Shown here piece after piece: positions 1 through 64,000 of a stretch of DNA of 64,000 nucleotides. Where the stretch lies: assembly GCF_030848495.1 (NCBI RefSeq), contig NZ_JAVDDT010000003.1, positions 62,001-126,000 of the forward strand, read 5' to 3'. Each line of letters starts with the position of its first letter. The stretch's first letter is position 1. Source of the stretch: Natronospira bacteriovora (GTDB taxonomy: Bacteria > Pseudomonadota > Gammaproteobacteria > Natronospirales > Natronospiraceae). The notes under the pieces are model-generated. The model did no database searches and was not told where the DNA came from. It saw nothing but the letters and a program-made list of their open reading frames with translations. A program made the translations under genes and the position numbers.

Positions 1-487
<487 letters not shown>

Positions 488-1675
488 CTAAATGGATTGA
501 ACCGACCAATCGTCGCCCGTGCGCTTCAGCTGACGATCGCAGCCATGGTGATCGTCGGCCCCGGGTGTATCCGGCAGCTGGCGCACCACCCGTTCGCCCT
601 GCTCCCGCAGCCTGGCCACGGCGGCTTCAAGCGCCGGATCGGGGTCGGCCGGCGCCAGAATGCCACCACTGCGTCCCTCGGCAGGACCCTCGGCCGCAAA
701 GCTCAACAATGGCTTGAGATCGGCACTGAAGCCGGTGGCGGGCCGGGCGCGACCGAAGACCTCACCGATGCCATCGTAGCGACCACCGCGAGCCAGGGCC
801 TGACCGTGGTCCGGGTGAAAGGCGCCGAAAACCAGGCCGTTCTCATAGTGGTAACTGTGCAGCTCGGCCAGATCGAAATGCAGGGCCAGATCCGGGTAGC
901 GCTGCCGGATGCGTGCGGAAACGGCCTCGAGGCGATCCAGACCATCCACGACCGCCTGGCCACTACCGGCCAGTCGGTCGCGTGCCTGTTCGAGCACCTC
1001 GGCACCCCCGTGCAGCTCCACCAGCGCGGCCAGGCGACGACGATGCGCTTCACTGAGATCGAGTTCCGCCAGATAACGCCGGTATTCGCTCACGGCCTTG
1101 CGACGCAGAATCTCGAACAGCTCCTGCCGGGCGTCCTCGTCCAGCCCGGCCTGACGCGCCAGACTGCGATAGATGGCCACATGCCCCAGATCCAGGGTGA
1201 GCCCCTCGGCCCCGGCCACCTTGAGGGTCTCCAGCATCAGGGACACCACCTCCACATCACTGGCTTCCCCCTCGTGTCCGAACAGCTCGGCCCCCACCTG
1301 CAGGGGGCTGCGGGCACCGGATACCCCTTCGGGGCGGGTGCGCAGCACGGTGCCGATATAGCACAGGCGGGTGGGTGTATCGGCATTGATGACGTGGGCA
1401 TCGATGCGTGCCGCCTGCGGGGTCATGTCGGCGCGAATACCCATGACCCGCCCGCTGAGCTGATCCATGACCTTGAAGGTCTGCAGGTCGAGATCATGGG
1501 CCACACCGGTAAGCAGGGACTCCAGATACTCGATGAACGGCGGGAACATGAGGTCATAACCCCAGGACCAGTACAGATCCAGCAGGCTTCGCCGCAGGGC
1601 ATCCAGGCGCCAGGCCCGGGGCGGGAGGATCTCCTCCACCCCGGCCGGCAGCAACCAGCGTTCAGTGGCAGTCAT
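488..1675 (-). CDS. hisZ: ATP phosphoribosyltransferase regulatory subunit HisZ
   Basis: HisZ is a catalytically inactive paralogue of histidyl-tRNA synthetase. It forms a complex with the short form of HisG, enabling catalysis and histidine feedback in the first step of histidine synthesis. The 395-residue product begins MTATERWLLPAGVEEILPP and has the class II synthetase fold signature, including a motif-2-like stretch (YIGTVLRTRPEG, about residue 105). The C-terminal anticodon-binding domain of true HisRS is not recognisable. Sitting between hflC and purA is a common arrangement in gammaproteobacteria that use short HisG. It predicts a short hisG elsewhere in the genome. Confidence 0.93.
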   Translation of the reverse strand: MTATERWLLPAGVEEILPPRAWRLDALRRSLLDLYWSWGYDLMFPPFIEYLESLLTGVAHDLDLQTFKVMDQLSGRVMGIRADMTPQAARIDAHVINADTPTRLCYIGTVLRTRPEGVSGARSPLQVGAELFGHEGEASDVEVVSLMLETLKVAGAEGLTLDLGHVAIYRSLARQAGLDEDARQELFEILRRKAVSEYRRYLAELDLSEAHRRRLAALVELHGGAEVLEQARDRLAGSGQAVVDGLDRLEAVSARIRQRYPDLALHFDLAELHSYHYENGLVFGAFHPDHGQALARGGRYDGIGEVFGRARPATGFSADLKPLLSFAAEGPAEGRSGGILAPADPDPALEAAVARLREQGERVVRQLPDTPGADDHHGCDRQLKRTGDDWSVQSI

Positions 1676-1707
1676 GCGTTGTACCCGGAAGTGTTTGCAC
1701 TAACACA

Positions 1708-1734
1708 CCGCCGGCCGCACAAGGCGGCCGGCGG
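1708..1734 (-). other. Strong GC hairpin between hflC and hisZ
   Basis: An 11-bp perfect inverted repeat (1708-1718 pairing with 1724-1734, 5-nt loop) lies in the 85-bp gap after the hflC stop. No T-run follows on the minus strand, so it is not a canonical intrinsic terminator. A pause or RNA-processing hairpin inside the operon is the likeliest role. Confidence 0.5.
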
Positions 1735-1760
1735 CAGCAGAGAGGGCTGAGACCCGAGCC

Positions 1761-2636
1761 TCAGTCCTCCTGGATCATGTGCTTGAAGTAGCGGAAGAAC
1801 TCGCCATCCGGCTCCAGCACCATGATGTCCCGGTCCTCGCGGCCGATGGCTCGCTCGTAGGCCACCAGACTCCGGTAGAAGGAGAAGAACTCGCGGTCCA
1901 GTTCATAGGCAGCGGCATAGATCTCGGCCGCCCGGGCATCACCCTCACCACGCAGTTCCTCGGCCCGACGATAGGCCCGCGCCAGGATCTCTTCCCGCTG
2001 GCGGTCGGCATCGGCGCGGATGCGCTCGGCCCCTTCTTCACCCTGTGCCCTCAGCAAGGTGGCATCCCGGCGACGTTCAATGACCATGCGATCGAAGACC
2101 GACTGAGTCACATCGTCGGGCAGCTCGATCTGCTTGATGCGAAAATCCACGATGCTCACACCCAGCGCGGACGCCGCATCACGGCCACGATCCACCATCA
2201 GACGCATCATTTCCATGCGCTCGGCGGCGATCACGTCTTCCAGCTGGCGACGGGCGAACTCGTTGCGGATGCCGGCACGGGAAATCTCCAGCATACGCTC
2301 ACGGGCCCGGTTCATGTCACCACGGGTGGCACGGTAGAAATCACCGGCATCCTCTATTCGCCACTTGACGAAAAAGTCCACCAGCACGTTCTTGCGCTCC
2401 TGGGTCAGGAAACGCTCCGGACGATGGTCCAGGGTCAGGATGCGACGCTCGAACTTGATGACCCGCTCGGCGAAGGGCAGCTTGAAGTGAAGACCCGGCT
2501 CGTAGTTCTCGCCCACCATTTCACCGAAGCGCAGCTTCACGACCGCCTCGCGCTCATCCACGATGAACATGGACTGGGAGCCGATGAACAGCGCCAGACC
2601 AAGGACAACAACAATGGGTGTAATCCAGCGGTTCAT
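1761..2636 (-). CDS. hflC: HflC, SPFH-domain modulator of FtsH protease
   Basis: Inner-membrane protein that forms the large HflK-HflC cage around FtsH and limits its access to membrane substrates. It is 291 residues long, with an N-terminal signal anchor (about 5-22) and a periplasmic SPFH/band-7 domain (EREAVVKLRFGEMV, PGLHFKLPF). A long coiled coil (about 190-250, RRDATLLRAQGEEGAERIRADA) and a C-terminal hydrophobic tail follow. Its ATG overlaps the hflK stop by 4 bp, indicating translational coupling. Length is slightly below E. coli HflC (334). Confidence 0.96.
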   Translation of the reverse strand: MNRWITPIVVVLGLALFIGSQSMFIVDEREAVVKLRFGEMVGENYEPGLHFKLPFAERVIKFERRILTLDHRPERFLTQERKNVLVDFFVKWRIEDAGDFYRATRGDMNRARERMLEISRAGIRNEFARRQLEDVIAAERMEMMRLMVDRGRDAASALGVSIVDFRIKQIELPDDVTQSVFDRMVIERRRDATLLRAQGEEGAERIRADADRQREEILARAYRRAEELRGEGDARAAEIYAAAYELDREFFSFYRSLVAYERAIGREDRDIMVLEPDGEFFRYFKHMIQED

Positions 2637-4078
2637 CGGCGACCTCCTCGGCTGCGCAGCACATCACGGGAGCGGGGCTCGGCACGTTCACTGCTGCGAT
2701 CACGATCTTCGGAACGGCTCTCGCCATCGTCACGGTTGCGGTGCTTTCTCAACAGTTCATCCATGGGCAGGTACAAGAGATTGCCGCTGCCCTCGGAGGA
2801 ATCGATGATCAGCTTGGGCGTGCGCCCCAGCACCTCTTCCATGGTTTCCAGATAAATGCGTTCACGGGTTACTTGCGGCGCCAGCTGATATTCCACCACC
2901 AGCTGGGTAAAGCGCGAGGCATCACCCTCGGCGCGGTCAACCACCCGGGCGAGATAGGCACGGGCATCCTCGACTTCGCGGGCCGCCAGACCTCGGGCAC
3001 GCGGCACCACGTCATTGCGGTAGGCATCGGCCTCGAGAATCAGACGCTCCCGATCCTCGCGGGCCTTGATGGCGTCTTCCACCGCCGGCTGCACCGACTC
3101 GGGGAAGTTCACGTCCTGCAGGTTGACCTGGGTGACTTCGATGCCGGCGCCGTAGCGGTTCAGCGTCTCCTGCACGGACAGGTGAGTGACCAGCTCCAGG
3201 AAGGTACGGCCCTGGCCAATGAGCACACAGCCCATGACCGTGTTACCCACCACTTCACGCACTGCGCTCTCGGTGACCTCGTTCAGGGTCTGATCCGGGC
3301 GCTGGACATTGAACAGATAGTTGTGGGCCGGCTCGGAGATGGCCTGGGGACCGGCGGCTTCCGGGCCCAGTTCCTCTTCTTCGCCGCCATTCTCGTAATC
3401 TGGATAGGAATAGACACACTGCCGGTCACGGCCAACCATGTCGCCTTCATCCAGATCGATATCGACGTCCTCGTCGTCCACCACATCGGTGTCCATTTCG
3501 TCGAGCTCGTCGACATCTTCCACACGCACTTCACGCTCGCGCACATCGGCCGCGTCCATCAGGCGGGCCGCCAGTTCATTCAGCGGGCCGGAATCTCCGA
3601 CGCGATACTGCACGTTGAGATCCACCTCGACGATGTTCTCGTCCTTGGTGAGCATGCGGGAACGGTAGTTGAAACGCCGTATCTCGTTGACGTTGACCTT
3701 CTCTACCGTTTCCACCGGCCAGGGAATGCGCCAGTGCAGACCGGGACCTTCCGTGCGGTCATAGGCGCCCAGGCGCAGCACCACACCGCGCTCGGCGTCA
3801 TCGATGGTGTAGAAGCCGGAAAGCAGCCAGCCGATCAGCAGCACGCCCGCAATCATGCCGACCAGAGCAGCGTTGGGGCCCTGGCCGCTGCCGGCACCAC
3901 CTCGACCACCGCCACTGCCGCCGCCGTCGCCGAACAGGCGTTTTTTCAAATTACGGAAGACTTCATCCAGATCCGGCGGGCCCTGGTCGCCGCGACCACC
4001 CTGGTTGCCGGAACCGTTTCGTCCACCATTGCCGCTCCCCCATGGGTCGCGGTTCTTGCCCGGTTCATTCCAAGCCAT
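2633..4078 (-). CDS. hflK: HflK, SPFH-domain partner of HflC, with a long acidic insert
   Basis: Partner of HflC in the FtsH-regulating cage. The ATG at 4078 (MAWNEPGKNRDPWGSGNGG) matches the family N-terminus; an in-frame upstream ATG lacks this match. The 481-residue product has a Gly-rich cytoplasmic head, one membrane segment (about 71-90), a split SPFH domain and a C-terminal coiled coil. E. coli HflK has 419 residues. The excess lies in a highly acidic stretch at about residues 161-252 (Asp/Glu runs such as DVVDDEDVDIDLDEGD). It sits between NVQYRV and YLFNVQRPDQTL, segments that are adjacent in ordinary HflK. The reading frame and GC pattern are continuous through the insert, so it looks genuine. 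Confidence 0.96.
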   Translation of the reverse strand: MAWNEPGKNRDPWGSGNGGRNGSGNQGGRGDQGPPDLDEVFRNLKKRLFGDGGGSGGGRGGAGSGQGPNAALVGMIAGVLLIGWLLSGFYTIDDAERGVVLRLGAYDRTEGPGLHWRIPWPVETVEKVNVNEIRRFNYRSRMLTKDENIVEVDLNVQYRVGDSGPLNELAARLMDAADVREREVRVEDVDELDEMDTDVVDDEDVDIDLDEGDMVGRDRQCVYSYPDYENGGEEEELGPEAAGPQAISEPAHNYLFNVQRPDQTLNEVTESAVREVVGNTVMGCVLIGQGRTFLELVTHLSVQETLNRYGAGIEVTQVNLQDVNFPESVQPAVEDAIKAREDRERLILEADAYRNDVVPRARGLAAREVEDARAYLARVVDRAEGDASRFTQLVVEYQLAPQVTRERIYLETMEEVLGRTPKLIIDSSEGSGNLLYLPMDELLRKHRNRDDGESRSEDRDRSSERAEPRSRDVLRSRGGRR

Positions 4079-4163
4079 CAGTGCGTTTCCTCGCGTGGCA
4101 TGAGTGTCAGTCGCCAGCGCCCGGAAAGAGCGCAGCGACATCAGCCTGTTGCAGGTTCAGCCC

Positions 4164-4180
4164 GGCTCCCGAAGGGAGCC
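4164..4180 (-). other. Small hairpin in the hflX-hflK gap
   Basis: A 7-bp perfect stem with a 3-nt loop (GGCTCCC gaa GGGAGCC), flanked by a weaker outer GCCCGG/CCGGGC pairing, lies in the 249-bp gap between the hflX stop and hflK start. No T-run follows. The unusually wide gap may hold an hflK promoter, but no convincing -35/-10 pair was recognised. Confidence 0.3.
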
Positions 4181-4327
4181 CGCACCGGGCGCGATCAAAC
4201 GCCGATGCCGCAGTAGAGCCGGGTGCTGAATCCGTGGAAAAAGCGTGTCTATTCTACGGACGCCACAAGGGCCGGGGCAAGCAAAGTCGCCGCCAATCGA
4301 CGGGGTTCCACCCCCAAAGGGCTCCCG

Positions 4328-5632
4328 TCAGCTGCCGGAGACGAGCCGTGCGTCCTCGGGCATGGCCGGCCGTGGCAGACCGTGTTCGCGGGCCAGGCGC
4401 TGGAAGACGGCCTCGGAAAGGCGAACCCGGAGCAGAATGCGCCCCTGATCGTCCATCCCTTCCTCCTCCACAGCGTCCAGCTCGAACAGGCGTGCCCGCA
4501 GCCGCCCCTGTTCCGGCGCCAGACTCACCCAGCCGATGACTTCCCGCCCCGCCAGGCGCTCCGCCGTGGCGGAAAGCAGCAGATCCATCCCTTCACCGGT
4601 CAGGGCCGATACCCGCACAGCCTGCACCTCACCCTGTTCATCACGCTCGATGCCGGGCTCAAGTCCGGCCAGGTCGATCTTGTTGAGCACCAGCAGCTGG
4701 GGCACCTTCTCGGCACCGATCTCTGCCAGCACCTCGTTGACGGTCTCGATGCGCTCGCGTTTCTCCGGGTCGGCGGCATCGACCACATGCAGCAGGAGAT
4801 CCGCATCCCGGGTCTCCTGCAGGGTGGAACGAAAGGCAGCCACCAGATCATGGGGCAGATCGCGGATGAAACCCACGGTGTCGGCGATCACGGTTTCGCT
4901 GCCCCCCGGCACCGGCAGATGGCGCAGCGTGGGATCCAGGGTGGCGAAGAGCTGATCGGCCTGATAGACGGCCGAATCCGTCAGGCGATTGAACAGGGTG
5001 GATTTGCCGGCATTGGTGTAGCCCACAAGAGAGGCGGTGGTCACCTCCCGGCGCCGACGCCCCTGCCGACCCTGATCCCGCTGCTTGCGAACCTTCTCCA
5101 ACCGGCGTGACACCTGCTTGATGCGCTGGCCGATCAGGCGGCGGTCCATCTCCAACTGGGTCTCACCCGGACCGCGCAGTCCGATCCCGCCCTTCTGGCG
5201 TTCCAGGTGGGTCCAGCCGCGGACCAGACGGGTGGACAGGTGGGTCAACTGGGCGAGTTCCACCTGCAGTTTGCCCTCATGAGTCTGGGCGCGCTGGGCG
5301 AAGATATCCAGAATCAGGCCGGTACGATCCAGGACGCGGCATTTCAGCCGCGCCTCCAGGTTGCGCTCCTGACTGGGTGACAGATGGTGATTGACCAGAA
5401 CCAGATCGGCCTTGTGGTACTCGGCGGACTCGGCAATTTCCTCGGCCTTGCCACCACCGACAAAATAGCGGGGATCGGGGACACTGCGCTTGTGGCTGAG
5501 CACCTCAAGCACTTCCGCCCCGGCCGAACGGGCCAATTCGCGGAATTCCGACAGGGCATTCGGGTCGGCCGCCGGCCCCAGGTCCACATGGACGATGAGG
5601 GCGCGGCTGCCAATTTCAGGACGATCGAACAA
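4328..5632 (-). CDS. hflX: Ribosome-associated GTPase HflX
   Basis: Obg-HflX family GTPase that splits or rescues stalled 70S ribosomes under stress. It is 434 residues, the usual size. The N-terminal HflX domain contains the Gly-rich GGGKAEEI segment and a basic coiled region. The G domain shows G1 GYTNAGKST, G3 DTVGFI and G4 NKID (about residues 200-355), followed by a short C-terminal domain. It lies directly downstream of hfq (59-bp gap), the conserved hfq-hflX pair. Confidence 0.97.
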   Translation of the reverse strand: MFDRPEIGSRALIVHVDLGPAADPNALSEFRELARSAGAEVLEVLSHKRSVPDPRYFVGGGKAEEIAESAEYHKADLVLVNHHLSPSQERNLEARLKCRVLDRTGLILDIFAQRAQTHEGKLQVELAQLTHLSTRLVRGWTHLERQKGGIGLRGPGETQLEMDRRLIGQRIKQVSRRLEKVRKQRDQGRQGRRRREVTTASLVGYTNAGKSTLFNRLTDSAVYQADQLFATLDPTLRHLPVPGGSETVIADTVGFIRDLPHDLVAAFRSTLQETRDADLLLHVVDAADPEKRERIETVNEVLAEIGAEKVPQLLVLNKIDLAGLEPGIERDEQGEVQAVRVSALTGEGMDLLLSATAERLAGREVIGWVSLAPEQGRLRARLFELDAVEEEGMDDQGRILLRVRLSEAVFQRLAREHGLPRPAMPEDARLVSGS

Positions 5633-5691
5633 GGCTACCTCGGGTCAAAAACCGGGGTGACAGGCCAGACCCGGAGACGTCAGCCGCCCCG

Positions 5692-5922
5692 TCAATCTTC
5701 GCTGTCACCGCTGATCCGGACATTCCTGGCCGGAACGATGGTGGAGATGGCGTGCTTGTACACCATCTGGTTGATGCTGTTGCGCAGCAGAATCACGAAC
5801 TGGTCGAAGGAGTCGATCTGCCCCTGCAGCTTGATGCCATTGACCAGATAGATGGAGACCGGAATCTTCTCCTTGCGCAGGGTATTCAGAAACGGCTCCT
5901 GAAGTGACTGCCCCTTGGCCAT
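5692..5922 (-). CDS. hfq: RNA chaperone Hfq
   Basis: Hexameric Sm-fold chaperone for sRNA-mRNA pairing. The 76 residues cover the whole Sm core: [19 protein letters not shown] (proximal-face Q8, F42 equivalents), [18 protein letters not shown], and Sm2 motif [10 protein letters not shown]. The C-terminal tail is only a few acidic residues (SGDSED), much shorter than the E. coli tail and similar to short Hfq of pseudomonads. It lies between miaA and hflX as in most gammaproteobacteria, with a 97-bp upstream gap that probably contains its own promoter. Confidence 0.98.
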
Positions 5923-6019
5923 TATTCTTGCTCCTCAGCGCTCTGTACTTATTGTTGGTGGCTGTCCGTTGCTCGGCTGGAGACGGCCTTGATTGGCCCA
6001 ACGCTACCGGAAAAGTGTA

Positions 6020-6967
6020 TCACAGGCCACACATCGGCAATTCACCCGCAAGGCGTTCGCGAACCCGTTTAAAGACTCCGGCCTGGTCACAGGCCACCCG
6101 CCACAGCACGGGCTCCGAACGCATCCAGGTCATCTGCCGCTTGGCCAGTTGCCGAGTGGCAACGATACCCCGCCGCGTGGCCTCTTCCAGATCGCACTCC
6201 CCGTCAAGGCAAGCCCATATCTGGCGATAACCCACCGCCCGGATGGAGGGCAGATCGGGGCTCAGATCACCGCGTTCATGGAGGGCGCGCACTTCATCCA
6301 GCAGGCCCTGCCGTATCATCAATTGAAATCGGCGGGCGATGCGTTCATGCAGCCAGGCACGGTCATCCGGCATCAGGCCGATCCGCACAACGGGCCATGG
6401 TGGCTGTGAGACCGTTGCCCGCTTCTGGAGTTCAGACAGTGGGCGACCACTGATCTCCCAGACCTCCAGCGCCCGCTGGATGCGTTGAGGATCATTGGGG
6501 TGAATGCGGCGGGCTGCGGCCGGATCCACCCCGGCAAGGCGTTCATGCAGAGCCTCCCAGCCCTGCTCCCGGGCTTCCGCCTCCAGGCGCTCACGTACGC
6601 TCGGGTCGGCATCCGGCAACTCGGAAAGCCCCTGCAGCAGCGCCCGGTAGTAGAGCATGGTCCCTCCCACCAGCAGGGGAATGCGCCCGGCGGCGTGGAT
6701 GGCCTTGATCTCGTCGCGGGCATCACCGCGAAAGCGGGCGGCGGAATAGGGTTCGGCCGGGTCAAGGAAATCGATCAGGCGGTGCGGCGCCCGCGCGAGA
6801 GTGGCGGCATCCGGTTTCGCGGTACCGATATCCATGCCGCGATACACCAGGGCGGAATCCACGCTGATGATATCGAAGGGCCCCTCCTCCACCAGGCGAA
6901 CGGCAATATCGGTCTTGCCACTGGCGGTCGGGCCCATGAGGCAGACGACTGGCTGCTCTGCCATCAC
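6020..6967 (-). CDS. miaA: tRNA dimethylallyltransferase MiaA
   Basis: Transfers dimethylallyl to A37 of tRNAs reading U-starting codons (i6A, precursor of ms2i6A). The 315-residue protein starts [20 protein letters not shown] with the P-loop GPTASGKT. It has [16 protein letters not shown], the conserved substrate-contact region after the P-loop, and the C-terminal [11 protein letters not shown] and [14 protein letters not shown] motifs. Its start overlaps the mutL stop by 4 bp, so it is translationally coupled to mutL. Confidence 0.97.
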
Positions 6968-8835
6968 TGCCCTCTGAGAAAGAGTTTATCGAGCTCGTCC
7001 ATGCCGAGGCGGAACCAGGTGGGGCGGCCATGATTGCACTGGCCACTGCGTTGCGTGCGCTCCATGTCACGCAGCAGGGCATTCATCTCCTCCACGGTCA
7101 GCCGGCGGTTGGCCCGCACCGAGCCATGACAGGCCATGGTGGAGAGCACTTCATCCACGCTGTCACGCAGGCGATTGCTGCGACCATGAACGGACAGATC
7201 CGAGAGCAGATCACGCAGCAGCTGGATCGGATCGGCGTTGCGCAGGTGCACGGGGATCTGGCGGATCATCAACTGTTCCGGGCCGGAACGGCTGACCTCG
7301 AAACCCAGAGCGGAAAAATCATCGGCGGCGGCCTCGGCCAGATCGGCTTCCCGCTGGGAGACCGGCAACTCCACCGGCACCAGCAAGGGCTGGCTGGCGA
7401 CGGCACCGGCATCGAAATCCCGCTTCATGCGCTCATAGACAATACGCTCGTGAGCGGCGTGCATGTCCACCACCACCAGACCGTCTGCCGCCTGGGACAG
7501 AATGTATATGCCGTGCAGCTGGGCGAGGGCAAAGCCCAGGGGCGGTACTTCGGCCACCGCCTCGCCGTCCACCGTTGCCGCCGGCTCGGCAATGCGATGG
7601 CCGCGCTCGAAGGGCGGTGGCTCCGGGTAGGCGCCGCCGCCCCTGCCCGCCGGGGTGATCCCGGCCGGATGCGCCGTGGACGGCAGCCCCAGCCCCATGC
7701 CCGTCTGCTGTGGCGCACTCTCCTGCCGCCCGGCCGGGCCGGGGCCGGATGCCAGACCCATGGATGTTTCCGCCGCCGGACGAGCATCGGCACCGGCGCG
7801 GGTCTCGGCCAGCGCTTCGTGCAGGGTGCGAAAGAGAAAATCGTGCACCAGGCGCTGTTCACGGAAACGCACTTCGTGCTTCTGGGGATGGGCGTTTACG
7901 TCCACCAGGGCCGGATCCAGCGTCAGGTGCAACACATAGGCCGGATGCCGCTGGCCGTAAAGCACATCCCGGTAGGCCTGACGAATGGCGTGGGCGACGA
8001 GGCGATCGCGCACCATGCGACCATTGACGAAGAAATGCTGCAGATCCGGCTGACTGCGGGAGAAACTCGGACGGGCCACCCAGCCATTCAGGCGCAGCCC
8101 GGCACCGCTGTGCTCGATATGCAGCGCCTCATCCATGAAGGCCTGCCCGCACAGGGCCGCCACCCGGCGTTCGCGCACGGACTGGTCCTGTCCCGCCGGC
8201 AGGTTGAAGACCGGCCGGCCATTGTGACTGAGCCGGATCTCCACATCGTCCCGGCTCAGGCCGATGCGACGGACCACGGTCTCCAGGTGCCCGAACTCGG
8301 TGCGCTCGGTGCGGAGAAACTTGCGGCGGCCGGGTGTATTGAAGAAAAGGTCCCGCACTTCCACCGTGGTGCCGGCGGGATGGGCCACGGGCTGCGGGCC
8401 GTCCCAGCCACCCTGCCCGTCACCTTCCAGGCCCCAGGCCTGCTCTTCGCCGCTCGCCCTGGACTTGAGCTTCAGGCGGGCCACCGAGGCAATGCTGGCC
8501 AGGGCCTCGCCTCGAAAACCGAGGGTGACCACCCGTTCCAGGTCAGCCACATCCTGCAGCTTGCTGGTAGCGTGGCTGCTGACAGCCAGGGAGAGATCAT
8601 CAGCGGGGATGCCACCCCCGTCATCCCGCACCCGCAGCAGCTTCACCCCGCCCTGCTCCACTTCAATGGTGATGCGCTTCGCCCCGGCGTCGAGGCTGTT
8701 TTCCAGCAGTTCCTTGGCCACGGAAGCGGGCCGCTCCACCACTTCCCCGGCTGCAATCTGGTTGACCAGCTGCGGCGGCAGAGCGCGGATACGGCGGGCG
8801 TGAAACTGGCCGGCTGAATCGGGAGCTGAACTCAT
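6964..8835 (-). CDS. mutL: DNA mismatch repair protein MutL
   Basis: GHKL ATPase that couples MutS recognition to strand incision. It is 623 residues, the normal size. N-terminal motifs are [11 protein letters not shown] (ATP/Mg site), RDDGGGI and TLGFRGEAL, then the transducer domain with lysine-bearing [14 protein letters not shown] variable Pro/Gly-rich linker (about 345-430) leads to the C-terminal dimerisation domain ending in [13 protein letters not shown] and CNHGRPTW. The linker has no fixed sequence, as expected. It belongs to the amiC-mutL-miaA-hfq operon. Confidence 0.97.
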
Positions 8836-8925
8836 GGATACTGTCCTGAGCGGGTCAAAGCCCCAGTGTAACCCGACACCCGTATGACGTGGAGTGATGA
8901 CCGGAGCGGTCTGACCGCGAAGGCC

Positions 8926-10242
8926 TCAGCTGGAGGTGGGAATGGTCAAGACCTGGCCGACACGGATCTGGTCGCCGTTGAGATTGTTGGCCTGACGCAG
9001 CTGCTGGATGCTGACATCGTATTTGCGGGCGATGGCCGAGAGGGTCTCACCACGGCTGATGCGGTGCTCGCGGCCAGGGCGTTCGCCGTTGCGCACCATT
9101 TGCGCAATTCGTGTGCCCGGCACGGGGTTGGCCCAGAAATAGTCACGGACACCGTCGCGAATGGCGCTCGCCACATTCTCCTGGTGCTCGCGCTGATTGA
9201 GCAGGCGTTCTTCCTGCGGGTTGGAAATGAAGGCGCTCTCCACCAGGATCGATGGAATGTCAGGCGCCTTGAGCACGGCGAAGCCGGCCTGCATGACCTC
9301 GCGCTTGTGCAGGCGCATGCGCCCATCCATCTGACGCACCAGATGATCCCCCAGATCCAGGCTGGCGCTGATGGACGCGGACTGGGACAGATCCATGAGA
9401 ACCGAGGCCACGGTATCGTCCTTGTCGGACAGCCGTACACCACCAATCAGATCGGCGGAGTTCTCGCGATCCGCCAGCCACTGGGCGGCCTCATTGGTCG
9501 CCCCGCGCTGGGACAGGGTATAGACGGATGCGCCTCGGGCCCTGGGATCACGGAAGGCATCGGCGTGGATGGAAACGAAAAGATCGGCTTCCGCCTCCCG
9601 CGCCCGGGCCACACGGTCACGGAGAGAGACGAAATAATCGCCCGAGCGCACCATGAAGGGCTCCATGCCGGGTTCGGCGTCGATAAGCCGCTCAAGACGT
9701 CGGGCAATCTGCATCACCACGTCCTTCTCACGGGTACCGTTGGGACCGATCGCCCCCGGATCCTCACCGCCGTGCCCGGCATCAATGGCGATGATCACCG
9801 GGCGATCGTTGCCACTGGGCAGGCTGCGAACGGTCTCACGCACGCGATTGCGGCCGTTGCGGCGATCCAGATCCACCACCAGGCGGTGGCCGTATTGTTC
9901 ATTGGGTTTGACCAGGAAGCTGCGCGGACGGGCTTCCTCGGCCAGATCCAGGACGATGCGCAGGTCGTTGTCGCCACGCCGGCCACTGCGGATCCCCTTG
10001 ACCACGCCCTCGCCCGCGCCGGAAACACCGCTGCCCATGCGTGCGCGACTGAGATCAATGACGATGCGGTCCGGCTGGGAAAGCGTGAACAGCTGATGAT
10101 CCACCGGCGAGGACAGGTCGAAGACGACACGGGTGCGTTCGGGCGAATCCCACAGGCGCACGCCTTCGACTTCCGCCGCCATGCCGGGCAAGGGCAGCAG
10201 AGCCAGGATCAGAACGGTGATCAGCAGGCTGAACGGGCGCAT
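8926..10242 (-). CDS. amiC: N-acetylmuramoyl-L-alanine amidase (AMIN-Amidase_3-LysM)
   Basis: Periplasmic zinc amidase that removes stem peptides from murein during septum splitting. The 438 residues comprise a signal peptide (cleavage near GMAAE), an AMIN domain (about 25-130) and an Amidase_3 catalytic domain. Zinc ligands are visible in IDAGHGGEDPGA, in the central Glu, and in FVSIHADAF, with the catalytic Glu in ILVESAFISN. A C-terminal LysM domain (HRISRGETLSAIARKYDVS) binds glycan. LysM is typical of AmiB-type enzymes beside mutL; whether to name it AmiB or AmiC is a convention. Confidence 0.94.
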   Translation of the reverse strand: MRPFSLLITVLILALLPLPGMAAEVEGVRLWDSPERTRVVFDLSSPVDHQLFTLSQPDRIVIDLSRARMGSGVSGAGEGVVKGIRSGRRGDNDLRIVLDLAEEARPRSFLVKPNEQYGHRLVVDLDRRNGRNRVRETVRSLPSGNDRPVIIAIDAGHGGEDPGAIGPNGTREKDVVMQIARRLERLIDAEPGMEPFMVRSGDYFVSLRDRVARAREAEADLFVSIHADAFRDPRARGASVYTLSQRGATNEAAQWLADRENSADLIGGVRLSDKDDTVASVLMDLSQSASISASLDLGDHLVRQMDGRMRLHKREVMQAGFAVLKAPDIPSILVESAFISNPQEERLLNQREHQENVASAIRDGVRDYFWANPVPGTRIAQMVRNGERPGREHRISRGETLSAIARKYDVSIQQLRQANNLNGDQIRVGQVLTIPTSS

Positions 10243-10295
10243 TGTGGTGGGCCACTCCCTTGCCGGACGCAGTCGCGGAACCCGGCGACAGTCGG

Positions 10296-10315
10296 AAAAA
10301 AGCCTTCCTTAAGGC
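10296..10315 (-). terminator. Short hairpin with T-run ahead of amiC
   Basis: Read on the minus strand, GCCTT-AAGG-AAGGC is followed directly by six T residues (10301-10296). The stem is only 5 bp, so it would be weak. It lies between tsaE and amiC and partly overlaps the expected start site of the promoter at 10320-10347. It could terminate read-through from nnr-tsaE. Confidence 0.4.
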
Positions 10316-10319
10316 AAAA

Positions 10320-10347
10320 GATATATAACAGGCGGGCAAGAAATCAA
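10320..10347 (-). promoter_or_regulatory. Probable sigma-70 promoter for the amiC-mutL-miaA operon
   Basis: Minus strand: TTGATT (10347-10342), 16-nt spacer, TATATC (10325-10320) in a locally AT-rich patch that stands out from GC-rich surroundings. The position, about 80 bp upstream of the amiC ATG, fits. The shifted TATATA is an alternative -10 with a 14-nt spacer. Confidence 0.55.
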
Positions 10348-10391
10348 GTTTTTTCGAGTAATTCTGGTGGGATACGCCGCTTTCTTATGGT

Positions 10392-10871
10392 TCAACCTGA
10401 AACACTGAGCCCCTTCATCAGGGCTTCACCCCGGCTCCCGCTGGCCTCGACCACGGCCTCGCGCCCCTGCTGAAGATGCGTCAGCCGGATGGAGAGATCC
10501 GCCGATGGCAGCAGGCCGGCGCCATTCTCAGGCCATTCCACCAACATCACCGCGGAAGCGGTGTCCAGCTCCCGAATGCCGAGGAACTCCAGTTCTTCCG
10601 GATCACCGAGGCGATAGAGATCCATGTGCCAGACGGTGAGACCGGCCACTTCGTAGGGTTCCATCAGGGTGTAAGTCGGGCTGCGAACCGGCCCGGTTTC
10701 CCCCAGGGCACGCAGCAGGGCCCGGGCCAGACTGGTCTTGCCGGCGCCGAGGCTGCCATGGAGATAGATGACCGCCCCTTGTCCGGGCACGCTTGCATCC
10801 GCCGTCAGGGCAGCGGCCAGGTCACGGCCGAGATCCCCGGTGGCCGACTCATCCGGCAAGATGCGCTTCAT
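10392..10871 (-). CDS. tsaE: tRNA threonylcarbamoyladenosine ATPase TsaE
   Basis: P-loop ATPase that works with TsaB and TsaD to transfer threonylcarbamoyl to A37 of ANN-decoding tRNAs (t6A). It has 159 residues with Walker A GSLGAGKTSLARALL, the family SPTYTLMEPYE stretch and the HMDLYRLGDPEELEFLG region with its conserved Asp and Glu. The start overlaps the nnr stop by 4 bp, the widespread nnr-tsaE-ami order. Confidence 0.96.
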   Translation of the reverse strand: MKRILPDESATGDLGRDLAAALTADASVPGQGAVIYLHGSLGAGKTSLARALLRALGETGPVRSPTYTLMEPYEVAGLTVWHMDLYRLGDPEELEFLGIRELDTASAVMLVEWPENGAGLLPSADLSIRLTHLQQGREAVVEASGSRGEALMKGLSVSG

Positions 10872-12373
10872 TGCCTTGCCTCGGGCGGGTTGCTCAGACG
10901 CAGGATGGCCGGAAAGAGATCCGTCGGCCTCAGGCCACGGGGCCCCTGTTCACGCACCGCCAGATCGCCGGCGGCGGCATGCAACCAGACACCGGCGGTC
11001 GCGGCTTCCCTGGCGGGCAGGCCCTGCGCCATCAAGGCGCCAATCAGTCCGGCAAGCACATCCCCCATGCCGGCCACGGCCATTCCGCCATTGCCGGCAT
11101 CACAGACATGGATCGGCCAATCCGGCGCCCCGACCAGGGTGCCCGCGCCCTTGAGCACCACCGCGGTATCGAAGCGGGCCAGCAACCGTTCCATGGCATC
11201 GAATCGATCCTGCTCCAGATCGGGCACCGACAGCCCCAGCAAACGCCCGGCCTCACCGGGATGGGGCGTCAGCACACAGGCCGCCGGCAGTACCGGGGAT
11301 TCCGAAGCCAGCAGATTCAGGCCATCCGCATCCACCACCAGCGGCCGACCGCTGGCCAGCGCCTCCGCAAGCAGGCGACGCCCCCAGCGTGCCTGTCCCA
11401 GGCCCGGGCCGATTACCACCACATCGGCCGCGGCCAGCACCGCTCGGGCCTGCCCCGATCGACGCACACCCCGCACCAGAACCTCCGGCAGACGTGTCAG
11501 GGCCGCCGCCACATGACTCGGGCGGGTCAGCAGGCTGACGCGTCCGGCGCCACCGCGCAGGGCGGCCTCTGCCGCCATGATGGTGGCGCCGCCCATGCCG
11601 TGATCACCGCCCACAATGGCGACATGGCCGTGCAGGCCCTTGTGGGCCGTCGGTGCCCGATCCGGCAGATTGCGGGAGACCTGCCGGCGGTCGATCAGGA
11701 AGGCCGCCGGGTTCATGCCCTGATAGACCGCGTCCGCAACCCCCAGGCGCTCGAAATGAACGCGACCAGTCACGGCCCGGGCCCGGGCCGTGAACAGGCC
11801 GCGCTTCTGGCCGATGAAGGTGGCGGTATGCGCGGCCCGGATACAGTCACCGGGAATGGTGCCCTTGTCGGCATCCAGACCGCTGGGACAATCCACGGCA
11901 AAGACCGGTGCCGGATGGGCATTGGCGAGGCTAATGAACTCGGCAATGCGACCTTCCGGCGGCCGGCTGAGTCCGGTGCCCAGGAGGGCATCCACGATGA
12001 GGCCGGCATCCGCCGGCAAGGCCCCCTCGAAAACGCCTTCTTCACCGCCACAGGCCAGCCAGTCCGCCCGCGCCCGGGCCGCATCACCGCGCAGGGCCTC
12101 GCCATCAACGGCGCTCATCAGAGTCACCGGCAATCCCGCCTCCCGGGCGAGCCGGGCGATGACATAGCCGTCTCCCCCGTTGTTGCCGGGTCCGGTGAGG
12201 ACCAGGAGACGGCCGCTGCCCCCCGGCCAGAAGAAACGCAGACGCCGGAAGGCCGCTTCGCCGGCGCGGCACATGAGGGCGTAGCCATCGATGCCCTCAG
12301 CGGAAATCGCTCGACGGTCCAGCTCTCGAACCTGCTCGACGGTATACAAGCCCTGTTGGGGAATCGTTTCCAT
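10868..12373 (-). CDS. nnr: Bifunctional NAD(P)HX epimerase / ADP-dependent dehydratase
   Basis: Repairs hydrated NADH/NADPH. The N-terminal epimerase half (about 1-215) shows GPGNNGGDGYVIARL and DALLGTGLSRPPEG. The C-terminal dehydratase half (about 225-500) shows GGDHGMGGATIMAAEAALRG, DADGLNLLA, LTPHPGEAGRLLG and GNGGMAVAGMGDVLAG. At 501 residues it is the full bifunctional length. A TATAAT box (12386-12381) lies only 7 bp before the ATG, so a leaderless or very short leader transcript is possible, though no -35 is evident. Confidence 0.96.
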   Translation of the reverse strand: METIPQQGLYTVEQVRELDRRAISAEGIDGYALMCRAGEAAFRRLRFFWPGGSGRLLVLTGPGNNGGDGYVIARLAREAGLPVTLMSAVDGEALRGDAARARADWLACGGEEGVFEGALPADAGLIVDALLGTGLSRPPEGRIAEFISLANAHPAPVFAVDCPSGLDADKGTIPGDCIRAAHTATFIGQKRGLFTARARAVTGRVHFERLGVADAVYQGMNPAAFLIDRRQVSRNLPDRAPTAHKGLHGHVAIVGGDHGMGGATIMAAEAALRGGAGRVSLLTRPSHVAAALTRLPEVLVRGVRRSGQARAVLAAADVVVIGPGLGQARWGRRLLAEALASGRPLVVDADGLNLLASESPVLPAACVLTPHPGEAGRLLGLSVPDLEQDRFDAMERLLARFDTAVVLKGAGTLVGAPDWPIHVCDAGNGGMAVAGMGDVLAGLIGALMAQGLPAREAATAGVWLHAAAGDLAVREQGPRGLRPTDLFPAILRLSNPPEARQ

Positions 12374-12410
12374 GACGAGAATTATACAGCTCCAGTTCCT
12401 CGAATCCTTC

Positions 12411-12504
12411 TCGTAATCGTAGTCGTAATCGTGATCGGGTTCTTCGTAATTCGAAAAAGCCGATTACGATTACGATTACGATTACGATTACGACTACGAT
12501 TATT
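12411..12504. repeat. Palindrome built from GATTAC hexamers
   Basis: In the gap between divergent nnr and queG. The right half (12461-12504) is about seven tandem copies of GATTAC (five exact, then GACTAC and GATTAT). The left half (12411-12438) carries the same unit inverted (CGTAAT, CGTAGT, CGTAAT, CGTGAT). The halves can fold into a long hairpin, with the GACTAC variant on the right matching CGTAGT on the left. It is hexameric and out of keeping with local composition. Confidence 0.85.
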
Positions 12505-12567
12505 GGGGCGACAGACGCCGTGCGGGGGTGCGACAATGGCTTTGCTGCTTCCATGGCCCTTGCGAAC

Positions 12568-13677
12568 ATGAACACCGAGCAAACCCGACCCCCAATCGAC
12601 TACGGGCAACTGGCCGAAGCCATCCGCGGCTGGGGGCTGGCGCTGGGTTTCCAGGCCATCGGCATCAGCGACATTGATCTGCGCAGCGATGAGGCCCGAC
12701 TGGATGCCTGGCTGGCCGATGGGCGCCACGGCAGCATGGAGTGGATGGCGCGCCATGGCCACAAGCGCAGCCGGCCCGATGAACTGCTGCCCGGTACATG
12801 CCGGGTGATCTCGGCCCGCATGGATTACCTGCCCGCTCCCATGGCCGACAGCTGGACGGTCATGGCGGATGGGACGCAGGCTTTCGTTTCACGTTATGCC
12901 CTGGGACGGGATTATCACAAGCTCCTGCGCAAGCGCCTGCAGCAGCTGGCCGATCACATTCGTGAGCGAGTGGGGGCGTTCGGCTATCGCGCCTTCGTGG
13001 ACAGTGCGCCGGTGATGGAAAAGCCCCTGGCCCAGAAAGCCGGCCTGGGCTGGGTGGGCAAGCATACCAATGTGCTGCACGAGAAGACCGGCTCCTGGTT
13101 CTTTCTGGGCGAGCTGTACACGGATCTGCCCCTGCCCGTGGATGAGCCTGGTGTCGATCATTGCGGCAGCTGTCGCCGCTGCATCGATGCCTGCCCGACC
13201 GGCGCCATCACCGGGCCCTACCGTCTGGATGCCCGCAAGTGCATTTCCTATCTGACCATCGAACATAATGGCGCCATTCCCGAGCGTTACCGACGGGCCA
13301 TGGGCAACCGCATCTACGGCTGTGACGATTGCCAGCTGGTCTGCCCCTGGAACAAATTCGCCCGTTACAGCGAGGAACAGGATTTCCTGCCCCGGGAGGG
13401 GCTGGACCAGGCACAGCTGACCCAGCTGTTCGCCTGGTCGGAAGCGGAATTCCTGCGACGTCTGGAAGGCAGCGCCATCCGGCGAATCGGGCACGAGCGC
13501 TGGCTTCGAAATATTGCCGTGGCGCTTGGCAATGCCCCCTCGGAGCCGGGCGTTCAGGCCGCGCTGAAAGCTCGCCTCGACCACCCCTCGGCTCTGGTAA
13601 GAGAGCATGTAGAATGGGCACTCGAACAGCACAGCCGCCGGCTGCGCAGTGACAACACCGACATCAAGGGAGACTGA
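12568..13677 (+). CDS. queG: Epoxyqueuosine reductase QueG
   Basis: Cobalamin- and [4Fe-4S]-dependent enzyme performing the last step of queuosine synthesis on tRNA. From the ATG at 12568 (MNTEQTRPPIDYGQLAEAI) it is about 369 residues. In-frame alternatives at 12553 (ATG) and 12520 (GTG) exist and no clear ribosome site decides between them. Two ferredoxin-type clusters are visible: CGSCRRCIDACPTGAI, and CISYL with GCDDCQLVCPW. The C-terminal HEAT-like repeat region is present (LARL/RLRHPSALVREHVEWAL style). Confidence 0.95.
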   Translation: MNTEQTRPPIDYGQLAEAIRGWGLALGFQAIGISDIDLRSDEARLDAWLADGRHGSMEWMARHGHKRSRPDELLPGTCRVISARMDYLPAPMADSWTVMADGTQAFVSRYALGRDYHKLLRKRLQQLADHIRERVGAFGYRAFVDSAPVMEKPLAQKAGLGWVGKHTNVLHEKTGSWFFLGELYTDLPLPVDEPGVDHCGSCRRCIDACPTGAITGPYRLDARKCISYLTIEHNGAIPERYRRAMGNRIYGCDDCQLVCPWNKFARYSEEQDFLPREGLDQAQLTQLFAWSEAEFLRRLEGSAIRRIGHERWLRNIAVALGNAPSEPGVQAALKARLDHPSALVREHVEWALEQHSRRLRSDNTDIKGD

Positions 13678-13680
13678 ACG

Positions 13681-14772
13681 GTGATACGGCCAGGCATTGC
13701 GATACTGCTCACACTGCTGCTGTCAGCCTGTGGGGGCGGCACGGTGGTCATGGAGCGCGCCGACAGCCAGCGCAGTGGTTACTTCTCCCAGCGCCTGTTC
13801 ACCTCCGCACCGATGGTGGACTGGACCTACCAGTCCCGGAACGAGATTCGCGGGGGAGCACTGGTTGCCGACCGCCAGGTGTTCGCGGGGACGGAAGCCG
13901 GCGAGCTGCTGGCCCTGGATATCCGAAGCGGACAGCTCAACTGGCGCTTCGAGGCCGAAAGCGCAATCCGCGGGACCCCGGTCGCCGCCGATGGCCGCGT
14001 CTTCTTTGGCGACATGAGCGGACAGATCTATGCACTGGATCTTCAGGATGGTCGCCTGATCTGGCAGGAAACAGCCGGTGGCGCACTGACCGCCCCCCTG
14101 CAGATGACGGATCTCGGGCTGGTCAGTGCCGACGGCAACGGTCTCATCAGCCTCTGGGATCCGGAGGACGGCTATCGTTTCTGGCAGACACCCACCGGTG
14201 GCTCGGTGCATGCCGCCGTGGCCGAGGGCCAGGGCATGGTGGTCTTCGGCAACAGTCGCGGACAGATGCAGGCGCTGGCTCTGGCCACCGGCGAACCCCG
14301 CTGGGATTTCGAGTTCGGCGATGCCCTTCACGGTGGTGTGGCTCTGGACCGACAATTCGGCTACACGGCCAGTCTGGATGGCACCGTCCGCGGCCTCTAT
14401 CTCAACGTGGGTGTGGAAAACTGGAAATTCGAGGGCCGGGCCGGCTTCAGCGCCGGCGTGGCCAAGGGGCGTGACCGGGTGTTCGCGGCGGATCGCGGTG
14501 GCCGGGTCTACGCCTTGCGCGATGACCTTGGCCTGCGCATCTGGGAACGCCAGATCGGTCAACGCTGGATCAGTGCGGCACCGACCCTGAGCCGAAACGC
14601 CCTGCTGGTTGCCGATCACGGCGGACAGATCACGGCCCTGGATCCGGATGACGGCCAGGTTCTCTGGCAATGGCAGGGTGACGGCGCCATCTCCGGCAGC
14701 CCACTGCCCCACCGTCATCGGCTCTTCGTGACCACCCGAGCCGGGAACGTCTACGCTCTCAGGAGTCGCTGA
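13681..14772 (+). CDS. PQQ-type beta-propeller lipoprotein
   Basis: A 363-residue predicted lipoprotein: GTG start, hydrophobic leader and lipobox LLLSAC (Cys about 17). The mature part is a run of PQQ-like propeller blades; repeats such as GTEAGELLALDIRSGQLNW, GDMSGQIYALDLQDGRLIW and VADHGGQITALDPDDGQVLW recur about every 40 residues. BamB has this architecture, but its usual der/hisS neighbours are absent, so I do not name it BamB. It is 3 bp after queG, so probably co-transcribed. Its 3' end overlaps the converging glycosyltransferase gene by 14 bp. Confidence 0.85.
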   Translation: MIRPGIAILLTLLLSACGGGTVVMERADSQRSGYFSQRLFTSAPMVDWTYQSRNEIRGGALVADRQVFAGTEAGELLALDIRSGQLNWRFEAESAIRGTPVAADGRVFFGDMSGQIYALDLQDGRLIWQETAGGALTAPLQMTDLGLVSADGNGLISLWDPEDGYRFWQTPTGGSVHAAVAEGQGMVVFGNSRGQMQALALATGEPRWDFEFGDALHGGVALDRQFGYTASLDGTVRGLYLNVGVENWKFEGRAGFSAGVAKGRDRVFAADRGGRVYALRDDLGLRIWERQIGQRWISAAPTLSRNALLVADHGGQITALDPDDGQVLWQWQGDGAISGSPLPHRHRLFVTTRAGNVYALRSR

Positions 14773-15526
14773 CGGCCTCGCGGATCAGGCGCCGGGCAAA
14801 CTTCCGCATGCGGAAGGTTCGTCGCCAGCGGCGGCCGGCTCCATGGAAGTGCACCAGGGGGGCATCCGGCAGGCAGGTAGCCATCTCCGGGTCGCGGCGG
14901 GGAAACCACATCAGGCCACGGGCCATGCAGACCGGCAGGCTGCCGCGCAGCATGGCGGCATTGAGCCCCGGCTGATCGAAGCCGCCACCGGGACGGTCGG
15001 CATGGTCATCCAGAATTCCTTCCCAGATCTTGAGGTAGCCGCCTATCACATCGGCCCGGGCGGCAAAGAAGCCGCTGTTGGCCCCCAGACTCCGCCCCCC
15101 ATGCTCGGCCAGCTCCTCCGGCTCCAGGCAGCGGGCACACAGACCCTGGTCCACGGTCTGCCCGATGTCGTCGGTGCACACCAGGGCAGCAGCCGCCAGT
15201 GGTTCGGCGATGCGATCCAGGACCGGGCCCCGAATGACCAGATCGGCGTCGAAGAAAGTGACGCGCCCGTAGGCGGAAAGGTCCACGAAATCGCCAATGC
15301 GCAATTTCAGGCGCTTGGGCTGGGCCAGCAGGACGGGATCGCTGACGACAATGCCCCGCACCCCCTCCGGCCAGCGTGCCACCCGGTCCGTCAGAATGAC
15401 CACTTCCCCCTGAAAGGCGCCCGGTCCGAGCAGACTCGCCGCAGCCGCCCGGGCCGCCATGCGGTACCGGAAATGCCCGACGGCAATGAAGTAGGCCAGA
15501 TCCGGCTTCGACGGGGTCTCCCTCAT
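14759..15526 (-). CDS. Putative glycosyltransferase (GT-A fold, DxD)
   Basis: A 255-residue soluble protein. The start at 15526 (MRETPSKPDLAYFIAVGHF) is preferred because ATGA couples it to the pgi stop with a 4-bp overlap. The segment RVTFFDADLVIRGPV carries a DAD motif at the end of a beta strand, typical of metal-dependent nucleotide-sugar transferases such as GT8. SLGANSGFFAAR and GGFDQPGLNAAMLRG resemble acceptor-side motifs of that group. Substrate is unknown. It is the last gene of the pcnB...pgi operon. Confidence 0.65.
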   Translation of the reverse strand: MRETPSKPDLAYFIAVGHFRYRMAARAAAASLLGPGAFQGEVVILTDRVARWPEGVRGIVVSDPVLLAQPKRLKLRIGDFVDLSAYGRVTFFDADLVIRGPVLDRIAEPLAAAALVCTDDIGQTVDQGLCARCLEPEELAEHGGRSLGANSGFFAARADVIGGYLKIWEGILDDHADRPGGGFDQPGLNAAMLRGSLPVCMARGLMWFPRRDPEMATCLPDAPLVHFHGAGRRWRRTFRMRKFARRLIREAVSDS

Positions 15527-17190
15527 GAGCGATTCCATTGCCGGGACAGCCAGCCCATCTGCTGACGCATGGCGGGATCCAGCACCTGATCGTCGGGGGT
15601 GCCGTCGAGGAATGTTTCAGCCCGCTTTGCCAGCTGCTTGCCCAGTTCAACGCCCATCTGATCAAAGGGATTGATGCCCCACAGGCAGGCCTGGACGAAT
15701 ACCCGGTGCTCGTACAGGGCAATCAGGGCACCCAGCGTCCGGGGCCCCATGGATTCCATCAGGATCAGATTGCTGGGCCGGTTGCCGGGGAAGGCCTTCT
15801 GCGGCGCCAGGTACCGGACGACCTCCTCGGCAACACCGGCCTCGGCCAGCTCCATCTCCACATCCGACAGCAGGCGACCATGGCAGAGGGCTTCACCCTG
15901 AGCCAGACAGTTGGCCAGCAGGATGCGATGCCGGGCCATGGCTGACTCGTCCGGACTACCGGCCGGCCGGGCCGCCGCTATGAAATCCACAGGCACGGGC
16001 GATGGCCCCTGGTGCAGGAGCTGGAAGAAGGCGTGCTGGGCGTCGGTGCCGATGCCTCCCAGCAGCACCGGCGCACAGTCGATACTCACGGCCTGACCGT
16101 CCTGGTTGACCGATTTGCCGTTGCTCTCCATCACCAGCTGCTGCAGGTAATGGGGGAGCAGGCGCAGGCGGTCGGCATAGGGCACGACGGCCCACACCGG
16201 CCAGCCGAAGGCGGACACCGACTGGACGTCCAGCAGCCCCAGCAGCAGGGGCAGGTTTTCTTGGTCGGGCGCCTGCTCGAAATGACGATCCATTTCGGCG
16301 GCCCCCTCCAGCAGGGCCCGGAAGGCGGGCATGCCCAGGTGCACGACGGCGGCGAGGCCAGCGGCGGACCACAGGGAGTAACGTCCGCCGACCCAATCCC
16401 AGAAACGAAAGGTGCTATCCGCAGGAATGCCAAACCCGGCCACCTTGTCCGGGGCGGTCGAGACGGCGGCAAAATGGGTGGCCACGGCCTCCTCGCCCAG
16501 CGCTTCGGCAATCCAGCGCCGGGCAATCGCGGCATTCTCCATGGTTTCCTTGCTGGTAAAGGTCTTGGAGACGATCAGGAAGAGAGTCTCCGCCGGGTCC
16601 AGACCGCCGAGAAGCCGATCGGCCTGATCCGGATCCACATTGGAGAGAAAGTGCACCGCCGGGGCCTGTTCCGCCGCGGGCAAGGCCTTGACCAGCATTT
16701 CAGGGCCCAGGTGGGAACCGCCGATACCGATGTTGACCACATGGCGAATGGGCTTGCCGCCAGCACCCTGGCGGCCGTGGTGAAGCGACTCGACAAAGCC
16801 CGCCATGGCTTCCAGTTCCCGGGCCACGAGCCCGGAGACCGCTTCGCCGGCAGCACGCCAGTCGCGTTCACTGCCGCCCCGAAGGGCCATGTGCAGGGCG
16901 GGCCGGCCTTCGCTGCGATTGATCGGCTCACCGGCAAACAGGGCCTCTCGCCAGGCATGAAAACCCGCGCCATCGGCCAGGCCCAGCAGACGATCACGGC
17001 TGGCCTCGTCGATGAACTGGCGTGACCAGTCCACATGCAGACCGGCGACATCGGCCCGATAGCGCCGCGCCCGCTCCGGATCCTCCTGGAAACAGCCAGC
17101 CAGGCTGCGGCCCCGCCAATATTCAGCCAGCGCCAGCCATTCCATATCCGCACCACTGGCGGCCGGGCTGCTCTGATAGTCCCTTCTCAT
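15523..17190 (-). CDS. pgi: Glucose-6-phosphate isomerase
   Basis: Interconverts glucose-6-phosphate and fructose-6-phosphate. From the ATG at 17190 (MRRDYQSSPAASGADMEW) it is 555 residues. Signature regions: VVNIGIGGSHLGPEML, FLIVSKTFTSKETM, the catalytic-Glu region WDWVGGRYSLWSAAGL, GGIGTDAQHAFFQLLHQG with the active-site His, and QMGVELGKQLAKR with the catalytic Lys. Follows panD after a gap holding a strong hairpin. Confidence 0.97.
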   Translation of the reverse strand: MRRDYQSSPAASGADMEWLALAEYWRGRSLAGCFQEDPERARRYRADVAGLHVDWSRQFIDEASRDRLLGLADGAGFHAWREALFAGEPINRSEGRPALHMALRGGSERDWRAAGEAVSGLVARELEAMAGFVESLHHGRQGAGGKPIRHVVNIGIGGSHLGPEMLVKALPAAEQAPAVHFLSNVDPDQADRLLGGLDPAETLFLIVSKTFTSKETMENAAIARRWIAEALGEEAVATHFAAVSTAPDKVAGFGIPADSTFRFWDWVGGRYSLWSAAGLAAVVHLGMPAFRALLEGAAEMDRHFEQAPDQENLPLLLGLLDVQSVSAFGWPVWAVVPYADRLRLLPHYLQQLVMESNGKSVNQDGQAVSIDCAPVLLGGIGTDAQHAFFQLLHQGPSPVPVDFIAAARPAGSPDESAMARHRILLANCLAQGEALCHGRLLSDVEMELAEAGVAEEVVRYLAPQKAFPGNRPSNLILMESMGPRTLGALIALYEHRVFVQACLWGINPFDQMGVELGKQLAKRAETFLDGTPDDQVLDPAMRQQMGWLSRQWNRS

Positions 17191-17236
17191 GCATCCCCCA
17201 GTCAGCTGAGGCCCGGCTTGGCCGGCCCCGGATACA

Positions 17237-17263
17237 ACACTGCCGGGCATGGCCCGGCAGTGT
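17237..17263 (-). other. 12-bp hairpin between panD and pgi
   Basis: A perfect 12-bp stem (17237-17248 with 17252-17263) around a 3-nt loop, just downstream of the panD stop on the minus strand. No T-run follows, so it is not a textbook intrinsic terminator. It may stabilise the panD message end or attenuate read-through into pgi. Confidence 0.5.
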
Positions 17264-17291
17264 CAGCAATCCAGTGCATTCGCGGCCGGCC

Positions 17292-17672
17292 TCAGGCGGC
17301 CTGGACCGGAATGGCGTTACGACTGTTCTTCACCTGATTGTTCTCGTCCATGTACAGCAGACGCGGCGAGTGGCGAGCCACATCGGCCTCGTCCATGGAA
17401 CCGTAGGCACAGATGATAACCCGGTCACCCGGACTGGCCTTGTGAGCCGCCGCGCCGTTCACGGAAATGATGCGCGACCCTTCCTCACCACGAATGGCAT
17501 AGGTGGAGAAACGCTCACCATTGGTGACGTTGTAGATTTCGATCTGCTCGTAATCATGGATGCCGGCTGCATCCAGCAACTGGCCGTCAATGGCGCAGGA
17601 TCCCTCGTAATCCACTTCGGCGTGGGTCACGCAGGCACGATGCAGTTTGGCTTTCAGCAGGGTTACAAACAT
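17292..17672 (-). CDS. panD: Aspartate 1-decarboxylase proenzyme PanD
   Basis: Pyruvoyl enzyme making beta-alanine for pantothenate. From ATG 17672 ([20 protein letters not shown]) it has 126 residues. The self-cleavage site is intact: YEGSCAIDG, where the Gly-Ser bond is split to give the pyruvoyl group. [20 protein letters not shown] and [17 protein letters not shown] are standard. The last of the panB-panC-panD series, 161 bp after panC. Confidence 0.97.
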
Positions 17673-17833
17673 GGTGTTCGGTTCTTCCAGCACATCACGG
17701 TCATCAAAAGGGCTGGCAATGCCCGCCAGCCGGTCGCCATTATCGCATGGAACCGCTCGCGTGACATAAGGCGACGCCCCGGCACAGGGCGCGGATTCTA
17801 AAGCAGGCGCCTCTGCCGCTCAAGCCGGGAGCC

Positions 17834-18691
17834 TCAGGCGGGAACGGCCACGTTGTCAATCAGTCGGGCACGCCCGAGGTGGGCCGCGCCCAGCACGGCC
17901 AGGGGACGATCGGCCGAGGGCTCGGGCAGCGCCAGGGTTAGCCGGTCACGGACTTCCAGGTAATCCACCCGGAAACCCCGGGCCTCCAGATCCACCACCG
18001 CCGATGCCACGGCCTCGTCAATGCGGCCGCGATCCTCGGCCACGGCCTGGGCCACACCCTGGAGCGCCTGATGCAGGGCCGGCGCCACCGCACGTTCCGA
18101 TTCAGTCAGGTAGGCATTGCGGGAGCTGCGAGCAAGGCCATCGGTCTCTCGCAGGGTGGGGGAGCCAATGATCCGGACGGGAAAGTCCAGATCCCGACAC
18201 ATGCGTTCGATGACCCGCAGTTGCTGGAGATCCTTCTCGCCAAACACCGCGCAGTCCGGCTGCACCATGTTGAACAGCTTCGCCACCACCGTGGCCACGC
18301 CACGAAAATGCCCCGGTCGCGAGGCTCCGCAGAGGATATCGGTCAGGGATTCGGGGACCAGCACCGCACTGCAGGCGGCCTCGCCTTCCGGGTACACCGC
18401 CTCGACGGAAGGATGGAAGAGCAGATGCGCGCCCACGGCCTCCAGCTTGAGCTGATCCTCGGCCAGAGTGCGCGGATAGGCATCCAGATCCTCATTGGCA
18501 CCGAACTGCATGGGATTGACGAAGATGCTCACCACCACCCGGTCGCTTTGACGCAGGGCATCCCGCACCAGCGCCAGATGGCCTTCATGCAGATTGCCCA
18601 TGGTGGGCACGAAGCCCACGCTCAGCCCTTCGGCCCGCCAGGCACTCACCTGCCGACGCAGGGCCTCTGTTGCCTGCACTGTCTCAATCAT
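17834..18691 (-). CDS. panC: Pantothenate synthetase PanC
   Basis: ATP-dependent condensation of pantoate with beta-alanine. 285 residues, usual size. Nucleotide-binding PTMGNLHEGHLALV (HxGH-type), the FGEKDLQQLRVIERM segment and the PTLRETDGLARSSRN (S-R-N) motif are all present. Its ATG overlaps the panB stop by 4 bp. Confidence 0.97.
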   Translation of the reverse strand: MIETVQATEALRRQVSAWRAEGLSVGFVPTMGNLHEGHLALVRDALRQSDRVVVSIFVNPMQFGANEDLDAYPRTLAEDQLKLEAVGAHLLFHPSVEAVYPEGEAACSAVLVPESLTDILCGASRPGHFRGVATVVAKLFNMVQPDCAVFGEKDLQQLRVIERMCRDLDFPVRIIGSPTLRETDGLARSSRNAYLTESERAVAPALHQALQGVAQAVAEDRGRIDEAVASAVVDLEARGFRVDYLEVRDRLTLALPEPSADRPLAVLGAAHLGRARLIDNVAVPA

Positions 18692-19512
18692 TCGAATCCA
18701 TGCTCCGGGGCCGGGTAATCACCGGATTTCACGGCCTGCACATAGGCGGCGATGGCCGCCGGCACATCGTCGGCGTCGGCCATGAAATCACGCACGAATC
18801 GTGGCTTTGGCCCGGGGGGAATGCCCAGCATGTCGTACAGCACCAGGATCTGCCCATCCACGCCGGGGCCGGCACCAATCCCGATCACCGGCACCGGTGC
18901 CTCCCGGGTGATGCGTTCGGCCAGATCCCGCGGAACGCATTCCAGCAGCAAGAGGTCGGCACCGGCCTCGACCAGGGCTCGGGCGTCGGCCTGCATGGCC
19001 GCGGCGGCCGTATCCTCCCGGCCCTGGACGCGAAAGCCCCCGGCCTTGTGCACCGACTGAGGGCGCAAACCCAGGTGGGCACAGACGGGGATGTCCTGCC
19101 CGGCCATGGCGGAGATGACCTCGGCCTGACCGGCCGCGCCTTCCAGCTTGACCATGGCCGCGCCGGCCTGCATCAGGCGCCCGGCGTTATCCACCGCCCG
19201 GACCGGATCGCTGTAACTGAGAAAGGGCATGTCCGCCACCAGGAAGGTGGTCGACAGCCCCTGGGCCACGCAGCGGGTGTGATAGACCATGTCGTCCATG
19301 GTGACGGGCACCGTGGTGGCATGCCCCTGGATCACCATGCCGAGGGAATCCCCCACCAGCACCAGATCAGTTCCGGCGGCATCCACCACCTGCGCGAAGC
19401 TGGCGTCATAGGCGGTGAGGCAGGCGATCTTCTCGCCCTCGGCCTTCATCTTCGCCAGACGGCGGAGGGTCACCGGCTTGCGGGCGGGCTGTGTGGAATG
19501 GTTGCCGTACAT
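18688..19512 (-). CDS. panB: 3-methyl-2-oxobutanoate hydroxymethyltransferase PanB
   Basis: Makes ketopantoate from alpha-ketoisovalerate and methylene-THF. From the ATG at 19512 (MYGNHSTQPARKPVTLRRL) it has 274 residues. Family segments: CLTAYDASFAQVVDAAGTD, GDSLGMVIQGHATT (metal and substrate), VCAHLGLRPQSV and IGIGAGPGVDGQILVLYD. Begins 7 bp after the deoxynucleoside kinase stop. Confidence 0.97.
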   Translation of the reverse strand: MYGNHSTQPARKPVTLRRLAKMKAEGEKIACLTAYDASFAQVVDAAGTDLVLVGDSLGMVIQGHATTVPVTMDDMVYHTRCVAQGLSTTFLVADMPFLSYSDPVRAVDNAGRLMQAGAAMVKLEGAAGQAEVISAMAGQDIPVCAHLGLRPQSVHKAGGFRVQGREDTAAAAMQADARALVEAGADLLLLECVPRDLAERITREAPVPVIGIGAGPGVDGQILVLYDMLGIPPGPKPRFVRDFMADADDVPAAIAAYVQAVKSGDYPAPEHGFE

Positions 19513-19519
19513 GAAAACC

Positions 19520-20173
19520 TCAGATCGGGCCGGGGTTGAAGTAATGCCGGCCACTGCGAATCTGGCGCAGCTGATCCAGCAACAGGCGATAGTCTGCCTC
19601 GCGCTCCACCGGATTGATATCCGTGGTGTTCACGATCAGCAGTGGTGCCTGATCGTAATGGTGAAAGAACTGCGTGTAGGCGTCCACCAGGCGGTTAAGA
19701 TATTCCGGCGTGATGGACTGTTCCCAGGCGATGCCCCGGCGCTGGATGCGATCCAGCAGCACCGGCACGGGCGCCTGCAGATAGACCACCAGATCCGGCC
19801 GTGGGGCGTCCAGGGAGAGATGGCTCCAGGCCTGTTCGTAGAGCCTGAGTTCATGTTCATCCAGGTTCAGGGCGGCGAACAGGCGATCCTTGTCCAGCAG
19901 GAAATCCGCCACCCGGGTGCCGGCCTGGAAGAGGTCGGACTGGCGCAGGGACTGGATCTGCTGGGCCCGCTGGTAGAGAAAGAAGAGCTGGGTGGGCAGG
20001 GCTGCGGCGCGCGGGTCCTCGTAGAAACGCTCCAGAAAGGGATTGGCGTCCGCCCCTTCCAGCATCAGTTCGGCATTCCAGTCTTCGGCCAGACGGCGGG
20101 CAAAACTGGTCTTGCCCACACCGATGGGCCCTTCGACCACCACGTAGCGATGTCCGGGACTGTCCACGTTCAT
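19520..20173 (-). CDS. Deoxynucleoside kinase family protein
   Basis: A 217-residue P-loop kinase of the dCK/dGK family: Walker A EGPIGVGKTSFARRL, the catalytic Asp/Arg region (QAGTRVADFLLDKDR), the substrate lid RIQRRG, and the family's C-terminal YTQFFHHYDQAPLLIVN. It would phosphorylate deoxynucleosides for salvage; the preferred base cannot be read from sequence. It sits between folK and panB with 4- and 7-bp junctions, an arrangement seen in several gammaproteobacterial lineages. Confidence 0.88.
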   Translation of the reverse strand: MNVDSPGHRYVVVEGPIGVGKTSFARRLAEDWNAELMLEGADANPFLERFYEDPRAAALPTQLFFLYQRAQQIQSLRQSDLFQAGTRVADFLLDKDRLFAALNLDEHELRLYEQAWSHLSLDAPRPDLVVYLQAPVPVLLDRIQRRGIAWEQSITPEYLNRLVDAYTQFFHHYDQAPLLIVNTTDINPVEREADYRLLLDQLRQIRSGRHYFNPGPI

Positions 20174-20667
20174 GCTGCCTCGATCATCTCTATATCACTC
20201 ACGTCCAGCCGATCCAGCAGCTGCCGGACACGGCCATGACCGGGAATCACCAGCCCGGGTGCCAACTCGGCCAGTGGCAGGAGCACGAAGCCGCGCTCGC
20301 TGATGCCGGGGTGCGGGAGGCGAAGAAAATCACTGTGGCGCTGTTCGTTCCCGTAACAGAGCAGATCCAGATCAATCACCCGCGGCCCCCAGCGCTCGCC
20401 CTGGCGTTGACGCCCCAGCCGACCTTCCAGCGTCAGCAGCTGCTCCAGCAGGGCTTCCGGAGTGAGGCCGGTGGCGATACCGGCCACGGCATTGATGTAA
20501 TCCGGCTGCCCGGGTGGCCCCATGGGGGGCGTCCGGTAAAGACTGGAGCGCCGCAGCAGGCACATCGATTCATGCGCCTCCAGCGCCGCCAGGGCCTGCA
20601 GAACCTGCGCCCTTGGCTCACCCAGATTGGCGCCCAGTCCGATCCAGGCGGTCGCTGAAGCCGTCAT
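20170..20667 (-). CDS. folK: HPPK, folate biosynthesis
   Basis: 2-amino-4-hydroxy-6-hydroxymethyldihydropteridine pyrophosphokinase, transferring pyrophosphate from ATP to the pterin. It has 165 residues with SLYRTPPMGPPGQPDYINAV, the catalytic RWGPRVIDLDLLCYG (two Mg-binding Asp) and LPHPGISERGFVLLPLAEL. Both ends overlap neighbours by 4 bp. Confidence 0.96.
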   Translation of the reverse strand: MTASATAWIGLGANLGEPRAQVLQALAALEAHESMCLLRRSSLYRTPPMGPPGQPDYINAVAGIATGLTPEALLEQLLTLEGRLGRQRQGERWGPRVIDLDLLCYGNEQRHSDFLRLPHPGISERGFVLLPLAELAPGLVIPGHGRVRQLLDRLDVSDIEMIEAA

Positions 20668-21950
20668 GACTGACCGGCGGCCGGGTTCTTGCGGCGTCGG
20701 CGCCTTTTCTTCCGGGGGCCGCGTCCACCGCCACGCACCTGGAATGCCTCCTCCTGAGCGCGCTCATCCATGTTCTGGACCTCGGTCCAGAAATCCGCCA
20801 GTGCCCGGGGTGCATCACCCGCCGTTGCCCGCAACACCAGCAGATCATAGGCGGCCCGGAAACGGGGATGGCCGAGCAGGCGCATGGCGCGGCGGCCACG
20901 GTTTCGTTCCAGCCGCGGCTGCATCAGGATCATCTCGCGGGCCACCAGGCCGAAACGCCGTGGCACGGACACCCGCGACTGCTGTCGTTCCATCACCAGA
21001 CGCGTGGCCAGCTGCAGGGATTCGGCGGGGCTGTTGCCCTCCACTTCCAGTCGAGCCGCCAGGGTCTGGATGGGTCCCCAGAGAAAGGCGGCTATCAGAA
21101 AGGCCGGCGTCACCGGCTTGTTTTCCGCCACCCGGCGATCGGTATTGGCCAGGGCAGCGCGGACGAAGGCCAGCATCACCTCGCCCTGTTCGCCATCGAA
21201 GGCAGCCACCGTATGCGGAAACAGCATGCCGAACAAGCCGTGCTGATGCAGCTTCTCGAAGGTCTTCAGCGCCTGGCCGGAGAGAAAGAGCTTGAGGTAT
21301 TCATCGAAGAGTCGGGCCGGCGGAATGTCTTCCAGGCGATCGCCCATGTACTGCAGGGGCGCTTCAGTCGTCGGCGCAATGTCGAAGTCGAGCTTGGCGG
21401 CAAAACGAACTGCCCGCAGCATGCGCACCGGGTCTTCCCGGTAACGTTCTTCGGGATCCCCGATCAGGCGGATGGAGCGGCGCTCGATGTCTTCCATGCC
21501 ACCCACATAATCGACGATGGCGAAATCATGCGTGCCGTAATACAGGGCATTGATGGTGAAGTCGCGCCGGAAGGCATCTTCCTCCATGCTGCCGTAGACG
21601 TTGTCGCGCAGGATCATGCCGCTGTCATCCACGTTGCGATCATCGTCCTCGGCGACCGACAGGGCGCGGAAGGTTGCCACCTCGATCACTTCCGGGCCGA
21701 ACAACACATGGGCCAGGCGGAAGCGGCGACCGATCAGGCGGCAGTTGCGGAACAGCTCGCGCACCTCTTCGGGGCGTGCATTGGTGGCAACATCGAAATC
21801 CTTGGGCTGACCGCCCAGCAGCAGATCACGCACCCCGCCGCCCACGATGTAGGCCTCGAACCCGGCCTTGTTCAGGCGATGGAGCACCTTGAGCGCATTG
21901 TCGGAGATGTGCTGGCGCGAGACATTATGCTGGGGTCTCGGCACGATCAC
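20664..21950 (-). CDS. pcnB: Poly(A) polymerase I PcnB
   Basis: Adds 3' poly(A) tails that promote RNA decay. 428 residues, GTG start (VIVPRPQHNVSRQHISDNAL, matching the family start). The nucleotidyltransferase domain shows YIVGGGVRDLLLGG and KDFDVATNA (catalytic Asp pair), with RRDFTINALYY and the RNA-binding IRLIGDPEERYREDPVRMLRAV-type region. The C-terminus is very basic (KKRRRRRKN), typical of PcnB rather than CCA-adding enzyme. First gene of the operon down to the glycosyltransferase. Confidence 0.95.
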   Translation of the reverse strand: MIVPRPQHNVSRQHISDNALKVLHRLNKAGFEAYIVGGGVRDLLLGGQPKDFDVATNARPEEVRELFRNCRLIGRRFRLAHVLFGPEVIEVATFRALSVAEDDDRNVDDSGMILRDNVYGSMEEDAFRRDFTINALYYGTHDFAIVDYVGGMEDIERRSIRLIGDPEERYREDPVRMLRAVRFAAKLDFDIAPTTEAPLQYMGDRLEDIPPARLFDEYLKLFLSGQALKTFEKLHQHGLFGMLFPHTVAAFDGEQGEVMLAFVRAALANTDRRVAENKPVTPAFLIAAFLWGPIQTLAARLEVEGNSPAESLQLATRLVMERQQSRVSVPRRFGLVAREMILMQPRLERNRGRRAMRLLGHPRFRAAYDLLVLRATAGDAPRALADFWTEVQNMDERAQEEAFQVRGGGRGPRKKRRRRRKNPAAGQS

Positions 21951-22151
21951 TGGCGTAGCGATGACGATCCCTTCCCTGTTTTTCCGGCCGGCTCCGGCCT
22001 GTTGCAGTGAATGGTCAGATGGATGGCCGATCCTGCCCGCCGGGAATCCCGGCCGGGGCGGGGCCTCAATGGGGGCTCATGATACCATTCCGGAGATTTC
22101 ATTCGCGCCCAGTGCGTTGATCCAACCCGGAAACCGGCAAAACCGAACACC

Positions 22152-22661
22152 ATGTCCATCTCCACGCCCCTGCCTGCCCCGAGCCTGCTTCGACGCCTGG
22201 CCGCCGCCCTCTATGATGGCCTGCTGGTGATTGCCATCTGGTTCCTGGGCACACTGCTGCTGCTGCCGCTCACCGGCGGTGAAGCCATCGACAGCCAGCA
22301 TCCTGCCTACCTGGCCTACCTGATTCTGATTACCGGCCTGTTCTTCGTCTGGTTCTGGCATCGCAGCGGCCGAACTCTGGGCATGCTGGCCTGGCGCCTG
22401 CGTATCGTGGACGGGCGGCAGAACCCACCCGGTCTGCGGGCACTGATCATCCGGGCCGCACTGATGCTGGCCCTGATCGTTGCGGCACTCTATGGCCTCA
22501 CCCTGATGCAGCTGGATGACTATCCGGACTGGCTGGGCATGCTGTGTCTGCTGCCGCTGACCCTGTCCATGGGCTGGACACTGGTGGACGGCCAGGGCCG
22601 CAGCCTGCATGACCTGGGGTCGGGTACGCAGATGGTGCTGCTGCCGAGGGAGAAGCGCTAG
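22152..22661 (+). CDS. RDD family membrane protein
   Basis: A 169-residue integral membrane protein with the RDD signature: LLRRLAAALYDGLLV (R and D of the first helix), then hydrophobic segments at about 20-40, 55-75 and 100-120. WHRSGRTLGMLAWRLRIVDG and DGQGRSLHDLGSGTQMV are the usual family blocks. Function unknown; some RDD proteins transport ions. Convergent with lptG, with a 7-bp gap between stops. Confidence 0.88.
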   Translation: MSISTPLPAPSLLRRLAAALYDGLLVIAIWFLGTLLLLPLTGGEAIDSQHPAYLAYLILITGLFFVWFWHRSGRTLGMLAWRLRIVDGRQNPPGLRALIIRAALMLALIVAALYGLTLMQLDDYPDWLGMLCLLPLTLSMGWTLVDGQGRSLHDLGSGTQMVLLPREKR

Positions 22662-22668
22662 TGGCTCA

Positions 22669-23730
22669 CTAGAGCCGGCGAATGACGGCAAGGCTGATAC
22701 CCAGCAGCAGAAGCGTGGGTGCCCAGGCGATCAGGAAAGGCGGCGCGGCGATGATGGCGCCCACATTGGACAAAGTGATGTTGACCAGATAGAAGGCAAT
22801 CCCGATCACCAGGCCCACCACCAGTCGTTGCCCGGCACCGGATGATCGCAGGGAACCGAACAGGAAAGGCATGGCCAGCAGCACCATCACCGGCAGCGCC
22901 GCGGGAATCACCAGCTTGAACCAGAAGGCGATTCGGTACTGGTCCGCGTCGAGGTTGTTCTGTTCCAGATAGCGGATGTAATCGCGCAGCCCCAGGGCGC
23001 CCAGCATTTCAGGGCTGACGCTCACCAATGACAGCAGTTCGGGCCCGATGCCTGTTTCCCAGTCCCGTCGCTCCAGTTGTTCCGCACTGATACGATCCGG
23101 ACCGGGCCGGGTTTCCCTCACACCCTCCAGCTGCCAGCTCTCGCCATCGAAAACCGCCCGGGCGGCACGCGTCACACGCCGAAGCTGCTGGTCATCGGCG
23201 AACTCGTAGATGTACAAGCCTTCAAGCTGCCCGGCATCACGCGCCTGGCGGGCATTGATGTATTGCCTGCCATCCCGGAGCCAGACACCGTCCCGACCCA
23301 GGATATTCACATTCTGGTACATGGCCTGGGCACGCAGCTGTTCGGCCTGTCGCTCGGCCTGGGGGGCCACCCACTCCCCCAGCAGGCCGCAGGCAACCGC
23401 CAGCAGAAAACCACCGAAGACGGCACCGCGCCCGATACGGGCGATGGGCATGCCGGCGGCCCGCATCACCGTGAGCTCGTTCTGGCTGGCCAGGGTACCC
23501 AGGGCCAGCAGACTGCCAATCAGCACGGCCACCGGCATCATTTCCACGGCCTGACGCGGAAGGCTGAGCAGCACGTAGAGCAGGGCTTCGCTGATGCCGT
23601 AATTCCCCGTCCCCACATTTCCGAACTGCCCCACAAGACCAACGAAGGCAGTCAGGGCCATGAGTACCATCAGCACCAGCAGACTGCCGCCGATCACGGC
23701 ACGGGAGAGGTAGCGATCAAGGATGGTCAT
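22669..23730 (-). CDS. lptG: LPS export permease LptG
   Basis: One of two permeases of the LptB2FG ABC transporter that extracts lipopolysaccharide from the inner membrane. From ATG 23730 (MTILDRYLSRAVIGGSLLVL) it has 353 residues: three N-terminal membrane helices, a periplasmic beta-jellyroll (about 130-265) and three C-terminal helices. The coupling-helix segment ASQNELTVMRAAGMPI is clear. Start overlaps lptF by 4 bp. Confidence 0.96.
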   Translation of the reverse strand: MTILDRYLSRAVIGGSLLVLMVLMALTAFVGLVGQFGNVGTGNYGISEALLYVLLSLPRQAVEMMPVAVLIGSLLALGTLASQNELTVMRAAGMPIARIGRGAVFGGFLLAVACGLLGEWVAPQAERQAEQLRAQAMYQNVNILGRDGVWLRDGRQYINARQARDAGQLEGLYIYEFADDQQLRRVTRAARAVFDGESWQLEGVRETRPGPDRISAEQLERRDWETGIGPELLSLVSVSPEMLGALGLRDYIRYLEQNNLDADQYRIAFWFKLVIPAALPVMVLLAMPFLFGSLRSSGAGQRLVVGLVIGIAFYLVNITLSNVGAIIAAPPFLIAWAPTLLLLGISLAVIRRL

Positions 23731-24824
23731 GTCCCGGCCGCCTCCCCGGGCCGCGCCAGGAATCGGCGCGCACCACCGTTCTGCCGAAGCAGCCACAGCA
23801 AGGCCGCAACCAGCACCAGGGCATGAACCCACCACAGGCCGAGCCAGGTCGGTATCTGCTCACGCTCCAGCCACACCTGTCCGGTGGCCAGCAGGTTGGA
23901 ATACAGCACATAGACGATGATACCGGCGAACAGGCGACCATAACGCCCCTGTCGCGGCGAAATCCGTGCCAGGGGAACGGCCAGAATGGTGAGCACCAGG
24001 CCACCGATGGGCATGGCAAGGCGCCAGTGAAATTCCGCCATGTCCTCCGGTGTGCCGGAGGCCAGCAGCTCACGAACCGCCCGGGTATCACGGCGATCGC
24101 TCATACCGGGCTCTGCCGCTTCCGGCAACTGCAGGCCATGGCGCTCGAAACGACTGCGCTGCATGGCCCGGCTGCCCGGCTGGAGTTCGTAACGGTAGCC
24201 CTCCTCCAGCACCAGGTAACGGTATCCCGCCGCATCGGTCTCGACCCGGCCACGGCGCGCACGGATCACGATCTCTTCATCACCATCGAAGGCCTGAATG
24301 AACACGCCCCGGAGCAGATCGGCCTCGCGCCGTTCCGCGTAAAACACCCCATCCGCCCCCTCCAGTCGGCGAAAAGCGCCCGGTTCGAACACCCCAAGCC
24401 GGGCTTCTGCCTGGGCCGCCTGCTGAACCTGGTGGATGGCCTGACTGGCCATGGGTGAACCGTAAAGCGAAAGCCAGGCGACCAGAAACATGATGGGCAG
24501 GGCAATCCAGGCCAGGGCACGGTAAAGCTTCAGGGGGCCCACGCCACAGGCCATCATGGCCGCCATCTCGCTGTCCTTGTACAGGCGACCGAGCGCCAGC
24601 AGGACGCCGAGGAAAAAGGCAATGGGCACCAGGATGACCAGATACTGAACCGTGGACAGACCCATCAGGGACCAGATGGCATCGGCCGGGATGTCACCGC
24701 TGGCGGCCTGCCCCAGAAACCGGGCAAATCGATGACTCATCAGAATGATGAGCAAGGCACCGGTGACACCGATCCAGTTCAGCAGCACTTCCCTGTTTAT
24801 GTAGCGCTCGATGACCGTCTGCAC
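23727..24824 (-). CDS. lptF: LPS export permease LptF
   Basis: Partner permease of LptG, 365 residues, six predicted helices around a periplasmic jellyroll. It begins MQTVIERYINREVLLNW and carries the coupling segment LYKDSEMAAMMACGVG. Divergent from pepA, the conserved gammaproteobacterial pepA/lptF intergenic region. Confidence 0.96.
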   Translation of the reverse strand: MQTVIERYINREVLLNWIGVTGALLIILMSHRFARFLGQAASGDIPADAIWSLMGLSTVQYLVILVPIAFFLGVLLALGRLYKDSEMAAMMACGVGPLKLYRALAWIALPIMFLVAWLSLYGSPMASQAIHQVQQAAQAEARLGVFEPGAFRRLEGADGVFYAERREADLLRGVFIQAFDGDEEIVIRARRGRVETDAAGYRYLVLEEGYRYELQPGSRAMQRSRFERHGLQLPEAAEPGMSDRRDTRAVRELLASGTPEDMAEFHWRLAMPIGGLVLTILAVPLARISPRQGRYGRLFAGIIVYVLYSNLLATGQVWLEREQIPTWLGLWWVHALVLVAALLWLLRQNGGARRFLARPGEAAGT

Positions 24825-24950
24825 ACCGGCTGTCCTGATGCTGAAAGGAGTCGGCAGTTTATCAGGGATACACCGGCAGAGGCATGCCGATGTGACCGCG
24901 GCCTGCAGCGGAGGGGGCCGGATTCATCGGCGAAAGCATGCCTGATCCTG

Positions 24951-24956
24951 TATAAT
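24951..24956 (+). promoter_or_regulatory. -10 element of the pepA promoter
   Basis: A perfect TATAAT 75 bp before the pepA ATG, in the pepA/lptF divergent gap. The -35 is weak; nothing close to TTGACA is found at 16-18 bp. Confidence 0.55.
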
Positions 24957-25030
24957 TACGCCCCTCTTCAGTCGCTGCCGGGCACACACCCGACACCGCG
25001 ATTTTCTTCAGGATTTGCTCAGGAGTCAGC

Positions 25031-26521
25031 ATGGAATTCAGGATCAAGTCAGGCGCCCCCGAGAAGCAGAAAAGCCAGTGCCTGGTCGCTGGCGTGTTCA
25101 GCAAGGGCAAGCTCAGCCCGACGGCCGAGGCGCTGGACAAGGCCACCGGTGGACGCATCAAGTCCGTGATCAAGGCCGGCGCCATGAGTGGTGACACCGG
25201 CAGCAGCCGCCTGCTGTTTGATCCTGAAGGCACCGCCGCCCAGCAGCTGCTGCTGGTGGGTCTGGGCGAGAAGGAGAAGTTCGGCCCCCGCGCCTTCCGG
25301 GAAGCCACCATTACGGCGGTCCAGGCGCTCAACGAGGCCGGGGTCAAGAAAGCCCTGTTCCTGACCGCCGGCGATTTCCCGTGTGAGGAAGATCCGCTTT
25401 ACTGGGGTGTTCGTCACCTGGTGGAAGCCGCCGAATACGCCGCGTACCGCTATGAGGCAACCCTGTCCAGGAAGGCTCCTGCCGCCACGCTGAAATCCAT
25501 TGATGTGCACTACGAAGGCGGTGGCAAGGCGGCCGCCGAGAAGGCGCTGCGTCATGCCAGCGGCATCGCTGCCGGCACCGCCCTGGCGCGCGAACTGGGC
25601 AATCTGCCGGGCAATGTCTGCACCCCCAGTTATCTGGCCAGCCAGGCGCGCAAACTGGCAAAGGATGACAAGAACATCAAGGCGACCATCCTCAGCGAAG
25701 CCGACTGCAAGAAACTCGGGATGGGTTCCTTCCTGTCAGTGGCCAAGGGCAGCGATGAACCGGCCAAGTTCATCGTCATGGAATACAAGAACACCAAGGG
25801 CAAGACCCGCCCCCACGTGCTGGTGGGCAAGGGACTGACCTTCGATACCGGCGGCATCTCCCTCAAACCCGGCCCGGGCATGGACGAGATGAAGTACGAC
25901 ATGTGCGGTGGCGCCAGTGTCTTCGGCACCATCAAGGCCGTTTCCGACATGGAACTGCCCATCCACGTGGTCGGCCTTGTTCCAGCCACCGAGAATCACA
26001 TCAACGGCAAGGCGAACAAGCCGGGTGACGTGGTCACCAGCCTGTCCGGCCAGACCATCGAGATCCTCAACACCGATGCCGAGGGCCGCCTGATTCTCAA
26101 TGACGCGCTGACCTACGCCCAGCGCTACAAGCCGGTCTCCCTGATCGATATCGCTACCCTGACCGGCGCCTGCGTCATCGCCCTGGGCCACCATGCCTCC
26201 GGTCTGATGAGCAAGCACGATGACCTGGCCGAAGAACTGCTGGCCGCCGGCAACAAGGCCTGGGACCGAGCCTGGCGCCTGCCGCTCTGGGATGAATACC
26301 AGGATCAGCTCAAGACCAAGTTTGCCGACATGGCCAACATCGGCGGCAAGGAAGCCGGCTCGATCACCGCCGGCTGTTTCCTGGCCCGCTACACCGAAGG
26401 CCAGCGCTGGGCCCATATTGATGTGGCCGGCTCGGCCTGGGTCAGTGGCAATGGCCCCAACAAGGGCGCCACCGGACGGCCCGTGCCGCTGCTCAGCCAG
26501 TACCTGATCGACAAGGCCTGA
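25031..26521 (+). CDS. pepA: Leucyl aminopeptidase PepA
   Basis: Hexameric M17 zinc/manganese aminopeptidase; in E. coli it also binds DNA at carAB and cer. 496 residues. The N-terminal domain is followed by the catalytic domain with VGKGLTFDTGGISLKP (metal Lys and Asp), the catalytic-Lys segment, and NTDAEGRLILNDALTYA (metal Asp and Glu, catalytic Arg). A good AGGAG ribosome site lies 6 bp before the ATG. Terminated by a strong hairpin at 26543. Confidence 0.97.
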   Translation: MEFRIKSGAPEKQKSQCLVAGVFSKGKLSPTAEALDKATGGRIKSVIKAGAMSGDTGSSRLLFDPEGTAAQQLLLVGLGEKEKFGPRAFREATITAVQALNEAGVKKALFLTAGDFPCEEDPLYWGVRHLVEAAEYAAYRYEATLSRKAPAATLKSIDVHYEGGGKAAAEKALRHASGIAAGTALARELGNLPGNVCTPSYLASQARKLAKDDKNIKATILSEADCKKLGMGSFLSVAKGSDEPAKFIVMEYKNTKGKTRPHVLVGKGLTFDTGGISLKPGPGMDEMKYDMCGGASVFGTIKAVSDMELPIHVVGLVPATENHINGKANKPGDVVTSLSGQTIEILNTDAEGRLILNDALTYAQRYKPVSLIDIATLTGACVIALGHHASGLMSKHDDLAEELLAAGNKAWDRAWRLPLWDEYQDQLKTKFADMANIGGKEAGSITAGCFLARYTEGQRWAHIDVAGSAWVSGNGPNKGATGRPVPLLSQYLIDKA

Positions 26522-26542
26522 ACCGGATTCCCTCCGGTGACA

Positions 26543-26572
26543 CCCCGGTGGCCTCGGCCACCGGGGTTTTTT
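26543..26572 (+). terminator. Rho-independent terminator after pepA
   Basis: A 10-bp perfect GC-rich stem (26543-26552 with 26557-26566), 4-nt loop, then six T residues. It lies 22 bp after the pepA stop. Confidence 0.93.
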
Positions 26573-26680
26573 GTATCCGGGGCACCGGGCTCTTGCCAGG
26601 GATCGAAAAACCCGAAGGAATGTTTGACAAGTGCCTCATTTGCAACCAGACTTTCCCAAACCACTGAAGGCAGGGCATTC

Positions 26681-27109
26681 ATGACCCGGGTGGATTTCTA
26701 CCTCCTTTCGCAGCAACAGCCCACGGCACAGGAGCAGTTCGTGTGCCGTCTCACCGAGAAGGCCTTCCGGCTCGGGCACCGCATCTTTCTCCACGGCAAG
26801 GACGAGCAGCAGGCCCGCAAGCTGGACGAACTGCTGTGGACTTTCCGTGATCGCAGTTTCATTCCCCACGGCCTGGCCGCCGACGTGGACGCCGAACCCG
26901 ATTTCCCGGTGGTCATCGGCAGCGGCGAGGCGCCCAGGGGTGATTACGATCTGCTGATCAACTGCGCTGACGACATCCCCGACTTCTTCAGCCGCTTCGA
27001 GCGGGTGGTAGAAACCATTCCCAACGAGGATCAGGCCAAGGCCCGCGGCAGAACGCGTTACCGCTTCTACCGCGACCGGGGCTATCCGCTGGAAATGCAC
27101 CGGCTCTAG
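26681..27109 (+). CDS. holC: DNA polymerase III chi subunit HolC
   Basis: Chi subunit of the clamp-loader complex; binds SSB and psi. From the ATG at 26681 (MTRVDFYLLSQQQPTAQEQF) it has 142 residues, the usual length, with CRLTEKAFRLGHRIFLHGKD, LLWTFRDRSFIPHGLA and a DFFSRFERVVETIPN core. Position between pepA and valS is conserved. Confidence 0.95.
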   Translation: MTRVDFYLLSQQQPTAQEQFVCRLTEKAFRLGHRIFLHGKDEQQARKLDELLWTFRDRSFIPHGLAADVDAEPDFPVVIGSGEAPRGDYDLLINCADDIPDFFSRFERVVETIPNEDQAKARGRTRYRFYRDRGYPLEMHRL

Positions 27110-27121
27110 AGGAGATCAGCC

Positions 27122-27442
27122 ATGCGTGGGCGAGATGGCAAAGGTGGTGGCAAGGAACATATCCCGACCCTGCGGGAAGTGGTGCAGCCTGGCAGCAAGG
27201 CCGCTCCACCCCCCAATCTTGATCTGTTCGAAGACCCGCCTGCCGCCACGGAGCCGGCTGCCGCGGCCGGCCCCGATGAGGCCGAACGCCTGCGCCAGGC
27301 CTTCATCGAGGAGCTGGACCGCCGGGTGGAGAATCTGATTCGCTCGCGTGTGCAGCGCCTGGCGGACAGCCTGGCCGAAGATGTGATGAAAACCCTCAAA
27401 CGCGAAATCCGGAACATCGCGAAAGATCAGGAACGGCCCTGA
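27122..27442 (+). CDS. Small conserved-type protein downstream of holC
   Basis: 106 residues, not recognised as a named family. It has a basic Gly-rich start, the short motif HIPTLREVVQPG, a Pro/Ala-rich linker, then a long amphipathic helix (about 60-103, LRQAFIEELDRRVENLIRSR) suggesting oligomerisation. It starts 12 bp after holC with an AGGAG site and likely shares its transcript. The holC-valS position and the IPTL motif recall small helical proteins found there in other proteobacteria; a role linked to HolC is only inference. Confidence 0.7.
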   Translation: MRGRDGKGGGKEHIPTLREVVQPGSKAAPPPNLDLFEDPPAATEPAAAAGPDEAERLRQAFIEELDRRVENLIRSRVQRLADSLAEDVMKTLKREIRNIAKDQERP

Positions 27443-27514
27443 CCCTCCACTCCCCCACCTGACGAGATTTCTCTCCTGGTTCACTCAAATAACACTGCCA
27501 TTGGATAGGCTGTG

Positions 27515-28214
27515 CCCTTCGACACGGTGACGGGGGGCGTTGCGGCCGAGGGTCTGGCGGGCTTGCTCAGGATCGCTGTGAGGCCCTTCCCTTCGCCCCC
27601 AACGAACCCGCGTTCACAGTGAGATTCGTCGCTCCAAGGCGCAGTGCGCAGCACAGTAGTTCAACTACGGGCAAGCACTGCAACGCCGGAGCGGCGGATC
27701 TCACTGTGAACCCGGAGGGACCACACGTATTTCGCCTCTCGCTTTGTTGCGCCTCGCTCATGTAGCACAGCGGCTACACCACGCTCGGCGCGCCGCACGA
27801 GAGACGAAATACGTGCGGTCGCGGGCTCGTTGGGGGCGAAGGGAAGGGCCTATCCCTGTACGCTCTGGGGGCGACGTCCTGTCGCCCACAGTCCTGAGCA
27901 AGCCCGCCAGACCCTCGGCCTATCTTGGGTGTTGGTCACCTGGGCACTGCCAACCGAAGAACCTGTTCAGGCTGCAGCTGTAACCACTTCATGTGCCCTA
28001 TTGAAGTCACAGATTTCACAGCCTGAAAACGCTCTCAGTTGGCAGGGCCCAGGTGACCCCACCAAACAGTAGACCCAGGGGCAGACGGGGGCTTCGTAGG
28101 GCTGTGAGCGACAGGGATGTCGCGGTCAGAGCCTCCAGGGATGGATTAACGGCGTCCCTGCGAAGCCCCCGTCTGCCCCTGGGTCGGGACGCCCCCCGTC
28201 ACCGAGCCGAAGGG
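27515..28214. repeat. Composite palindromic element, upstream copy (about 700 bp)
   Basis: Fills most of the 27443-28316 gap; I see no credible gene in it. Outer inverted arms are 27515-27540 and 28189-28214 (24/26 paired). Hairpin 1: 28-bp perfect stem 27545-27572 with 27892-27919; its loop is enlarged by a nested element. Hairpin 2: 30-bp stem 28072-28101 with 28156-28185 (one mismatch) and a 54-nt loop beginning CTGTGAGCGACAGG and ending TTAACGGCGT. A middle inverted pair (27934-27954 with 28038-28058, 20/21) closes around a central palindrome. The same layout recurs after valS. Confidence 0.9.
27582..27850. mobile_element. Second palindromic element nested in hairpin 1 of the upstream copy
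   Basis: Terminal inverted arms of 31 bp (27582-27612 with 27820-27850, one mismatch) enclose two further inverted pairs: 27613-27625 with 27698-27710 (13/13), and 27724-27741 with 27798-27815. The downstream copy of the host element lacks this block at the equivalent loop position, so it looks like an insertion. There is no transposase gene; it resembles a non-autonomous MITE-like unit. Confidence 0.75.
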
Positions 28215-28271
28215 TCCAGCCTCACAAGAAGCCAAGAACCACGCCCCTGCCAATCCCCCCACCACACCCGC

Positions 28272-28277
28272 TATAAT
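28272..28277 (+). promoter_or_regulatory. -10 element of a probable valS promoter
   Basis: A perfect TATAAT 39 bp before the valS ATG, just outside the palindromic element. The candidate -35 CTGCCA (28247-28252) has a long 19-nt spacer and is weak. Confidence 0.5.
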
Positions 28278-28316
28278 GCAACGTTTTTCCGCGATCCGAA
28301 CTCAAGGCCTCGCCCC

Positions 28317-31148
28317 ATGGACAAGACCTACGATCCCCGCAATCTCGAGCAGGCACGTTACCGGGAATGGGAAGAAAAGGGCTATTTCGCCCCCGCCAGC
28401 CTGAGCGGCGACCCGTACTGCATCATGATCCCGCCACCCAACGTGACCGGCAGCCTGCACATGGGGCACGCCTTCCAGGACACCATCATGGACGCGCTGA
28501 TCCGCTTCCAGCGCATGCAGGGCAAGGACACCCTCTGGCAGCCCGGCAGCGACCACGCCGGCATTGCCACCCAGATGGTGGTGGAACGACAGCTGAACGC
28601 CGAAGGCAAGACCCGCCATGATCTGGGGCGGGAAGCCTTCGTGCAGCGGGTGTGGGAATGGAAGGAGGAATCCGGTGGCACCATCCAGGGCCAGCTGCGG
28701 CGCATGGGCGCCTCGGTGGACTGGTCGCGGGAACGCTTCACCATGGATGACGGCCTGTCCAGGGCCGTGCGCGAGGTCTTCGTGCGCCTGCATGAAGAAG
28801 GCCTGATCTATCGCGGCAAGCGCCTGGTCAACTGGGACCCGGTGCTGCACACCGCCCTGTCCGATCTGGAAGTGGAATCGGAAGAGGAAAACGGCCACCT
28901 CTGGCACTTCCGTTATCCCCTCAGTGACGGCAGCGGCCATGTCTCGGTGGCCACCACCCGGCCCGAGACCATGCTGGGTGACACGGCCGTGGCGGTGCAC
29001 CCCGAGGATGAGCGTTATCGCGGGCTGATCGGCAAGACCATTCGCCTGCCGATCACCGGGCGCGAGATCCCCATCGTGGCCGATGACTACGTGGATCCGG
29101 CCTTTGGTTCTGGCTGTGTGAAGATCACCCCCGCCCATGACTTCAATGACTACGCCATCGGTGAACGGCACGAGCTGCCGCTGATCAATGTGATGGATGC
29201 CAACGCGGCGATCCTGTCAGCGGACACCGCCCGTGAAGCCGGCCCCGGTGATCAGGGCCGGGTGCAGTCGGAGCTGGAGACCCTCAAGGAGATCCCCGCC
29301 GAACTGCAGGGCCTGGATCGCAAGGCGGCCCGCCAGGCGGTGGTGGACTGGCTGGAGCGTGAAGGCCTGCTGGAAAAGATTGATGATCACAAGCTGATGG
29401 TGCCACGAGGCGATCGCAGTGGCGAGATCGTCGAGCCCTGGCTGACCGATCAGTGGTTCGTGCGTGCCCAGCCACTGGCCGAACCGGCCATCAAGGCGGT
29501 GGAAGACGGTCGCATCCGTTTCGTGCCGGGCAACTGGGATCGCACCTATTTCGAGTGGATGCGCAACATTCAGGACTGGTGCATCAGCCGCCAGCTGTGG
29601 TGGGGTCATCGCATTCCGGCCTGGTATGACGAGCAGGGCAAGATCTATGTGGGGCGCGACGAAGCAGAAGTCCGCGCCAGGCATGGACTGGGCCCCGAGG
29701 TGGCGCTGGAACAGGATGAGGACGTGCTGGACACCTGGTTCTCTTCCGCCCTGTGGCCCTTCTCCACCCTGGGCTGGCCGGACCAGACTCCGGAGTTGAA
29801 ACACTTCTACCCCACCAATGTGCTGGTGACCGGCTTCGACATCATCTTCTTCTGGGTGGCCCGCATGATCATGATGGGCCTGAAGTTCATGGACGATGTG
29901 CCCTTCCATGAAGTCTATGTGCATGGCCTGATCCGCGATGGTGAAGGTCAGAAGATGTCCAAGTCCAAGGGCAATGTGCTCGACCCCATCGACCTGATTG
30001 ACGGCATCGAGCTGGACGATCTGGTGGCCAAGCGCACCCGCGGGCTGATGCAGCCCAAGAAGGAAAAGAAGATCGAGAAGGCCACCCGCAAGGAGTTCCC
30101 CGACGGCATTCCGGCCTTCGGCACCGATGCCTTGCGCTTCACCTTCGCGGCCCTGGCCACCACCGGCCGTGACATCCGTTTCGATCTCGGGCGCATCGAG
30201 GGTTACCGCAACTTCTGCAACAAGCTGTGGAATGCGGCCCGCTATGTGCTGATGAACACCGAAGACCAGGACACCGGTCTCGAGGGCGAGGTGGAGCTGA
30301 GCCTGCCGGATCGCTGGATCCTCTCGCGCCTGGATCACGCCATCGAGGAGGTGGGCAAGCGCCTGGGCGAGTACCGTCTGGACCTGGCCGCCAAGGCCCT
30401 CTACGAATTCACCTGGAGCGAGTACTGCGACTGGTACCTGGAGCTGTCCAAACCGGTGCTGCAGTCCGAGGACAGCTCAGCGGCGGCCCGGCGCGGCACC
30501 CGCCAGACCCTGGTGCGGGTGCTCGAGACCCTGCTGCGCCTGATGCATCCCATCATGCCCTTCATCAGCGAAGAGATCTGGCAGCGGGTGGCCCCGCTGG
30601 CCGGGCAGTCGGGCGACACCATCATGTATGCCCCCTGGCCGAAGACGGCCGGCCATGCCGATGCGGCCATTGAATCGGAGATGGCCTGGCTGCAGGGCTT
30701 CATTCTGGGCGTGCGACGCATCCGCGGTGAGATGGATATTTCACCCAACAAGCCACTGGACGTGCTGCTGGCCAACAGTGGCAATGAGGACCGTGAACGA
30801 CTCGAGCGCCACCACCACCTGCTGGGCAATCTGGCCCGCCTGGAGACGGTGACGGTGCTGGAGGCGGACAGCAATCCGCCGGAATCGGCCACGGCCCTGC
30901 TGGGCGAGATGGAGATTCTGGTGCCCATGGCCGGCCTGATCGACAAGGAAGCGGAGCTGGCGCGTCTGCAGAAGGAGCTGGACAAGCTCCGCAAGGGCCT
31001 GGAGCAGGCCGAGCGCAAGCTGGCCAATGAGAAGTTCGTGAGCAATGCCCCGGCCGAGGTGGTGGAGAAGGAGCGCGGCAAGGCCGAGGAAATGCGTGCC
31101 GCTCTGGAGCGTCTGGATGCCAAGCGGGAGAAGATATCCGCGCTTTAA
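28317..31148 (+). CDS. valS: Valyl-tRNA synthetase
   Basis: Class I synthetase charging tRNA-Val, with editing of threonine. The start at 28317 ([20 protein letters not shown]) gives 943 residues. The open frame extends upstream into the repeat element, but that part is not coding. Motifs: GSLHMGHAF (HIGH), editing-domain [28 protein letters not shown] (KMSKS), and a C-terminal coiled-coil arm (about 880-943, [20 protein letters not shown]). Confidence 0.98.
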
Positions 31149-31175
31149 GAGCTTGTGGCTTCGGCTAGCTTTGTT

Positions 31176-31610
31176 CCCTTCGATGCCGGTGATGGGGCTG
31201 CGTTCCGGTCCGGGTTCCGGTGGCCTTGCTCAGGGACGCCGTGAACCCATCCCTGGGGGCTCTGGTCGCGACGTCCTGTCGCTCACAGCCCTGAGCAAGG
31301 CCACCGGAACCCGGACCTACTCTGGGTAATTGTCACCTGGGCAGTGCCAGCCGCTGGTTTGGTTCAGGCCCTTGTCAGGGTGTCATCCAATAGCGCAGGC
31401 CGAAGTCATTCCTCTCGCAGCGCGAATTCGTTCTCAGCAGGCACGGCACAGGTGAAACCCCAATCAGCAGGCCTAGGTGCCGGCAGGGGTTTGCAAGGCT
31501 GTGAGCGACAGGACGTCGCGACCAGAGCCCCCAGGGATGGGTTCACGGCGTCCTTGCAAACCCCTGCCGGCACCTAGGCCGAGACGCGCCCCCATCACCG
31601 GCTCGGAGGG
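31176..31610. repeat. Composite palindromic element, downstream copy (435 bp)
   Basis: Occupies the 31149-31664 gap; no gene seen in it. Outer arms 31176-31203 with 31584-31610 (imperfect). Hairpin 1: 28-bp perfect stem 31208-31235 with 31289-31316. Hairpin 2: 29-bp perfect stem 31470-31498 with 31552-31580. Loop 1 (31236-31288) is the exact reverse complement of loop 2 (31499-31551), 53/53, while the two stems differ. The middle pair (starting TGTCACCTGGGC near 31332) is degraded compared with the upstream copy. Confidence 0.92.
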
Positions 31611-31664
31611 ACCAACCCCAATCGAAACCAGAAAAGCACGAATCCAACCGAGACCAACAACCCC

Positions 31665-32237
31665 TTAGAACCGATACCGCAATCCCAGGCCAATGAAGTT
31701 GGAACCACCCTCCACGCCGCTGAAGGTGCCGAACACCCCCGAACGATGATGCAGGCGAATCATGGCGCTCCATTGGCTGTCCGGTGAGGGCGGCGCGAAT
31801 TCCAGTTCCATCAGCAGATAGTTGAGCAGGCGGGCCGAGCCTTCGTCGTCCGGCTCCGAGCGGGGTTCCAGGGGAGGCACTTCCCAGGCGTAGGACAGGC
31901 CCTGCCCGAAGGCGAAGCGGGTATCCAGCCAGCGATCCCATGGGAAATCCATCCAGCGGGCCACCAGCACCACATTGCTCTCCCAGTGATGCTGCATGCC
32001 GTAGTGGCGTACCAGCTGCCCCTCCCACTCCCAGCTCACCCGCTCGCTTTCGTGCCAGCTGTAGCTCAGTGCCACCGCATTGAGATAGGAACGGCGCATC
32101 TCCGGATTCAGCTCGCGCACGATATCGATCAGGCGGTCCGGGCTGTTCTTGGCCCAATAGGCCGCCACAGACCATGCATCCGCGGTTGGCGGAGTGGAAG
32201 CCAGGCAGCACGCCAATGCGCAAATCCATCGCCTCAT
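31665..32237 (-). CDS. Predicted outer-membrane beta-barrel protein, PagL-like
   Basis: 190 residues from ATG 32237 (MRRWICALACCLASTPPTADAW), giving a clear signal peptide. The mature protein has alternating hydrophobic strands and ends in an aromatic barrel terminus (FIGLGLRYRF). Near the C-terminus, IRLHHRSGVFG places His-x-Ser as in lipid A 3-O-deacylases such as PagL, but overall similarity is modest and the catalytic assignment is inference. Stands alone between the downstream palindromic element and the chemosensory operon. Confidence 0.7.
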   Translation of the reverse strand: MRRWICALACCLASTPPTADAWSVAAYWAKNSPDRLIDIVRELNPEMRRSYLNAVALSYSWHESERVSWEWEGQLVRHYGMQHHWESNVVLVARWMDFPWDRWLDTRFAFGQGLSYAWEVPPLEPRSEPDDEGSARLLNYLLMELEFAPPSPDSQWSAMIRLHHRSGVFGTFSGVEGGSNFIGLGLRYRF

Positions 32238-32354
32238 GGTCAATACCTCCAACAAGGCATTTGACCGCAGCGACGGTGTCTAGCTCCCCGCACACCCGAC
32301 CTGCCATGGATACCTCAAGGGGGCTGTCGGGCAACCCCGCAGACAGCGAATCGC

Positions 32355-33638
32355 CTAGAACAGCTCCACGGTCGCTGAATCATCCCTGGAAGTGCGCCGC
32401 TGATCCAGGGAGGCTTCAGAACCGGACGTCCCCGTATGCTGCACATGGGTATCACGCTGAGAGTCCATCACATAATGGCTCGCCAGTGCGTCCACATCGA
32501 ACGATTCAATGGCATTCGAATCGCCTTCCCCTGGTTCAAGCGAATCACAGATCCGGCGCTCATGCATCTCAATGGCATGGAGCGCGGACTGTACCTGTTC
32601 AAGCTGCTGACGGGTAATATCCTGAAATTGCACTCCGGCCAGTGCCTCCATGCTCTGCTCAGCCAGACGGCGACTGGTGCCCCGCAAATGAGCCATGACC
32701 GCTTCATGATGGGACATGACTCGTTCACGCTCTTCTGCCATCACTTCCAGCTCTGTTCGAATTCGCCGAAGCACACTCTCTTCGGCCTCAACGACCTCGT
32801 CCGATTCCCCCTGCAGCTTTGCTGCTGACTGGTCCTTGATGATGGCGGTGACGGCGGGAATCTCCTGTTCCACGAATCGAGCGGCCTCCTGACTCTTCAT
32901 GGCGAGGGCGCGAACCTCATCCGCCACCACCGCGAACTCCCTCCCTGCCCTGCCCGCTCTCGCCGCCTCGATCGCCGCGTTCAAGGCAACGAGATTCGTC
33001 TTGACGGCGATGTCACGGATCATCTGCACCGACTCCATCAGTTTGTCGGCACGCCCCAGCATCTGTTCAGCCCGCTCCCGCTCAAGCTGGAGTTGAGCAC
33101 TGCGTCGCTCGATGTAACTGGCAATGTCACTGACCGCCTTATCCTTGCTGGCCCGCAATGCCACATTACCCTCTCCCAGCGTCTCTGTTTCCGCCTCCGA
33201 TTCTTCAACAAAGGTCAAAAAACGTCGTGATTCATCATCCATTGCCTGAAGGCGCTGAATCATGCCCGTCGCAGCGGAGTCGGTTTCAGCCTGAACACGC
33301 TGAAGATGCCCTCTCAAAATCGGATAAGCCGGCTGCACGGAGCCCAGGGTTCTCCGTATCACATCCTTGAGGTTGCCACGCTCACCCGGACCACTGATAC
33401 CGAGCTTGCCGAGAAGCCCCGTTGATGCGGGGGTGAACAGTGACATCGCCGCCGCTACCCCAAGAGACAGCAAGACACCCCCCGTCAAGGCCACAAGATA
33501 CGGATTCGACAGAAACAACTGCAAAGGCAACAGAATCATCAGCCCACCAAGCAGGCCGGCAAGCAGTAAGCACGGCAAGCGTGCGGCCCAGCCGGGAACT
33601 TGGGACTCTCTGTCAGGCTCCTCCGGATTGAATGCCAT
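32355..33638 (-). CDS. Membrane-anchored methyl-accepting chemotaxis protein without a sensor domain
   Basis: 427 residues. Two closely spaced membrane helices (about 23-46 and 50-70) leave no periplasmic ligand domain. The cytoplasmic coiled coil contains the MCP hairpin tip [20 protein letters not shown] and [20 protein letters not shown] (about 225-270). The region after the tip (about 280-345) is a coiled coil that ends in a [14 protein letters not shown] segment, also found in other non-classical MCP-like proteins. Good GGAGG site 6 bp before ATG. Last gene of the chemosensory operon. Confidence 0.88.
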
Positions 33639-33649
33639 ATGGCGCCTCC

Positions 33650-34033
33650 TCAGGCCGCATTCATGTCCAGATTCAGGAGCTTGCCGAGGACTGCCCTGAG
33701 ATTATCCGCAGTCACCGGTTTGACCATCCAGCCGGTGGCCCCATTGCGACGGGCCTCGTCCTTTTTCTCCTGCTGGGATTCGGTGGTCAACACAAGGATT
33801 GGCGTTCGTGCGTGAGCAGGAAGGGCACGGGCCTCTCTTATCAAGGTAAGACCATCCATGCGCGGCATATGAACATCAGTGATCAGAAGATCGGGCTTGA
33901 AGCCATTCCTCAATCGCTCCAGCGCTTCCTGTCCGTCATTGGCCGTCTCCACCTTGCAGCCAGCCCGCTCCATGATCGTCGCCATACTCATGCGTATGGT
34001 TCCTGAATCATCCACCAGGTAGATCGTCTTCAT
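33650..34033 (-). CDS. CheY-type single-domain response regulator
   Basis: 127 residues, one receiver domain. Acidic pair in [10 protein letters not shown], phospho-acceptor Asp in [13 protein letters not shown], Thr in ILVLTTESQ, and Lys in [12 protein letters not shown]. It is the only stand-alone receiver in the operon and the likely output of its CheA. Start overlaps the parA stop by 4 bp. Confidence 0.93.
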
Positions 34034-34857
34034 TGCAGTCCTCCTTGGAGTGCCTGTGACTTGGGATACACATCGACGCAGCCGTGCTCAAGATTCGGCA
34101 AGCCCGCCCCCCTTACCAGAGCCTCGGCCACAAGAAAATAATCCATGCTGCCCCGACTTCGAGGGGCCACATCACGTACCGGCCTCCCTTCCCCGAAGGC
34201 CTCCGCCAACCGAATATCACTTCGAATTCCCCGAAGAATACGGGTTGCGCCGAACTCTGCCGCCAACTCATCCAGAACGGATCGCTGCAAGCGCACTCGG
34301 CGATCAACCATCACAGGCAGAATGCCCAGCAGATTCGGCTGATGACCTCCGCTGAGACTGGCGCGCATGAACAGGCGTGATAGCGCTCTCACACCAGCCG
34401 CAGCCAGGTGATGAGGGATCAGTGGCACCAGAACACTGCCCGATGCCATAAGCGCATTCATCAAGATCGAATCCATGGAAGGCGGCGTATCCAGAATAAT
34501 CACGTCATACGGCTCGAAGGCCGGATGGCAGAGCGCCCGACGAAGACGATGCCAGTCACCACCCGGGTGGCTCCCATCAAAGGCAGGATCGGCAGGAATC
34601 ACATCCACCCCCGTGGGGGTAGAATGAATAGCCTGCGAGAGCTGTGACTCTTTGCCGGCAAACACGCAATGACTGCCGATGCGCACGTCTTCCTGCAAAC
34701 CCAGGCCAATGGCCACATGGTTCTGCGGATCCAGATCAATGATCAGCACACGGGCATCACGTGCTGTCAGTTCCGCGGCAACATTCACCGCCGTTGTGGT
34801 CTTGCCGGAGCCACCCTTTCGGTTGGTTATGGCAATGGTACGGGGCCGAATATCCAT
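34030..34857 (-). CDS. ParA-family ATPase of the chemosensory operon
   Basis: 275 residues from ATG 34857 (MDIRPRTIAITNRKGGSGKT). Deviant Walker A KGGSGKTTTAVNVA, Walker A' region IIDLDPQNHVAIGLG, and Walker B YDVIILDTPPS. Such MinD/ParA ATPases within che clusters (ParC of Vibrio, PpfA of Rhodobacter) position chemoreceptor arrays on the nucleoid or at poles; a similar role is inferred here. Its ATG shares one base with the upstream TGA, indicating coupling. No parB is nearby, which argues against plasmid partition. Confidence 0.9.
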   Translation of the reverse strand: MDIRPRTIAITNRKGGSGKTTTAVNVAAELTARDARVLIIDLDPQNHVAIGLGLQEDVRIGSHCVFAGKESQLSQAIHSTPTGVDVIPADPAFDGSHPGGDWHRLRRALCHPAFEPYDVIILDTPPSMDSILMNALMASGSVLVPLIPHHLAAAGVRALSRLFMRASLSGGHQPNLLGILPVMVDRRVRLQRSVLDELAAEFGATRILRGIRSDIRLAEAFGEGRPVRDVAPRSRGSMDYFLVAEALVRGAGLPNLEHGCVDVYPKSQALQGGLQ

Positions 34858-35123
34858 CAACCCGTCTCCCTCTGCACCGGCTGATCGATCCGATTGAGCA
34901 GGGGCATGATATGTTGGCAAAGCCAGGGATCCGCCGGCTCGCCAACCACGTCCGCTTCCAGATAGTAAAGAACCTGAAACACCGCGGAATGCATCCAGAT
35001 GCAATGGGAAATATCCACCGGGCGTTCAGGGTGAGCACGCACCGCCTGGAACAGATCCTCCGCTTCCTCGACTTCACAACGCTCGATCAGCTGAATGCGA
35101 TCCGCATCAATCTCAAGACTCAT
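34857..35123 (-). CDS. Small STAS-like protein
   Basis: 88 residues. RIQLIERCEVEEAEDLFQAV and RPVDISHCIWMHSAVFQVL follow the strand-helix-strand pattern of STAS/anti-anti-sigma domains, with SHCIWMHSAV at the position where those proteins often have a phosphorylatable Ser. Wedged between cheA (4-bp overlap) and parA (1-bp overlap), so clearly part of the system. Possibly an adaptor or modulator; its function is not known. Confidence 0.7.
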   Translation of the reverse strand: MSLEIDADRIQLIERCEVEEAEDLFQAVRAHPERPVDISHCIWMHSAVFQVLYYLEADVVGEPADPWLCQHIMPLLNRIDQPVQRETG

Positions 35124-37651
35124 GTCAGTAGCCCCTTCATATCCAGGATGAAAAGTATTCGCCCATCACCCAACAAGGCATGACCGGTGAACAGGTCACT
35201 TTGCCTGAGCAGCCCTTCCAGTGGCTTGACCACCACCTCCATGTCTTCACCCACGTCATCCACACGAAGGGCAACACGCCGGGACTGCCAGTGCAGGAGA
35301 ACGAAACTGGCCACCGCGTCCGGCTCCTGCGTTTCTTCCGGTGGCTCGATCCCCAGGTGCTGGTTGAGATCAAGCACTGGCAAGACTTCCTCCCGAACCA
35401 TGATCACCGGCTGATGGCTAACCTTCTGAATGTCGGCGGGACTGCGGCGTACGATCTCGACGACGGCCTCAATGGGTATCCCCAGCTGCTGCCGCCCGCA
35501 ATGGGCCAGCAATACCCGAGTGACCGCCATGGAGAGCGGAAGGGATAAGGTCACACAGCTGCCTTCTCCAGGGACGCTGTCCAGGTCGATCTGTCCATCC
35601 AACGCCTCCACGGTGTCGCGAACGGCGTCCATGCCAACACCTCGGCCAGAGACTTCCGAAACAGCGTCCGCCGTGGAGAAACCTGGCGCGAAAATGAGTT
35701 TCTGCCTTTCTCTCTCATCCATGCCGTCCAGTTCTTCTGCACTGACAATGCCTTTCTCGAGCGCCATGGCAGCAATCCGCTCCGGATCCAGGCCTCGGCC
35801 GTCATCGGCTACTTCCAGCCGCAACCAGTCGCCCGAATGCCTGGCCCGCAACAACAGTCGGCCACGATCCGGCTTGCCAGCGGCACGTCGTTCCTCCAGT
35901 GACTCGATCCCATGATCCAGACTGTTTCGTACAAGGTGCGTGAGGGGGTCAACCATGGCCGCGAGCACCTGACGATCCGCCTGGGTACCCTCCCCCTCCA
36001 GCACCAGTTCGACCTGCTTGTCCAGCTTGCGTGCAATGTCGCGTGTCAGCCGACGAAAGCGCTGGAAGGTGGTCGCCACCGGCTGCATCTGCACTGCCGA
36101 CACCGCCCTCTGAAGTTCTCCGGTCACTCGCTCCAATAGCTGAGCCTGCTCCTTGATCTCTCGTGAGAGCTGGCGGGACCCGTGATCCTGTTCCGCTCGG
36201 CGTGCCAGATAAGGCAAACCATTGCGCGCCACAATCAGTTCGCCCACCAGCTCACCCAGCTGATCCAGGCGCTGGGTGTCCACATGCACATGCGCCGGCC
36301 CCTTCCGAGACTGCGCTTGAACACCGGAGTCGTTACCAGCTCCGGCCTCCACCTTTTGTTCTGAAACCTCCGATCCCGTGCCGACAACTTCCGGGGAATT
36401 CCCGACCTGTGCCTCAGACGGCATTCCAGGGGCGTCATCAAACAAACCGACCATGGCCGGATCCATCTCCGCCGTGGCCGTTGAATCGGCACTCGGTTCC
36501 GACAGGAACAGGCCGCCGCCGCCATCCGGCAGCGACCAGGCCTCGTCGTCATTGACGCCGCTGCCAGCCCCATCTTCCATGCAGGGCTGACAGCGGCGCT
36601 TCATGGCCTCAACCACGGCCCGCTTCCATGCCACCGGGATTTCTCCCAGGTCCTGTAGCGCACTCAACCATTCCAGGCCCCGATACACCCAAAGGCCATT
36701 ACCAAATAGGTTCATGCCCACTGTAATGGCACGCTCAAGGGCGTCACCATCGTGTCGGCAGATGGCGTCATCGAGGGCATCCAGCAGATCATCTTCCGCG
36801 GTCAACGGACGTGGGTCACCGTCCAGACGCAGCAACGAATCAATGGGTACCGTCATTATCTCAACCGGGATTCCTGAACGATCGGCGAACTGCTGTAACG
36901 TCCCGGTATCTGCTGAGGTGAGCAGCGAAAGCGTGAGATTAAAGCGAAAAGTGTCCATCTCGGAAAGGTCTTCAGGCACCTCGGCAGCCTCCACGCCCAA
37001 TGCCAGAAACCCCGGCAGTTCCATGGCCCAGGCCAGAGGATCTCGCCCCTTCAGGAAAGCCTCCGGATCCGGCTCCAGCCGGATCAGCCTAAGATCCGAT
37101 GCCCCCGCCTTGAACTGATGGACGAAGCTGCGGATCAACGCAGCTACCGGGAAGCAGGCCATGGCATTCGGATTGATCTGCACATCCGGAGGCGATCCAT
37201 GATCGGAAGGCGTTGCCTGTGATGCCAGAACACCTTCGCCCAGCACGGAAGCAATACGTTTGACCAGCCGCTCTGCACGCTCGGACCCACTCAGGTTCGA
37301 TACGCCCCCCTCCGCCATTTGATCGACCCAGGCCTGAGTCTGATCCACCGCCTCCAGCAACAGATCCACGAAATCAGCATCAGGCTCAAGCTCGCCCGTG
37401 CGAAGCCCATGCAAGAGCTGCTCTGTTTCGTGGAGCAGGCGGTTGAGTGCCGGTGCCTCGAACAGGCCTGCGCCACCCTTGACCGTATGGAGACTGCGGA
37501 ACACCGCATCCACGGCTGCCCGCTCACGGGGTTGTTGCTCCAGAACCAGCAGGCCGTCAGCGGCCGACTGCAACTGCTCCCGTGCCTCCACCACGAACTG
37601 TGCAAGCAGGGGATCCGTTTCCGTAGCACTGACATCATCAGCCTGATTCAC
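35120..37651 (-). CDS. cheA: Chemotaxis histidine kinase CheA
   Basis: 843 residues. I choose a GTG start at 37651 (VNQADDVSATETDPLL) because a perfect AGGAGG lies 5 bp upstream, while the in-frame upstream ATG runs through cheR. One HPt domain with phospho-His55 (RSLHTVKGGAG); a central domain of about 160-400 residues not matching the E. coli P2 domain; dimerisation helices (about 454-520); HATPase with N-box HLVRNSLDHGIE (572-583), GRGLDPERIA and GRGVGMDAV; and a C-terminal CheW-like P5 domain. Cys-rich KRRCQPCMED around 352-360 is unusual. Confidence 0.95.
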   Translation of the reverse strand: MNQADDVSATETDPLLAQFVVEAREQLQSAADGLLVLEQQPRERAAVDAVFRSLHTVKGGAGLFEAPALNRLLHETEQLLHGLRTGELEPDADFVDLLLEAVDQTQAWVDQMAEGGVSNLSGSERAERLVKRIASVLGEGVLASQATPSDHGSPPDVQINPNAMACFPVAALIRSFVHQFKAGASDLRLIRLEPDPEAFLKGRDPLAWAMELPGFLALGVEAAEVPEDLSEMDTFRFNLTLSLLTSADTGTLQQFADRSGIPVEIMTVPIDSLLRLDGDPRPLTAEDDLLDALDDAICRHDGDALERAITVGMNLFGNGLWVYRGLEWLSALQDLGEIPVAWKRAVVEAMKRRCQPCMEDGAGSGVNDDEAWSLPDGGGGLFLSEPSADSTATAEMDPAMVGLFDDAPGMPSEAQVGNSPEVVGTGSEVSEQKVEAGAGNDSGVQAQSRKGPAHVHVDTQRLDQLGELVGELIVARNGLPYLARRAEQDHGSRQLSREIKEQAQLLERVTGELQRAVSAVQMQPVATTFQRFRRLTRDIARKLDKQVELVLEGEGTQADRQVLAAMVDPLTHLVRNSLDHGIESLEERRAAGKPDRGRLLLRARHSGDWLRLEVADDGRGLDPERIAAMALEKGIVSAEELDGMDERERQKLIFAPGFSTADAVSEVSGRGVGMDAVRDTVEALDGQIDLDSVPGEGSCVTLSLPLSMAVTRVLLAHCGRQQLGIPIEAVVEIVRRSPADIQKVSHQPVIMVREEVLPVLDLNQHLGIEPPEETQEPDAVASFVLLHWQSRRVALRVDDVGEDMEVVVKPLEGLLRQSDLFTGHALLGDGRILFILDMKGLLT

Positions 37652-37679
37652 ATAACCTCCTAAGCTGGTCAACGGCGAT

Positions 37680-38597
37680 TCAGCCGCAGGCCAGATCTTC
37701 CATGTCCGAAACGGAACCATCCTGGCCAGGGCCACGGGTTCCCACGGGACGCTGATACACAATGGCTTCCGGGAAGCGGCGATACAGAAAATCTGCATTC
37801 ATGCGGTGCATGGATTCCGAATGGCCCAGGCAAACGAATCCACCGGGCCTGAGCGCCTTGAAAAGTCGCCCGGCAGCTTCCCGTCGGCTTTCATCATTGA
37901 AATAGATCAGGAGATTGCGACAGAGAATCACATCCATCGGAGGCAGACGTGCCATCCAGTCATCACTGTTCAGATTGATCTTGCTGAAACTGACCGAACG
38001 CCGAATGGCTTCACAGATGCGATACTGTCCCGGCCCCTCGGGGCGCAGGTAACATTCCCGTCGGGCTGCCGGAAGCATCCTCAGGGCGCGCTCACCGTAG
38101 ACCCCTTCCTTTGCTCGACGCAGCGCATCGGTGTCCACATCCGAGGCATGAATTTCCACAATGTAGTCATCCACCGCAGGCCAGGCATCAAGGAGCTCCA
38201 TGGCCACTGAGTAAGGCTCCTCGCCGGTGGAGCAGGGGATGGACCAGATACGCAATGGCTCGCTGTCGGGCACCTTCCGGCGACGGCGGTTTACCACAAT
38301 CTCAGGCAGGAGACTGCGCGTCATGCACTGGAGTTGATAGTACTCGCGGTTGAAATAGGTCTCGTTGACCGTGATGGCATTGGTCAACGCCTCGAACTCC
38401 TCGGTACTCGTGGATGACTGAAGTACAGCGAGATAACGCCGATGGTCGGACAATCGGAGTTGTTTCATTCTGCTGGCGACCCGCTTCTCCACCAGATAAC
38501 GACGATGATCTTCAAAGTAGAGACCCAGGGTCTCGAGAAAGAGAGCACGGAACGCTTCGAAATCCTTGTCACTCATCGCCATGGAGACATCGTTCAT
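37680..38597 (-). CDS. cheR: Chemoreceptor methyltransferase CheR
   Basis: 305 residues from ATG 38597 (MNDVSMAMSDKDFEAF), 2 bp after the cheB stop; longer upstream readings only overlap cheB. SAM-binding WSIPCSTGEEPYSVAMELLD, the ALTNAITVNETYFNRE segment, and DVILCRNLLIYFN are diagnostic. It lacks TPR extensions. Methylates Glu residues on the receptors. Confidence 0.95.
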   Translation of the reverse strand: MNDVSMAMSDKDFEAFRALFLETLGLYFEDHRRYLVEKRVASRMKQLRLSDHRRYLAVLQSSTSTEEFEALTNAITVNETYFNREYYQLQCMTRSLLPEIVVNRRRRKVPDSEPLRIWSIPCSTGEEPYSVAMELLDAWPAVDDYIVEIHASDVDTDALRRAKEGVYGERALRMLPAARRECYLRPEGPGQYRICEAIRRSVSFSKINLNSDDWMARLPPMDVILCRNLLIYFNDESRREAAGRLFKALRPGGFVCLGHSESMHRMNADFLYRRFPEAIVYQRPVGTRGPGQDGSVSDMEDLACG

Positions 38598-38599
38598 GT

Positions 38600-39721
38600 T
38601 CAGGCCGTCTCCGCGTTCTGGCCAACCTGACGCAGGTGGCGAAGGAGCTGCTGGGCAACCAGGTTTGACGGAATGACCATGTCGGCCGCGCCCCTGTCGA
38701 TCAACGCCTTGGGCATGCCCCATACCACAGCCGTGGCCTCGGATTCCGCAATGGTGAACCCGCCACCGTGGTACAGCTCAGCCATCGACTCGGCACCATC
38801 GTCGCCCATTCCGGTAAGCAGCACGCCGGCAATCGAGGCTGAGGGAAGCTGTTCGATCGCCGACTTCACCAGGCGATTGACCGATGGATGCCAGAAGCCG
38901 CTTTCGTCGCTCGGGACAGGCATGGCCTTGAGTACGCCATTGCGGTTGGTCATGACCATGTCGGCATCGCCTCGGGCAATATAGACACCGCCCGGCCGAA
39001 TATCGGTCAACTTGTCCACCTCTGTAACGGTCAGTTGACAGCGCTCGTTCATGCGTTTGGCGAACACACCGGTAAAGCTGGAAGGCATGTGCTGCGCTAC
39101 CAGCACAGGCCAGGGAAAGTCCGCGGGCAGCTCGGGGAGGATGCTTTCCAATGTACGCGGGCCTCCGGTCGACACGCCGATGAGAACCACTCCCTCACGA
39201 CTTACCGGCATTGTTTCCGCACGCCTTGGGCTGGTAACCGCCACTGGCTCTGCGGGATCGATCTCGGTATCGGAAACACCGCCGATTCTCGCCGTGGCGG
39301 CGGCGCGCACCTTCTCGATCAATTCACGACGAACCCGCTCCATATCCACCGTTACCGTGCCGCCAGGCTTCTGGATATAATCCACCGCCCCCAGCTCCAT
39401 GGCCTCCAGCGTTGCCAGCGCCCCCTGTTCCGTCAGGGAGGAAACCATCACCACCGGCGTAGGCATCTCGGTCATGATTCGGCTGAGGCATTCAAGGCCG
39501 TCCATTACCGGCATATGAATATCGAGAGTCACCACGTGTGGGCGAAAGTCACGAACACGTTCCAGGGCATCCGCACCGTCCCGCGCCATAACCACTTCCA
39601 TGTCCGGTTCGGCATCGAACATACGCATCAACTGCCTGCGCATGAGGGCGGAATCGTCCACCACCAGAACACGGGTAACGCCCTCTCCCTTTGATCTGAT
39701 CCGCTCGGCTGTCTGCCCCAT
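38600..39721 (-). CDS. cheB: Protein-glutamate methylesterase CheB
   Basis: 373 residues: receiver domain with phospho-Asp in VVTLDIHMPVMDG, a linker, then methylesterase with Ser in IGVSTGGPRTLESIL, His in AQHMPSSFTGVFA and Asp in LTGMGDDGAESM. The catalytic triad is intact. Its ATG shares one base with the stop of the triple-CheW gene. Confidence 0.96.
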   Translation of the reverse strand: MGQTAERIRSKGEGVTRVLVVDDSALMRRQLMRMFDAEPDMEVVMARDGADALERVRDFRPHVVTLDIHMPVMDGLECLSRIMTEMPTPVVMVSSLTEQGALATLEAMELGAVDYIQKPGGTVTVDMERVRRELIEKVRAAATARIGGVSDTEIDPAEPVAVTSPRRAETMPVSREGVVLIGVSTGGPRTLESILPELPADFPWPVLVAQHMPSSFTGVFAKRMNERCQLTVTEVDKLTDIRPGGVYIARGDADMVMTNRNGVLKAMPVPSDESGFWHPSVNRLVKSAIEQLPSASIAGVLLTGMGDDGAESMAELYHGGGFTIAESEATAVVWGMPKALIDRGAADMVIPSNLVAQQLLRHLRQVGQNAETA

Positions 39722-41379
39722 CAGCTGACCGCCTCCAGCTCTGCCAGGTCTTCCGGCGCCAGAAGCCGGCTCCTGTCCACGACCAGCACCATCCCCGCAT
39801 CACCTTCCCGTCGGATGACGGCCGCGACCCAGTCTGCCCTGGACGCCGCGAGTTCACGGGCATCACTGACCTGCTCCTCGGCAACCTTCAGTACTTCACT
39901 GACCGAATCCACGATGAAGCCGGCCCTTTGTCCCTGCAGCTCCAGAACCAGCACCCGTTGCGATTCATTGCGTTCACTGACTGGTAAGCCGAATCGTCTA
40001 CGCATGTCCACCACGGGAAGAACACGGCCGCGCAGATTGATGACACCTTCCACACGAGCACCCGCACTCGGCACGCCCGTGAGTGTTTCGGGAAGCCTGA
40101 GAATTTCCTTGACGATTTCAATCGGCGCTCCGAACGACTGCCCGTCAAGCTCGAAAATCACATATTGCTGCATGGCGGCTGCCTCGCTGTTGCCTGCTCG
40201 CATGTTCTTGTCAGTGCCTTTTTCACTCTTCTGATCAATCATCTTCTCCGCCATCTCCACAAGGCGGTGAACAGAAAGGAAGGCATCCACATCAATCAGG
40301 GTCAGCAGGCCTGTGTTACTTCGTTCCTCGCTGGCCGAGACCGACGATGGCCGGTAAACACCGGAAAACTCCCGAGCCTGTTCACCACCCAGCTGAGGCA
40401 CCGGACCGATATCATCTTCCGGGATGCGCAGAACTTCATTGACATCATCCACCACCAGGCCAATGGAAAGCCCGGCGTCGCCCACCGGCAGAATCACCAC
40501 ACGTCGTCCACCGGCCGCTTCCGGGAAGTCCAGCAGGCGACGCAGGCTGAACAATGGGACGGTGGCACCCCGCAAGGCGGCCAGGCCCAGCATGCCCTGC
40601 GGTGCCCTGGGTACCGGGCTGATCTCTTCGGGACAATCGAGTATCTCGCGCACCGGCAAGGCATCCAGACCGAAATCCTGCCCATCCACACGTACGCTGA
40701 CCACGATCTGTTCGGCGACCTGACTGCGGGACGCAGACTCCATGTCACTGCCCGCTAGCGGGCTGGCATCATTTTCCGCCGCCATGACACCGCCTTGCTG
40801 CCATGCCCCCAGCTGGTGATCCAGTACGGCGTCGACATCCAGCAACTGGAGAATGCGGGATTGATCCTGAATCGCGCCCCGGGTCATCAGACCACCCGGG
40901 CTGTCCTCCGATGTTCCCGCCCCATCGCCATCCTCGCCACGCTCTCGACGAAGGGGGGCGGGCGCCTGAAATACGCGATGAACCCGGTCGACACGAAGGC
41001 CCAGTTTCGGCTGGCAGCGAACAACCAGAATGCGCTGCCCCTCGTCATCTTCGGCTTCCTCGTCTCCGGCCACACGACGCAGGCAGAGCACGGGCAACAC
41101 ACTGCCCCGAAGACTGAAGACCCCCGGCAGACAATCGGGGCTGAGCGGCACCGGGGTGATGGCTGGTGGGCGGATGATTTCACCGATCATCTCCAGCGGC
41201 AGCGCCATTTCCCGCCCACAGACATCAAAGGCGAGATACTGCGACATCTCTGATGCCATGGTGGTCTGTCGGTCGTCGTAGGACTCCAGCGAGTCATCCC
41301 TGGCAGCGGCTTCGACGGCCGTCCTGGCCTCCCTGGACGGCTCTGTACCGTCGGATACATCTTCTGCATGGGTCGACAT
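39721..41379 (-). CDS. Fusion of three CheW domains
   Basis: 552 residues with three tandem CheW-type SH3-like domains: about 46-188 (SQYLAFDVCGREMALPLEMI; GVFSLRGSVLPVLCLRR), 223-370 (EQIVVSVRVDGQDFGLDALP; GLAALRGATVPLFSLRR) and 404-548 (QQYVIFELDGQSFGAPIEIV; GVINLRGRVLPVVDMRR). Each retains the LRG(x)VLP core that contacts receptors and CheA. Linkers are acidic. Ordinary CheW has one domain. The fusion could crosslink several receptor or kinase partners in one array. Confidence 0.93.
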   Translation of the reverse strand: MSTHAEDVSDGTEPSREARTAVEAAARDDSLESYDDRQTTMASEMSQYLAFDVCGREMALPLEMIGEIIRPPAITPVPLSPDCLPGVFSLRGSVLPVLCLRRVAGDEEAEDDEGQRILVVRCQPKLGLRVDRVHRVFQAPAPLRRERGEDGDGAGTSEDSPGGLMTRGAIQDQSRILQLLDVDAVLDHQLGAWQQGGVMAAENDASPLAGSDMESASRSQVAEQIVVSVRVDGQDFGLDALPVREILDCPEEISPVPRAPQGMLGLAALRGATVPLFSLRRLLDFPEAAGGRRVVILPVGDAGLSIGLVVDDVNEVLRIPEDDIGPVPQLGGEQAREFSGVYRPSSVSASEERSNTGLLTLIDVDAFLSVHRLVEMAEKMIDQKSEKGTDKNMRAGNSEAAAMQQYVIFELDGQSFGAPIEIVKEILRLPETLTGVPSAGARVEGVINLRGRVLPVVDMRRRFGLPVSERNESQRVLVLELQGQRAGFIVDSVSEVLKVAEEQVSDARELAASRADWVAAVIRREGDAGMVLVVDRSRLLAPEDLAELEAVS

Positions 41380-41411
41380 GACTGTCTCTCCCCTGGCAAT
41401 GGTGACCGCCC

Positions 41412-43343
41412 TTACAGGGCCTGCAACTCGTCGGCCAGACCGGCGATCTCTTCCGCGGCACGAGCCAACTCACGTGCACCCTGCCCCTGCTGTCGAGCCG
41501 CCGCAGCCGCCTCGGAACTGGACTGATCCGCCTGGGTTGCCGCCGAAGCAATCTGCTCCACCGCTGTCTTGGCTTCTTCCACCGCATTGCGGATCTCGTG
41601 GGACGCCTGGGCGCTTTCACGGTTGCCGGTCACGACGCCACTGATGCGCTTTTCCACCAACTCGATGCTTTCGATGATCTCCTGATAACGCTCGGCATCG
41701 CCGGAAAAATCACGCGCCAGGGTGTCGAACAGGTGCTGCGAAGCATCCACCTGACCACGGGCATTACCCACCACCTCGCCAACCTGTTCGGCGTTCTCAG
41801 CGGCATCATGGGACAGATTGCGGATGTCGTTGGCCACGACAACGAAGCCGTCACCGAACTCTCCGGCTCGGGCCGCTTCGATTCCACCACTGACGGCGAG
41901 CATGCTGGTCTTGATGTTGACAGTCTCAATGCTCTTCATGACCCGCTCGATGTCTCCGCAGACACCTTCCACACCGGCCACGTCCTGATGGAAGGCGAGG
42001 CTTTCTTCACCGTTTTCGGCAATGCGTTTAAGCATGCCCTCCACCTTCTCCCTGTTTTCCTTGAGGAGCTCCAGGATTCGATCGCCCTGTTCTACCAGTG
42101 CGTCCGCACGTTCCGAGGCCTGGCGTGCACCCCCAAGCAGCTGCTCCACCTGCGCACTGGTGGCCGATGCTCCCTGGCTCTGCAGCCGTGCCCCCTGCTC
42201 GATCTGTTCAATCGCCGTTCCAATCTGCTCCGAGGCCCGCTGGATTTCTTCCACAGAGGCCGCCAGCTGTTCCGCCGAAGAGGCCAGATCGGCGCCACGC
42301 CCGGTGCCATCGGTATTCCCCTTCACCTCCTCGGCAACCTGGGCAAGGTGCTGGGCCGATTCCTGACATTCCGCCAGCGCCCGGTTCTGCTGGGTCACCA
42401 TGCGGGCGGCTTCCTCGCAAGCGGAGGACTGCTGTTCGGATGCCGACGCCACTTTCTCCATCTCCTGCTGCACACGGTCCGACACTTCCGCTGACTGCTC
42501 GGCGGTTTCCAGAATCTCCCTTGCACCCTGCAGCATTTCATCCATGCTCTTGCGGGTGCGCTCCAGCTGCTCAATGGCGGCATCCCCCGCCTTGCGGTCA
42601 TCCGCACCGGCCTGAGCCGCCTGCTGGATCTTTTCCACCAGCGCCTCAACCTGCTCACCGATTGACGTCACATGGGTCTGGATCCGGTCGGCACTGGACT
42701 GGGCTGTCTCGGCCAATGCACGCACTTCATCCGCCACCACGGCAAATCCCTTGCCATGCTCACCGGCACTGGCCGCTTCCACGGCAGCATTCAGCGCCAG
42801 CAGATTGGTCTGATCAGCAATACGGGTGACCGCACGAACGATCTCACCCACTTCCCGGGCGGAGTCAGCCATGGCATTGACCTGCTTGACCGCCTCTTCC
42901 TGCCGGGCCACCCCCTTGCGCACCCCCGCCACCATGCCTTCAATCAGGCGATTGGCAGCTTCCACCTCGTCCTTCATGGCATCCAGGCGCTTGATGGCAC
43001 TGCGACTGTTATCCCGCTGCTGTCGTACCGCTGCCGCCGAGCTGGCAACCGCCTGAAGGGTTTCCTGGGCGGCGGAAGCCGCTTCTTCGGCACCGGTGGA
43101 CACCTGCTCCATGGAACGCCCCAGTTCTTCCGATGCGGCCACCGACTGACTTACGGAGCTGGACAACTGCGTTGCGGCCGCCGCAATTCGCTCAGCGGTC
43201 TGCTGCCGGCGTGCGGTATTGCGTGCCCGGCGTCGAACCGCATCGGCACGACTCCGATCAGCGTCCGGATCGAACCCGTCTGCGGGCGGCGGCGGGGCCG
43301 CCCCGGCGTCCTGCTTGACTTCACCTGTCTTGACCAATGCCAT
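41412..43343 (-). CDS. Cytoplasmic chemoreceptor with two MCP hairpin tips
   Basis: 643 residues from ATG 43343, 6 bp after GGAGG. There is no membrane helix and no recognisable ligand domain; the N-terminus is a short Pro/Ala-rich tail. Tip 1 (about 174-215) is canonical: [20 protein letters not shown] then [16 protein letters not shown]. Tip 2 (about 470-515) is divergent: [20 protein letters not shown] then [20 protein letters not shown]. The rest is coiled coil rich in Ala, Glu and Gln. First gene of the chemosensory operon, 32 bp before the triple-CheW gene. Confidence 0.92.
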
Positions 43344-44051
43344 TTCATTCCTCCAGTGCCGGATGGCAGTTGCGGTAGTCGACAACGTTACGTCTGCTGA
43401 TCCGCTTCATGAGCGCAGGATCATCGGTTGTCGATCTTATGTCGTGTCGTTTCACTATGACACAAAGACGATACAAAACCATTACAAATACACTACAGCC
43501 GATAAGCGGGCGCAAAACTGGCGTGAATGGTAAAAATTCGCGGGAATTGGGACGATCGATCCACGACATCCGGATATCGATTGGAAGCGTGGGTGAACTG
43601 GCTGTTCACGACTGATTCTTTGTTTTAAATTGCGTATATCGGGTGCGCACACAGTGCGAGACCAGTGGGCGCACGATGCCGTCACCGATCCTGGCGGCCA
43701 CGACCGATCCTGATGTGTGTACCCACCGCCAGGATCGAGCCGGCCCCTGGCTCGAAAGCGACCGCAGCAATTCACGGAACACCGTTTGCATAGGCCTGTC
43801 TTAAAACAAAACCCTTCCATCCCTGTCTCCCTGGTGCGAGACGCGAAAAAAAGCAAGCCCGATAGACGCAGATATGCGCCGTTTTCCGCACATGCTCACT
43901 TAAAGCGTGGCATAAATGCGCCAAATGGCAAGAATCTGCGTCACCGTTCATCACCGAATGGCGACCGTTCCAGACGAAATGCAGGGGCACCCCCTCGCCC
44001 CCTCGACCAGAAAGCGGTTTCCCCCGGAAATTCGACGGAACCCTGTTACCC
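43344..44051. other. 708-bp divergent control region, AT-richer than surroundings
   Basis: Lies between the start of the chemosensory operon and the XRE/S24 repressor gene; no gene is supported. 43440-43530 and 43605-43645 are AT-rich for this genome and likely hold promoters, but no clear -35/-10 pair was assigned. A 12-bp perfect inverted repeat (43686-43697 with 43726-43737, 28-nt spacer) and a smaller GTGCGC/GCGCAC pair near 43643-43673 are present and could be binding sites. Confidence 0.6.
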
Positions 44052-44711
44052 ATGACCGCAAGGAATGCAGAATTCGAACCGGAGGCGTTTCGCGAGCGCC
44101 TGAATTCCCTCGGACAGCGCTTCCGAAACAGGAAGACCATGGCCCAGGCGGCCGGCGTCTCGACGGACGCACTCAGCCGCTATTTGAGGGGAGACAACCA
44201 GCCCCCGGTCGGTGCCATGGCGAGACTGGCCATTGCCTGCAATGTGTCTCTTGACTGGCTGGCAACCGGGCGCGGCAGCTGTGACCATGAGGACTTTCGC
44301 ATCCCGCCACTGGATACCGACGGCAGTGAAAGCAGCGGACGACATTCACCGGCCAGCCTCCCCGGCCTGTCGCTTCGCCGCGAGTGGGTGGTGCAGGCCC
44401 TGCAGGCGCCCCCCGAAGATCTCGCCGTCTGCCTGGTACAGGATGAGAGCATGAGTCCGCTACTGAAAACCGGCGATGTCATGGTCATCGACAGGGAGCG
44501 AGGCGAAGGCCCCCGACACGACGGCATCTACGCCCTGAGCCTCCAGGACGCCTTTCTGGTCAAGCGGATACAGCACAAGCCCGGACAGAAAATCGAATTC
44601 CACAGTGAACACCCCGGTTACCAGAGCTTCGAGATGGAGCTGAATGCACTCAAGGCCGGCCGCATCCGCATTCACGGCCGCGTGATCTGGTGCGGCCGGC
44701 GCATGTTCTGA
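44052..44711 (+). CDS. XRE-type regulator with LexA/CI-like S24 domain
   Basis: 219 residues. N-terminal helix-turn-helix (about 25-62, MAQAAGVSTDALSRYLRGDN), a linker, then an S24 peptidase-like domain: QDESMSPLLKTGDVMVID carries the catalytic Ser, and DAFLVKRIQ carries the catalytic Lys. No Ala-Gly or Cys-Gly autocleavage site is obvious in the linker, so self-cleavage is uncertain. Phage-repressor-like, but no phage genes are nearby. It may control the 708-bp divergent region and the downstream c-di-GMP gene. Confidence 0.85.
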   Translation: MTARNAEFEPEAFRERLNSLGQRFRNRKTMAQAAGVSTDALSRYLRGDNQPPVGAMARLAIACNVSLDWLATGRGSCDHEDFRIPPLDTDGSESSGRHSPASLPGLSLRREWVVQALQAPPEDLAVCLVQDESMSPLLKTGDVMVIDRERGEGPRHDGIYALSLQDAFLVKRIQHKPGQKIEFHSEHPGYQSFEMELNALKAGRIRIHGRVIWCGRRMF

Positions 44712-44791
44712 GGAACCTCTGGTCATTCGTTCGTGCCTTGCAATGTTCCGGCACAATGGAAAGAATGGGTGTGTCGACACGGAAGAACTCC

Positions 44792-47700
44792 ATGACGCAT
44801 CCAGCAATGTCCTCCCCAAGACTTCGGCTTGGGCTGCTCGTTTTCGGCCTGACGGCCATCGTGGCCATCAATGGCCTGTTGGCCAGCGACCTCTATCGCC
44901 AGTACCAGCGCACGCTGAGCGATGCCCAGGCATCGGCGGGGATCATTGCCAGCGGGCTTGAGCAGTACACGATCCGCACCCTTGAGAGCGTGGATACAAC
45001 GCTGGACGCCCTCGCCAGCCGTGTACTTGATGCCTACGGACCTATCACCCTGGAACACCCCGACATCACCGCCATCCTGGGCCAGAGTGTGCGCGGCCCG
45101 ATGGTCAGCAACATCATCGTCGTGAATGCCTCCGGGCGCTGGGTCAATGACCTCTACGGCGACCCCAACCTGGCCTCCAACCTGGCGGATCGGGATTATT
45201 TCCGCACCCACCAGCTCATGCCCACCGACGGTCTCTTTCTCGACCGCCCCCTGGAGGCACGCACCAGCGGCATGCACTTCATTGCCGCCAGCCGTGCCCT
45301 GCGTGATCAGGATGACCAGTTCCTCGGTGTCATCGCCGCCATCATCGACCCCGGCCACTACCAGGCGCTCTTTCAGGAACTGGGCGTCAATCTGGCGGGT
45401 GGCCTGGCCCTGGTGGATACCCGGGGGGCACTGGTGACGACCAGCGGTGACATCCCCGGCTCGCTGATCGAAACCGTGGCAGACAATGGTTCGGCACAGA
45501 CCCTCAGACAGTTCAGTGATCGGGAATCCGGGAAGGATTACTTTCTGGTTCAACGCCCCGTGGGCGGCTATCCACTGGTGCAGGCCGTCACCATCGACGT
45601 CGACCGGGTCCTCCAGCCCTGGCGGGCCACCCTGCGTGGCTACCTTTTCCTCGGCACCGGAGTCAGTCTGCTACTGCTCCTGGGCGTGGTTCTGCTCTGG
45701 CGGGAAACCCGGCGCAGTGAATGGGTTCAACAGGAGCTGCGGCAGAGTGAATCCCGCTTTCGCAGTCTGATCGAATCCACCAGCGACTTTGTCTGGGAGA
45801 TGGATGCCGACGGTTACTGCGTCTACGCCAGCCCCCAGATCGAGGACATGATGGGATACCGCCCCGAGGAAGTGGTCGGAATGCGCCCCTACGACCCCAT
45901 GACACCGCGGGAACAGGACCGACTGACCGACGTCTACCACAGCATCATCGAAGCCCGGGAACCCTTCCACATGCTGGAGAACCGAAATGTCCACCGGGAC
46001 GGGCATGAGGTCGTGCTCGAGACCAGCGGTGTGCCGGTCTTTGATGATGAGGGCAACTTCCGTGGCTATCGCGGCATTGATCGGGACATCACCGAACGCA
46101 AACGCCTGGAAGAGGCCCTGCGCAGCCTGGCTCTGCTCACCGGCAAGGAGTCCGAGCAGGAATTTTTCCAGCTGGCCAACCGGAACCTGGCAAGAGCCCT
46201 GGGCATGCGATGCTGCGTTCTCGTTCAGTGCGTCGGCGAGGAGCAATTGAAAATGCGTGCATGGCACGACGAGAAGGGCGGTCATGAGTGCCCGGCCTTG
46301 CCGGAACAGATCATCAGGGCCTTGCTACGTGAAGAACGGCTGGTGATCTGCGACGGATTGGCCAGCGAAATCCCGGATGATCGCCTGGTCAGCGCCATGC
46401 AGGGAGAAAGCCTGTTTGCAACAACCATTCGCCCGGCTTCCGGCATTCGCTGGGGTTATCTGATCGCTCTGGATACCCAGCGGGTGACACGCGTGCGTTT
46501 GTCCCGGGTGGAACCCATACTGGATGTGTTTGCTGCGCGCATTGCCCTGGAGCTGGATCGCAACCAGGCACAGGCCGACCTCAGCTGGGAAGCCAGCCAC
46601 GACACCCTGACCGGCCTGCTCAACCGGCGGGCCTTTGATGAGCAGTTACGGCTGACCCTGGCAAGGCCACCGGCCAAGGGCATGGTGCACGCCCTGATCT
46701 ACATGGATCTGGATCAGTTCAAGGTGGTCAACGACACCTGCGGCCACATGGCAGGCGATGAACTGCTGCGCCAGCTGGCCCGATCGCTGAGCACCCGTTT
46801 GCGGCGTTCAGACCAGCTGGCAAGGCTGGGGGGCGACGAGTTCGGCCTGATTCTCGCGGACTGCCCCATGGATCGCAGCATGGAGATCGCCGAGACACTG
46901 CTGGATACCATCCGCGCCTTCCAGTTCCAGTGGGAAGGCCGCAGCTTCTCGGTGGGTGCCAGTATCGGCATGACCCATACCCGCGAGGCGGTCGGTGCCG
47001 CCAGCGATCTGCTCGCCCAGGCGGATCTGGCCTGTTATGCGGCCAAGGATCTCGGCCGCAATCGTATCCAGGTCTATCAGGTGGACAATCTGCACATCCG
47101 CGCACGGCATGGTGAAATGGGCTGGGTTCCCCGTCTGGACCGCGCCCTGGTGGAGAACCGCTTTCAGCTGTTCGGGCAATGGATGGTACCCACATCCCCG
47201 GACAGCCACCTGACACCCAGCCTGGAAGTCCTTTTGCGCCTGATCGACGAGGATGGCACCGTCATCGATGCCGCCGAATTCGTTCCGGCGGCGGAACGCT
47301 ACAATCTGATGACCCGAATCGACCGCCATGTCATCGACCGCGTATTCGCCATTGCCGCGAATACCGACGACGCTCATCGCCCACGTCGATGGTCCATTAA
47401 TCTGTCCGGTACCTCACTGGGCAACGGGGACCTGCATGCCTTCATAGAAGGCCGCTTCCGGCATTATGAAGTGGATCCAGCGTGGTTCTGCTTCGAGATT
47501 ACCGAAACCGCGGCCATCCACAACTTCGAAGAAGCACAACGACTGTTCCGGCACCTTCGAAGACTGGGCTGCCGGGTAGGCCTGGACGACTTCGGCAGCG
47601 GCCTTTCCTCGTTTGCCTACCTGCGGGAGATCGAGGTGGATGCCCTGAAGATAGACGGCAGCTTCGTCCGCAGCATCGCCAGTGATGAAGTCAGCCGCAG

Positions 47701-47878
47701 CATGGTCCGGGCCATGCACGAAGTGGGCAAGGCAATGAACCTCGATACCGTGGCGGAGTTCGTCGAAGACGACGCCATTCTCGCCGTACTGCGGGAACTG
47801 GGCGTGGACATGGCGCAGGGTTACGCCGTTCATCGACCCCAGGCACTGGAGGAACTGATCCCACCGCCCCTGTCGTGA
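44792..47878 (+). CDS. Membrane PAS-GAF-GGDEF-EAL cyclic-di-GMP protein
   Basis: 1028 residues from ATG 44792 (MTHPAMSSPRLRLGLLVFGL), with a GGAAG site; upstream ATGs lie at 44756 and 44765. Two membrane helices (about 10-32 and 285-307) flank a periplasmic Cache-like domain. Then PAS (about 325-445), a GAF-like region (about 455-595), GGDEF (about 600-765; LARLGGDEFGLIL intact) and EAL (about 780-1020). The EAL motif reads EVL (PSLEVLLRL), but downstream ligand and catalytic motifs ITETAA, DDFGSG, LKIDGSFV and AEFVED are kept. It could therefore both make and degrade c-di-GMP. Likely co-transcribed with the repressor gene 80 bp upstream. Confidence 0.93.
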   Translation: MTHPAMSSPRLRLGLLVFGLTAIVAINGLLASDLYRQYQRTLSDAQASAGIIASGLEQYTIRTLESVDTTLDALASRVLDAYGPITLEHPDITAILGQSVRGPMVSNIIVVNASGRWVNDLYGDPNLASNLADRDYFRTHQLMPTDGLFLDRPLEARTSGMHFIAASRALRDQDDQFLGVIAAIIDPGHYQALFQELGVNLAGGLALVDTRGALVTTSGDIPGSLIETVADNGSAQTLRQFSDRESGKDYFLVQRPVGGYPLVQAVTIDVDRVLQPWRATLRGYLFLGTGVSLLLLLGVVLLWRETRRSEWVQQELRQSESRFRSLIESTSDFVWEMDADGYCVYASPQIEDMMGYRPEEVVGMRPYDPMTPREQDRLTDVYHSIIEAREPFHMLENRNVHRDGHEVVLETSGVPVFDDEGNFRGYRGIDRDITERKRLEEALRSLALLTGKESEQEFFQLANRNLARALGMRCCVLVQCVGEEQLKMRAWHDEKGGHECPALPEQIIRALLREERLVICDGLASEIPDDRLVSAMQGESLFATTIRPASGIRWGYLIALDTQRVTRVRLSRVEPILDVFAARIALELDRNQAQADLSWEASHDTLTGLLNRRAFDEQLRLTLARPPAKGMVHALIYMDLDQFKVVNDTCGHMAGDELLRQLARSLSTRLRRSDQLARLGGDEFGLILADCPMDRSMEIAETLLDTIRAFQFQWEGRSFSVGASIGMTHTREAVGAASDLLAQADLACYAAKDLGRNRIQVYQVDNLHIRARHGEMGWVPRLDRALVENRFQLFGQWMVPTSPDSHLTPSLEVLLRLIDEDGTVIDAAEFVPAAERYNLMTRIDRHVIDRVFAIAANTDDAHRPRRWSINLSGTSLGNGDLHAFIEGRFRHYEVDPAWFCFEITETAAIHNFEEAQRLFRHLRRLGCRVGLDDFGSGLSSFAYLREIEVDALKIDGSFVRSIASDEVSRSMVRAMHEVGKAMNLDTVAEFVEDDAILAVLRELGVDMAQGYAVHRPQALEELIPPPLS

Positions 47879-47920
47879 ACCGGCAATGCACGGACCCGGA
47901 TGCCGGCCAGTGACGGCCCC

Positions 47921-48553
47921 TCAGCGCCAGTGACGCCCCGGGCGCCAGCCCCACCAGACCATCAGGATCAAACCGAAGACCATGCCGCCCAGGTGAGCGA
48001 AGTGGGCAATGCTGCCCATGGCACCGGTCAATCCGGCAAACAGGGAAAAGGCCCCGAAAAGGACCACGAACCACTTTGCCTTCATGGGGATGGGTGGAAT
48101 GAGCAGAACGATGCGTTGATTGGGAAACATCAAACCGAAGGCCAGCAGGATGCCGAAAACACCACCCGAGGCACCGACGGTGGGATAGATGTTGCCGTCT
48201 GCCGCGGCCGCACTCGCCACCAGCAACTGCACAACAGAGGCGCCAATCACGCAGAAGAAATAGAAGACAAAAAATCGGCGCCAGCCCCAGACGTTCTCGA
48301 TCTGTACCCCGAACATCCACAGCGCCAGCATATTGACGAACAGATGGAGGTAACCACCATGCAGGAAGGCCGAAGACAGCAACTGCCAGGGCTGAAAATA
48401 GGGCGTATTGGCGCCCCAGAGGGCGAAATGCTCCACCATCCAGTTGAAATTGGACAACTGCATCATGAAGACGATGACGCAACTGGCCATCACCCCGGTC
48501 ACGACCGGGGGAAAGTTCGACCAGGGTCGCTGAATGCTTGCCATGCCTGCCAT
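47921..48553 (-). CDS. Rhomboid-family intramembrane serine protease
   Basis: 210 residues with about six membrane helices. Catalytic Ser in VGASGGVFGIL and catalytic His in SIAHFAHLGGMVFG. The family SSAFLHGGYLHLFVNMLALW block (helix 2, HxxxN) is present. Substrates unknown. Convergent with the GGDEF-EAL gene and divergent from the serine hydrolase gene. Confidence 0.93.
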   Translation of the reverse strand: MAGMASIQRPWSNFPPVVTGVMASCVIVFMMQLSNFNWMVEHFALWGANTPYFQPWQLLSSAFLHGGYLHLFVNMLALWMFGVQIENVWGWRRFFVFYFFCVIGASVVQLLVASAAAADGNIYPTVGASGGVFGILLAFGLMFPNQRIVLLIPPIPMKAKWFVVLFGAFSLFAGLTGAMGSIAHFAHLGGMVFGLILMVWWGWRPGRHWR

Positions 48554-48669
48554 CCTCCGAAGAATGAGGTTCTACGCTATCCGCCTGTTGCCTCCGGCGC
48601 AAGGGGTTGACTGGCCCCGGCTCCCGGCCTCGGTTACGATCATGGCCTGTCATGACCACGGAGCCAGCC

Positions 48670-50238
48670 ATGTTTGCCCTGCATCGCCTGATCGCCCTGC
48701 CCCTCTTCGCCTGCGCTGCCCTGCTGCCTATGAACGCGCCAGCGGCCGACCAGGCGTCGCTCGAAGACCTGGACGAGTGGATTGAGGCCGGCATGGCCGA
48801 CTGGGGCATCCCTGGCCTGGCGATCGCCGTGGTGCATCAGGACGAAGTGATCTACGCCCGGGGCTTCGGCCTTCGCAAGCTGGGGGAATCGGCGACCGTG
48901 GACGAACACACCCTCTTCGGTGTGGCCTCCACCACCAAAGCCATGACGGCAGCTGCTCTCGCCATGCTGGTGGATGACGGCAAGCTGGACTGGGACGATC
49001 GAGTCGTCGATCACCTGCCGAATTTCCGCCTGTCGGATCCCTGGGTCACCCACGAGGTTCGCGTACGCGACCTGCTCACTCACCGGGTCGGCGTCGGCCG
49101 CATGACCGGCAACCGCCTGCAGTTCATGAACTACAGCCCGCGAGCCGACATCATCCACCAGATGCGATACGCGGAGTTCGAGCAGCCCTTCCGCTCGGCC
49201 TATGTCTATTCCAATGTGATGTATTCGGTGGCCGGGGAGCTCATCCCGGCCATTACCGGCAAGAGCTGGGATGACTTCATCATGGCGCGTCTGTTCGAAC
49301 CACTGGGCATGAAGGACAGCAACACCAGCATCACGGCCATTGCCAGCGATGCCAATGCCGCCTGGCCCCATCAGGAAATCGATGGTGAGGTGGTGACCAT
49401 TCCCCGCCGCAATTTCGACAATGTGGGCCCCTCGGCGTCGGTCAACAGCAGCGTCCACGACATGGCCCAGTGGATGCGCCTGCAATTGGGTGAGCCCGGG
49501 GTGTACGGGGGTGAACGGCTGATCAGCGAAGAGCAGATGCGTGAAACCCATCAGCCACAGATCGCCACCGGGCGCGATGACCATCAATCCCCCATCCGTG
49601 CCTATGGCCTGGGCTGGAGCCTGGGTGACTATCGTGGCTACAGCATTGCCCAGCACGGAGGGGCTTCAGACGGCATGAATACCCAGCTGATCATGGTGCC
49701 GGAACTGGAGCTCGGCGTGGTCGTGGTCAGCAATACCTTTAACAACTTCCGCCTGGCCCTGGCCAACACCATCATTGACCGGATGGCTGGCCTGGACGAG
49801 AAGGACTGGCATGAGCACTACCTGTCCGATTTCCAGGACCGCAAACAAAGTGCCCAGGAAAAACGCGACGAGATCCATGCGGCCCGGCAATCCGGCACTC
49901 GGCCTTCCGTCTCACTGAATGAATTTGCCGGGCATTACCACGACCCGCTATACAAAGACGTGGAGGTCTTTTCCCCGGGCGAAGGACGCCTGGCCCTGCG
50001 CTTCTGGGGGGATGATCGCCACATCGCCGATCTGGAACACTGGCACCATGACACCTTCCGGGCCATCTGGCGCAACCCGGCCCGACGGGAAAAGTTCGTG
50101 CACTTCACCCTGGATGCGGACGGTCAGCCAGACACCCTGACAGTCAACTTCACTTTGCGTCCGGATGTACTGCAGGTGGGTTTATACCCGTCCAGCTATC
50201 AACGGTCGGTTACTTATCAGCGGCGTGAACAGAATTAG
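48670..50238 (+). CDS. Serine hydrolase of the beta-lactamase / class C PBP fold
   Basis: 522 residues from ATG 48670 (MFALHRLIALPLFACAALLP), giving a clean signal peptide. SxxK motif ASTTKAMTA, YxN motif YSNVMYSVAGEL, and third-box QHGGASDGM are all present. A C-terminal lipocalin-like extension (about 390-522, LNEFAGHYHDPLYKDVEV) is typical of Pab87-like peptidases and esterases. Substrate unknown; no reason to assume antibiotic resistance. Stop codon overlaps the converging lipoprotein gene's stop by 4 bp. Confidence 0.87.
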   Translation: MFALHRLIALPLFACAALLPMNAPAADQASLEDLDEWIEAGMADWGIPGLAIAVVHQDEVIYARGFGLRKLGESATVDEHTLFGVASTTKAMTAAALAMLVDDGKLDWDDRVVDHLPNFRLSDPWVTHEVRVRDLLTHRVGVGRMTGNRLQFMNYSPRADIIHQMRYAEFEQPFRSAYVYSNVMYSVAGELIPAITGKSWDDFIMARLFEPLGMKDSNTSITAIASDANAAWPHQEIDGEVVTIPRRNFDNVGPSASVNSSVHDMAQWMRLQLGEPGVYGGERLISEEQMRETHQPQIATGRDDHQSPIRAYGLGWSLGDYRGYSIAQHGGASDGMNTQLIMVPELELGVVVVSNTFNNFRLALANTIIDRMAGLDEKDWHEHYLSDFQDRKQSAQEKRDEIHAARQSGTRPSVSLNEFAGHYHDPLYKDVEVFSPGEGRLALRFWGDDRHIADLEHWHHDTFRAIWRNPARREKFVHFTLDADGQPDTLTVNFTLRPDVLQVGLYPSSYQRSVTYQRREQN

Positions 50239-51776
50239 CGGCCTGGCAAACGCATGAAGGTTTCCCGAGCGAACTCGCCTTGCCGCAACAGGGCATGGTA
50301 CAACTCACGAGTCGCGGTTTCCGTATCACCTCCTTCCCAGCCCGATGGAGAGGCGAAGGCGTCGCTTCCGCCGTAACCTTCCCCGGCGCCGAGGAGGAAG
50401 CGACTGATGGCCCGGAGGGACACATCGGCATCCACGACCGTGCCATCCGCCCAGTCGAGGCTGCTCACCAGCAATCCCTCCGGCATCTGATACGCCAGAG
50501 CGCCGGCAATCTGCTGGTCAACGAAGGCTGCCAGGCCTTCGGCAAGCGCCGGTCGCTCACGCGCCAGAAAACGCGCGGTACCGTCTCTTTCCCGGGTATA
50601 GGCAAAGCCGGCGGTCAGATCCGCGATCAACGTCCAATGAGCTGCCACATCGACACGTTCATCGGCCGCCAGCCAGCCGTCTTCGCTGAAGCGGATTCGC
50701 GCCGGCAGGCCCCAGGGCCGCGCCATGGCCATCAATGATTCCACGCTGATGGCGCTACGGTCGAATAGACGCCGGGCGGCTTCACGGTCGGCATCATCGC
50801 CAAACAGATAAAGCAGTTCGTAAAAGCCCTTGTGGCCACGCAGCATGGCAGCCAGTGTCCTCAGAGACCATTCGTCCTCACCGAAATCATAGAAGGCGCG
50901 CGATTCATCCCAGGCGGCATCCAGCTCGTGCACGATCAGACGGGCCTTGAGCAGAAGATCTTCCGGCCCTCGCCCCAACCAGCCAGCCAGTCGCTCCTCC
51001 TCAAGTCGCCCCATATCGTCCTCACCACCCGGTTTCTTCCAGCGCACCCAGGCATAGTTCATGGCATGAGCGGCGGCCATGCCCTGCATCATGCTGGCCG
51101 CCGAGAAGTCCTCACCTTCCGGGTCAGCATGGAATCGTCCATCCTGATAATGGCCGTCATATACGTTTCTGCTGAGGCCAGTCAGCAGGCCCAACGGCAG
51201 ATGGCGAATGCCGTCATCCAGATCATGGTGCGCAAACCAGCTCTCCCGGTGATGCATGTGATAGAGATAGACACCCCAGACATGATCCTCAAGACGTGAC
51301 TCGCCCCGCCCCTGCCACTGCCCGGCCTCCATGACGGCATGCGGGTAAACGGAAATACCGCGAGAGAAATTGGCCTGGATGGCCTGGAACAGCCTCAACC
51401 ACTCACTGGCACGGTTCCGCATGAAGTCATCATTCATCTCGGGCTTGAACGATGAATGCCCCATTTCGCTGTCGCGGGATCGCGCCGCCTCCATGAACAG
51501 GACGTTCAGGGCGTCAATGGCATCAGAGAATCGCATGGTGTCGCCAAAGCCCGCCGCCTGTTCCTCGGCAAGGCAACAGGCCACCTGCCAGGGTTCGGAA
51601 TCAGCCAGTTCCTGCTGATCACCGGTCTCCTCCTCTTCGATGGCCGCATCGGCCGCCTCCGGGGTGGTCTCATCGGGGGAACGATCACAGGCCCCGAGCA
51701 TCAGAATCAGAACCAGACAGAAAAACACACGTCCGGCATGGACTTCACTCAAGGCTTCTCTTACTCTGAATTCCAT
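50235..51776 (-). CDS. Unrecognised lipoprotein, mostly helical
   Basis: 513 residues from ATG 51776; an in-frame ATG at 51785 is an alternative. The leader ends with lipobox LMLGAC (Cys about 30). After an acidic linker (ETTPEAADAAIEEEETGDQQ) comes a long domain rich in Trp, His and acidic residues (HMHHRESWFAHHDLDDGIRH). I do not recognise the family; motif spacing suggests an alpha-helical repeat or alpha/alpha-barrel-like fold. Its start codon overlaps that of the divergent MoxR gene in a single CATG. Confidence 0.75.
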   Translation of the reverse strand: MEFRVREALSEVHAGRVFFCLVLILMLGACDRSPDETTPEAADAAIEEEETGDQQELADSEPWQVACCLAEEQAAGFGDTMRFSDAIDALNVLFMEAARSRDSEMGHSSFKPEMNDDFMRNRASEWLRLFQAIQANFSRGISVYPHAVMEAGQWQGRGESRLEDHVWGVYLYHMHHRESWFAHHDLDDGIRHLPLGLLTGLSRNVYDGHYQDGRFHADPEGEDFSAASMMQGMAAAHAMNYAWVRWKKPGGEDDMGRLEEERLAGWLGRGPEDLLLKARLIVHELDAAWDESRAFYDFGEDEWSLRTLAAMLRGHKGFYELLYLFGDDADREAARRLFDRSAISVESLMAMARPWGLPARIRFSEDGWLAADERVDVAAHWTLIADLTAGFAYTRERDGTARFLARERPALAEGLAAFVDQQIAGALAYQMPEGLLVSSLDWADGTVVDADVSLRAISRFLLGAGEGYGGSDAFASPSGWEGGDTETATRELYHALLRQGEFARETFMRLPGR

Positions 51777-52725
51777 GAATGACATTGCCTCCCGAGCATC
51801 CGAACCCTCGTCAATCGAGGGTGTTGAGCGCGCCATCGAGCAGCTCAATCAAATCATCCTGGGCAAGGATCGGGCCGTTCGCCTGTCCCTGTGCTGCCTG
51901 CTGGCGGGTGGCCATCTGCTGATCGAGGACATTCCCGGGGTGGGCAAGACCACTCTGGCGCACGCCATCGCTCGCAGTCTGGGGCTGAGCTATCAGCGTA
52001 TCCAGTTCACCAGCGACTTGCTACCCGCCGACATTCTCGGGGCATCGGTGTTTGACCGGGAACGGGGCGACCTGACCTTCCGCCCCGGACCGATCTTTGC
52101 TCAGACGGTGCTGGCGGATGAGGTCAATCGCGCCACCCCCAAGACCCAGAGCGCCCTTCTGGAGGCCATGGAAGAACACCAGGTGACGACGGAAACCACC
52201 ACCCGTCCCCTGCCGGAGCCCTTCTTTGTCATCGCCACCCAGAACCCGCAACAGCAGGTAGGCACCTTTCCCCTGCCGGAATCCCAACTGGATCGTTTCC
52301 TGATGCGCCTGAGCCTGGGCTACCCGGATCCGGCGGCTGAACGGCAGCTGTTGCTGGGTCAGGATCGACGGGAACTGCTGACCGAACTGGAGCCCGTCTT
52401 GCGGGCCGATGATCTAAGCGCCCTCAAGACCCATGCCCGCAATGTGCATCTGTCCGAGCCCCTGATGAATTACCTCCAGGCACTGGTGATCGCCACCCGG
52501 GAATCGCCCATGCTGGAGAGTGGCCTGTCGCCCCGTGGTGGCCTGGCCCTGCGTCAGGCGGCTCAGGCCTGGGCCCTGATGCACCGACGCAAGGGCGTCG
52601 AGCCGGAAGACGTTCAGACGGTGTTCCCGGCCGTGGCCGGCCACCGCCTGGTACCCCTGCCCGAATACCGTGGCCGCCTCAATGAGGTCGTCGAGACCCT
52701 GCTGCGGGACACGCCGGTGGCGTGA
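51775..52725 (+). CDS. MoxR-family AAA+ ATPase
   Basis: 316 residues from ATG 51775 (MNDIASRASEPSSIEGVERA). Walker A EDIPGVGKTTLAHAIA, FTSDLLPADILG, Walker B VLADEVNRATPKTQSALLEA, sensor 1 FFVIATQNP and Arg finger ESQLDRFLMRL. MoxR ATPases act as chaperones for metal insertion or complex assembly, usually beside DUF58 and transglutaminase genes, as here. The plus-strand ATG shares three bases of a CATG with the divergent lipoprotein's ATG. Confidence 0.93.
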   Translation: MNDIASRASEPSSIEGVERAIEQLNQIILGKDRAVRLSLCCLLAGGHLLIEDIPGVGKTTLAHAIARSLGLSYQRIQFTSDLLPADILGASVFDRERGDLTFRPGPIFAQTVLADEVNRATPKTQSALLEAMEEHQVTTETTTRPLPEPFFVIATQNPQQQVGTFPLPESQLDRFLMRLSLGYPDPAAERQLLLGQDRRELLTELEPVLRADDLSALKTHARNVHLSEPLMNYLQALVIATRESPMLESGLSPRGGLALRQAAQAWALMHRRKGVEPEDVQTVFPAVAGHRLVPLPEYRGRLNEVVETLLRDTPVA

Positions 52726-52731
52726 GGCCCC

Positions 52732-53724
52732 TTGGCTGCCGTTCTCCGTCATCCCCTGCGCACCCTGCAGACCCTGGCCCGACACTGGGCCTATCGGCGT
52801 CAGGGGCCTGATCACAGCCCCCTGAGACTGCACCGAAGGCGCATCTATATCCTGCCCACTCGCAGCGGCGCCGCCATGGCCATTGTCATTGTCGGCATCG
52901 TTCTCGCCGCCATGAATTATTCAAACAGCATGGGCTTCCTGCTGGGTTTCACCCTGGCCGCCCTGGCCCTGGTCAGCATGCATCACTGTCACCGGCAACT
53001 GACCGGGCTGCTCATTCGCAGCGGCCGGCCAAGCCGCGGCTTTGTCGGGGAAATCCAGACGCTGTCACTGAGCGTGGAAAGCGATGACCGGGTCGACCGC
53101 TGCGATCTCCTGCTGACCGATGAGTCCGGTGAACCGCGGGATGTGACGAACCTGGCCGCCGGCCAACAGGCCCGCCTGGCCTTGCCTGTGACCCCCGGCC
53201 GGCGCGGGCCACTGCGTATTCGTCGTTTCGGCATCGAGAGCCGTTACCCCTTTGGCCTGTTCCGCGCCTGGTGCTGGCTGGATCTGCCGCTGGAGGGCCT
53301 GGCCTGGCCGACCCCGCTGAACAGCGAGCCACGCCATGCCGACGATCCGGAGGATGACAGCGGCCAGCGGGAACAGGCCGGTACCGAGGACTTCGCCCGC
53401 CTGCGTGACTACGTGGGGGGTGATCCCATCGCGCGCCTCCTGTGGCGGCACTATCTCGCCCGCGATGAACTGGTGGTCAAGGAATTCGCCAGTCCGGCTG
53501 GGGAAAGCGCCATCTGGTTCGACTGGGAACAAAGCGGCCCCGGTGACACCGAAGTTCGCCTGTCACGGCTGACCCACTGGGTGCTCAAGGCCGAGGCGGA
53601 CGATCAGGTCTGGGGCCTTCGTCTGGCTGATCAGGCCATTGGCCCGGGCCGGGGTGCCTCCCAGACCCGTCAGGCCCTGGATGCACTGGCCCTGTTCCAG
53701 CAGGAGCGTAGCCCCGATGAGTGA
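52732..53724 (+). CDS. DUF58-domain protein
   Basis: 330 residues, TTG start 6 bp after the moxR stop; no ATG exists before the first membrane helix. Two membrane helices (about 45-85), then a beta-rich region. The DUF58 core GTEDFARLRDYVGGDPIARLLWRHYLARDELVVKEFA is split over about 222-259. Typical middle gene of MoxR-DUF58-TgpA operons. Overlaps the next gene by 8 bp. Confidence 0.9.
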   Translation: MAAVLRHPLRTLQTLARHWAYRRQGPDHSPLRLHRRRIYILPTRSGAAMAIVIVGIVLAAMNYSNSMGFLLGFTLAALALVSMHHCHRQLTGLLIRSGRPSRGFVGEIQTLSLSVESDDRVDRCDLLLTDESGEPRDVTNLAAGQQARLALPVTPGRRGPLRIRRFGIESRYPFGLFRAWCWLDLPLEGLAWPTPLNSEPRHADDPEDDSGQREQAGTEDFARLRDYVGGDPIARLLWRHYLARDELVVKEFASPAGESAIWFDWEQSGPGDTEVRLSRLTHWVLKAEADDQVWGLRLADQAIGPGRGASQTRQALDALALFQQERSPDE

Positions 53725-55708
53725 GCTCACGCCCAAACTGCGGGAACGCGAGCTGCAACTGCTGGCACTGGGCATGCTTGCCAGCATCCTGCCGGTGGCC
53801 GGCACCCTTCCCGTCTGGGTGTTACTGTTCAGCCTGCTGTTCGCGGTCTGGCGACTGATCCCGGGCTGGCTGGGGCGCCGCCATGCGCCACTGGCCTTCC
53901 TGCGCCTGCCCATCGGCCTGGCCTGTTTCGGTGGTGTCTGGCTGGAATTTGGCAGCTTCAATGGCGTGGAACCGGGCACCGCCCTGCTCTGCCTGATGCT
54001 GGGTCTGAAATTGCTGGAAAGCTGGAAGCCGCGGGATGGACTGATTCTGGCAATGCTGGCCTACATTCTGCTACTGGCCGCGTTTCTCAATAACCAGGAC
54101 CTCCCGGTGGCCGTCTGGCTGACACTGGTGGCCGCCTTCCAGACCGGGGTTCTGCTTCGCCTGTCGCGCATCGGTGAGCCGGGGCCGCTGGCACCCAGTT
54201 TTCTCACGGCCGGCAAGCTCTTGCTGCAGGCCCTGCCCGTCGCCCTGATTCTTTTCGTTCTGTTTCCCCGCGTCCCCGGCCCGCTGTGGGGCACGCCCAC
54301 GCCGGAACCTCGTGCCGTCACCGGCCTGTCGGATCGCATGAGCCCGGGCTCGGTCAGCCAATTGGCCCAGTCGAACGAACTGGCCTTCCGGGTCAGCTTT
54401 CCCGAGAGCCGTGAGCCACGCCCCGATGAACGTTACTGGCGAGGGCCGGTGTTCCATGAATTCGATGGTCAGGAATGGCGTGAGGGCTCACTCCCCGATC
54501 ATGAACCGGGCTTCCTGCCCCTGGGAGATCCCATTCGCCAGGAAATCACGCTGGAGGACCACGGCCAGCACTGGGTCATTGCCCTGGATATCCCCGGCGG
54601 TGACCTGCCCAACAACACCCGACAGCGCAGCGACATGCGCCTGGAGTCCAAGGATCGGATCAGTGACCGTATTCGATACATGGTGGACTCCTGGCCCAGT
54701 TACAGTCTGGATCCGGCGCTGCCCGACAGCTGGCGTGAGGCACTGACTCGCATCCCGGAAGACAGCAACCCGGAAACACAGGCCCTGGGGGCTCGCTGGG
54801 GTGAGGAAAGCAATGGCGACGCCGAGGCCCTGATCGAACGGGTGCTGGATCATTTTGGCCAGGAAGATTTCTACTACACCCTGGAACCGCCACGGTTGGG
54901 GCGTCACGCCATGGACGAGTTCCTGAACGACAGCCGCCGGGGCTTCTGCGAACACTATGCGGCCGCCTTCACCCTGCTGATGCGTGCGGCCGGTCACCCG
55001 GCCCGGGTGGTGACCGGCTATCTCGGGGCGGAGTACAACCCCATGGCCGGCCATTACCGGGTTCGCCAATCCAATGCCCACGCCTGGAGCGAGGTCTGGA
55101 TCGCCGGTGAGGGCTGGCGCCGGGTCGACCCCACCGGCGCCATCGACCCCAGCCGGGTGGAAACTACCCTGGCCCTGGGCGAGCAGGCTGAAGAAGAGGA
55201 ATGGGAAGGCGGACTGAGCCTGGAATACCTGCAGCTCCAGCTGGAGATGCTGTGGGACACCGTGCAGGCCCGCTGGGACGGCTGGTTCCTGGCCTACGGC
55301 CCGGAGCGCCAGCAGGAATTCCTGGAAAACCTCGGCCTGCCCGGCCGGGATGCCCTGCGCCTCGCCCTGATCATGGTGGCCCTGATCGGGTTGAGCCTCC
55401 TGCTGCTGTGGCTGGGGCTGTGGTGGCGCCAACAACCGCCACCCTCACGCGACCCGGTGGAACGTGCCTGGCAGCAGTTCCAGCGCCGCATGGCCCGCGC
55501 CGGCTTCCCGCGCCAGCCCAGCGAAGGCCCGGAGAGCTGGCAGCAACGCCTGCAACAGGAAGCCCCCGCCGTGGCCCAGGCCACTCAAAGCCTCATGGAC
55601 CGCTTCCGCCGGGCACGCTATGCCGGCAATGCCGAGGAAGCGCAGCGAATCCGGGAAGAACTCCGGGCATTGCGCGCGCGGTCCCTCCGCCGCCTGGGGC
55701 GTGAATAG
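53717..55708 (+). CDS. TgpA-type membrane transglutaminase-like protein (DUF3488-TGc-DUF4129)
   Basis: 663 residues from ATG 53717 (MSELTPKLRERELQLLALGM). About six N-terminal membrane helices (20-190), then a periplasmic transglutaminase core with catalytic Cys in SRRGFCEHYAAAFTLLMRAA, His in SNAHAWSEVWI, and Asp in WRRVDPTGAI. A further helix near 560-580 leads to a cytoplasmic DUF4129 tail. TgpA is essential in Pseudomonas aeruginosa; its substrate is unsettled. Confidence 0.92.
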   Translation: MSELTPKLRERELQLLALGMLASILPVAGTLPVWVLLFSLLFAVWRLIPGWLGRRHAPLAFLRLPIGLACFGGVWLEFGSFNGVEPGTALLCLMLGLKLLESWKPRDGLILAMLAYILLLAAFLNNQDLPVAVWLTLVAAFQTGVLLRLSRIGEPGPLAPSFLTAGKLLLQALPVALILFVLFPRVPGPLWGTPTPEPRAVTGLSDRMSPGSVSQLAQSNELAFRVSFPESREPRPDERYWRGPVFHEFDGQEWREGSLPDHEPGFLPLGDPIRQEITLEDHGQHWVIALDIPGGDLPNNTRQRSDMRLESKDRISDRIRYMVDSWPSYSLDPALPDSWREALTRIPEDSNPETQALGARWGEESNGDAEALIERVLDHFGQEDFYYTLEPPRLGRHAMDEFLNDSRRGFCEHYAAAFTLLMRAAGHPARVVTGYLGAEYNPMAGHYRVRQSNAHAWSEVWIAGEGWRRVDPTGAIDPSRVETTLALGEQAEEEEWEGGLSLEYLQLQLEMLWDTVQARWDGWFLAYGPERQQEFLENLGLPGRDALRLALIMVALIGLSLLLLWLGLWWRQQPPPSRDPVERAWQQFQRRMARAGFPRQPSEGPESWQQRLQQEAPAVAQATQSLMDRFRRARYAGNAEEAQRIREELRALRARSLRRLGRE

Positions 55709-55758
55709 CGAGGCGATGGACGCGTCCTGGGGAAACTGCCAGAACATTCTGGTCAATA

Positions 55759-55910
55759 CCCCTGTAGGCGCGGATTCATCCGCGCAATGGCTGGAATCCG
55801 CCGTCAATCATGTTGCTCTACCGAACACCTGGTGAGCCTGGCTGGCCGTTCCACGAACATGGCCCTGCAGAATTCGAGCCATTGCGCGGATGAATCCGCG
55901 CCTACAGGGG
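55759..55910. repeat. REP-type hairpin pair (inverted)
   Basis: Two 34-bp units, 55759-55792 and 55877-55910, are perfect inverted copies. Each contains the self-complementary GCGCGGATTCATCCGCGC hairpin and the TGTAGGCGCGGATTCATC head known from REP elements of pseudomonads and relatives. The 84-bp spacer has nothing recognisable. Lies between the converging transglutaminase and prfC genes. No RAYT transposase in the window. Confidence 0.88.
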
Positions 55911-55928
55911 GTTTCGAGTCACCTTAAG

Positions 55929-55959
55929 TTCGGCGTCTTCGGTAGTTCCAATGTTTTCC
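55929..55959. repeat. Fragment of the second palindromic family next to the prfC stop
   Basis: TTCGGCGTCTTCGG followed by TAGTTCCAATGTTTTCC matches, with a few changes, the right arm of the full element at 57820-57852. It looks like a degraded or partial copy only 7 bp beyond the prfC stop. Confidence 0.6.
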
Positions 55960-55966
55960 CGTTCGC

Positions 55967-57547
55967 TTACGCGGCCAGGTGATCGCGCGTGGCGCGGAAT
56001 TCGATCTCCGGGTGGCGTTCCATGGCCAGGTCCAGATTGACCCGGGTGGGGGCGATGTAGACCAGGGTGTCGGCGTGATCGATGGCCAGGTTGTCCGCCG
56101 CCTTGCGCTTGAACTGCTCCAGGGCCCGGTCATCCTCGCCATACACCCAGCGGGCCGTGGCCACGTTGATGGCTTCAAACTTGCAGTCCACTCCGTACTC
56201 AGTCCGAAGGCGTTCGGCCACCACATCGAACTGCAGCTGACCCACGGCGCCCAGAATCAGATCGTTGTTGCGCAGGGGACGGAAGAGCTGGGTCGCCCCC
56301 TCTTCACAGAGCTGATCCAGGCCCTTCTGCAGCTGCTTCATGCGCAGGGGGTCGGCCAGCACGGCGCGCCGAAACAGCTCCGGGGCAAAATTGGGGATGC
56401 CGGTGAACTGCAGTTCTTCCCCTTCCGTGAAGCTGTCGCCGATGCGGATGGTGCCGTGGTTGTGCAGGCCAATGATGTCGCCGGCCCAGGCTTCCTCGGT
56501 CTTCTCCCGTTCCGAGGCCATGAAGGTCAGAGCCTTGCTGATCTTCACATCCTTGCCTATACGCACGTGGCGCAGCTTCATGCCCGGCGTGAAGCGCCCG
56601 GAGCAGATGCGCATGAAGGCCACCCGGTCCCGGTGGGCCGGATCCATGTTGGCCTGCACCTTGAAGACGAAGCCGGTCAGCTTGTTCTCCGAGGGCTGCA
56701 CTTCACGCACGGTGGTACTGGCCGGCCTCGGAGCCGGTGCCGTACGGACGAAGCTTTCCAGCAGTTCCTGGATGCCGAAGTTGGCAATGGCGGAACCAAA
56801 GAAAACAGGGGTCAGCTTGCCGGCCAGATAGGCATCGAGGTCAAAATCCGGCGTGGCCTCGCGCACCAGCTCGATTTCGTCGGCGTATTCCCCGGCATCA
56901 TCACCCAGAAAGGCCTGTGCCTCGGGGGAGTCCAGACCGTCAATGGTACGGTGCACGCCACGAGCTCCCCCCTTGGCTTCCTCGTAGATGTAGATGCGGT
57001 CTTCCAGCAGATGGTAGATGCCCTTGAGGCGTTTACCCATGCCGATGGGCCAGGTGATGGGGCTGCACTGGATGCCCAGTACCCGCTCCACTTCATCCAT
57101 CAGCTCCATGGGATCTCGCCCTTCCCGGTCGAGCTTGTTGATGAAGGTATAGATGGGGGTATCCCGCAGCCGGCAGACCTCCATCAGTTTGATGGTTCGT
57201 TCTTCCACACCCTTGGCGCAGTCGATCACCATCAGTGCCGAGTCCACCGCGGTCAGCGTGCGGTAGGTGTCCTCGGAGAAATCCGCGTGACCCGGGGTGT
57301 CCAACAGGTTGACGATGTAGTCGTCAAAGGGAAACTGCATCACCGAGGAGGTGACGGAAATACCGCGCTCCTTCTCCATGGCCATCCAGTCCGAAGTGGC
57401 ATGGCGGGCCGACTTGCGCCCCTTGACGGTGCCCGCCAGCTGGATGGCACCACCGAAAAGCAGCAATTTCTCGGTGAGGGTCGTCTTGCCCGCATCGGGA
57501 TGGGAAATGATGGCGAAGGTTCGCCGACGCTGGTATTGCTCGGTCAT
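55967..57547 (-). CDS. prfC: Peptide chain release factor 3
   Basis: GTPase that recycles RF1/RF2 from the ribosome after termination. From ATG 57547 ([20 protein letters not shown]) it has 526 residues, equal to the family norm. G1 [11 protein letters not shown]3 [10 protein letters not shown]4 NKLDRE, then EF-Tu-like domains II and III. Gene is intact despite being bracketed by repeat elements. Confidence 0.97.
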
Positions 57548-57612
57548 GGAAGGAATCCGGATATCGTCAGGATAAACCGCACATTTTATCAGCTTTGACG
57601 CGGCGGCGAGGC

Positions 57613-57852
57613 GGGGAAACCGTGGAACCACCGAACACGCCGAATACACTGAAAAAATCGAAAGCGAAAGAATTCAACAGCGGACACGAAGAAGATCAAT
57701 GCTGGCAAACCGGTACATGCGTTGCCGCGTTCAATACTGACCGAGATGAACCGCATCTCTTCGTGATCTTCTGCCTTTCTTCTCTCCTTCGTAATGGCTT
57801 TTTGATTTTTTTCGGTGTATTCGGCGTGTTCGGTGGTTCCAGGGGTTTTCCG
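57613..57852. repeat. Palindromic element between rimI and prfC (about 240 bp)
   Basis: Occupies most of the 57548-57872 gap. Arms of about 50 bp (57613-57664 with 57797-57852), containing GGAACCACCGAACACGCCGA on the left and its complement on the right, pair with few mismatches. Inside, shorter inverted blocks around CACGAAGAAGATC (57684 on) and CTTCGTGATCTTC (57760 on). Locally A/T-rich. No coding potential beyond chance frames. Similar CCGAATACACCGAAAA-type inverted repeats are dispersed in many proteobacteria. Confidence 0.82.
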
Positions 57853-57872
57853 GATCATGCCCCCGGGGCACA

Positions 57873-58352
57873 TCAGTCCAGTGACAGCTCCCGGGCCAGC
57901 ACCAGGGCATCCTCGCGGATGCCGGAGTGGTCGGGGTAATACCCCCGACGCAGACCGATTTCGTTGAAGCCGAGACTGTCGTAAAGCTGACGGGCGGCAT
58001 GGTTGGTGGGGCGGACTTCCAGAATCATGCGCTCGGCACCCGCCTTGCGAGCCAGCGACATGATGTGATTCATGAGAATGCGGCCCAGGCCCAGGCGCTG
58101 CCAGGCCGGGTCAATGCAGATATTGAGCACATGGGATTCGCCCGCCGCCACGGAAACGATGCCATAGCCGGCAATGCTGCTGTCCACCTCAATGACCCAG
58201 CACTGGTAACCCGCCCGCAGACAGTCACGAAAGACACCCACCGGCCAGGGAAAACCATACGCACGGTTCTCGATCTCATGCACACGCTCAAGGTCCGCCA
58301 CGGACATGCCGCGCACGCGGCTCGGGGCCACCTCGTCACGGACCTGGCTCAT
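57873..58352 (-). CDS. rimI: Ribosomal protein S18-alanine N-acetyltransferase RimI
   Basis: GNAT enzyme acetylating the N-terminal Ala of S18. 159 residues: VADLERVHEIENRAYGFPWP, CoA-binding RLGLGRILMNHIM, and the C-terminal LYDSLGFNEIGLRRGYYPD (general-acid Tyr). The first 15 residues are an extra tail. Start overlaps the udg stop by 4 bp. Confidence 0.93.
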   Translation of the reverse strand: MSQVRDEVAPSRVRGMSVADLERVHEIENRAYGFPWPVGVFRDCLRAGYQCWVIEVDSSIAGYGIVSVAAGESHVLNICIDPAWQRLGLGRILMNHIMSLARKAGAERMILEVRPTNHAARQLYDSLGFNEIGLRRGYYPDHSGIREDALVLARELSLD

Positions 58353-59077
58353 GAAGTGGACTCCAGGGTTCGGCGAAGCAGACGCAGATCATCCCAGACC
58401 TTGCGCTTCTCCAGTGGTGAACGCAGCAGATAGGCCGGATGATAGGTCACCACGGCAGGAATGGCGAAACCGGGCAGGCGATGAACCTGTCCCCGCAGGC
58501 GGCCCACGGCGGCCGTGGATTCCAGCAGGGTCTGGGCAGCAACGCGCCCGACCAGCATGATTACCCTGGGCGATATCAGTTCGATCTGGCGGCGAAGGTA
58601 GGGAAGGCAGGCCGCAATCTCCCCGGGCTGGGGATCCCGGTTATCCGGTGGCCGCGACTTGATGATGTTGGCGATATAGACCTTCTGACGATCCGTGCCG
58701 GCGGCGGCCAGCATGGCATCCAGCAGCTGCCCCGCCCTGCCCACGAAAGGCTCGCCCTGGCGATCTTCCTCGGCACCGGGGGCTTCGCCGATCAGCATCC
58801 ATTCCGCCTGGGTATTACCGACGCCGAAAACACCCTGGGTTCGAGTGGCATGCAGAGGACAGGCCTGGCATTGCATGACCCGTTCACGCAGGGCAGACCA
58901 GTCGAGGGTAGCCACCGGCGGACGGTCGGCCGCGGAATCCGCTCCCTCCACCGACTGATTGGCCTCGGCCGCTGTCTCCTGCGGCCCACCCGGTTCGACC
59001 ACCGGAGCCGAGCGCAACTGCCAGGCCGGGATATTCAGGGCCTGCAGATAGGCCTTCCGGCGTGCCTCCTCAGTCAC
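58349..59077 (-). CDS. Uracil-DNA glycosylase, family 4/5 type
   Basis: Removes uracil from DNA. I choose GTG 59077 ([19 protein letters not shown]), overlapping the pssA stop by 8 bp, giving 242 residues; an upstream ATG at 59110 is possible. Four Cys typical of the Fe-S cluster include [10 protein letters not shown]. Motif A is [39 protein letters not shown] supplies cluster Cys, and motif B is [11 protein letters not shown]. The N-terminal extension (about 1-70) is of low complexity. Confidence 0.92.
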
Positions 59078-59903
59078 CCCGGCCTTCCTTCGCGTCCGCA
59101 TCACTGCCACGACTGGTCACCCCGCGACGGTAGTATCGACGCCATAGAGCAAGGACGGGACCTGACAGGGCGTAGAGGAAGAACCCGGCGAACAAGACCG
59201 GGGCCGGAGCCAGGGCAATCAGGATGAAACTGCTGGGAATGAGAATGGCGTAGGTGAAAGGCACCCGACCACCGGCCAGATCCAGATCCTTGAAGCTGTA
59301 ATAACTGAAATTGCTGACCATCAGGGCCGCGATGGCCACGGCCAGCAGGTACACCACCGGCAACATGAAGGCGGTGTGCAGCTCGAGCTGAGCCAACAGC
59401 CAGGCGCCAAAGGCGATGCAGGCGGCGGCAGAAGGACTCGGGAGGCCCTGGAAGTACCGGCGGTCCGTGGTGGCGGCTCGGGTGTTGAAGCGGGCCAGAC
59501 GCAGTGCGGCGGCCACGGCGAAGAAGAAGGCCACCAGCCAGCTGATCTGGGCCCACCACCACCAGGGCTCGTCGCCGAGTACGCCCATGCCCCAGTTGTA
59601 GACGATCATGGCCGGCGCCAGACCGAAGGAAACCAGGTCCGACAGGCTGTCGTATTCTCGTCCGAACTCGCTTTCCGTCCCCGTCAGGCGGGCCACTCTG
59701 CCATCAACACCATCCAGCACCATGGCCACCAGCACGGCCACCCCCGCCGCACGGAATTCCCCGTTCATGGCCGCGATCATGGCAAAAAAACCCGCGAACA
59801 TGGCCGCCGTGGTAAACAGATTGGGCAGCAGGTAGATACCACGCCGACCGACGATGCTGGATCGCTTTGTCGTCTTGCTGCGTTTCTTCCGGGCCACCGG
59901 CAT
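59070..59903 (-). CDS. pssA: CDP-diacylglycerol-serine O-phosphatidyltransferase
   Basis: Makes phosphatidylserine from CDP-DAG. From ATG 59903 (MPVARKKRSKTTKRSSIVGR) it has 277 residues with about eight membrane helices. The CDP-alcohol phosphotransferase motif DGVDGRVARLTGTESEFGREYDSLSD is intact in pieces: D-G-x2-A-R-x8-G-x3-D-x3-D. Sub-class II (multi-pass) enzyme as in many non-enteric proteobacteria. Confidence 0.94.
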   Translation of the reverse strand: MPVARKKRSKTTKRSSIVGRRGIYLLPNLFTTAAMFAGFFAMIAAMNGEFRAAGVAVLVAMVLDGVDGRVARLTGTESEFGREYDSLSDLVSFGLAPAMIVYNWGMGVLGDEPWWWWAQISWLVAFFFAVAAALRLARFNTRAATTDRRYFQGLPSPSAAACIAFGAWLLAQLELHTAFMLPVVYLLAVAIAALMVSNFSYYSFKDLDLAGGRVPFTYAILIPSSFILIALAPAPVLFAGFFLYALSGPVLALWRRYYRRGVTSRGSDADAKEGRGD

Positions 59904-59979
59904 CACTCCTTGGGCTTGGTTCAAAAGGCATGTCGCCACGGCTACATACTGCCACGAGCCACGGACAGCGAGAAACGCC

Positions 59980-60594
59980 TCAATCGTGTATCAGCACGGC
60001 CAGCATGTCGGTTCCGGCCCGCACTCTGTCCCCGGCGGCGACCTTCAGGTTGAGATTGCCCTGGATGTGCACACGCGCCTCACGTGCCAGACGCCGGTAA
60101 CCGAAACGTTGACCCTGCCCGAGTCGTTCCCCCGGCCGGATGAAGGCGATGGGCCGGCACCAGTGAGGCCGGGACCGGCCTTCCAGCTCGGTAATGATGT
60201 CGTCGTTCTCATCGGTGCGCAGCCACAGGCCCCGTTCCGGACCCTGTTTCTTGCCGCGCAAACCCATGACCTTGCCCTCCACGGGGGCACGGATGGACCA
60301 GGCCGCCAGACGGGAAATCCGGAGATGAATGACCGTCCAGCGTTCGCCGGACGCCCCCTCTTCCGGCTGTTCGACGGCCAGTACCTCACCGTCCACCGGG
60401 CTGACCACGGCCAGGGGCGTGGATGGGATGCGGCGCACCGGGTCGCGGAAAAGAATCAACAGGCCCACCGCCATCAGCAGGCCCAGGAGAGAAAGCCAGG
60501 GCAGCGGCCACAGCAGCGCCAGCGCCGACAGGAGCAGCAGCACTCCCACCGGCAGCCACGCCTCGCCGGCCACCAGAGACGCTTCACGCGCCAT
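59980..60594 (-). CDS. Phosphatidylserine decarboxylase-like protein lacking catalytic residues
   Basis: 204 residues from ATG 60594, overlapping the ilvC-like stop by 11 bp. One hydrophobic stretch (about 15-50), then FRDPVRRIP and VSPVDGEVLAV as in short (archaeal-type) Psd, keeping the Asp of the triad. The autocleavage Gly-Ser is not seen: the expected RFGS reads RFGYRRLAREARVHI, with Tyr166 and an insertion. The expected His in an NVHxNR-type segment is replaced by RISRLAAWSIRAPVEG. Without the Ser no pyruvoyl group can form. The frame is intact, so it is either a repurposed homologue or a decaying gene. Confidence 0.8.
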   Translation of the reverse strand: MAREASLVAGEAWLPVGVLLLLSALALLWPLPWLSLLGLLMAVGLLILFRDPVRRIPSTPLAVVSPVDGEVLAVEQPEEGASGERWTVIHLRISRLAAWSIRAPVEGKVMGLRGKKQGPERGLWLRTDENDDIITELEGRSRPHWCRPIAFIRPGERLGQGQRFGYRRLAREARVHIQGNLNLKVAAGDRVRAGTDMLAVLIHD

Positions 60595-61603
60595 GACCGC
60601 CCTCCTCGTCATCGGAGGCCCGCATCCAGGGCATGCGGTCACGCAGGCGCTTGCCCACGGTTTCGATCAGATCGTCCTTCGCCTGGTGTCGATGCGCCTT
60701 CAGAGTGGGAAAGCCGGCCGCCTGCTCCCTTTGCAGCTGGCGATCGAATTCACCGCTGCGCACTTCGGCCAGCGCCTTGCGCATGGCCTCCCGGGAGGCC
60801 GCTCCAATGATTCTGGGCCCCTGCTGCACGGCGCCCAGATCGGCTACTTCCGAGATGGATTCCCGCATACCGGCTATACCACGCTCGTGAATCATGTCGG
60901 CAATCAGCTTGACCTCGTGAAGACAGCAGAAATAGGCCACCTCCGGCTGATAGCCCGCTTCCACCAGTGTATCGAAGGCGGCCCGGATGAGTTCGCTCAG
61001 ACCACCCACGAGCACGGCCTGCTCCGCAAAAAGATCGGTCTCGGTTTCCTCGGCAAAGGTGGTTTCCATGACCCCGGCCCGCCCATGGCCACCCGCACCG
61101 GCGTAGGCGAGAACGAGCGGCCAGGCCTGCCCGCTGCCGTCCTGGTGCACCGCCACCAGGGCAGGCACACCGGCGCCCTTCTCGAAGGTGGCCCGAACCT
61201 GTTCACCGATTCCCAGGGGCGCGACCATGATCACGTCCAGATCGTCCCGGGCTCTGAGATGGCCATGGTGAATCGCATAACCGTGGGCGAACAGCAGGGC
61301 CGCGCCTGGCTTGAGATGACGGGCCAGCACGTCCTCGTACAGGCGTGGTTGCGCCGTATCCGGAACCAGCAGAACCGCGATATCCGCCTGCTCGGCGGCG
61401 GTATCGGGATCCAGTACCGTCAGACCATCGGCCTCGGCCCGGGCCCGACTGGCCGAGCCCTGTCGCAAGGCGACACGAACCTGCAGACCGGCGTCACGCA
61501 GATTGCGGGCCTGGGCACGCCCCTGGGCCCCGTAGCCGAAAACCGCGATGATCCGCTTCTCCAGCGGCTGGCGGTCCAGATCCGCATCGTACCAACGGCG
61601 CAT
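60584..61603 (-). CDS. Ketol-acid reductoisomerase-like protein with altered active site
   Basis: 339 residues, co-linear with class I IlvC, so residue numbers correspond. Kept: FAHG (His107 position), D190 and E194 (ETETDLFAEQ), E230 (CLHE) and S251. Changed: K130 is Leu (VIMVAPLGIG in place of APKGPG), metal ligand E226 is Cys (AYFCCLHE for FECLHE), and the NADPH loop is GYGAQGRAQA rather than GYGSQGHAHA. Ordinary IlvC would be inactive with these changes. Sits where ilvC precedes psd-pssA in many gammaproteobacteria, but without ilvIH. Confidence 0.85.
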   Translation of the reverse strand: MRRWYDADLDRQPLEKRIIAVFGYGAQGRAQARNLRDAGLQVRVALRQGSASRARAEADGLTVLDPDTAAEQADIAVLLVPDTAQPRLYEDVLARHLKPGAALLFAHGYAIHHGHLRARDDLDVIMVAPLGIGEQVRATFEKGAGVPALVAVHQDGSGQAWPLVLAYAGAGGHGRAGVMETTFAEETETDLFAEQAVLVGGLSELIRAAFDTLVEAGYQPEVAYFCCLHEVKLIADMIHERGIAGMRESISEVADLGAVQQGPRIIGAASREAMRKALAEVRSGEFDRQLQREQAAGFPTLKAHRHQAKDDLIETVGKRLRDRMPWMRASDDEEGGHGA

Positions 61604-61702
61604 GGCTGATCTCCCAGGGCACGCAAAAAGGGGGGTTCGAGGCGGCGTAAGCTACTGCGGCGAAGAGCGCTAATCAAGCCCCGGGTTTCGCCCCGCCCTC
61701 GC

Positions 61703-61746
61703 CCCCCTTCGTGAACGTAGTCGTATGACGATGCTCACGAAGGGGG
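61703..61746. promoter_or_regulatory. 12-bp inverted repeat in the ilvC-like/proS divergent region
   Basis: Perfect arms CCCCCTTCGTGA (61703-61714) and TCACGAAGGGGG (61735-61746) with a 20-nt spacer, midway between the divergent starts. Could be an operator or an RNA hairpin; no T-run. The remainder of the 61604-61835 gap shows nothing clear apart from a TAAAAT-like box near 61781. Confidence 0.5.
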
Positions 61747-61835
61747 AGGCGCGCCCCTGTCGCCGAACCGGCCAAGCCGTTAAAATGCAGGCCTTGCGCC
61801 GTTTTCCGATTCATTTGCCGTTACAAGGGGCTCCA

Positions 61836-63545
61836 ATGCGCGTTTCCCAGTTCCCGCTGTTCACTCTCAAGGAAGTGCCGGCGGATGCCGAAGTCGTTTC
61901 CCATCAGCTGATGTTGCGTGCGGGCATGATCCGCCGCCTGGCCTCGGGATTGTATTCCTGGATGCCGCTGGGTTTGCGGGTGCTGCGCAAGGTGGAACGG
62001 ATCGTGCGCGAGGAAATGGATCGCGCCGGCGCCCTGGAGCTGGTGATGCCGGCGGTGCAGCCGGCCGAACTATGGCAGGAATCCGGCCGCTGGAAGCATT
62101 ACGGCCCGGAACTGCTGCGCCTGAAGGATCGCCACGATCGGGAGTTCTGTTTCGGCCCCACCCATGAGGAAGTGATTACCGATATTACCCGACGGGAACT
62201 CAAGAGTTACCGCCAGCTGCCGGTCAACTTCTACCAGATCCAGACGAAGTTTCGCGACGAGATCCGGCCACGGTTTGGCGTCATGCGGGCGCGGGAATTC
62301 CTGATGAAGGATGCTTATTCCTTCCATATCAGTGAGGCGTCACTGGCGGAAGGCTACGAAACCATGTTCCAGGCCTATACGCGAATCTTCCAGCGCCTGG
62401 GACTGCGTTTCCGTTCCGTGGAGGCGGACAGCGGCAGCATTGGCGGCAGCGTCTCCCGGGAATTCCATGTCCTTGCCGACTCCGGCGAGGATGAAATCCT
62501 TTCCTCGGATGGCAGTGAGTACGCTGCCAATACCGAACTGGCCAGCAGCCCCGGCCCGGCCATTGACACGCTGGCCCCGGCGGATGCCGAAAAGTGCGCC
62601 ACACCGGACACGGAAACGGTGGAGGCCCAGGCGAAGATGCTGGGTCTGGCGCTGGATCGTATCGTCAAGAGCGTGGTGGTGATGAGCGATGACGATACCC
62701 CGGCGGTGCTGTTCATTGCCGGTGACGATGAACTCAACCTGATCAAGGCCGCCCGGGCCCTGGCTGCGGAAGAGGTCCGACTGGCCACGGCCGAGGAGGT
62801 GCTTGAGGCCACCGGCGTCCCCAAGGGTTTCATCGGCCCCGTCGGCCTCCCGGACGGCTTGCGTGTGCTGGTGGATCATCGCGCCGCCACCGCGACGAAC
62901 TTTTCTTCCGGCGCCAATGAGAAAGATCAGCACTGGATCAATCTCAACTGGAACCGGGACGTGCCGCTGCCCGAGACGGCCGACCTGCGAATGGCGAAGG
63001 CAGGTGAGCCCGCTCCCGACGGCAAGGGTACCCTGCATTCCAGTCGCGGCATTGAGGTCGGCCACATCTTCCAGCTGGGACGCAAGTACAGCGAAGCCAT
63101 GAATGCCACCGTGCTGGACGAGAATGGCCGCGATCAGGCCATGTACATGGGCTGCTACGGCATTGGCGTCAGCCGCATTGTGGCCGCCGCCATCGAACAG
63201 AACCACGATCAGAAGGGCATCATCTGGCCGGCTCCCCTGGCCCCCTTCCAGCTGCTCATTATCGGCATCGGCATGGATCGATCGGAGGCGGTGCGTGAGG
63301 CAGCCGAGGATCTGCATGACCGTCTCCAGCAGGCCGGCGTCGAAGTGTTGCTGGACGATCGGGATGCCCGCCCGGGGGTGAAGTTCGCGGATGCCGAACT
63401 GCTGGGCATCCCTCATCGTGTGGTCATCGGTGACCGCGGTCTCAAGGAAGGCAAAGTGGAATACCAGGGCCGGCGGGACGACGAGTCGACGAAGCTGGAC
63501 TATGCTGGAATTGCAGACACCCTGCTGGAAAAGCTGCGAAGCTAG
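61836..63545 (+). CDS. proS: Prolyl-tRNA synthetase (bacterial type with editing domain)
   Basis: Class II synthetase, 569 residues from ATG 61836 (MRVSQFPLFTLKEVPADAEV). Motif 2 region RPRFGVMRAREFLMKDAYSF; inserted YbaK-like editing domain (about 235-390, including VLVDHRAATATNFSSGANEK); motif 3 GIGVSRIVAAAIEQNHD; C-terminal anticodon-binding domain. Full editing-type architecture. Confidence 0.97.
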   Translation: MRVSQFPLFTLKEVPADAEVVSHQLMLRAGMIRRLASGLYSWMPLGLRVLRKVERIVREEMDRAGALELVMPAVQPAELWQESGRWKHYGPELLRLKDRHDREFCFGPTHEEVITDITRRELKSYRQLPVNFYQIQTKFRDEIRPRFGVMRAREFLMKDAYSFHISEASLAEGYETMFQAYTRIFQRLGLRFRSVEADSGSIGGSVSREFHVLADSGEDEILSSDGSEYAANTELASSPGPAIDTLAPADAEKCATPDTETVEAQAKMLGLALDRIVKSVVVMSDDDTPAVLFIAGDDELNLIKAARALAAEEVRLATAEEVLEATGVPKGFIGPVGLPDGLRVLVDHRAATATNFSSGANEKDQHWINLNWNRDVPLPETADLRMAKAGEPAPDGKGTLHSSRGIEVGHIFQLGRKYSEAMNATVLDENGRDQAMYMGCYGIGVSRIVAAAIEQNHDQKGIIWPAPLAPFQLLIIGIGMDRSEAVREAAEDLHDRLQQAGVEVLLDDRDARPGVKFADAELLGIPHRVVIGDRGLKEGKVEYQGRRDDESTKLDYAGIADTLLEKLRS

Positions 63546-63554
63546 GAAGGAAGC

Positions 63555-64000
63555 ATGCCAAGGCACATGACCCGGGGATTGATCATTGCCTGTAGCGGCC
63601 TGCTGTTCTCACCGGCAGTGGCGGATGAACAGACCGTGGACCCGGGCCTGCGTGACACCCTCAAGGCGGCCGTCGAGGAAAGCAACAGCTTCTCCGATCG
63701 TTTCGAGGCCGAAGTCTGGCTGATGGACATGTCGTCCCGCCTGACGCGCTGGATCGAAGATGAGGAAAAACGCCTGCGCCTGCTGCGCATGGTGCATGCC
63801 GAAGCGCAACGGACCGAGCTGGAGCCGGAACTGGTGCTCGCCGTGATCCATGTTGAGAGCCGCTTCGACCGGTTCGCCATCTCCCGCGTTGGCGCCCGTG
63901 GCCTGATGCAGATCATGCCCTTCTGGCTGGATGAAATCGGCCGCCCGGATGACAACCTCTTTCACCTGGACACCAATCTCCGTTACGGCACCACCATCCT
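63555..64000 (+). CDS. Lytic transglycosylase, N-terminal part (cut by window edge)
   Basis: About 148 residues visible. Signal peptide MPRHMTRGLIIACSGLLFSP with cleavage near VADEQ. The SLT domain begins: catalytic Glu in AVIHVESRFDRFAIS, then GARGLMQIMPFW. An AGGAAGGA ribosome site precedes ATG 63555, 9 bp after proS. The C-terminal part lies outside the window. Confidence 0.9.
   Translation, partial: MPRHMTRGLIIACSGLLFSPAVADEQTVDPGLRDTLKAAVEESNSFSDRFEAEVWLMDMSSRLTRWIEDEEKRLRLLRMVHAEAQRTELEPELVLAVIHVESRFDRFAISRVGARGLMQIMPFWLDEIGRPDDNLFHLDTNLRYGTTI

Follow-up and report, generated by a model that had tools for sequence, protein, structure and literature searches.

The nine-gene chemosensory cluster of Natronospira bacteriovora described here is, judged by its genes, an F9-class system of the known kind represented by cluster I of Vibrio cholerae, and its membrane receptor (MCP2) shares the active-site pattern of the CheY phosphatase CheZ. 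In the best overall explanation, to which we assign a probability of roughly 0.55, MCP2 would serve this F9 system as a CheZ-like phosphatase, a ParA-type ATPase would position the array and a STAS-like protein would act as an adaptor. The receptor-borne CheZ-like motif and a ParA-linked insert in CheA appear to be new readings; in the literature searched, mostly outside subscription journals, no description of a CheZ-like motif in receptors was recognised.

The window, i.e. the whole analysed stretch of 64,000 nucleotides, carries all nine genes on its minus strand between positions 32355 and 43343 with open frames (Table 1), just as a preliminary description of this DNA had stated. The tight linkage reported there was recovered as well, with overlaps between CheW3 and CheB (1 bp), CheA and the STAS-like gene (4 bp), the STAS-like gene and ParA (1 bp) and ParA and CheY (4 bp). 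The remaining gaps measure 2 bp (CheB/CheR), 11 bp (CheY/MCP2), 28 bp (CheR/CheA) and 32 bp (DosM/CheW3). The nine genes stand as one operon-like set, and the membrane receptor indeed lacks a periplasmic sensor.

Table 1. Features of the F9 chemosensory cluster (window coordinates).
Feature	Position	Strand	Description
DosM-type soluble receptor (MCP1)	41412..43343	-	643 aa; two MCP signalling tips, no membrane helix evident; Pfam MCPsignal
CheW3, triple CheW coupling protein	39721..41379	-	552 aa; Pfam CheW, three stretches
CheB	38600..39721	-	Pfam CheB and receiver
CheR	37680..38597	-	Pfam CheR; likely start ATG at 38597, longest ORF from 38723
CheA	35120..37651	-	Pfam Hpt, H-kinase_dim, HATPase, CheW; likely GTG start at 37651, longest ORF from 37798
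STAS-like protein	34857..35123	-	88 aa
ParA-type ATPase	34030..34857	-	KGGSGKTT Walker motif; Pfam ParA-type ATPase; no ParB adjoining
CheY	33650..34033	-	127 aa; Pfam receiver
MCP2	32355..33638	-	427 aa; N-terminal pair of predicted membrane helices, receptor hairpin whose tip is intact, CheZ-like module at the C-terminus, VELF end
QFQDITRQ codons (MCP2 residues 337-344)	32607..32630	-	CheZ-type FQDxxxQ motif; D340 and Q344

The neighbouring control region (43344-44051) has the 708 bp attributed to it. Beyond it lie a repressor gene and a gene at 44690-47878 with dCache, PAS, GGDEF and EAL domains, and a link of the cluster to this pair had been suggested. Both genes are in opposite orientation to the cluster, the pair is absent from the 22 largest recurrent neighbour families listed for other F9 loci, and a search of the gap for sigma-70-type sites gave nothing. 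A functional link with the repressor and c-di-GMP genes hence receives no support from any of these three sources.

The F9 assignment is based on domain content, the two tips of DosM, a gene order shared with F9 loci, and the literature, in which a receptor with two signalling domains together with a triple CheW protein is described as the marker of this class (PMC9321776, PMC7534058). MCP1 has two tandem signalling domains, with MCPsignal matching at two places in the gene, and aligns with DosM of four other F9 loci. CheW3 has three CheW domains, and cheA, cheB, cheR and cheY are clustered with these genes as in a full F9 system. The gene set given earlier was correct, and what had been overlooked here was the class and the second signalling domain of MCP1. 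Cluster I of V. cholerae (DosM VC1403, CheW3 VC1402, CheA VC1397, receptor VC1394), as described in PMC7534058 and PMC9321776, shares with the window the double-signalling receptor, the triple CheW protein, CheA and a membrane receptor of the 24H type. According to the same descriptions, F9 systems occur in full in 64 and in part in 8 of 2781 species, DosM mostly lacks a sensor domain, and deletion of CheA gave no phenotype under standard conditions. They further report double-layered cytoplasmic arrays for the F9 system of V. cholerae.

For comparison, F9 loci were collected by a search with a CheW3 alignment, and the best 80 of 529 confirmed loci were kept; the rates given below apply to that sample. 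Most of these loci come from alpha-, beta- and gammaproteobacteria; a small number bear delta or Desulfo- labels. Their usual gene order is DosM, CheW3, CheB, HEAT-repeat protein, CheR, CheY, CheA, STAS-like, (ParA), CheY, MCP2, (ParA), the HEAT identity being confirmed by Pfam in locus L030. The window differs from most F9 loci in having neither the HEAT-repeat gene nor the first of the two CheY genes, and a search of the host genome, run with no positive control, found no HEAT protein elsewhere. The operon had been called complete, which holds for the nine intact genes and overlooks these two absences. They could indicate that the F9 system of the window is decaying or has been altered in its lineage, and no longer works as in V. 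cholerae. The same may be said of the very long branch of the window (2.38) in a quick tree of CheW3, CheB and CheR in which the window and L030 are flagged for their long branches, of the occurrence of DosM in one of three genomes of the genus, and of an in-frame stop in the MCP2 of a genus-mate. We nevertheless regard decay as improbable, with all nine frames open, the domains recognised in every product save the STAS-like protein, and the motif and tail of MCP2 intact.

The reading favoured here is a working F9 system with a putative phosphatase-like receptor, and evidence for it comes from the conservation of the C-terminal part of MCP2. We compared 66 MCP2 sequences (>85 bits, >250 aa), namely those of the window, L027, L028 and L030 and 62 from the 80 loci. 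Q337 and D340 are present in 66 of 66, position 344 is Q in 64 and R in two, 62 sequences have F or Y at position 338, and the C-terminal residues are [EQ][LF]F in 64. The spacing from the tip to D340 is 116 or 117 residues in 54 of the 66. In an alignment of 42 sequences, the invariant columns comprise tip residues together with Q337, D340, L426 and F427. The C-terminus is disordered in the structure model of MCP2. In CheZ, as described in PMC7750401, DxxxQ is the phosphatase motif, preceded directly by AXXF(Y)Q and followed by a linker and a C-terminal CheY-binding helix, and ten CheZ proteins of related genomes were found to end in LGF. Both proteins accordingly combine F/Y-Q-D-x-x-x-Q on a long helix with a linker and a C-terminal peptide whose last residue is F. 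Unlike CheZ, which works on CheY, MCP2 has a receptor tip and a membrane anchor and scores below the cut-offs of the CheZ models. The earlier statement that CheZ and motility genes are missing is right for the cluster, which holds no separate gene of either kind, and is misleading as to CheZ because MCP2 carries the CheZ-type DxxxQ motif. A separate CheZ is encoded together with FliG on another contig of the host genome, and the host is therefore probably flagellated.

Profile and single-sequence comparisons differ in how strongly they connect MCP2 with CheZ. In hhalign, the MCP2 tails aligned with the ten CheZ proteins in register at DxxxQ (probability 65.4, E 5.9e-5 for a single comparison), against probabilities of 3.8 for the tails of 19 ordinary receptors, which aligned out of register, and 0.2 for reversed MCP2 tails. 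The NCBIfam CheZ model matched 16 of 42 MCP2s at E<=1 (best 2.1e-5) and the Pfam model 8 of 42 (best 6.7e-4), coiled-coil matches to unrelated families being as common as CheZ in the Pfam search. The window MCP2 itself reached E=0.0047 with NCBIfam NF041271, where its 16.5 bits lie below the curated cut-off of 350, and had no match with Pfam PF04344. When 56 genomes were searched with Pfam CheZ, five sub-cut-off places appeared, three of which are receptors with QFQDxxxQ; one of the others (L147) overlaps a receptor ORF and the last (L148) is a receptor without the motif. A tblastn search for CheZ in the 80 F9 loci gave no match, CheZ was absent among the 50 matches listed in a structure search with MCP2, which were chemoreceptors and unrelated helical proteins, and a PDB sequence search with the tail profile returned coiled-coil noise alone. 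Because the single-sequence HMM matches are weak and below cut-offs, homology of MCP2 with CheZ is not established by these searches, and we do not count MCP2 as a member of the CheZ family.

It was also considered that the MCP2 motif might be the MDxVTQQNA motif of ordinary receptors. A first regular expression was inadequate as a control because the residue it demanded before D excludes MDxVTQQNA, and a looser one gave two chance matches in 18 ordinary receptors. The fair control is a profile alignment with 15 ordinary receptors, and it places the ordinary motif upstream of QFQD. Six of the 15 have a D...Q of the MDxVTQQNA type nearer to the tip, at +86 to +100 and unaligned with the MCP2 motif, so that this candidate was dismissed. 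When the 15 were run against NCBIfam, CheZ was not among the 25 of 84 families listed, and at most two of the 15 match it.

Further evidence comes from relatives in which the module stands by itself. Six clusters (L068, L069, L078, L085, L086, L101) encode after cheY a membrane protein of 229-276 aa that contains the C-terminal module of MCP2, i.e. motif and ELF, and has no receptor tip. In L068, seven residues follow the ELF. These tipless proteins align with the MCP2 tails with an hhalign probability of 99.7 (E 1e-25). The range available for L068, L069 and L078 showed the tipless protein and no full-length MCP2. L086 and L101 have both, with R in place of Q344 in the full-length MCP2 and DxxxQ kept in the tipless neighbour, and in L085 both copies keep the Q. 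The pattern in L086 and L101 is what would be expected if D and Q formed a functional site which each cluster has to retain in one copy. True homology of the tipless proteins with CheZ was considered too and found no support in HMM searches, since the CheZ models did not match them, and hhalign related them to CheZ weakly (probability 5.1).

The module extends beyond F9 clusters. When 274 genomes of the class were searched with a profile of the MCP2 tail (A4), 45 gave matches (E<=1e-6). Thirty loci were kept and 27 were readable; the motif is present in 27/27, a figure that is not independent, the profile having been built on the motif. A CheY-like receiver ORF occurs in 25 of these 27 loci, 17 of the 25 being 120-140 aa long (the window and other F9 loci included), compared with 0 of 18 ordinary receptor loci, some of which have little flanking sequence. 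A cluster of another chemosensory class, F7-like as read from the gene order of L033 (L033/L155), ends in a receptor with QFQDITRQ and IELF at 30% identity. This receptor fits the McpA-like receptors of the P. aeruginosa PA0180 type, for whose conserved C-terminus the role is called "unclear" in the account of Ortega et al. 2020 (PMC7184735). Tentatively, and with somewhat less confidence than for the F9 receptor itself, the whole receptor family (F9 MCP2, F7 McpA-like receptors and stand-alone receptor-CheY pairs) may be taken as membrane-anchored CheY~P phosphatases, with DxxxQ at a fixed spacing from the tip and a C-terminal tether for CheY, the tipless relatives then being the bare phosphatase module.

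That MCP2 functions like CheZ, as a membrane-anchored CheY~P phosphatase, has about even odds in our judgement. CheA in the DosM/CheW3 array would phosphorylate the adjacent CheY. With the flexible ELF end of its C-terminus, MCP2 would bind CheY~P, which would then lose its phosphate at the DxxxQ side of the long MCP2 helix, close to the membrane-anchored foot of the bundle, so that MCP2 would take the part of CheZ in the pathway. The receptor tip may still join CheA/CheW lattices or sense their state. The principal alternative, which we hold to be clearly less probable, is that MCP2 works as an ordinary receptor in a structural or sensory role, that QFQDxxxQ and ELF owe their conservation to docking another partner such as CheR or CheB, an output protein or the HEAT protein, and that MCP2 resembles CheZ by convergence or accident. 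The aligned MCP2s retain an intact tip, the HMM matches to CheZ are below cut-off, and docking of CheR by a different C-terminal pentapeptide is described for Aer2 receptors (PMC7184735). On the other hand, the window cluster keeps the motif without a HEAT gene, the tipless proteins beside cheY keep this module alone, and CheZ is described with the same F/Y-Q-D-xxx-Q pattern, down to the exchange of F and Y (PMC7750401). If the phosphatase reading is true, the site on MCP2 would explain how a pathway without a separate off-switch gene of its own is reset, and the state of a receptor could gate CheY dephosphorylation, the reverse of the textbook route through CheA. It would bear both on signal reset in F9 systems and on the conserved C-terminus of McpA-like receptors (PMC7184735). 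Compared by description, the V. cholerae receptor VC1394 is presented in the accounts of PMC7534058 and PMC9321776 with no mention of a CheZ-like motif. CheOp3 of Rhodobacter sphaeroides (PpfA, TlpT, CheA3), as outlined in PMC6829392, offers a parallel to the reading of the window given here, since it has a cytoplasmic array with a ParA-like positioner and its cluster encodes a phosphatase that acts on one CheY. It differs in that the phosphatase resides on CheA (CheA3) and not on a receptor, and DosM and CheW3 do not feature in that outline.

An independent lead on the positioning of cytoplasmic arrays is provided by ParA. The preliminary description took ParA as a sign of array positioning, a reading which we keep and which gains from the fact that ParA tracks an insert in CheA. 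CheA occurs in a long and a short form, distinguished by an insert of ~90 residues between the Hpt and dimerisation parts, and the window has the long form (insert at about residues 325-420 of the longest ORF). We classified 64 F9 clusters, namely 61 of the 80 loci plus the window, L030 and L028; L027 was left out, as were 11 loci without a usable CheA, seven with too little downstream sequence and no ParA seen, and one with an incomplete CheA. ParA is present in 35 of the 64, at two different positions. Short CheA occurs in 21 clusters without and in none with ParA, and long CheA in 35 with ParA and in eight with no ParA in range (Fisher p 1e-10); the CheA of L069 is borderline short, with 44 of 65 insert positions filled. 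On the CheW3+CheB+CheR tree, the minimum number of changes is 8 for the insert and 13 for ParA, and among 12 independent pairs differing in ParA the insert differs in the same way in about 7 and in the opposite way in 0 (median p 0.016).

By these counts ParA is an optional layer of F9 systems, which would act via the CheA insert, or via a partner of that insert, to position or segregate arrays on the nucleoid. It could instead be a hitch-hiking partition gene unrelated to the array, with the association to the insert arising from shared descent, as the 29 of 64 clusters without ParA and its two different places might suggest. We consider this improbable: ParA never accompanies short CheA (0/21), the tree-aware pairs stand at about 7 to 0, and ParA homologues are common in che operons, PpfA being known to position the cytoplasmic clusters of R. 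sphaeroides (PMC2829493). As with PpfA, the ATPase in the window is encoded in a che operon without ParB. The association of ParA with the insert also has a parallel in the F6 system of Vibrio, where a domain of CheA (LID) is described as occurring solely with the ParA-like ParC/ParP system (PMC5706961). Because of this restriction, the ParA-linked insert seems to be another instance in which part of CheA goes with a ParA-like positioner, the likeness being one of co-occurrence pattern. Unlike Vibrio F6, the window cluster has no gene for a ParP-type CheW-like adaptor beside ParA. A basic N-terminus of DosM as a TlpT-like partner of ParA was rejected; its mean net charge is 5.9 with ParA (n=12) and 6.0 without (n=6), the N-terminus having been recovered in 18 of 61 classified loci.

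The STAS-like gene had been regarded as an unexplained component, a comparison of synteny had been proposed for it, and absence from homologous clusters had been named as a ground against counting it and ParA as core parts. The comparison separates the two, for the STAS-like gene is present in 64 of the 69 F9 loci of our sample (best 80 of 529) that contain the CheA end, and it is for this reason counted as a core part of F9 clusters, which ParA is not. BLAST found 57 of the 64 cases, and inspection by eye added seven, in which a neighbour overlaps the ORF; none was seen in L097, L098, L099, L104 and L120. The 88-aa protein of the window has no Pfam or NCBIfam match, and Pfam STAS_2 matches 24 of 41 aligned relatives at E<=1. 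Its AF2 model (pLDDT 91.9) shows a STAS fold, and the best rows from Foldseek and VIA-align are RsbV and SpoIIAA with Z scores of 7.8 and 7.4, a range that may mean a common arrangement alone, the top rows nonetheless being consistently STAS proteins.

The alignment column which we equate with the usual phosphorylatable Ser/Thr of the DSSG-type loop in anti-sigma antagonists holds S, T, A or P. General phosphorylation at this position is therefore unlikely. The STAS-like protein is probably a non-enzymatic adaptor, possibly directed to partner-switching (Rsb-type) outputs. Rsb-like genes are absent downstream of the window cluster. At other F9 loci, ORF families resembling RsbR, RsbS, RsbT and RsbX, some in doubtful frames, lie just downstream in 8, 8, 7 and 3 of the 80. 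The first three kinds were checked by Pfam in L052, RsbX was assigned by eye, and together these genes hint that the output of some F9 loci is of the partner-switching type.

The QFQDxxxQ motif and C-terminal ELF that mark MCP2, the membrane receptor encoded last in the F9 operon, also occur in proteins without a receptor tip from six comparison loci of other genomes; neither Pfam nor NCBIfam convincingly assigns these proteins to a family.

Tipless membrane proteins retaining the C-terminal module of MCP2 (locus coordinates)
Locus	Position	Module
L068	18658-19413	QFQDxxxQ + ELF
L069	8253-9083	QFQDxxxQ + ELF
L078	10685-11512	QFQDxxxQ + ELF
L085	18757-19548	QFQDxxxQ + ELF
L086	15113-15802	QFQDxxxQ + ELF
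L101	12297-13037	QFQDxxxQ + ELF

Outside F9, receptor-CheY gene pairs (L163-L167, L170-L173, L178-L180) represent a second subfamily, in which the receptors carry QFQD(R/T)xxQ and mostly TFF-like ends.

In L052 (18973-21488), genes for RsbR, RsbS and RsbX-like proteins, together with two HATPase genes for RsbT, lie immediately 3' of MCP2, and an Rsb-type set follows MCP2 in L053, L064, L077 and L080 as well, all F9 loci without ParA. Such genes constitute a stressosome-like module, possibly the output of the cluster. L028, another F9 cluster without ParA, contains at the expected ParA position (5198-5822) an interrupted reading frame that by eye resembles PilZ. A MAL(V/K)KK-type N-terminal start, often common to the two-signalling-domain receptor DosM and the HEAT-repeat protein in many F9 loci, was found both with and without ParA.

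In the genus-mate locus L032 (G001:C76), an in-frame stop splits MCP2 (5088-5990) near a contig end; a search of the same genome at E<=1e-40 turned up no DosM. At 44052-47878 of the window, divergent from the operon, lie genes for a CI-like S24 repressor and for a protein of dCache-PAS-GGDEF-EAL architecture. The window MCP2 is followed by a 196-aa ORF (31665-32255) without a Pfam match, and a similar-looking ORF occupies the same position in L032.

Follow-up and report, generated by a model that had tools for sequence, protein, structure and literature searches.

A DosM-type chemoreceptor with two signalling domains in a probable F9 operon of Natronospira bacteriovora

The window considered here is a stretch of 64,000 nucleotides of Natronospira bacteriovora, in which a reading made from the sequence alone had pointed out a soluble chemoreceptor carrying two signalling tips in one chain. 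This raises the question of what such a protein does: it had been proposed that a single receptor could join two arrays or, alternatively, that the second tip was a dead structural copy. We will argue that the gene is very probably an orthologue of dosM lying in an F9 operon and, by analogy with Vibrio cholerae, that its product would act as a bridging strut. The double-tip architecture itself is already known. Indeed, receptors of this kind were reportedly described in 2016, and the novelty implied by the earlier reading does not hold.

The signature of the F9 class is the combination of a DosM-type receptor, with two tandem signalling domains, and CheW3 (PMC9321776). The known example is cluster I of V. 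cholerae, in which DosM is VC1403, CheW3 is VC1402 and CheA is VC1397, and where cryo-tomography has shown DosM to be an extended rod that carries one signalling domain at either end and is inserted in two baseplates (PMC7534058). In this species, the F9 arrays also form without CheA (PMC7534058).

Two signalling domains in one soluble chain

The dosM frame runs on the minus strand from an ATG at 43343 to a stop codon ending at 41412, so that the coordinates first proposed were correct and the strand, which had been left unstated, can be added. Its product matches the Pfam MCPsignal profile (PF00015) twice, with 172 bits summed; in a scan of the whole genome these matches lie at C3:104444-104902 (E 7e-32) and C3:103544-103990 (E 6e-19), both of which exceed the curated cut-off. 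Taken separately, the two halves of the protein each match solved MCP structures as well, and the presence of two signalling tips in one chain is thus borne out. The same is true of its description as a 643-residue protein devoid of membrane helix and sensor: no 19-residue window of the hydropathy scan has a mean above 0.8, so that there is no membrane segment, and no recognised sensor domain was found by the Pfam domain search, as is the case for 98% of DosM proteins (PMC9321776).

The double-tip description had been made conditional on the second segment forming an MCP four-helix tip. An AlphaFold model of the second half (residues 340-643) predicts an MCP hairpin, with a pLDDT of 87, from an alignment made of 47 single-tip MCPs that presupposes the homology. 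This model compares to the Thermotoga chemoreceptor 2ch7 with a TM of 0.70-0.71 over about 300 columns, and to a solved E. coli tip with a TM of 0.86 by target length. The full-length model built from the single sequence is of low confidence, including at tip 2, and a fold search with it returned no significant match. Each half of DosM is an MCP hairpin, by sequence and model, comparable to the soluble MCPs of Thermotoga maritima (2ch7, 3g67), except that those have one tip whereas DosM has two.

Table 1. Features of the dosM locus (positions in the window)
Feature	Position	Strand	Basis
dosM, 643-aa soluble chemoreceptor, MCP signalling domain present twice	41412..43343	-	profile matches, homologue alignment
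Tip 1, residues 174-215, canonical motif save Ser192 for Arg	42699..42824	-	homologue alignment
Tip 2, residues 470-515, family-specific motif	41799..41936	-	alignment, tip tree, hairpin model
Central break, residues 342-350; heptad register moves one residue	42294..42320	-	alignment, model, periodicity
cheW3, 552 aa, with three CheW domains fused in a row; uncertain start codon	39721..41379	-	domain matches
cheB, methylesterase with receiver domain	38600..39721	-	domain matches
cheR, methyltransferase; start deduced from its position, longest ORF from 38723	37680..38597	-	domain matches
cheA, kinase (domains: Hpt, dimerisation, HATPase, CheW); presumed GTG start, longest ORF from 37798	35120..37651	-	
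88-aa ORF overlapping the cheA stop	34857..35123	-	related to small post-cheA gene of other F9 clusters
ParA-type ATPase	34030..34857	-	
CheY-like receiver protein	33650..34033	-	
Single-tip MCP of 427 aa, membrane-anchored, with two hydrophobic segments at its N-terminus	32355..33638	-	

A full F9 gene set and its relatives

The gene directly after dosM, on the same strand, is cheW3, and the cluster also holds cheA, cheB, cheR and a receiver gene, which makes it a full rather than a partial F9 set; such full sets were counted in 64 of 2781 species (PMC9321776). The likeness to the VC1403 system thus extends to the tandem signalling domains, the lack of a membrane segment and an operon with a triple CheW and CheA, and it is drawn from the published description of VC1403 and from the operon. 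There are differences too, since the cluster of N. bacteriovora contains a ParA and its tip 1 has a serine in place of the conserved arginine. The double-ended rod has been imaged in V. cholerae and is predicted for N. bacteriovora.

The survey of related genomes that the sequence-only reading had called for added 22 DosM proteins, encoded on plasmids and in genomes, that share the design, with identities of 31-43% where these were measured. Most of the homologues whose context was examined are surrounded by the same operon. Azospirillum brasilense Sp7 also carries the cluster. A DosM profile scores these proteins above 400 bits and single-tip MCPs below 165; it was built from 16 members of the family, which raises their own scores, and the gap is also seen for the members added later. 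Homology to other CheW3-adjacent receptors is shown by this profile together with the gene context. The DosM protein used as a query against genome contigs, and likewise two scans of viral contigs, retrieved single-tip MCPs only, and proteins of this type accordingly made up the alignment behind the model of the second half. Among 369 genomes of the class, 9 have DosM, as do 9 of the 398 in the phylum sample, with its own genome counted, and it was found in neither of the two other genomes of the genus. This sparse distribution fits the horizontal spread described for F9 (PMC9321776).

The smaller genes of the cluster have counterparts elsewhere. Relatives of the 88-aa ORF, one of them weakly STAS-like, follow cheA in every F9 cluster examined. 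The ParA-type ATPase, which might position a cytoplasmic array, also lies within clusters L018, L021 and L208, and the relatives of these two genes and of the membrane MCP (for the latter, in L208) occupy the same places as here. In most relatives examined (L016, L017, L018, L021, L022 and L208), the interval from cheB to cheA also contains a HEAT-repeat gene and one receiver gene, which are found at that place neither in the window nor in L019 and L020, the clusters of Agrobacterium and Sphingobium. Beyond dosM, at 44052-47878 on the plus strand, lie a Peptidase S24/HTH-type repressor and a GGDEF-EAL membrane protein that also has PAS domains. The host genome also codes for flagellins, and other CheW-domain genes occur at two further places in it, so the F9 system does not stand alone.

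The two tips and the distance between them

The distance from tip glutamate to tip glutamate is 300 residues in all 23 proteins, 22 of which have no indel in between. The hydrophobic periodicity of 3.5 residues is in a single phase over residues 31-338 and in a different one beyond about residue 350, up to the C-terminus, with a shift at the centre of 104.7 +/- 4.5 degrees (23 proteins), where one residue amounts to 102.9; this shift largely restates that 300 = 43 x 7 - 1 and is not independent of the spacing. The break falls where the relatives have a conserved KNSTD; in this protein the residues are KGNTD (341-345), and some 153 residues separate them from tip 1. As the N-terminal helix starts about 155 residues ahead of tip 1 in the model and the C-terminus lies 154 residues past tip 2, both chain ends and the break stand at matching distances from the tips, and the simplest reading is that DosM consists of two MCP hairpins joined tail to tail. 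A straight rod of 300 residues at 0.15 nm per residue would measure 44-45 nm, while the F9 baseplates of V. cholerae are 35 nm apart (PMC7184735; PMC3964821). The centre would therefore tilt, kink or overlap, unless VC1403 is shorter. We do not consider this mismatch a decisive argument against the rod, since soluble fragments of the E. coli Tar receptor form double layers too, at 31 nm (PMC3964821).

The tips are the best-conserved parts of the family alignment, with a mean pairwise identity of 0.83 for tip 1 and 0.71 for tip 2, against 0.42 elsewhere. In a tree of the tips, which rests on 81 columns only, all 23 segments of tip 2 group in a single clade (support 100/99), and so do the 23 of tip 1 (94/80); both fall on the same side, yet one single-tip MCP sits beside tip 2, so that the two tips may have arisen by duplication or by fusion. 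All 22 relatives have a recognisable tip 2 motif, which was found in none of 151 single-tip MCP hairpins taken from MCP frames of viral contigs. In Tsr, E385, R388 and F396 contribute to the trimer contacts (PMC8144572). By alignment, their equivalents are intact in tip 2 (E489, R492 and F500) and read E189, S192 and F200 in tip 1. Ser192 (codon AGT) is peculiar to this protein, because tip 1 of all 22 relatives has an arginine there. Judged from the aligned residues, it is thus tip 1, and not tip 2, that lacks the conserved 'ionic lock' arginine of the trimer, so that the location first given for tip 1 was right but the term 'canonical' does not fully apply. Neither the contrast between the two tips nor the constant spacing nor the break in register turned up in the papers covered; they are possibly undescribed, but may be known.

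A predicted strut between two baseplates

In the mechanism that we favor, the DosM dimer would be a long rod of two MCP hairpins, tail to tail via the short central break. At either end, the tip would enter a trimer of receptor dimers and bind both CheA and CheW3, and DosM would keep two CheA/CheW baseplates face to face at a constant spacing, in an array without membrane. As DosM has no sensor of its own, soluble receptors with a single tip, in the same array, would supply the signal. The host genome does encode two single-tip MCPs without membrane segment (L004, an open frame of 442 aa, and L006, one of 517 aa), and to name them as the array partners of DosM is a guess. The proposal that one receptor joins two arrays thus gains support from the anatomy of the protein, its gene neighbourhood and the cryo-tomography of V. 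cholerae (PMC7534058), from which both the bridging and the array are predicted by analogy in N. bacteriovora. Against it speak the arginine missing from tip 1, the low confidence of the full-length model at tip 2 and a straight length greater than the spacing of the V. cholerae baseplates.

Two other views of the chain seem improbable to us. Tip 2 could be degenerate and bind neither CheA nor CheW, the protein then being an ordinary soluble receptor working through tip 1. It is true that tip 2 of N. bacteriovora departs from the family motif more than the tips of its relatives do, at the end of a long branch (1.17), but the motif is conserved in 22 homologues, the tip 2 segments form a well-supported clade, the three trimer-contact residues are intact in tip 2 while tip 1 has lost its arginine, and modelling of the segment gives an MCP hairpin. 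We regard this degeneracy as quite unlikely, and the idea of a dead structural copy, left by the decay of a tandem duplication, is not supported in view of the conservation of tip 2. Alternatively, the chain could fold back at the break and place both tips in one baseplate, occupying two places in a single array. The real helix break, with its heptad shift at the centre, and a straight rod exceeding the baseplate spacing of 35 nm would both suit such a fold. However, the V. cholerae member is an extended rod between two baseplates in cryo-tomography (PMC7534058), and the N- and C-terminal helices both end at the centre, as tail-to-tail hairpins predict, so that we give the fold-back very little credence.

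Within the bridged layers, DosM could be a passive scaffold that holds the layers together while its tips do not regulate the kinase, a possible reading that we place on the doubtful side. The missing sensor domain, here as in nearly all DosM proteins, and the fact that CheA is dispensable for the formation of the V. cholerae F9 arrays are both in line with it, whereas the methylation-type motifs found at matching heights in both halves, and the presence of cheR and cheB in the operon, rather suggest an adaptation of the receptor or of its partners.

Returning to the bridging strut, we tentatively suggest that it could be polar, each end being specialised for its own partners. Tip 1 would serve the ordinary receptors that have a single tip, and tip 2, with the conserved motif proper to it, a second baseplate that differs in composition, where it perhaps contacts a particular CheW domain of CheW3. 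If this were true, the constant gap of 300 residues and the displacement of the register by one residue would set how far apart the two ends lie and how they are rotated. This locus adds one more member, together with its operon, to the uncommon F9 chemosensory class. It also provides design rules for the strut, namely two distinct and conserved tip types, an invariant gap and a central heptad shift of one residue, and these rules bear on the fixed distance between the baseplates and on whether the two layers are equivalent.
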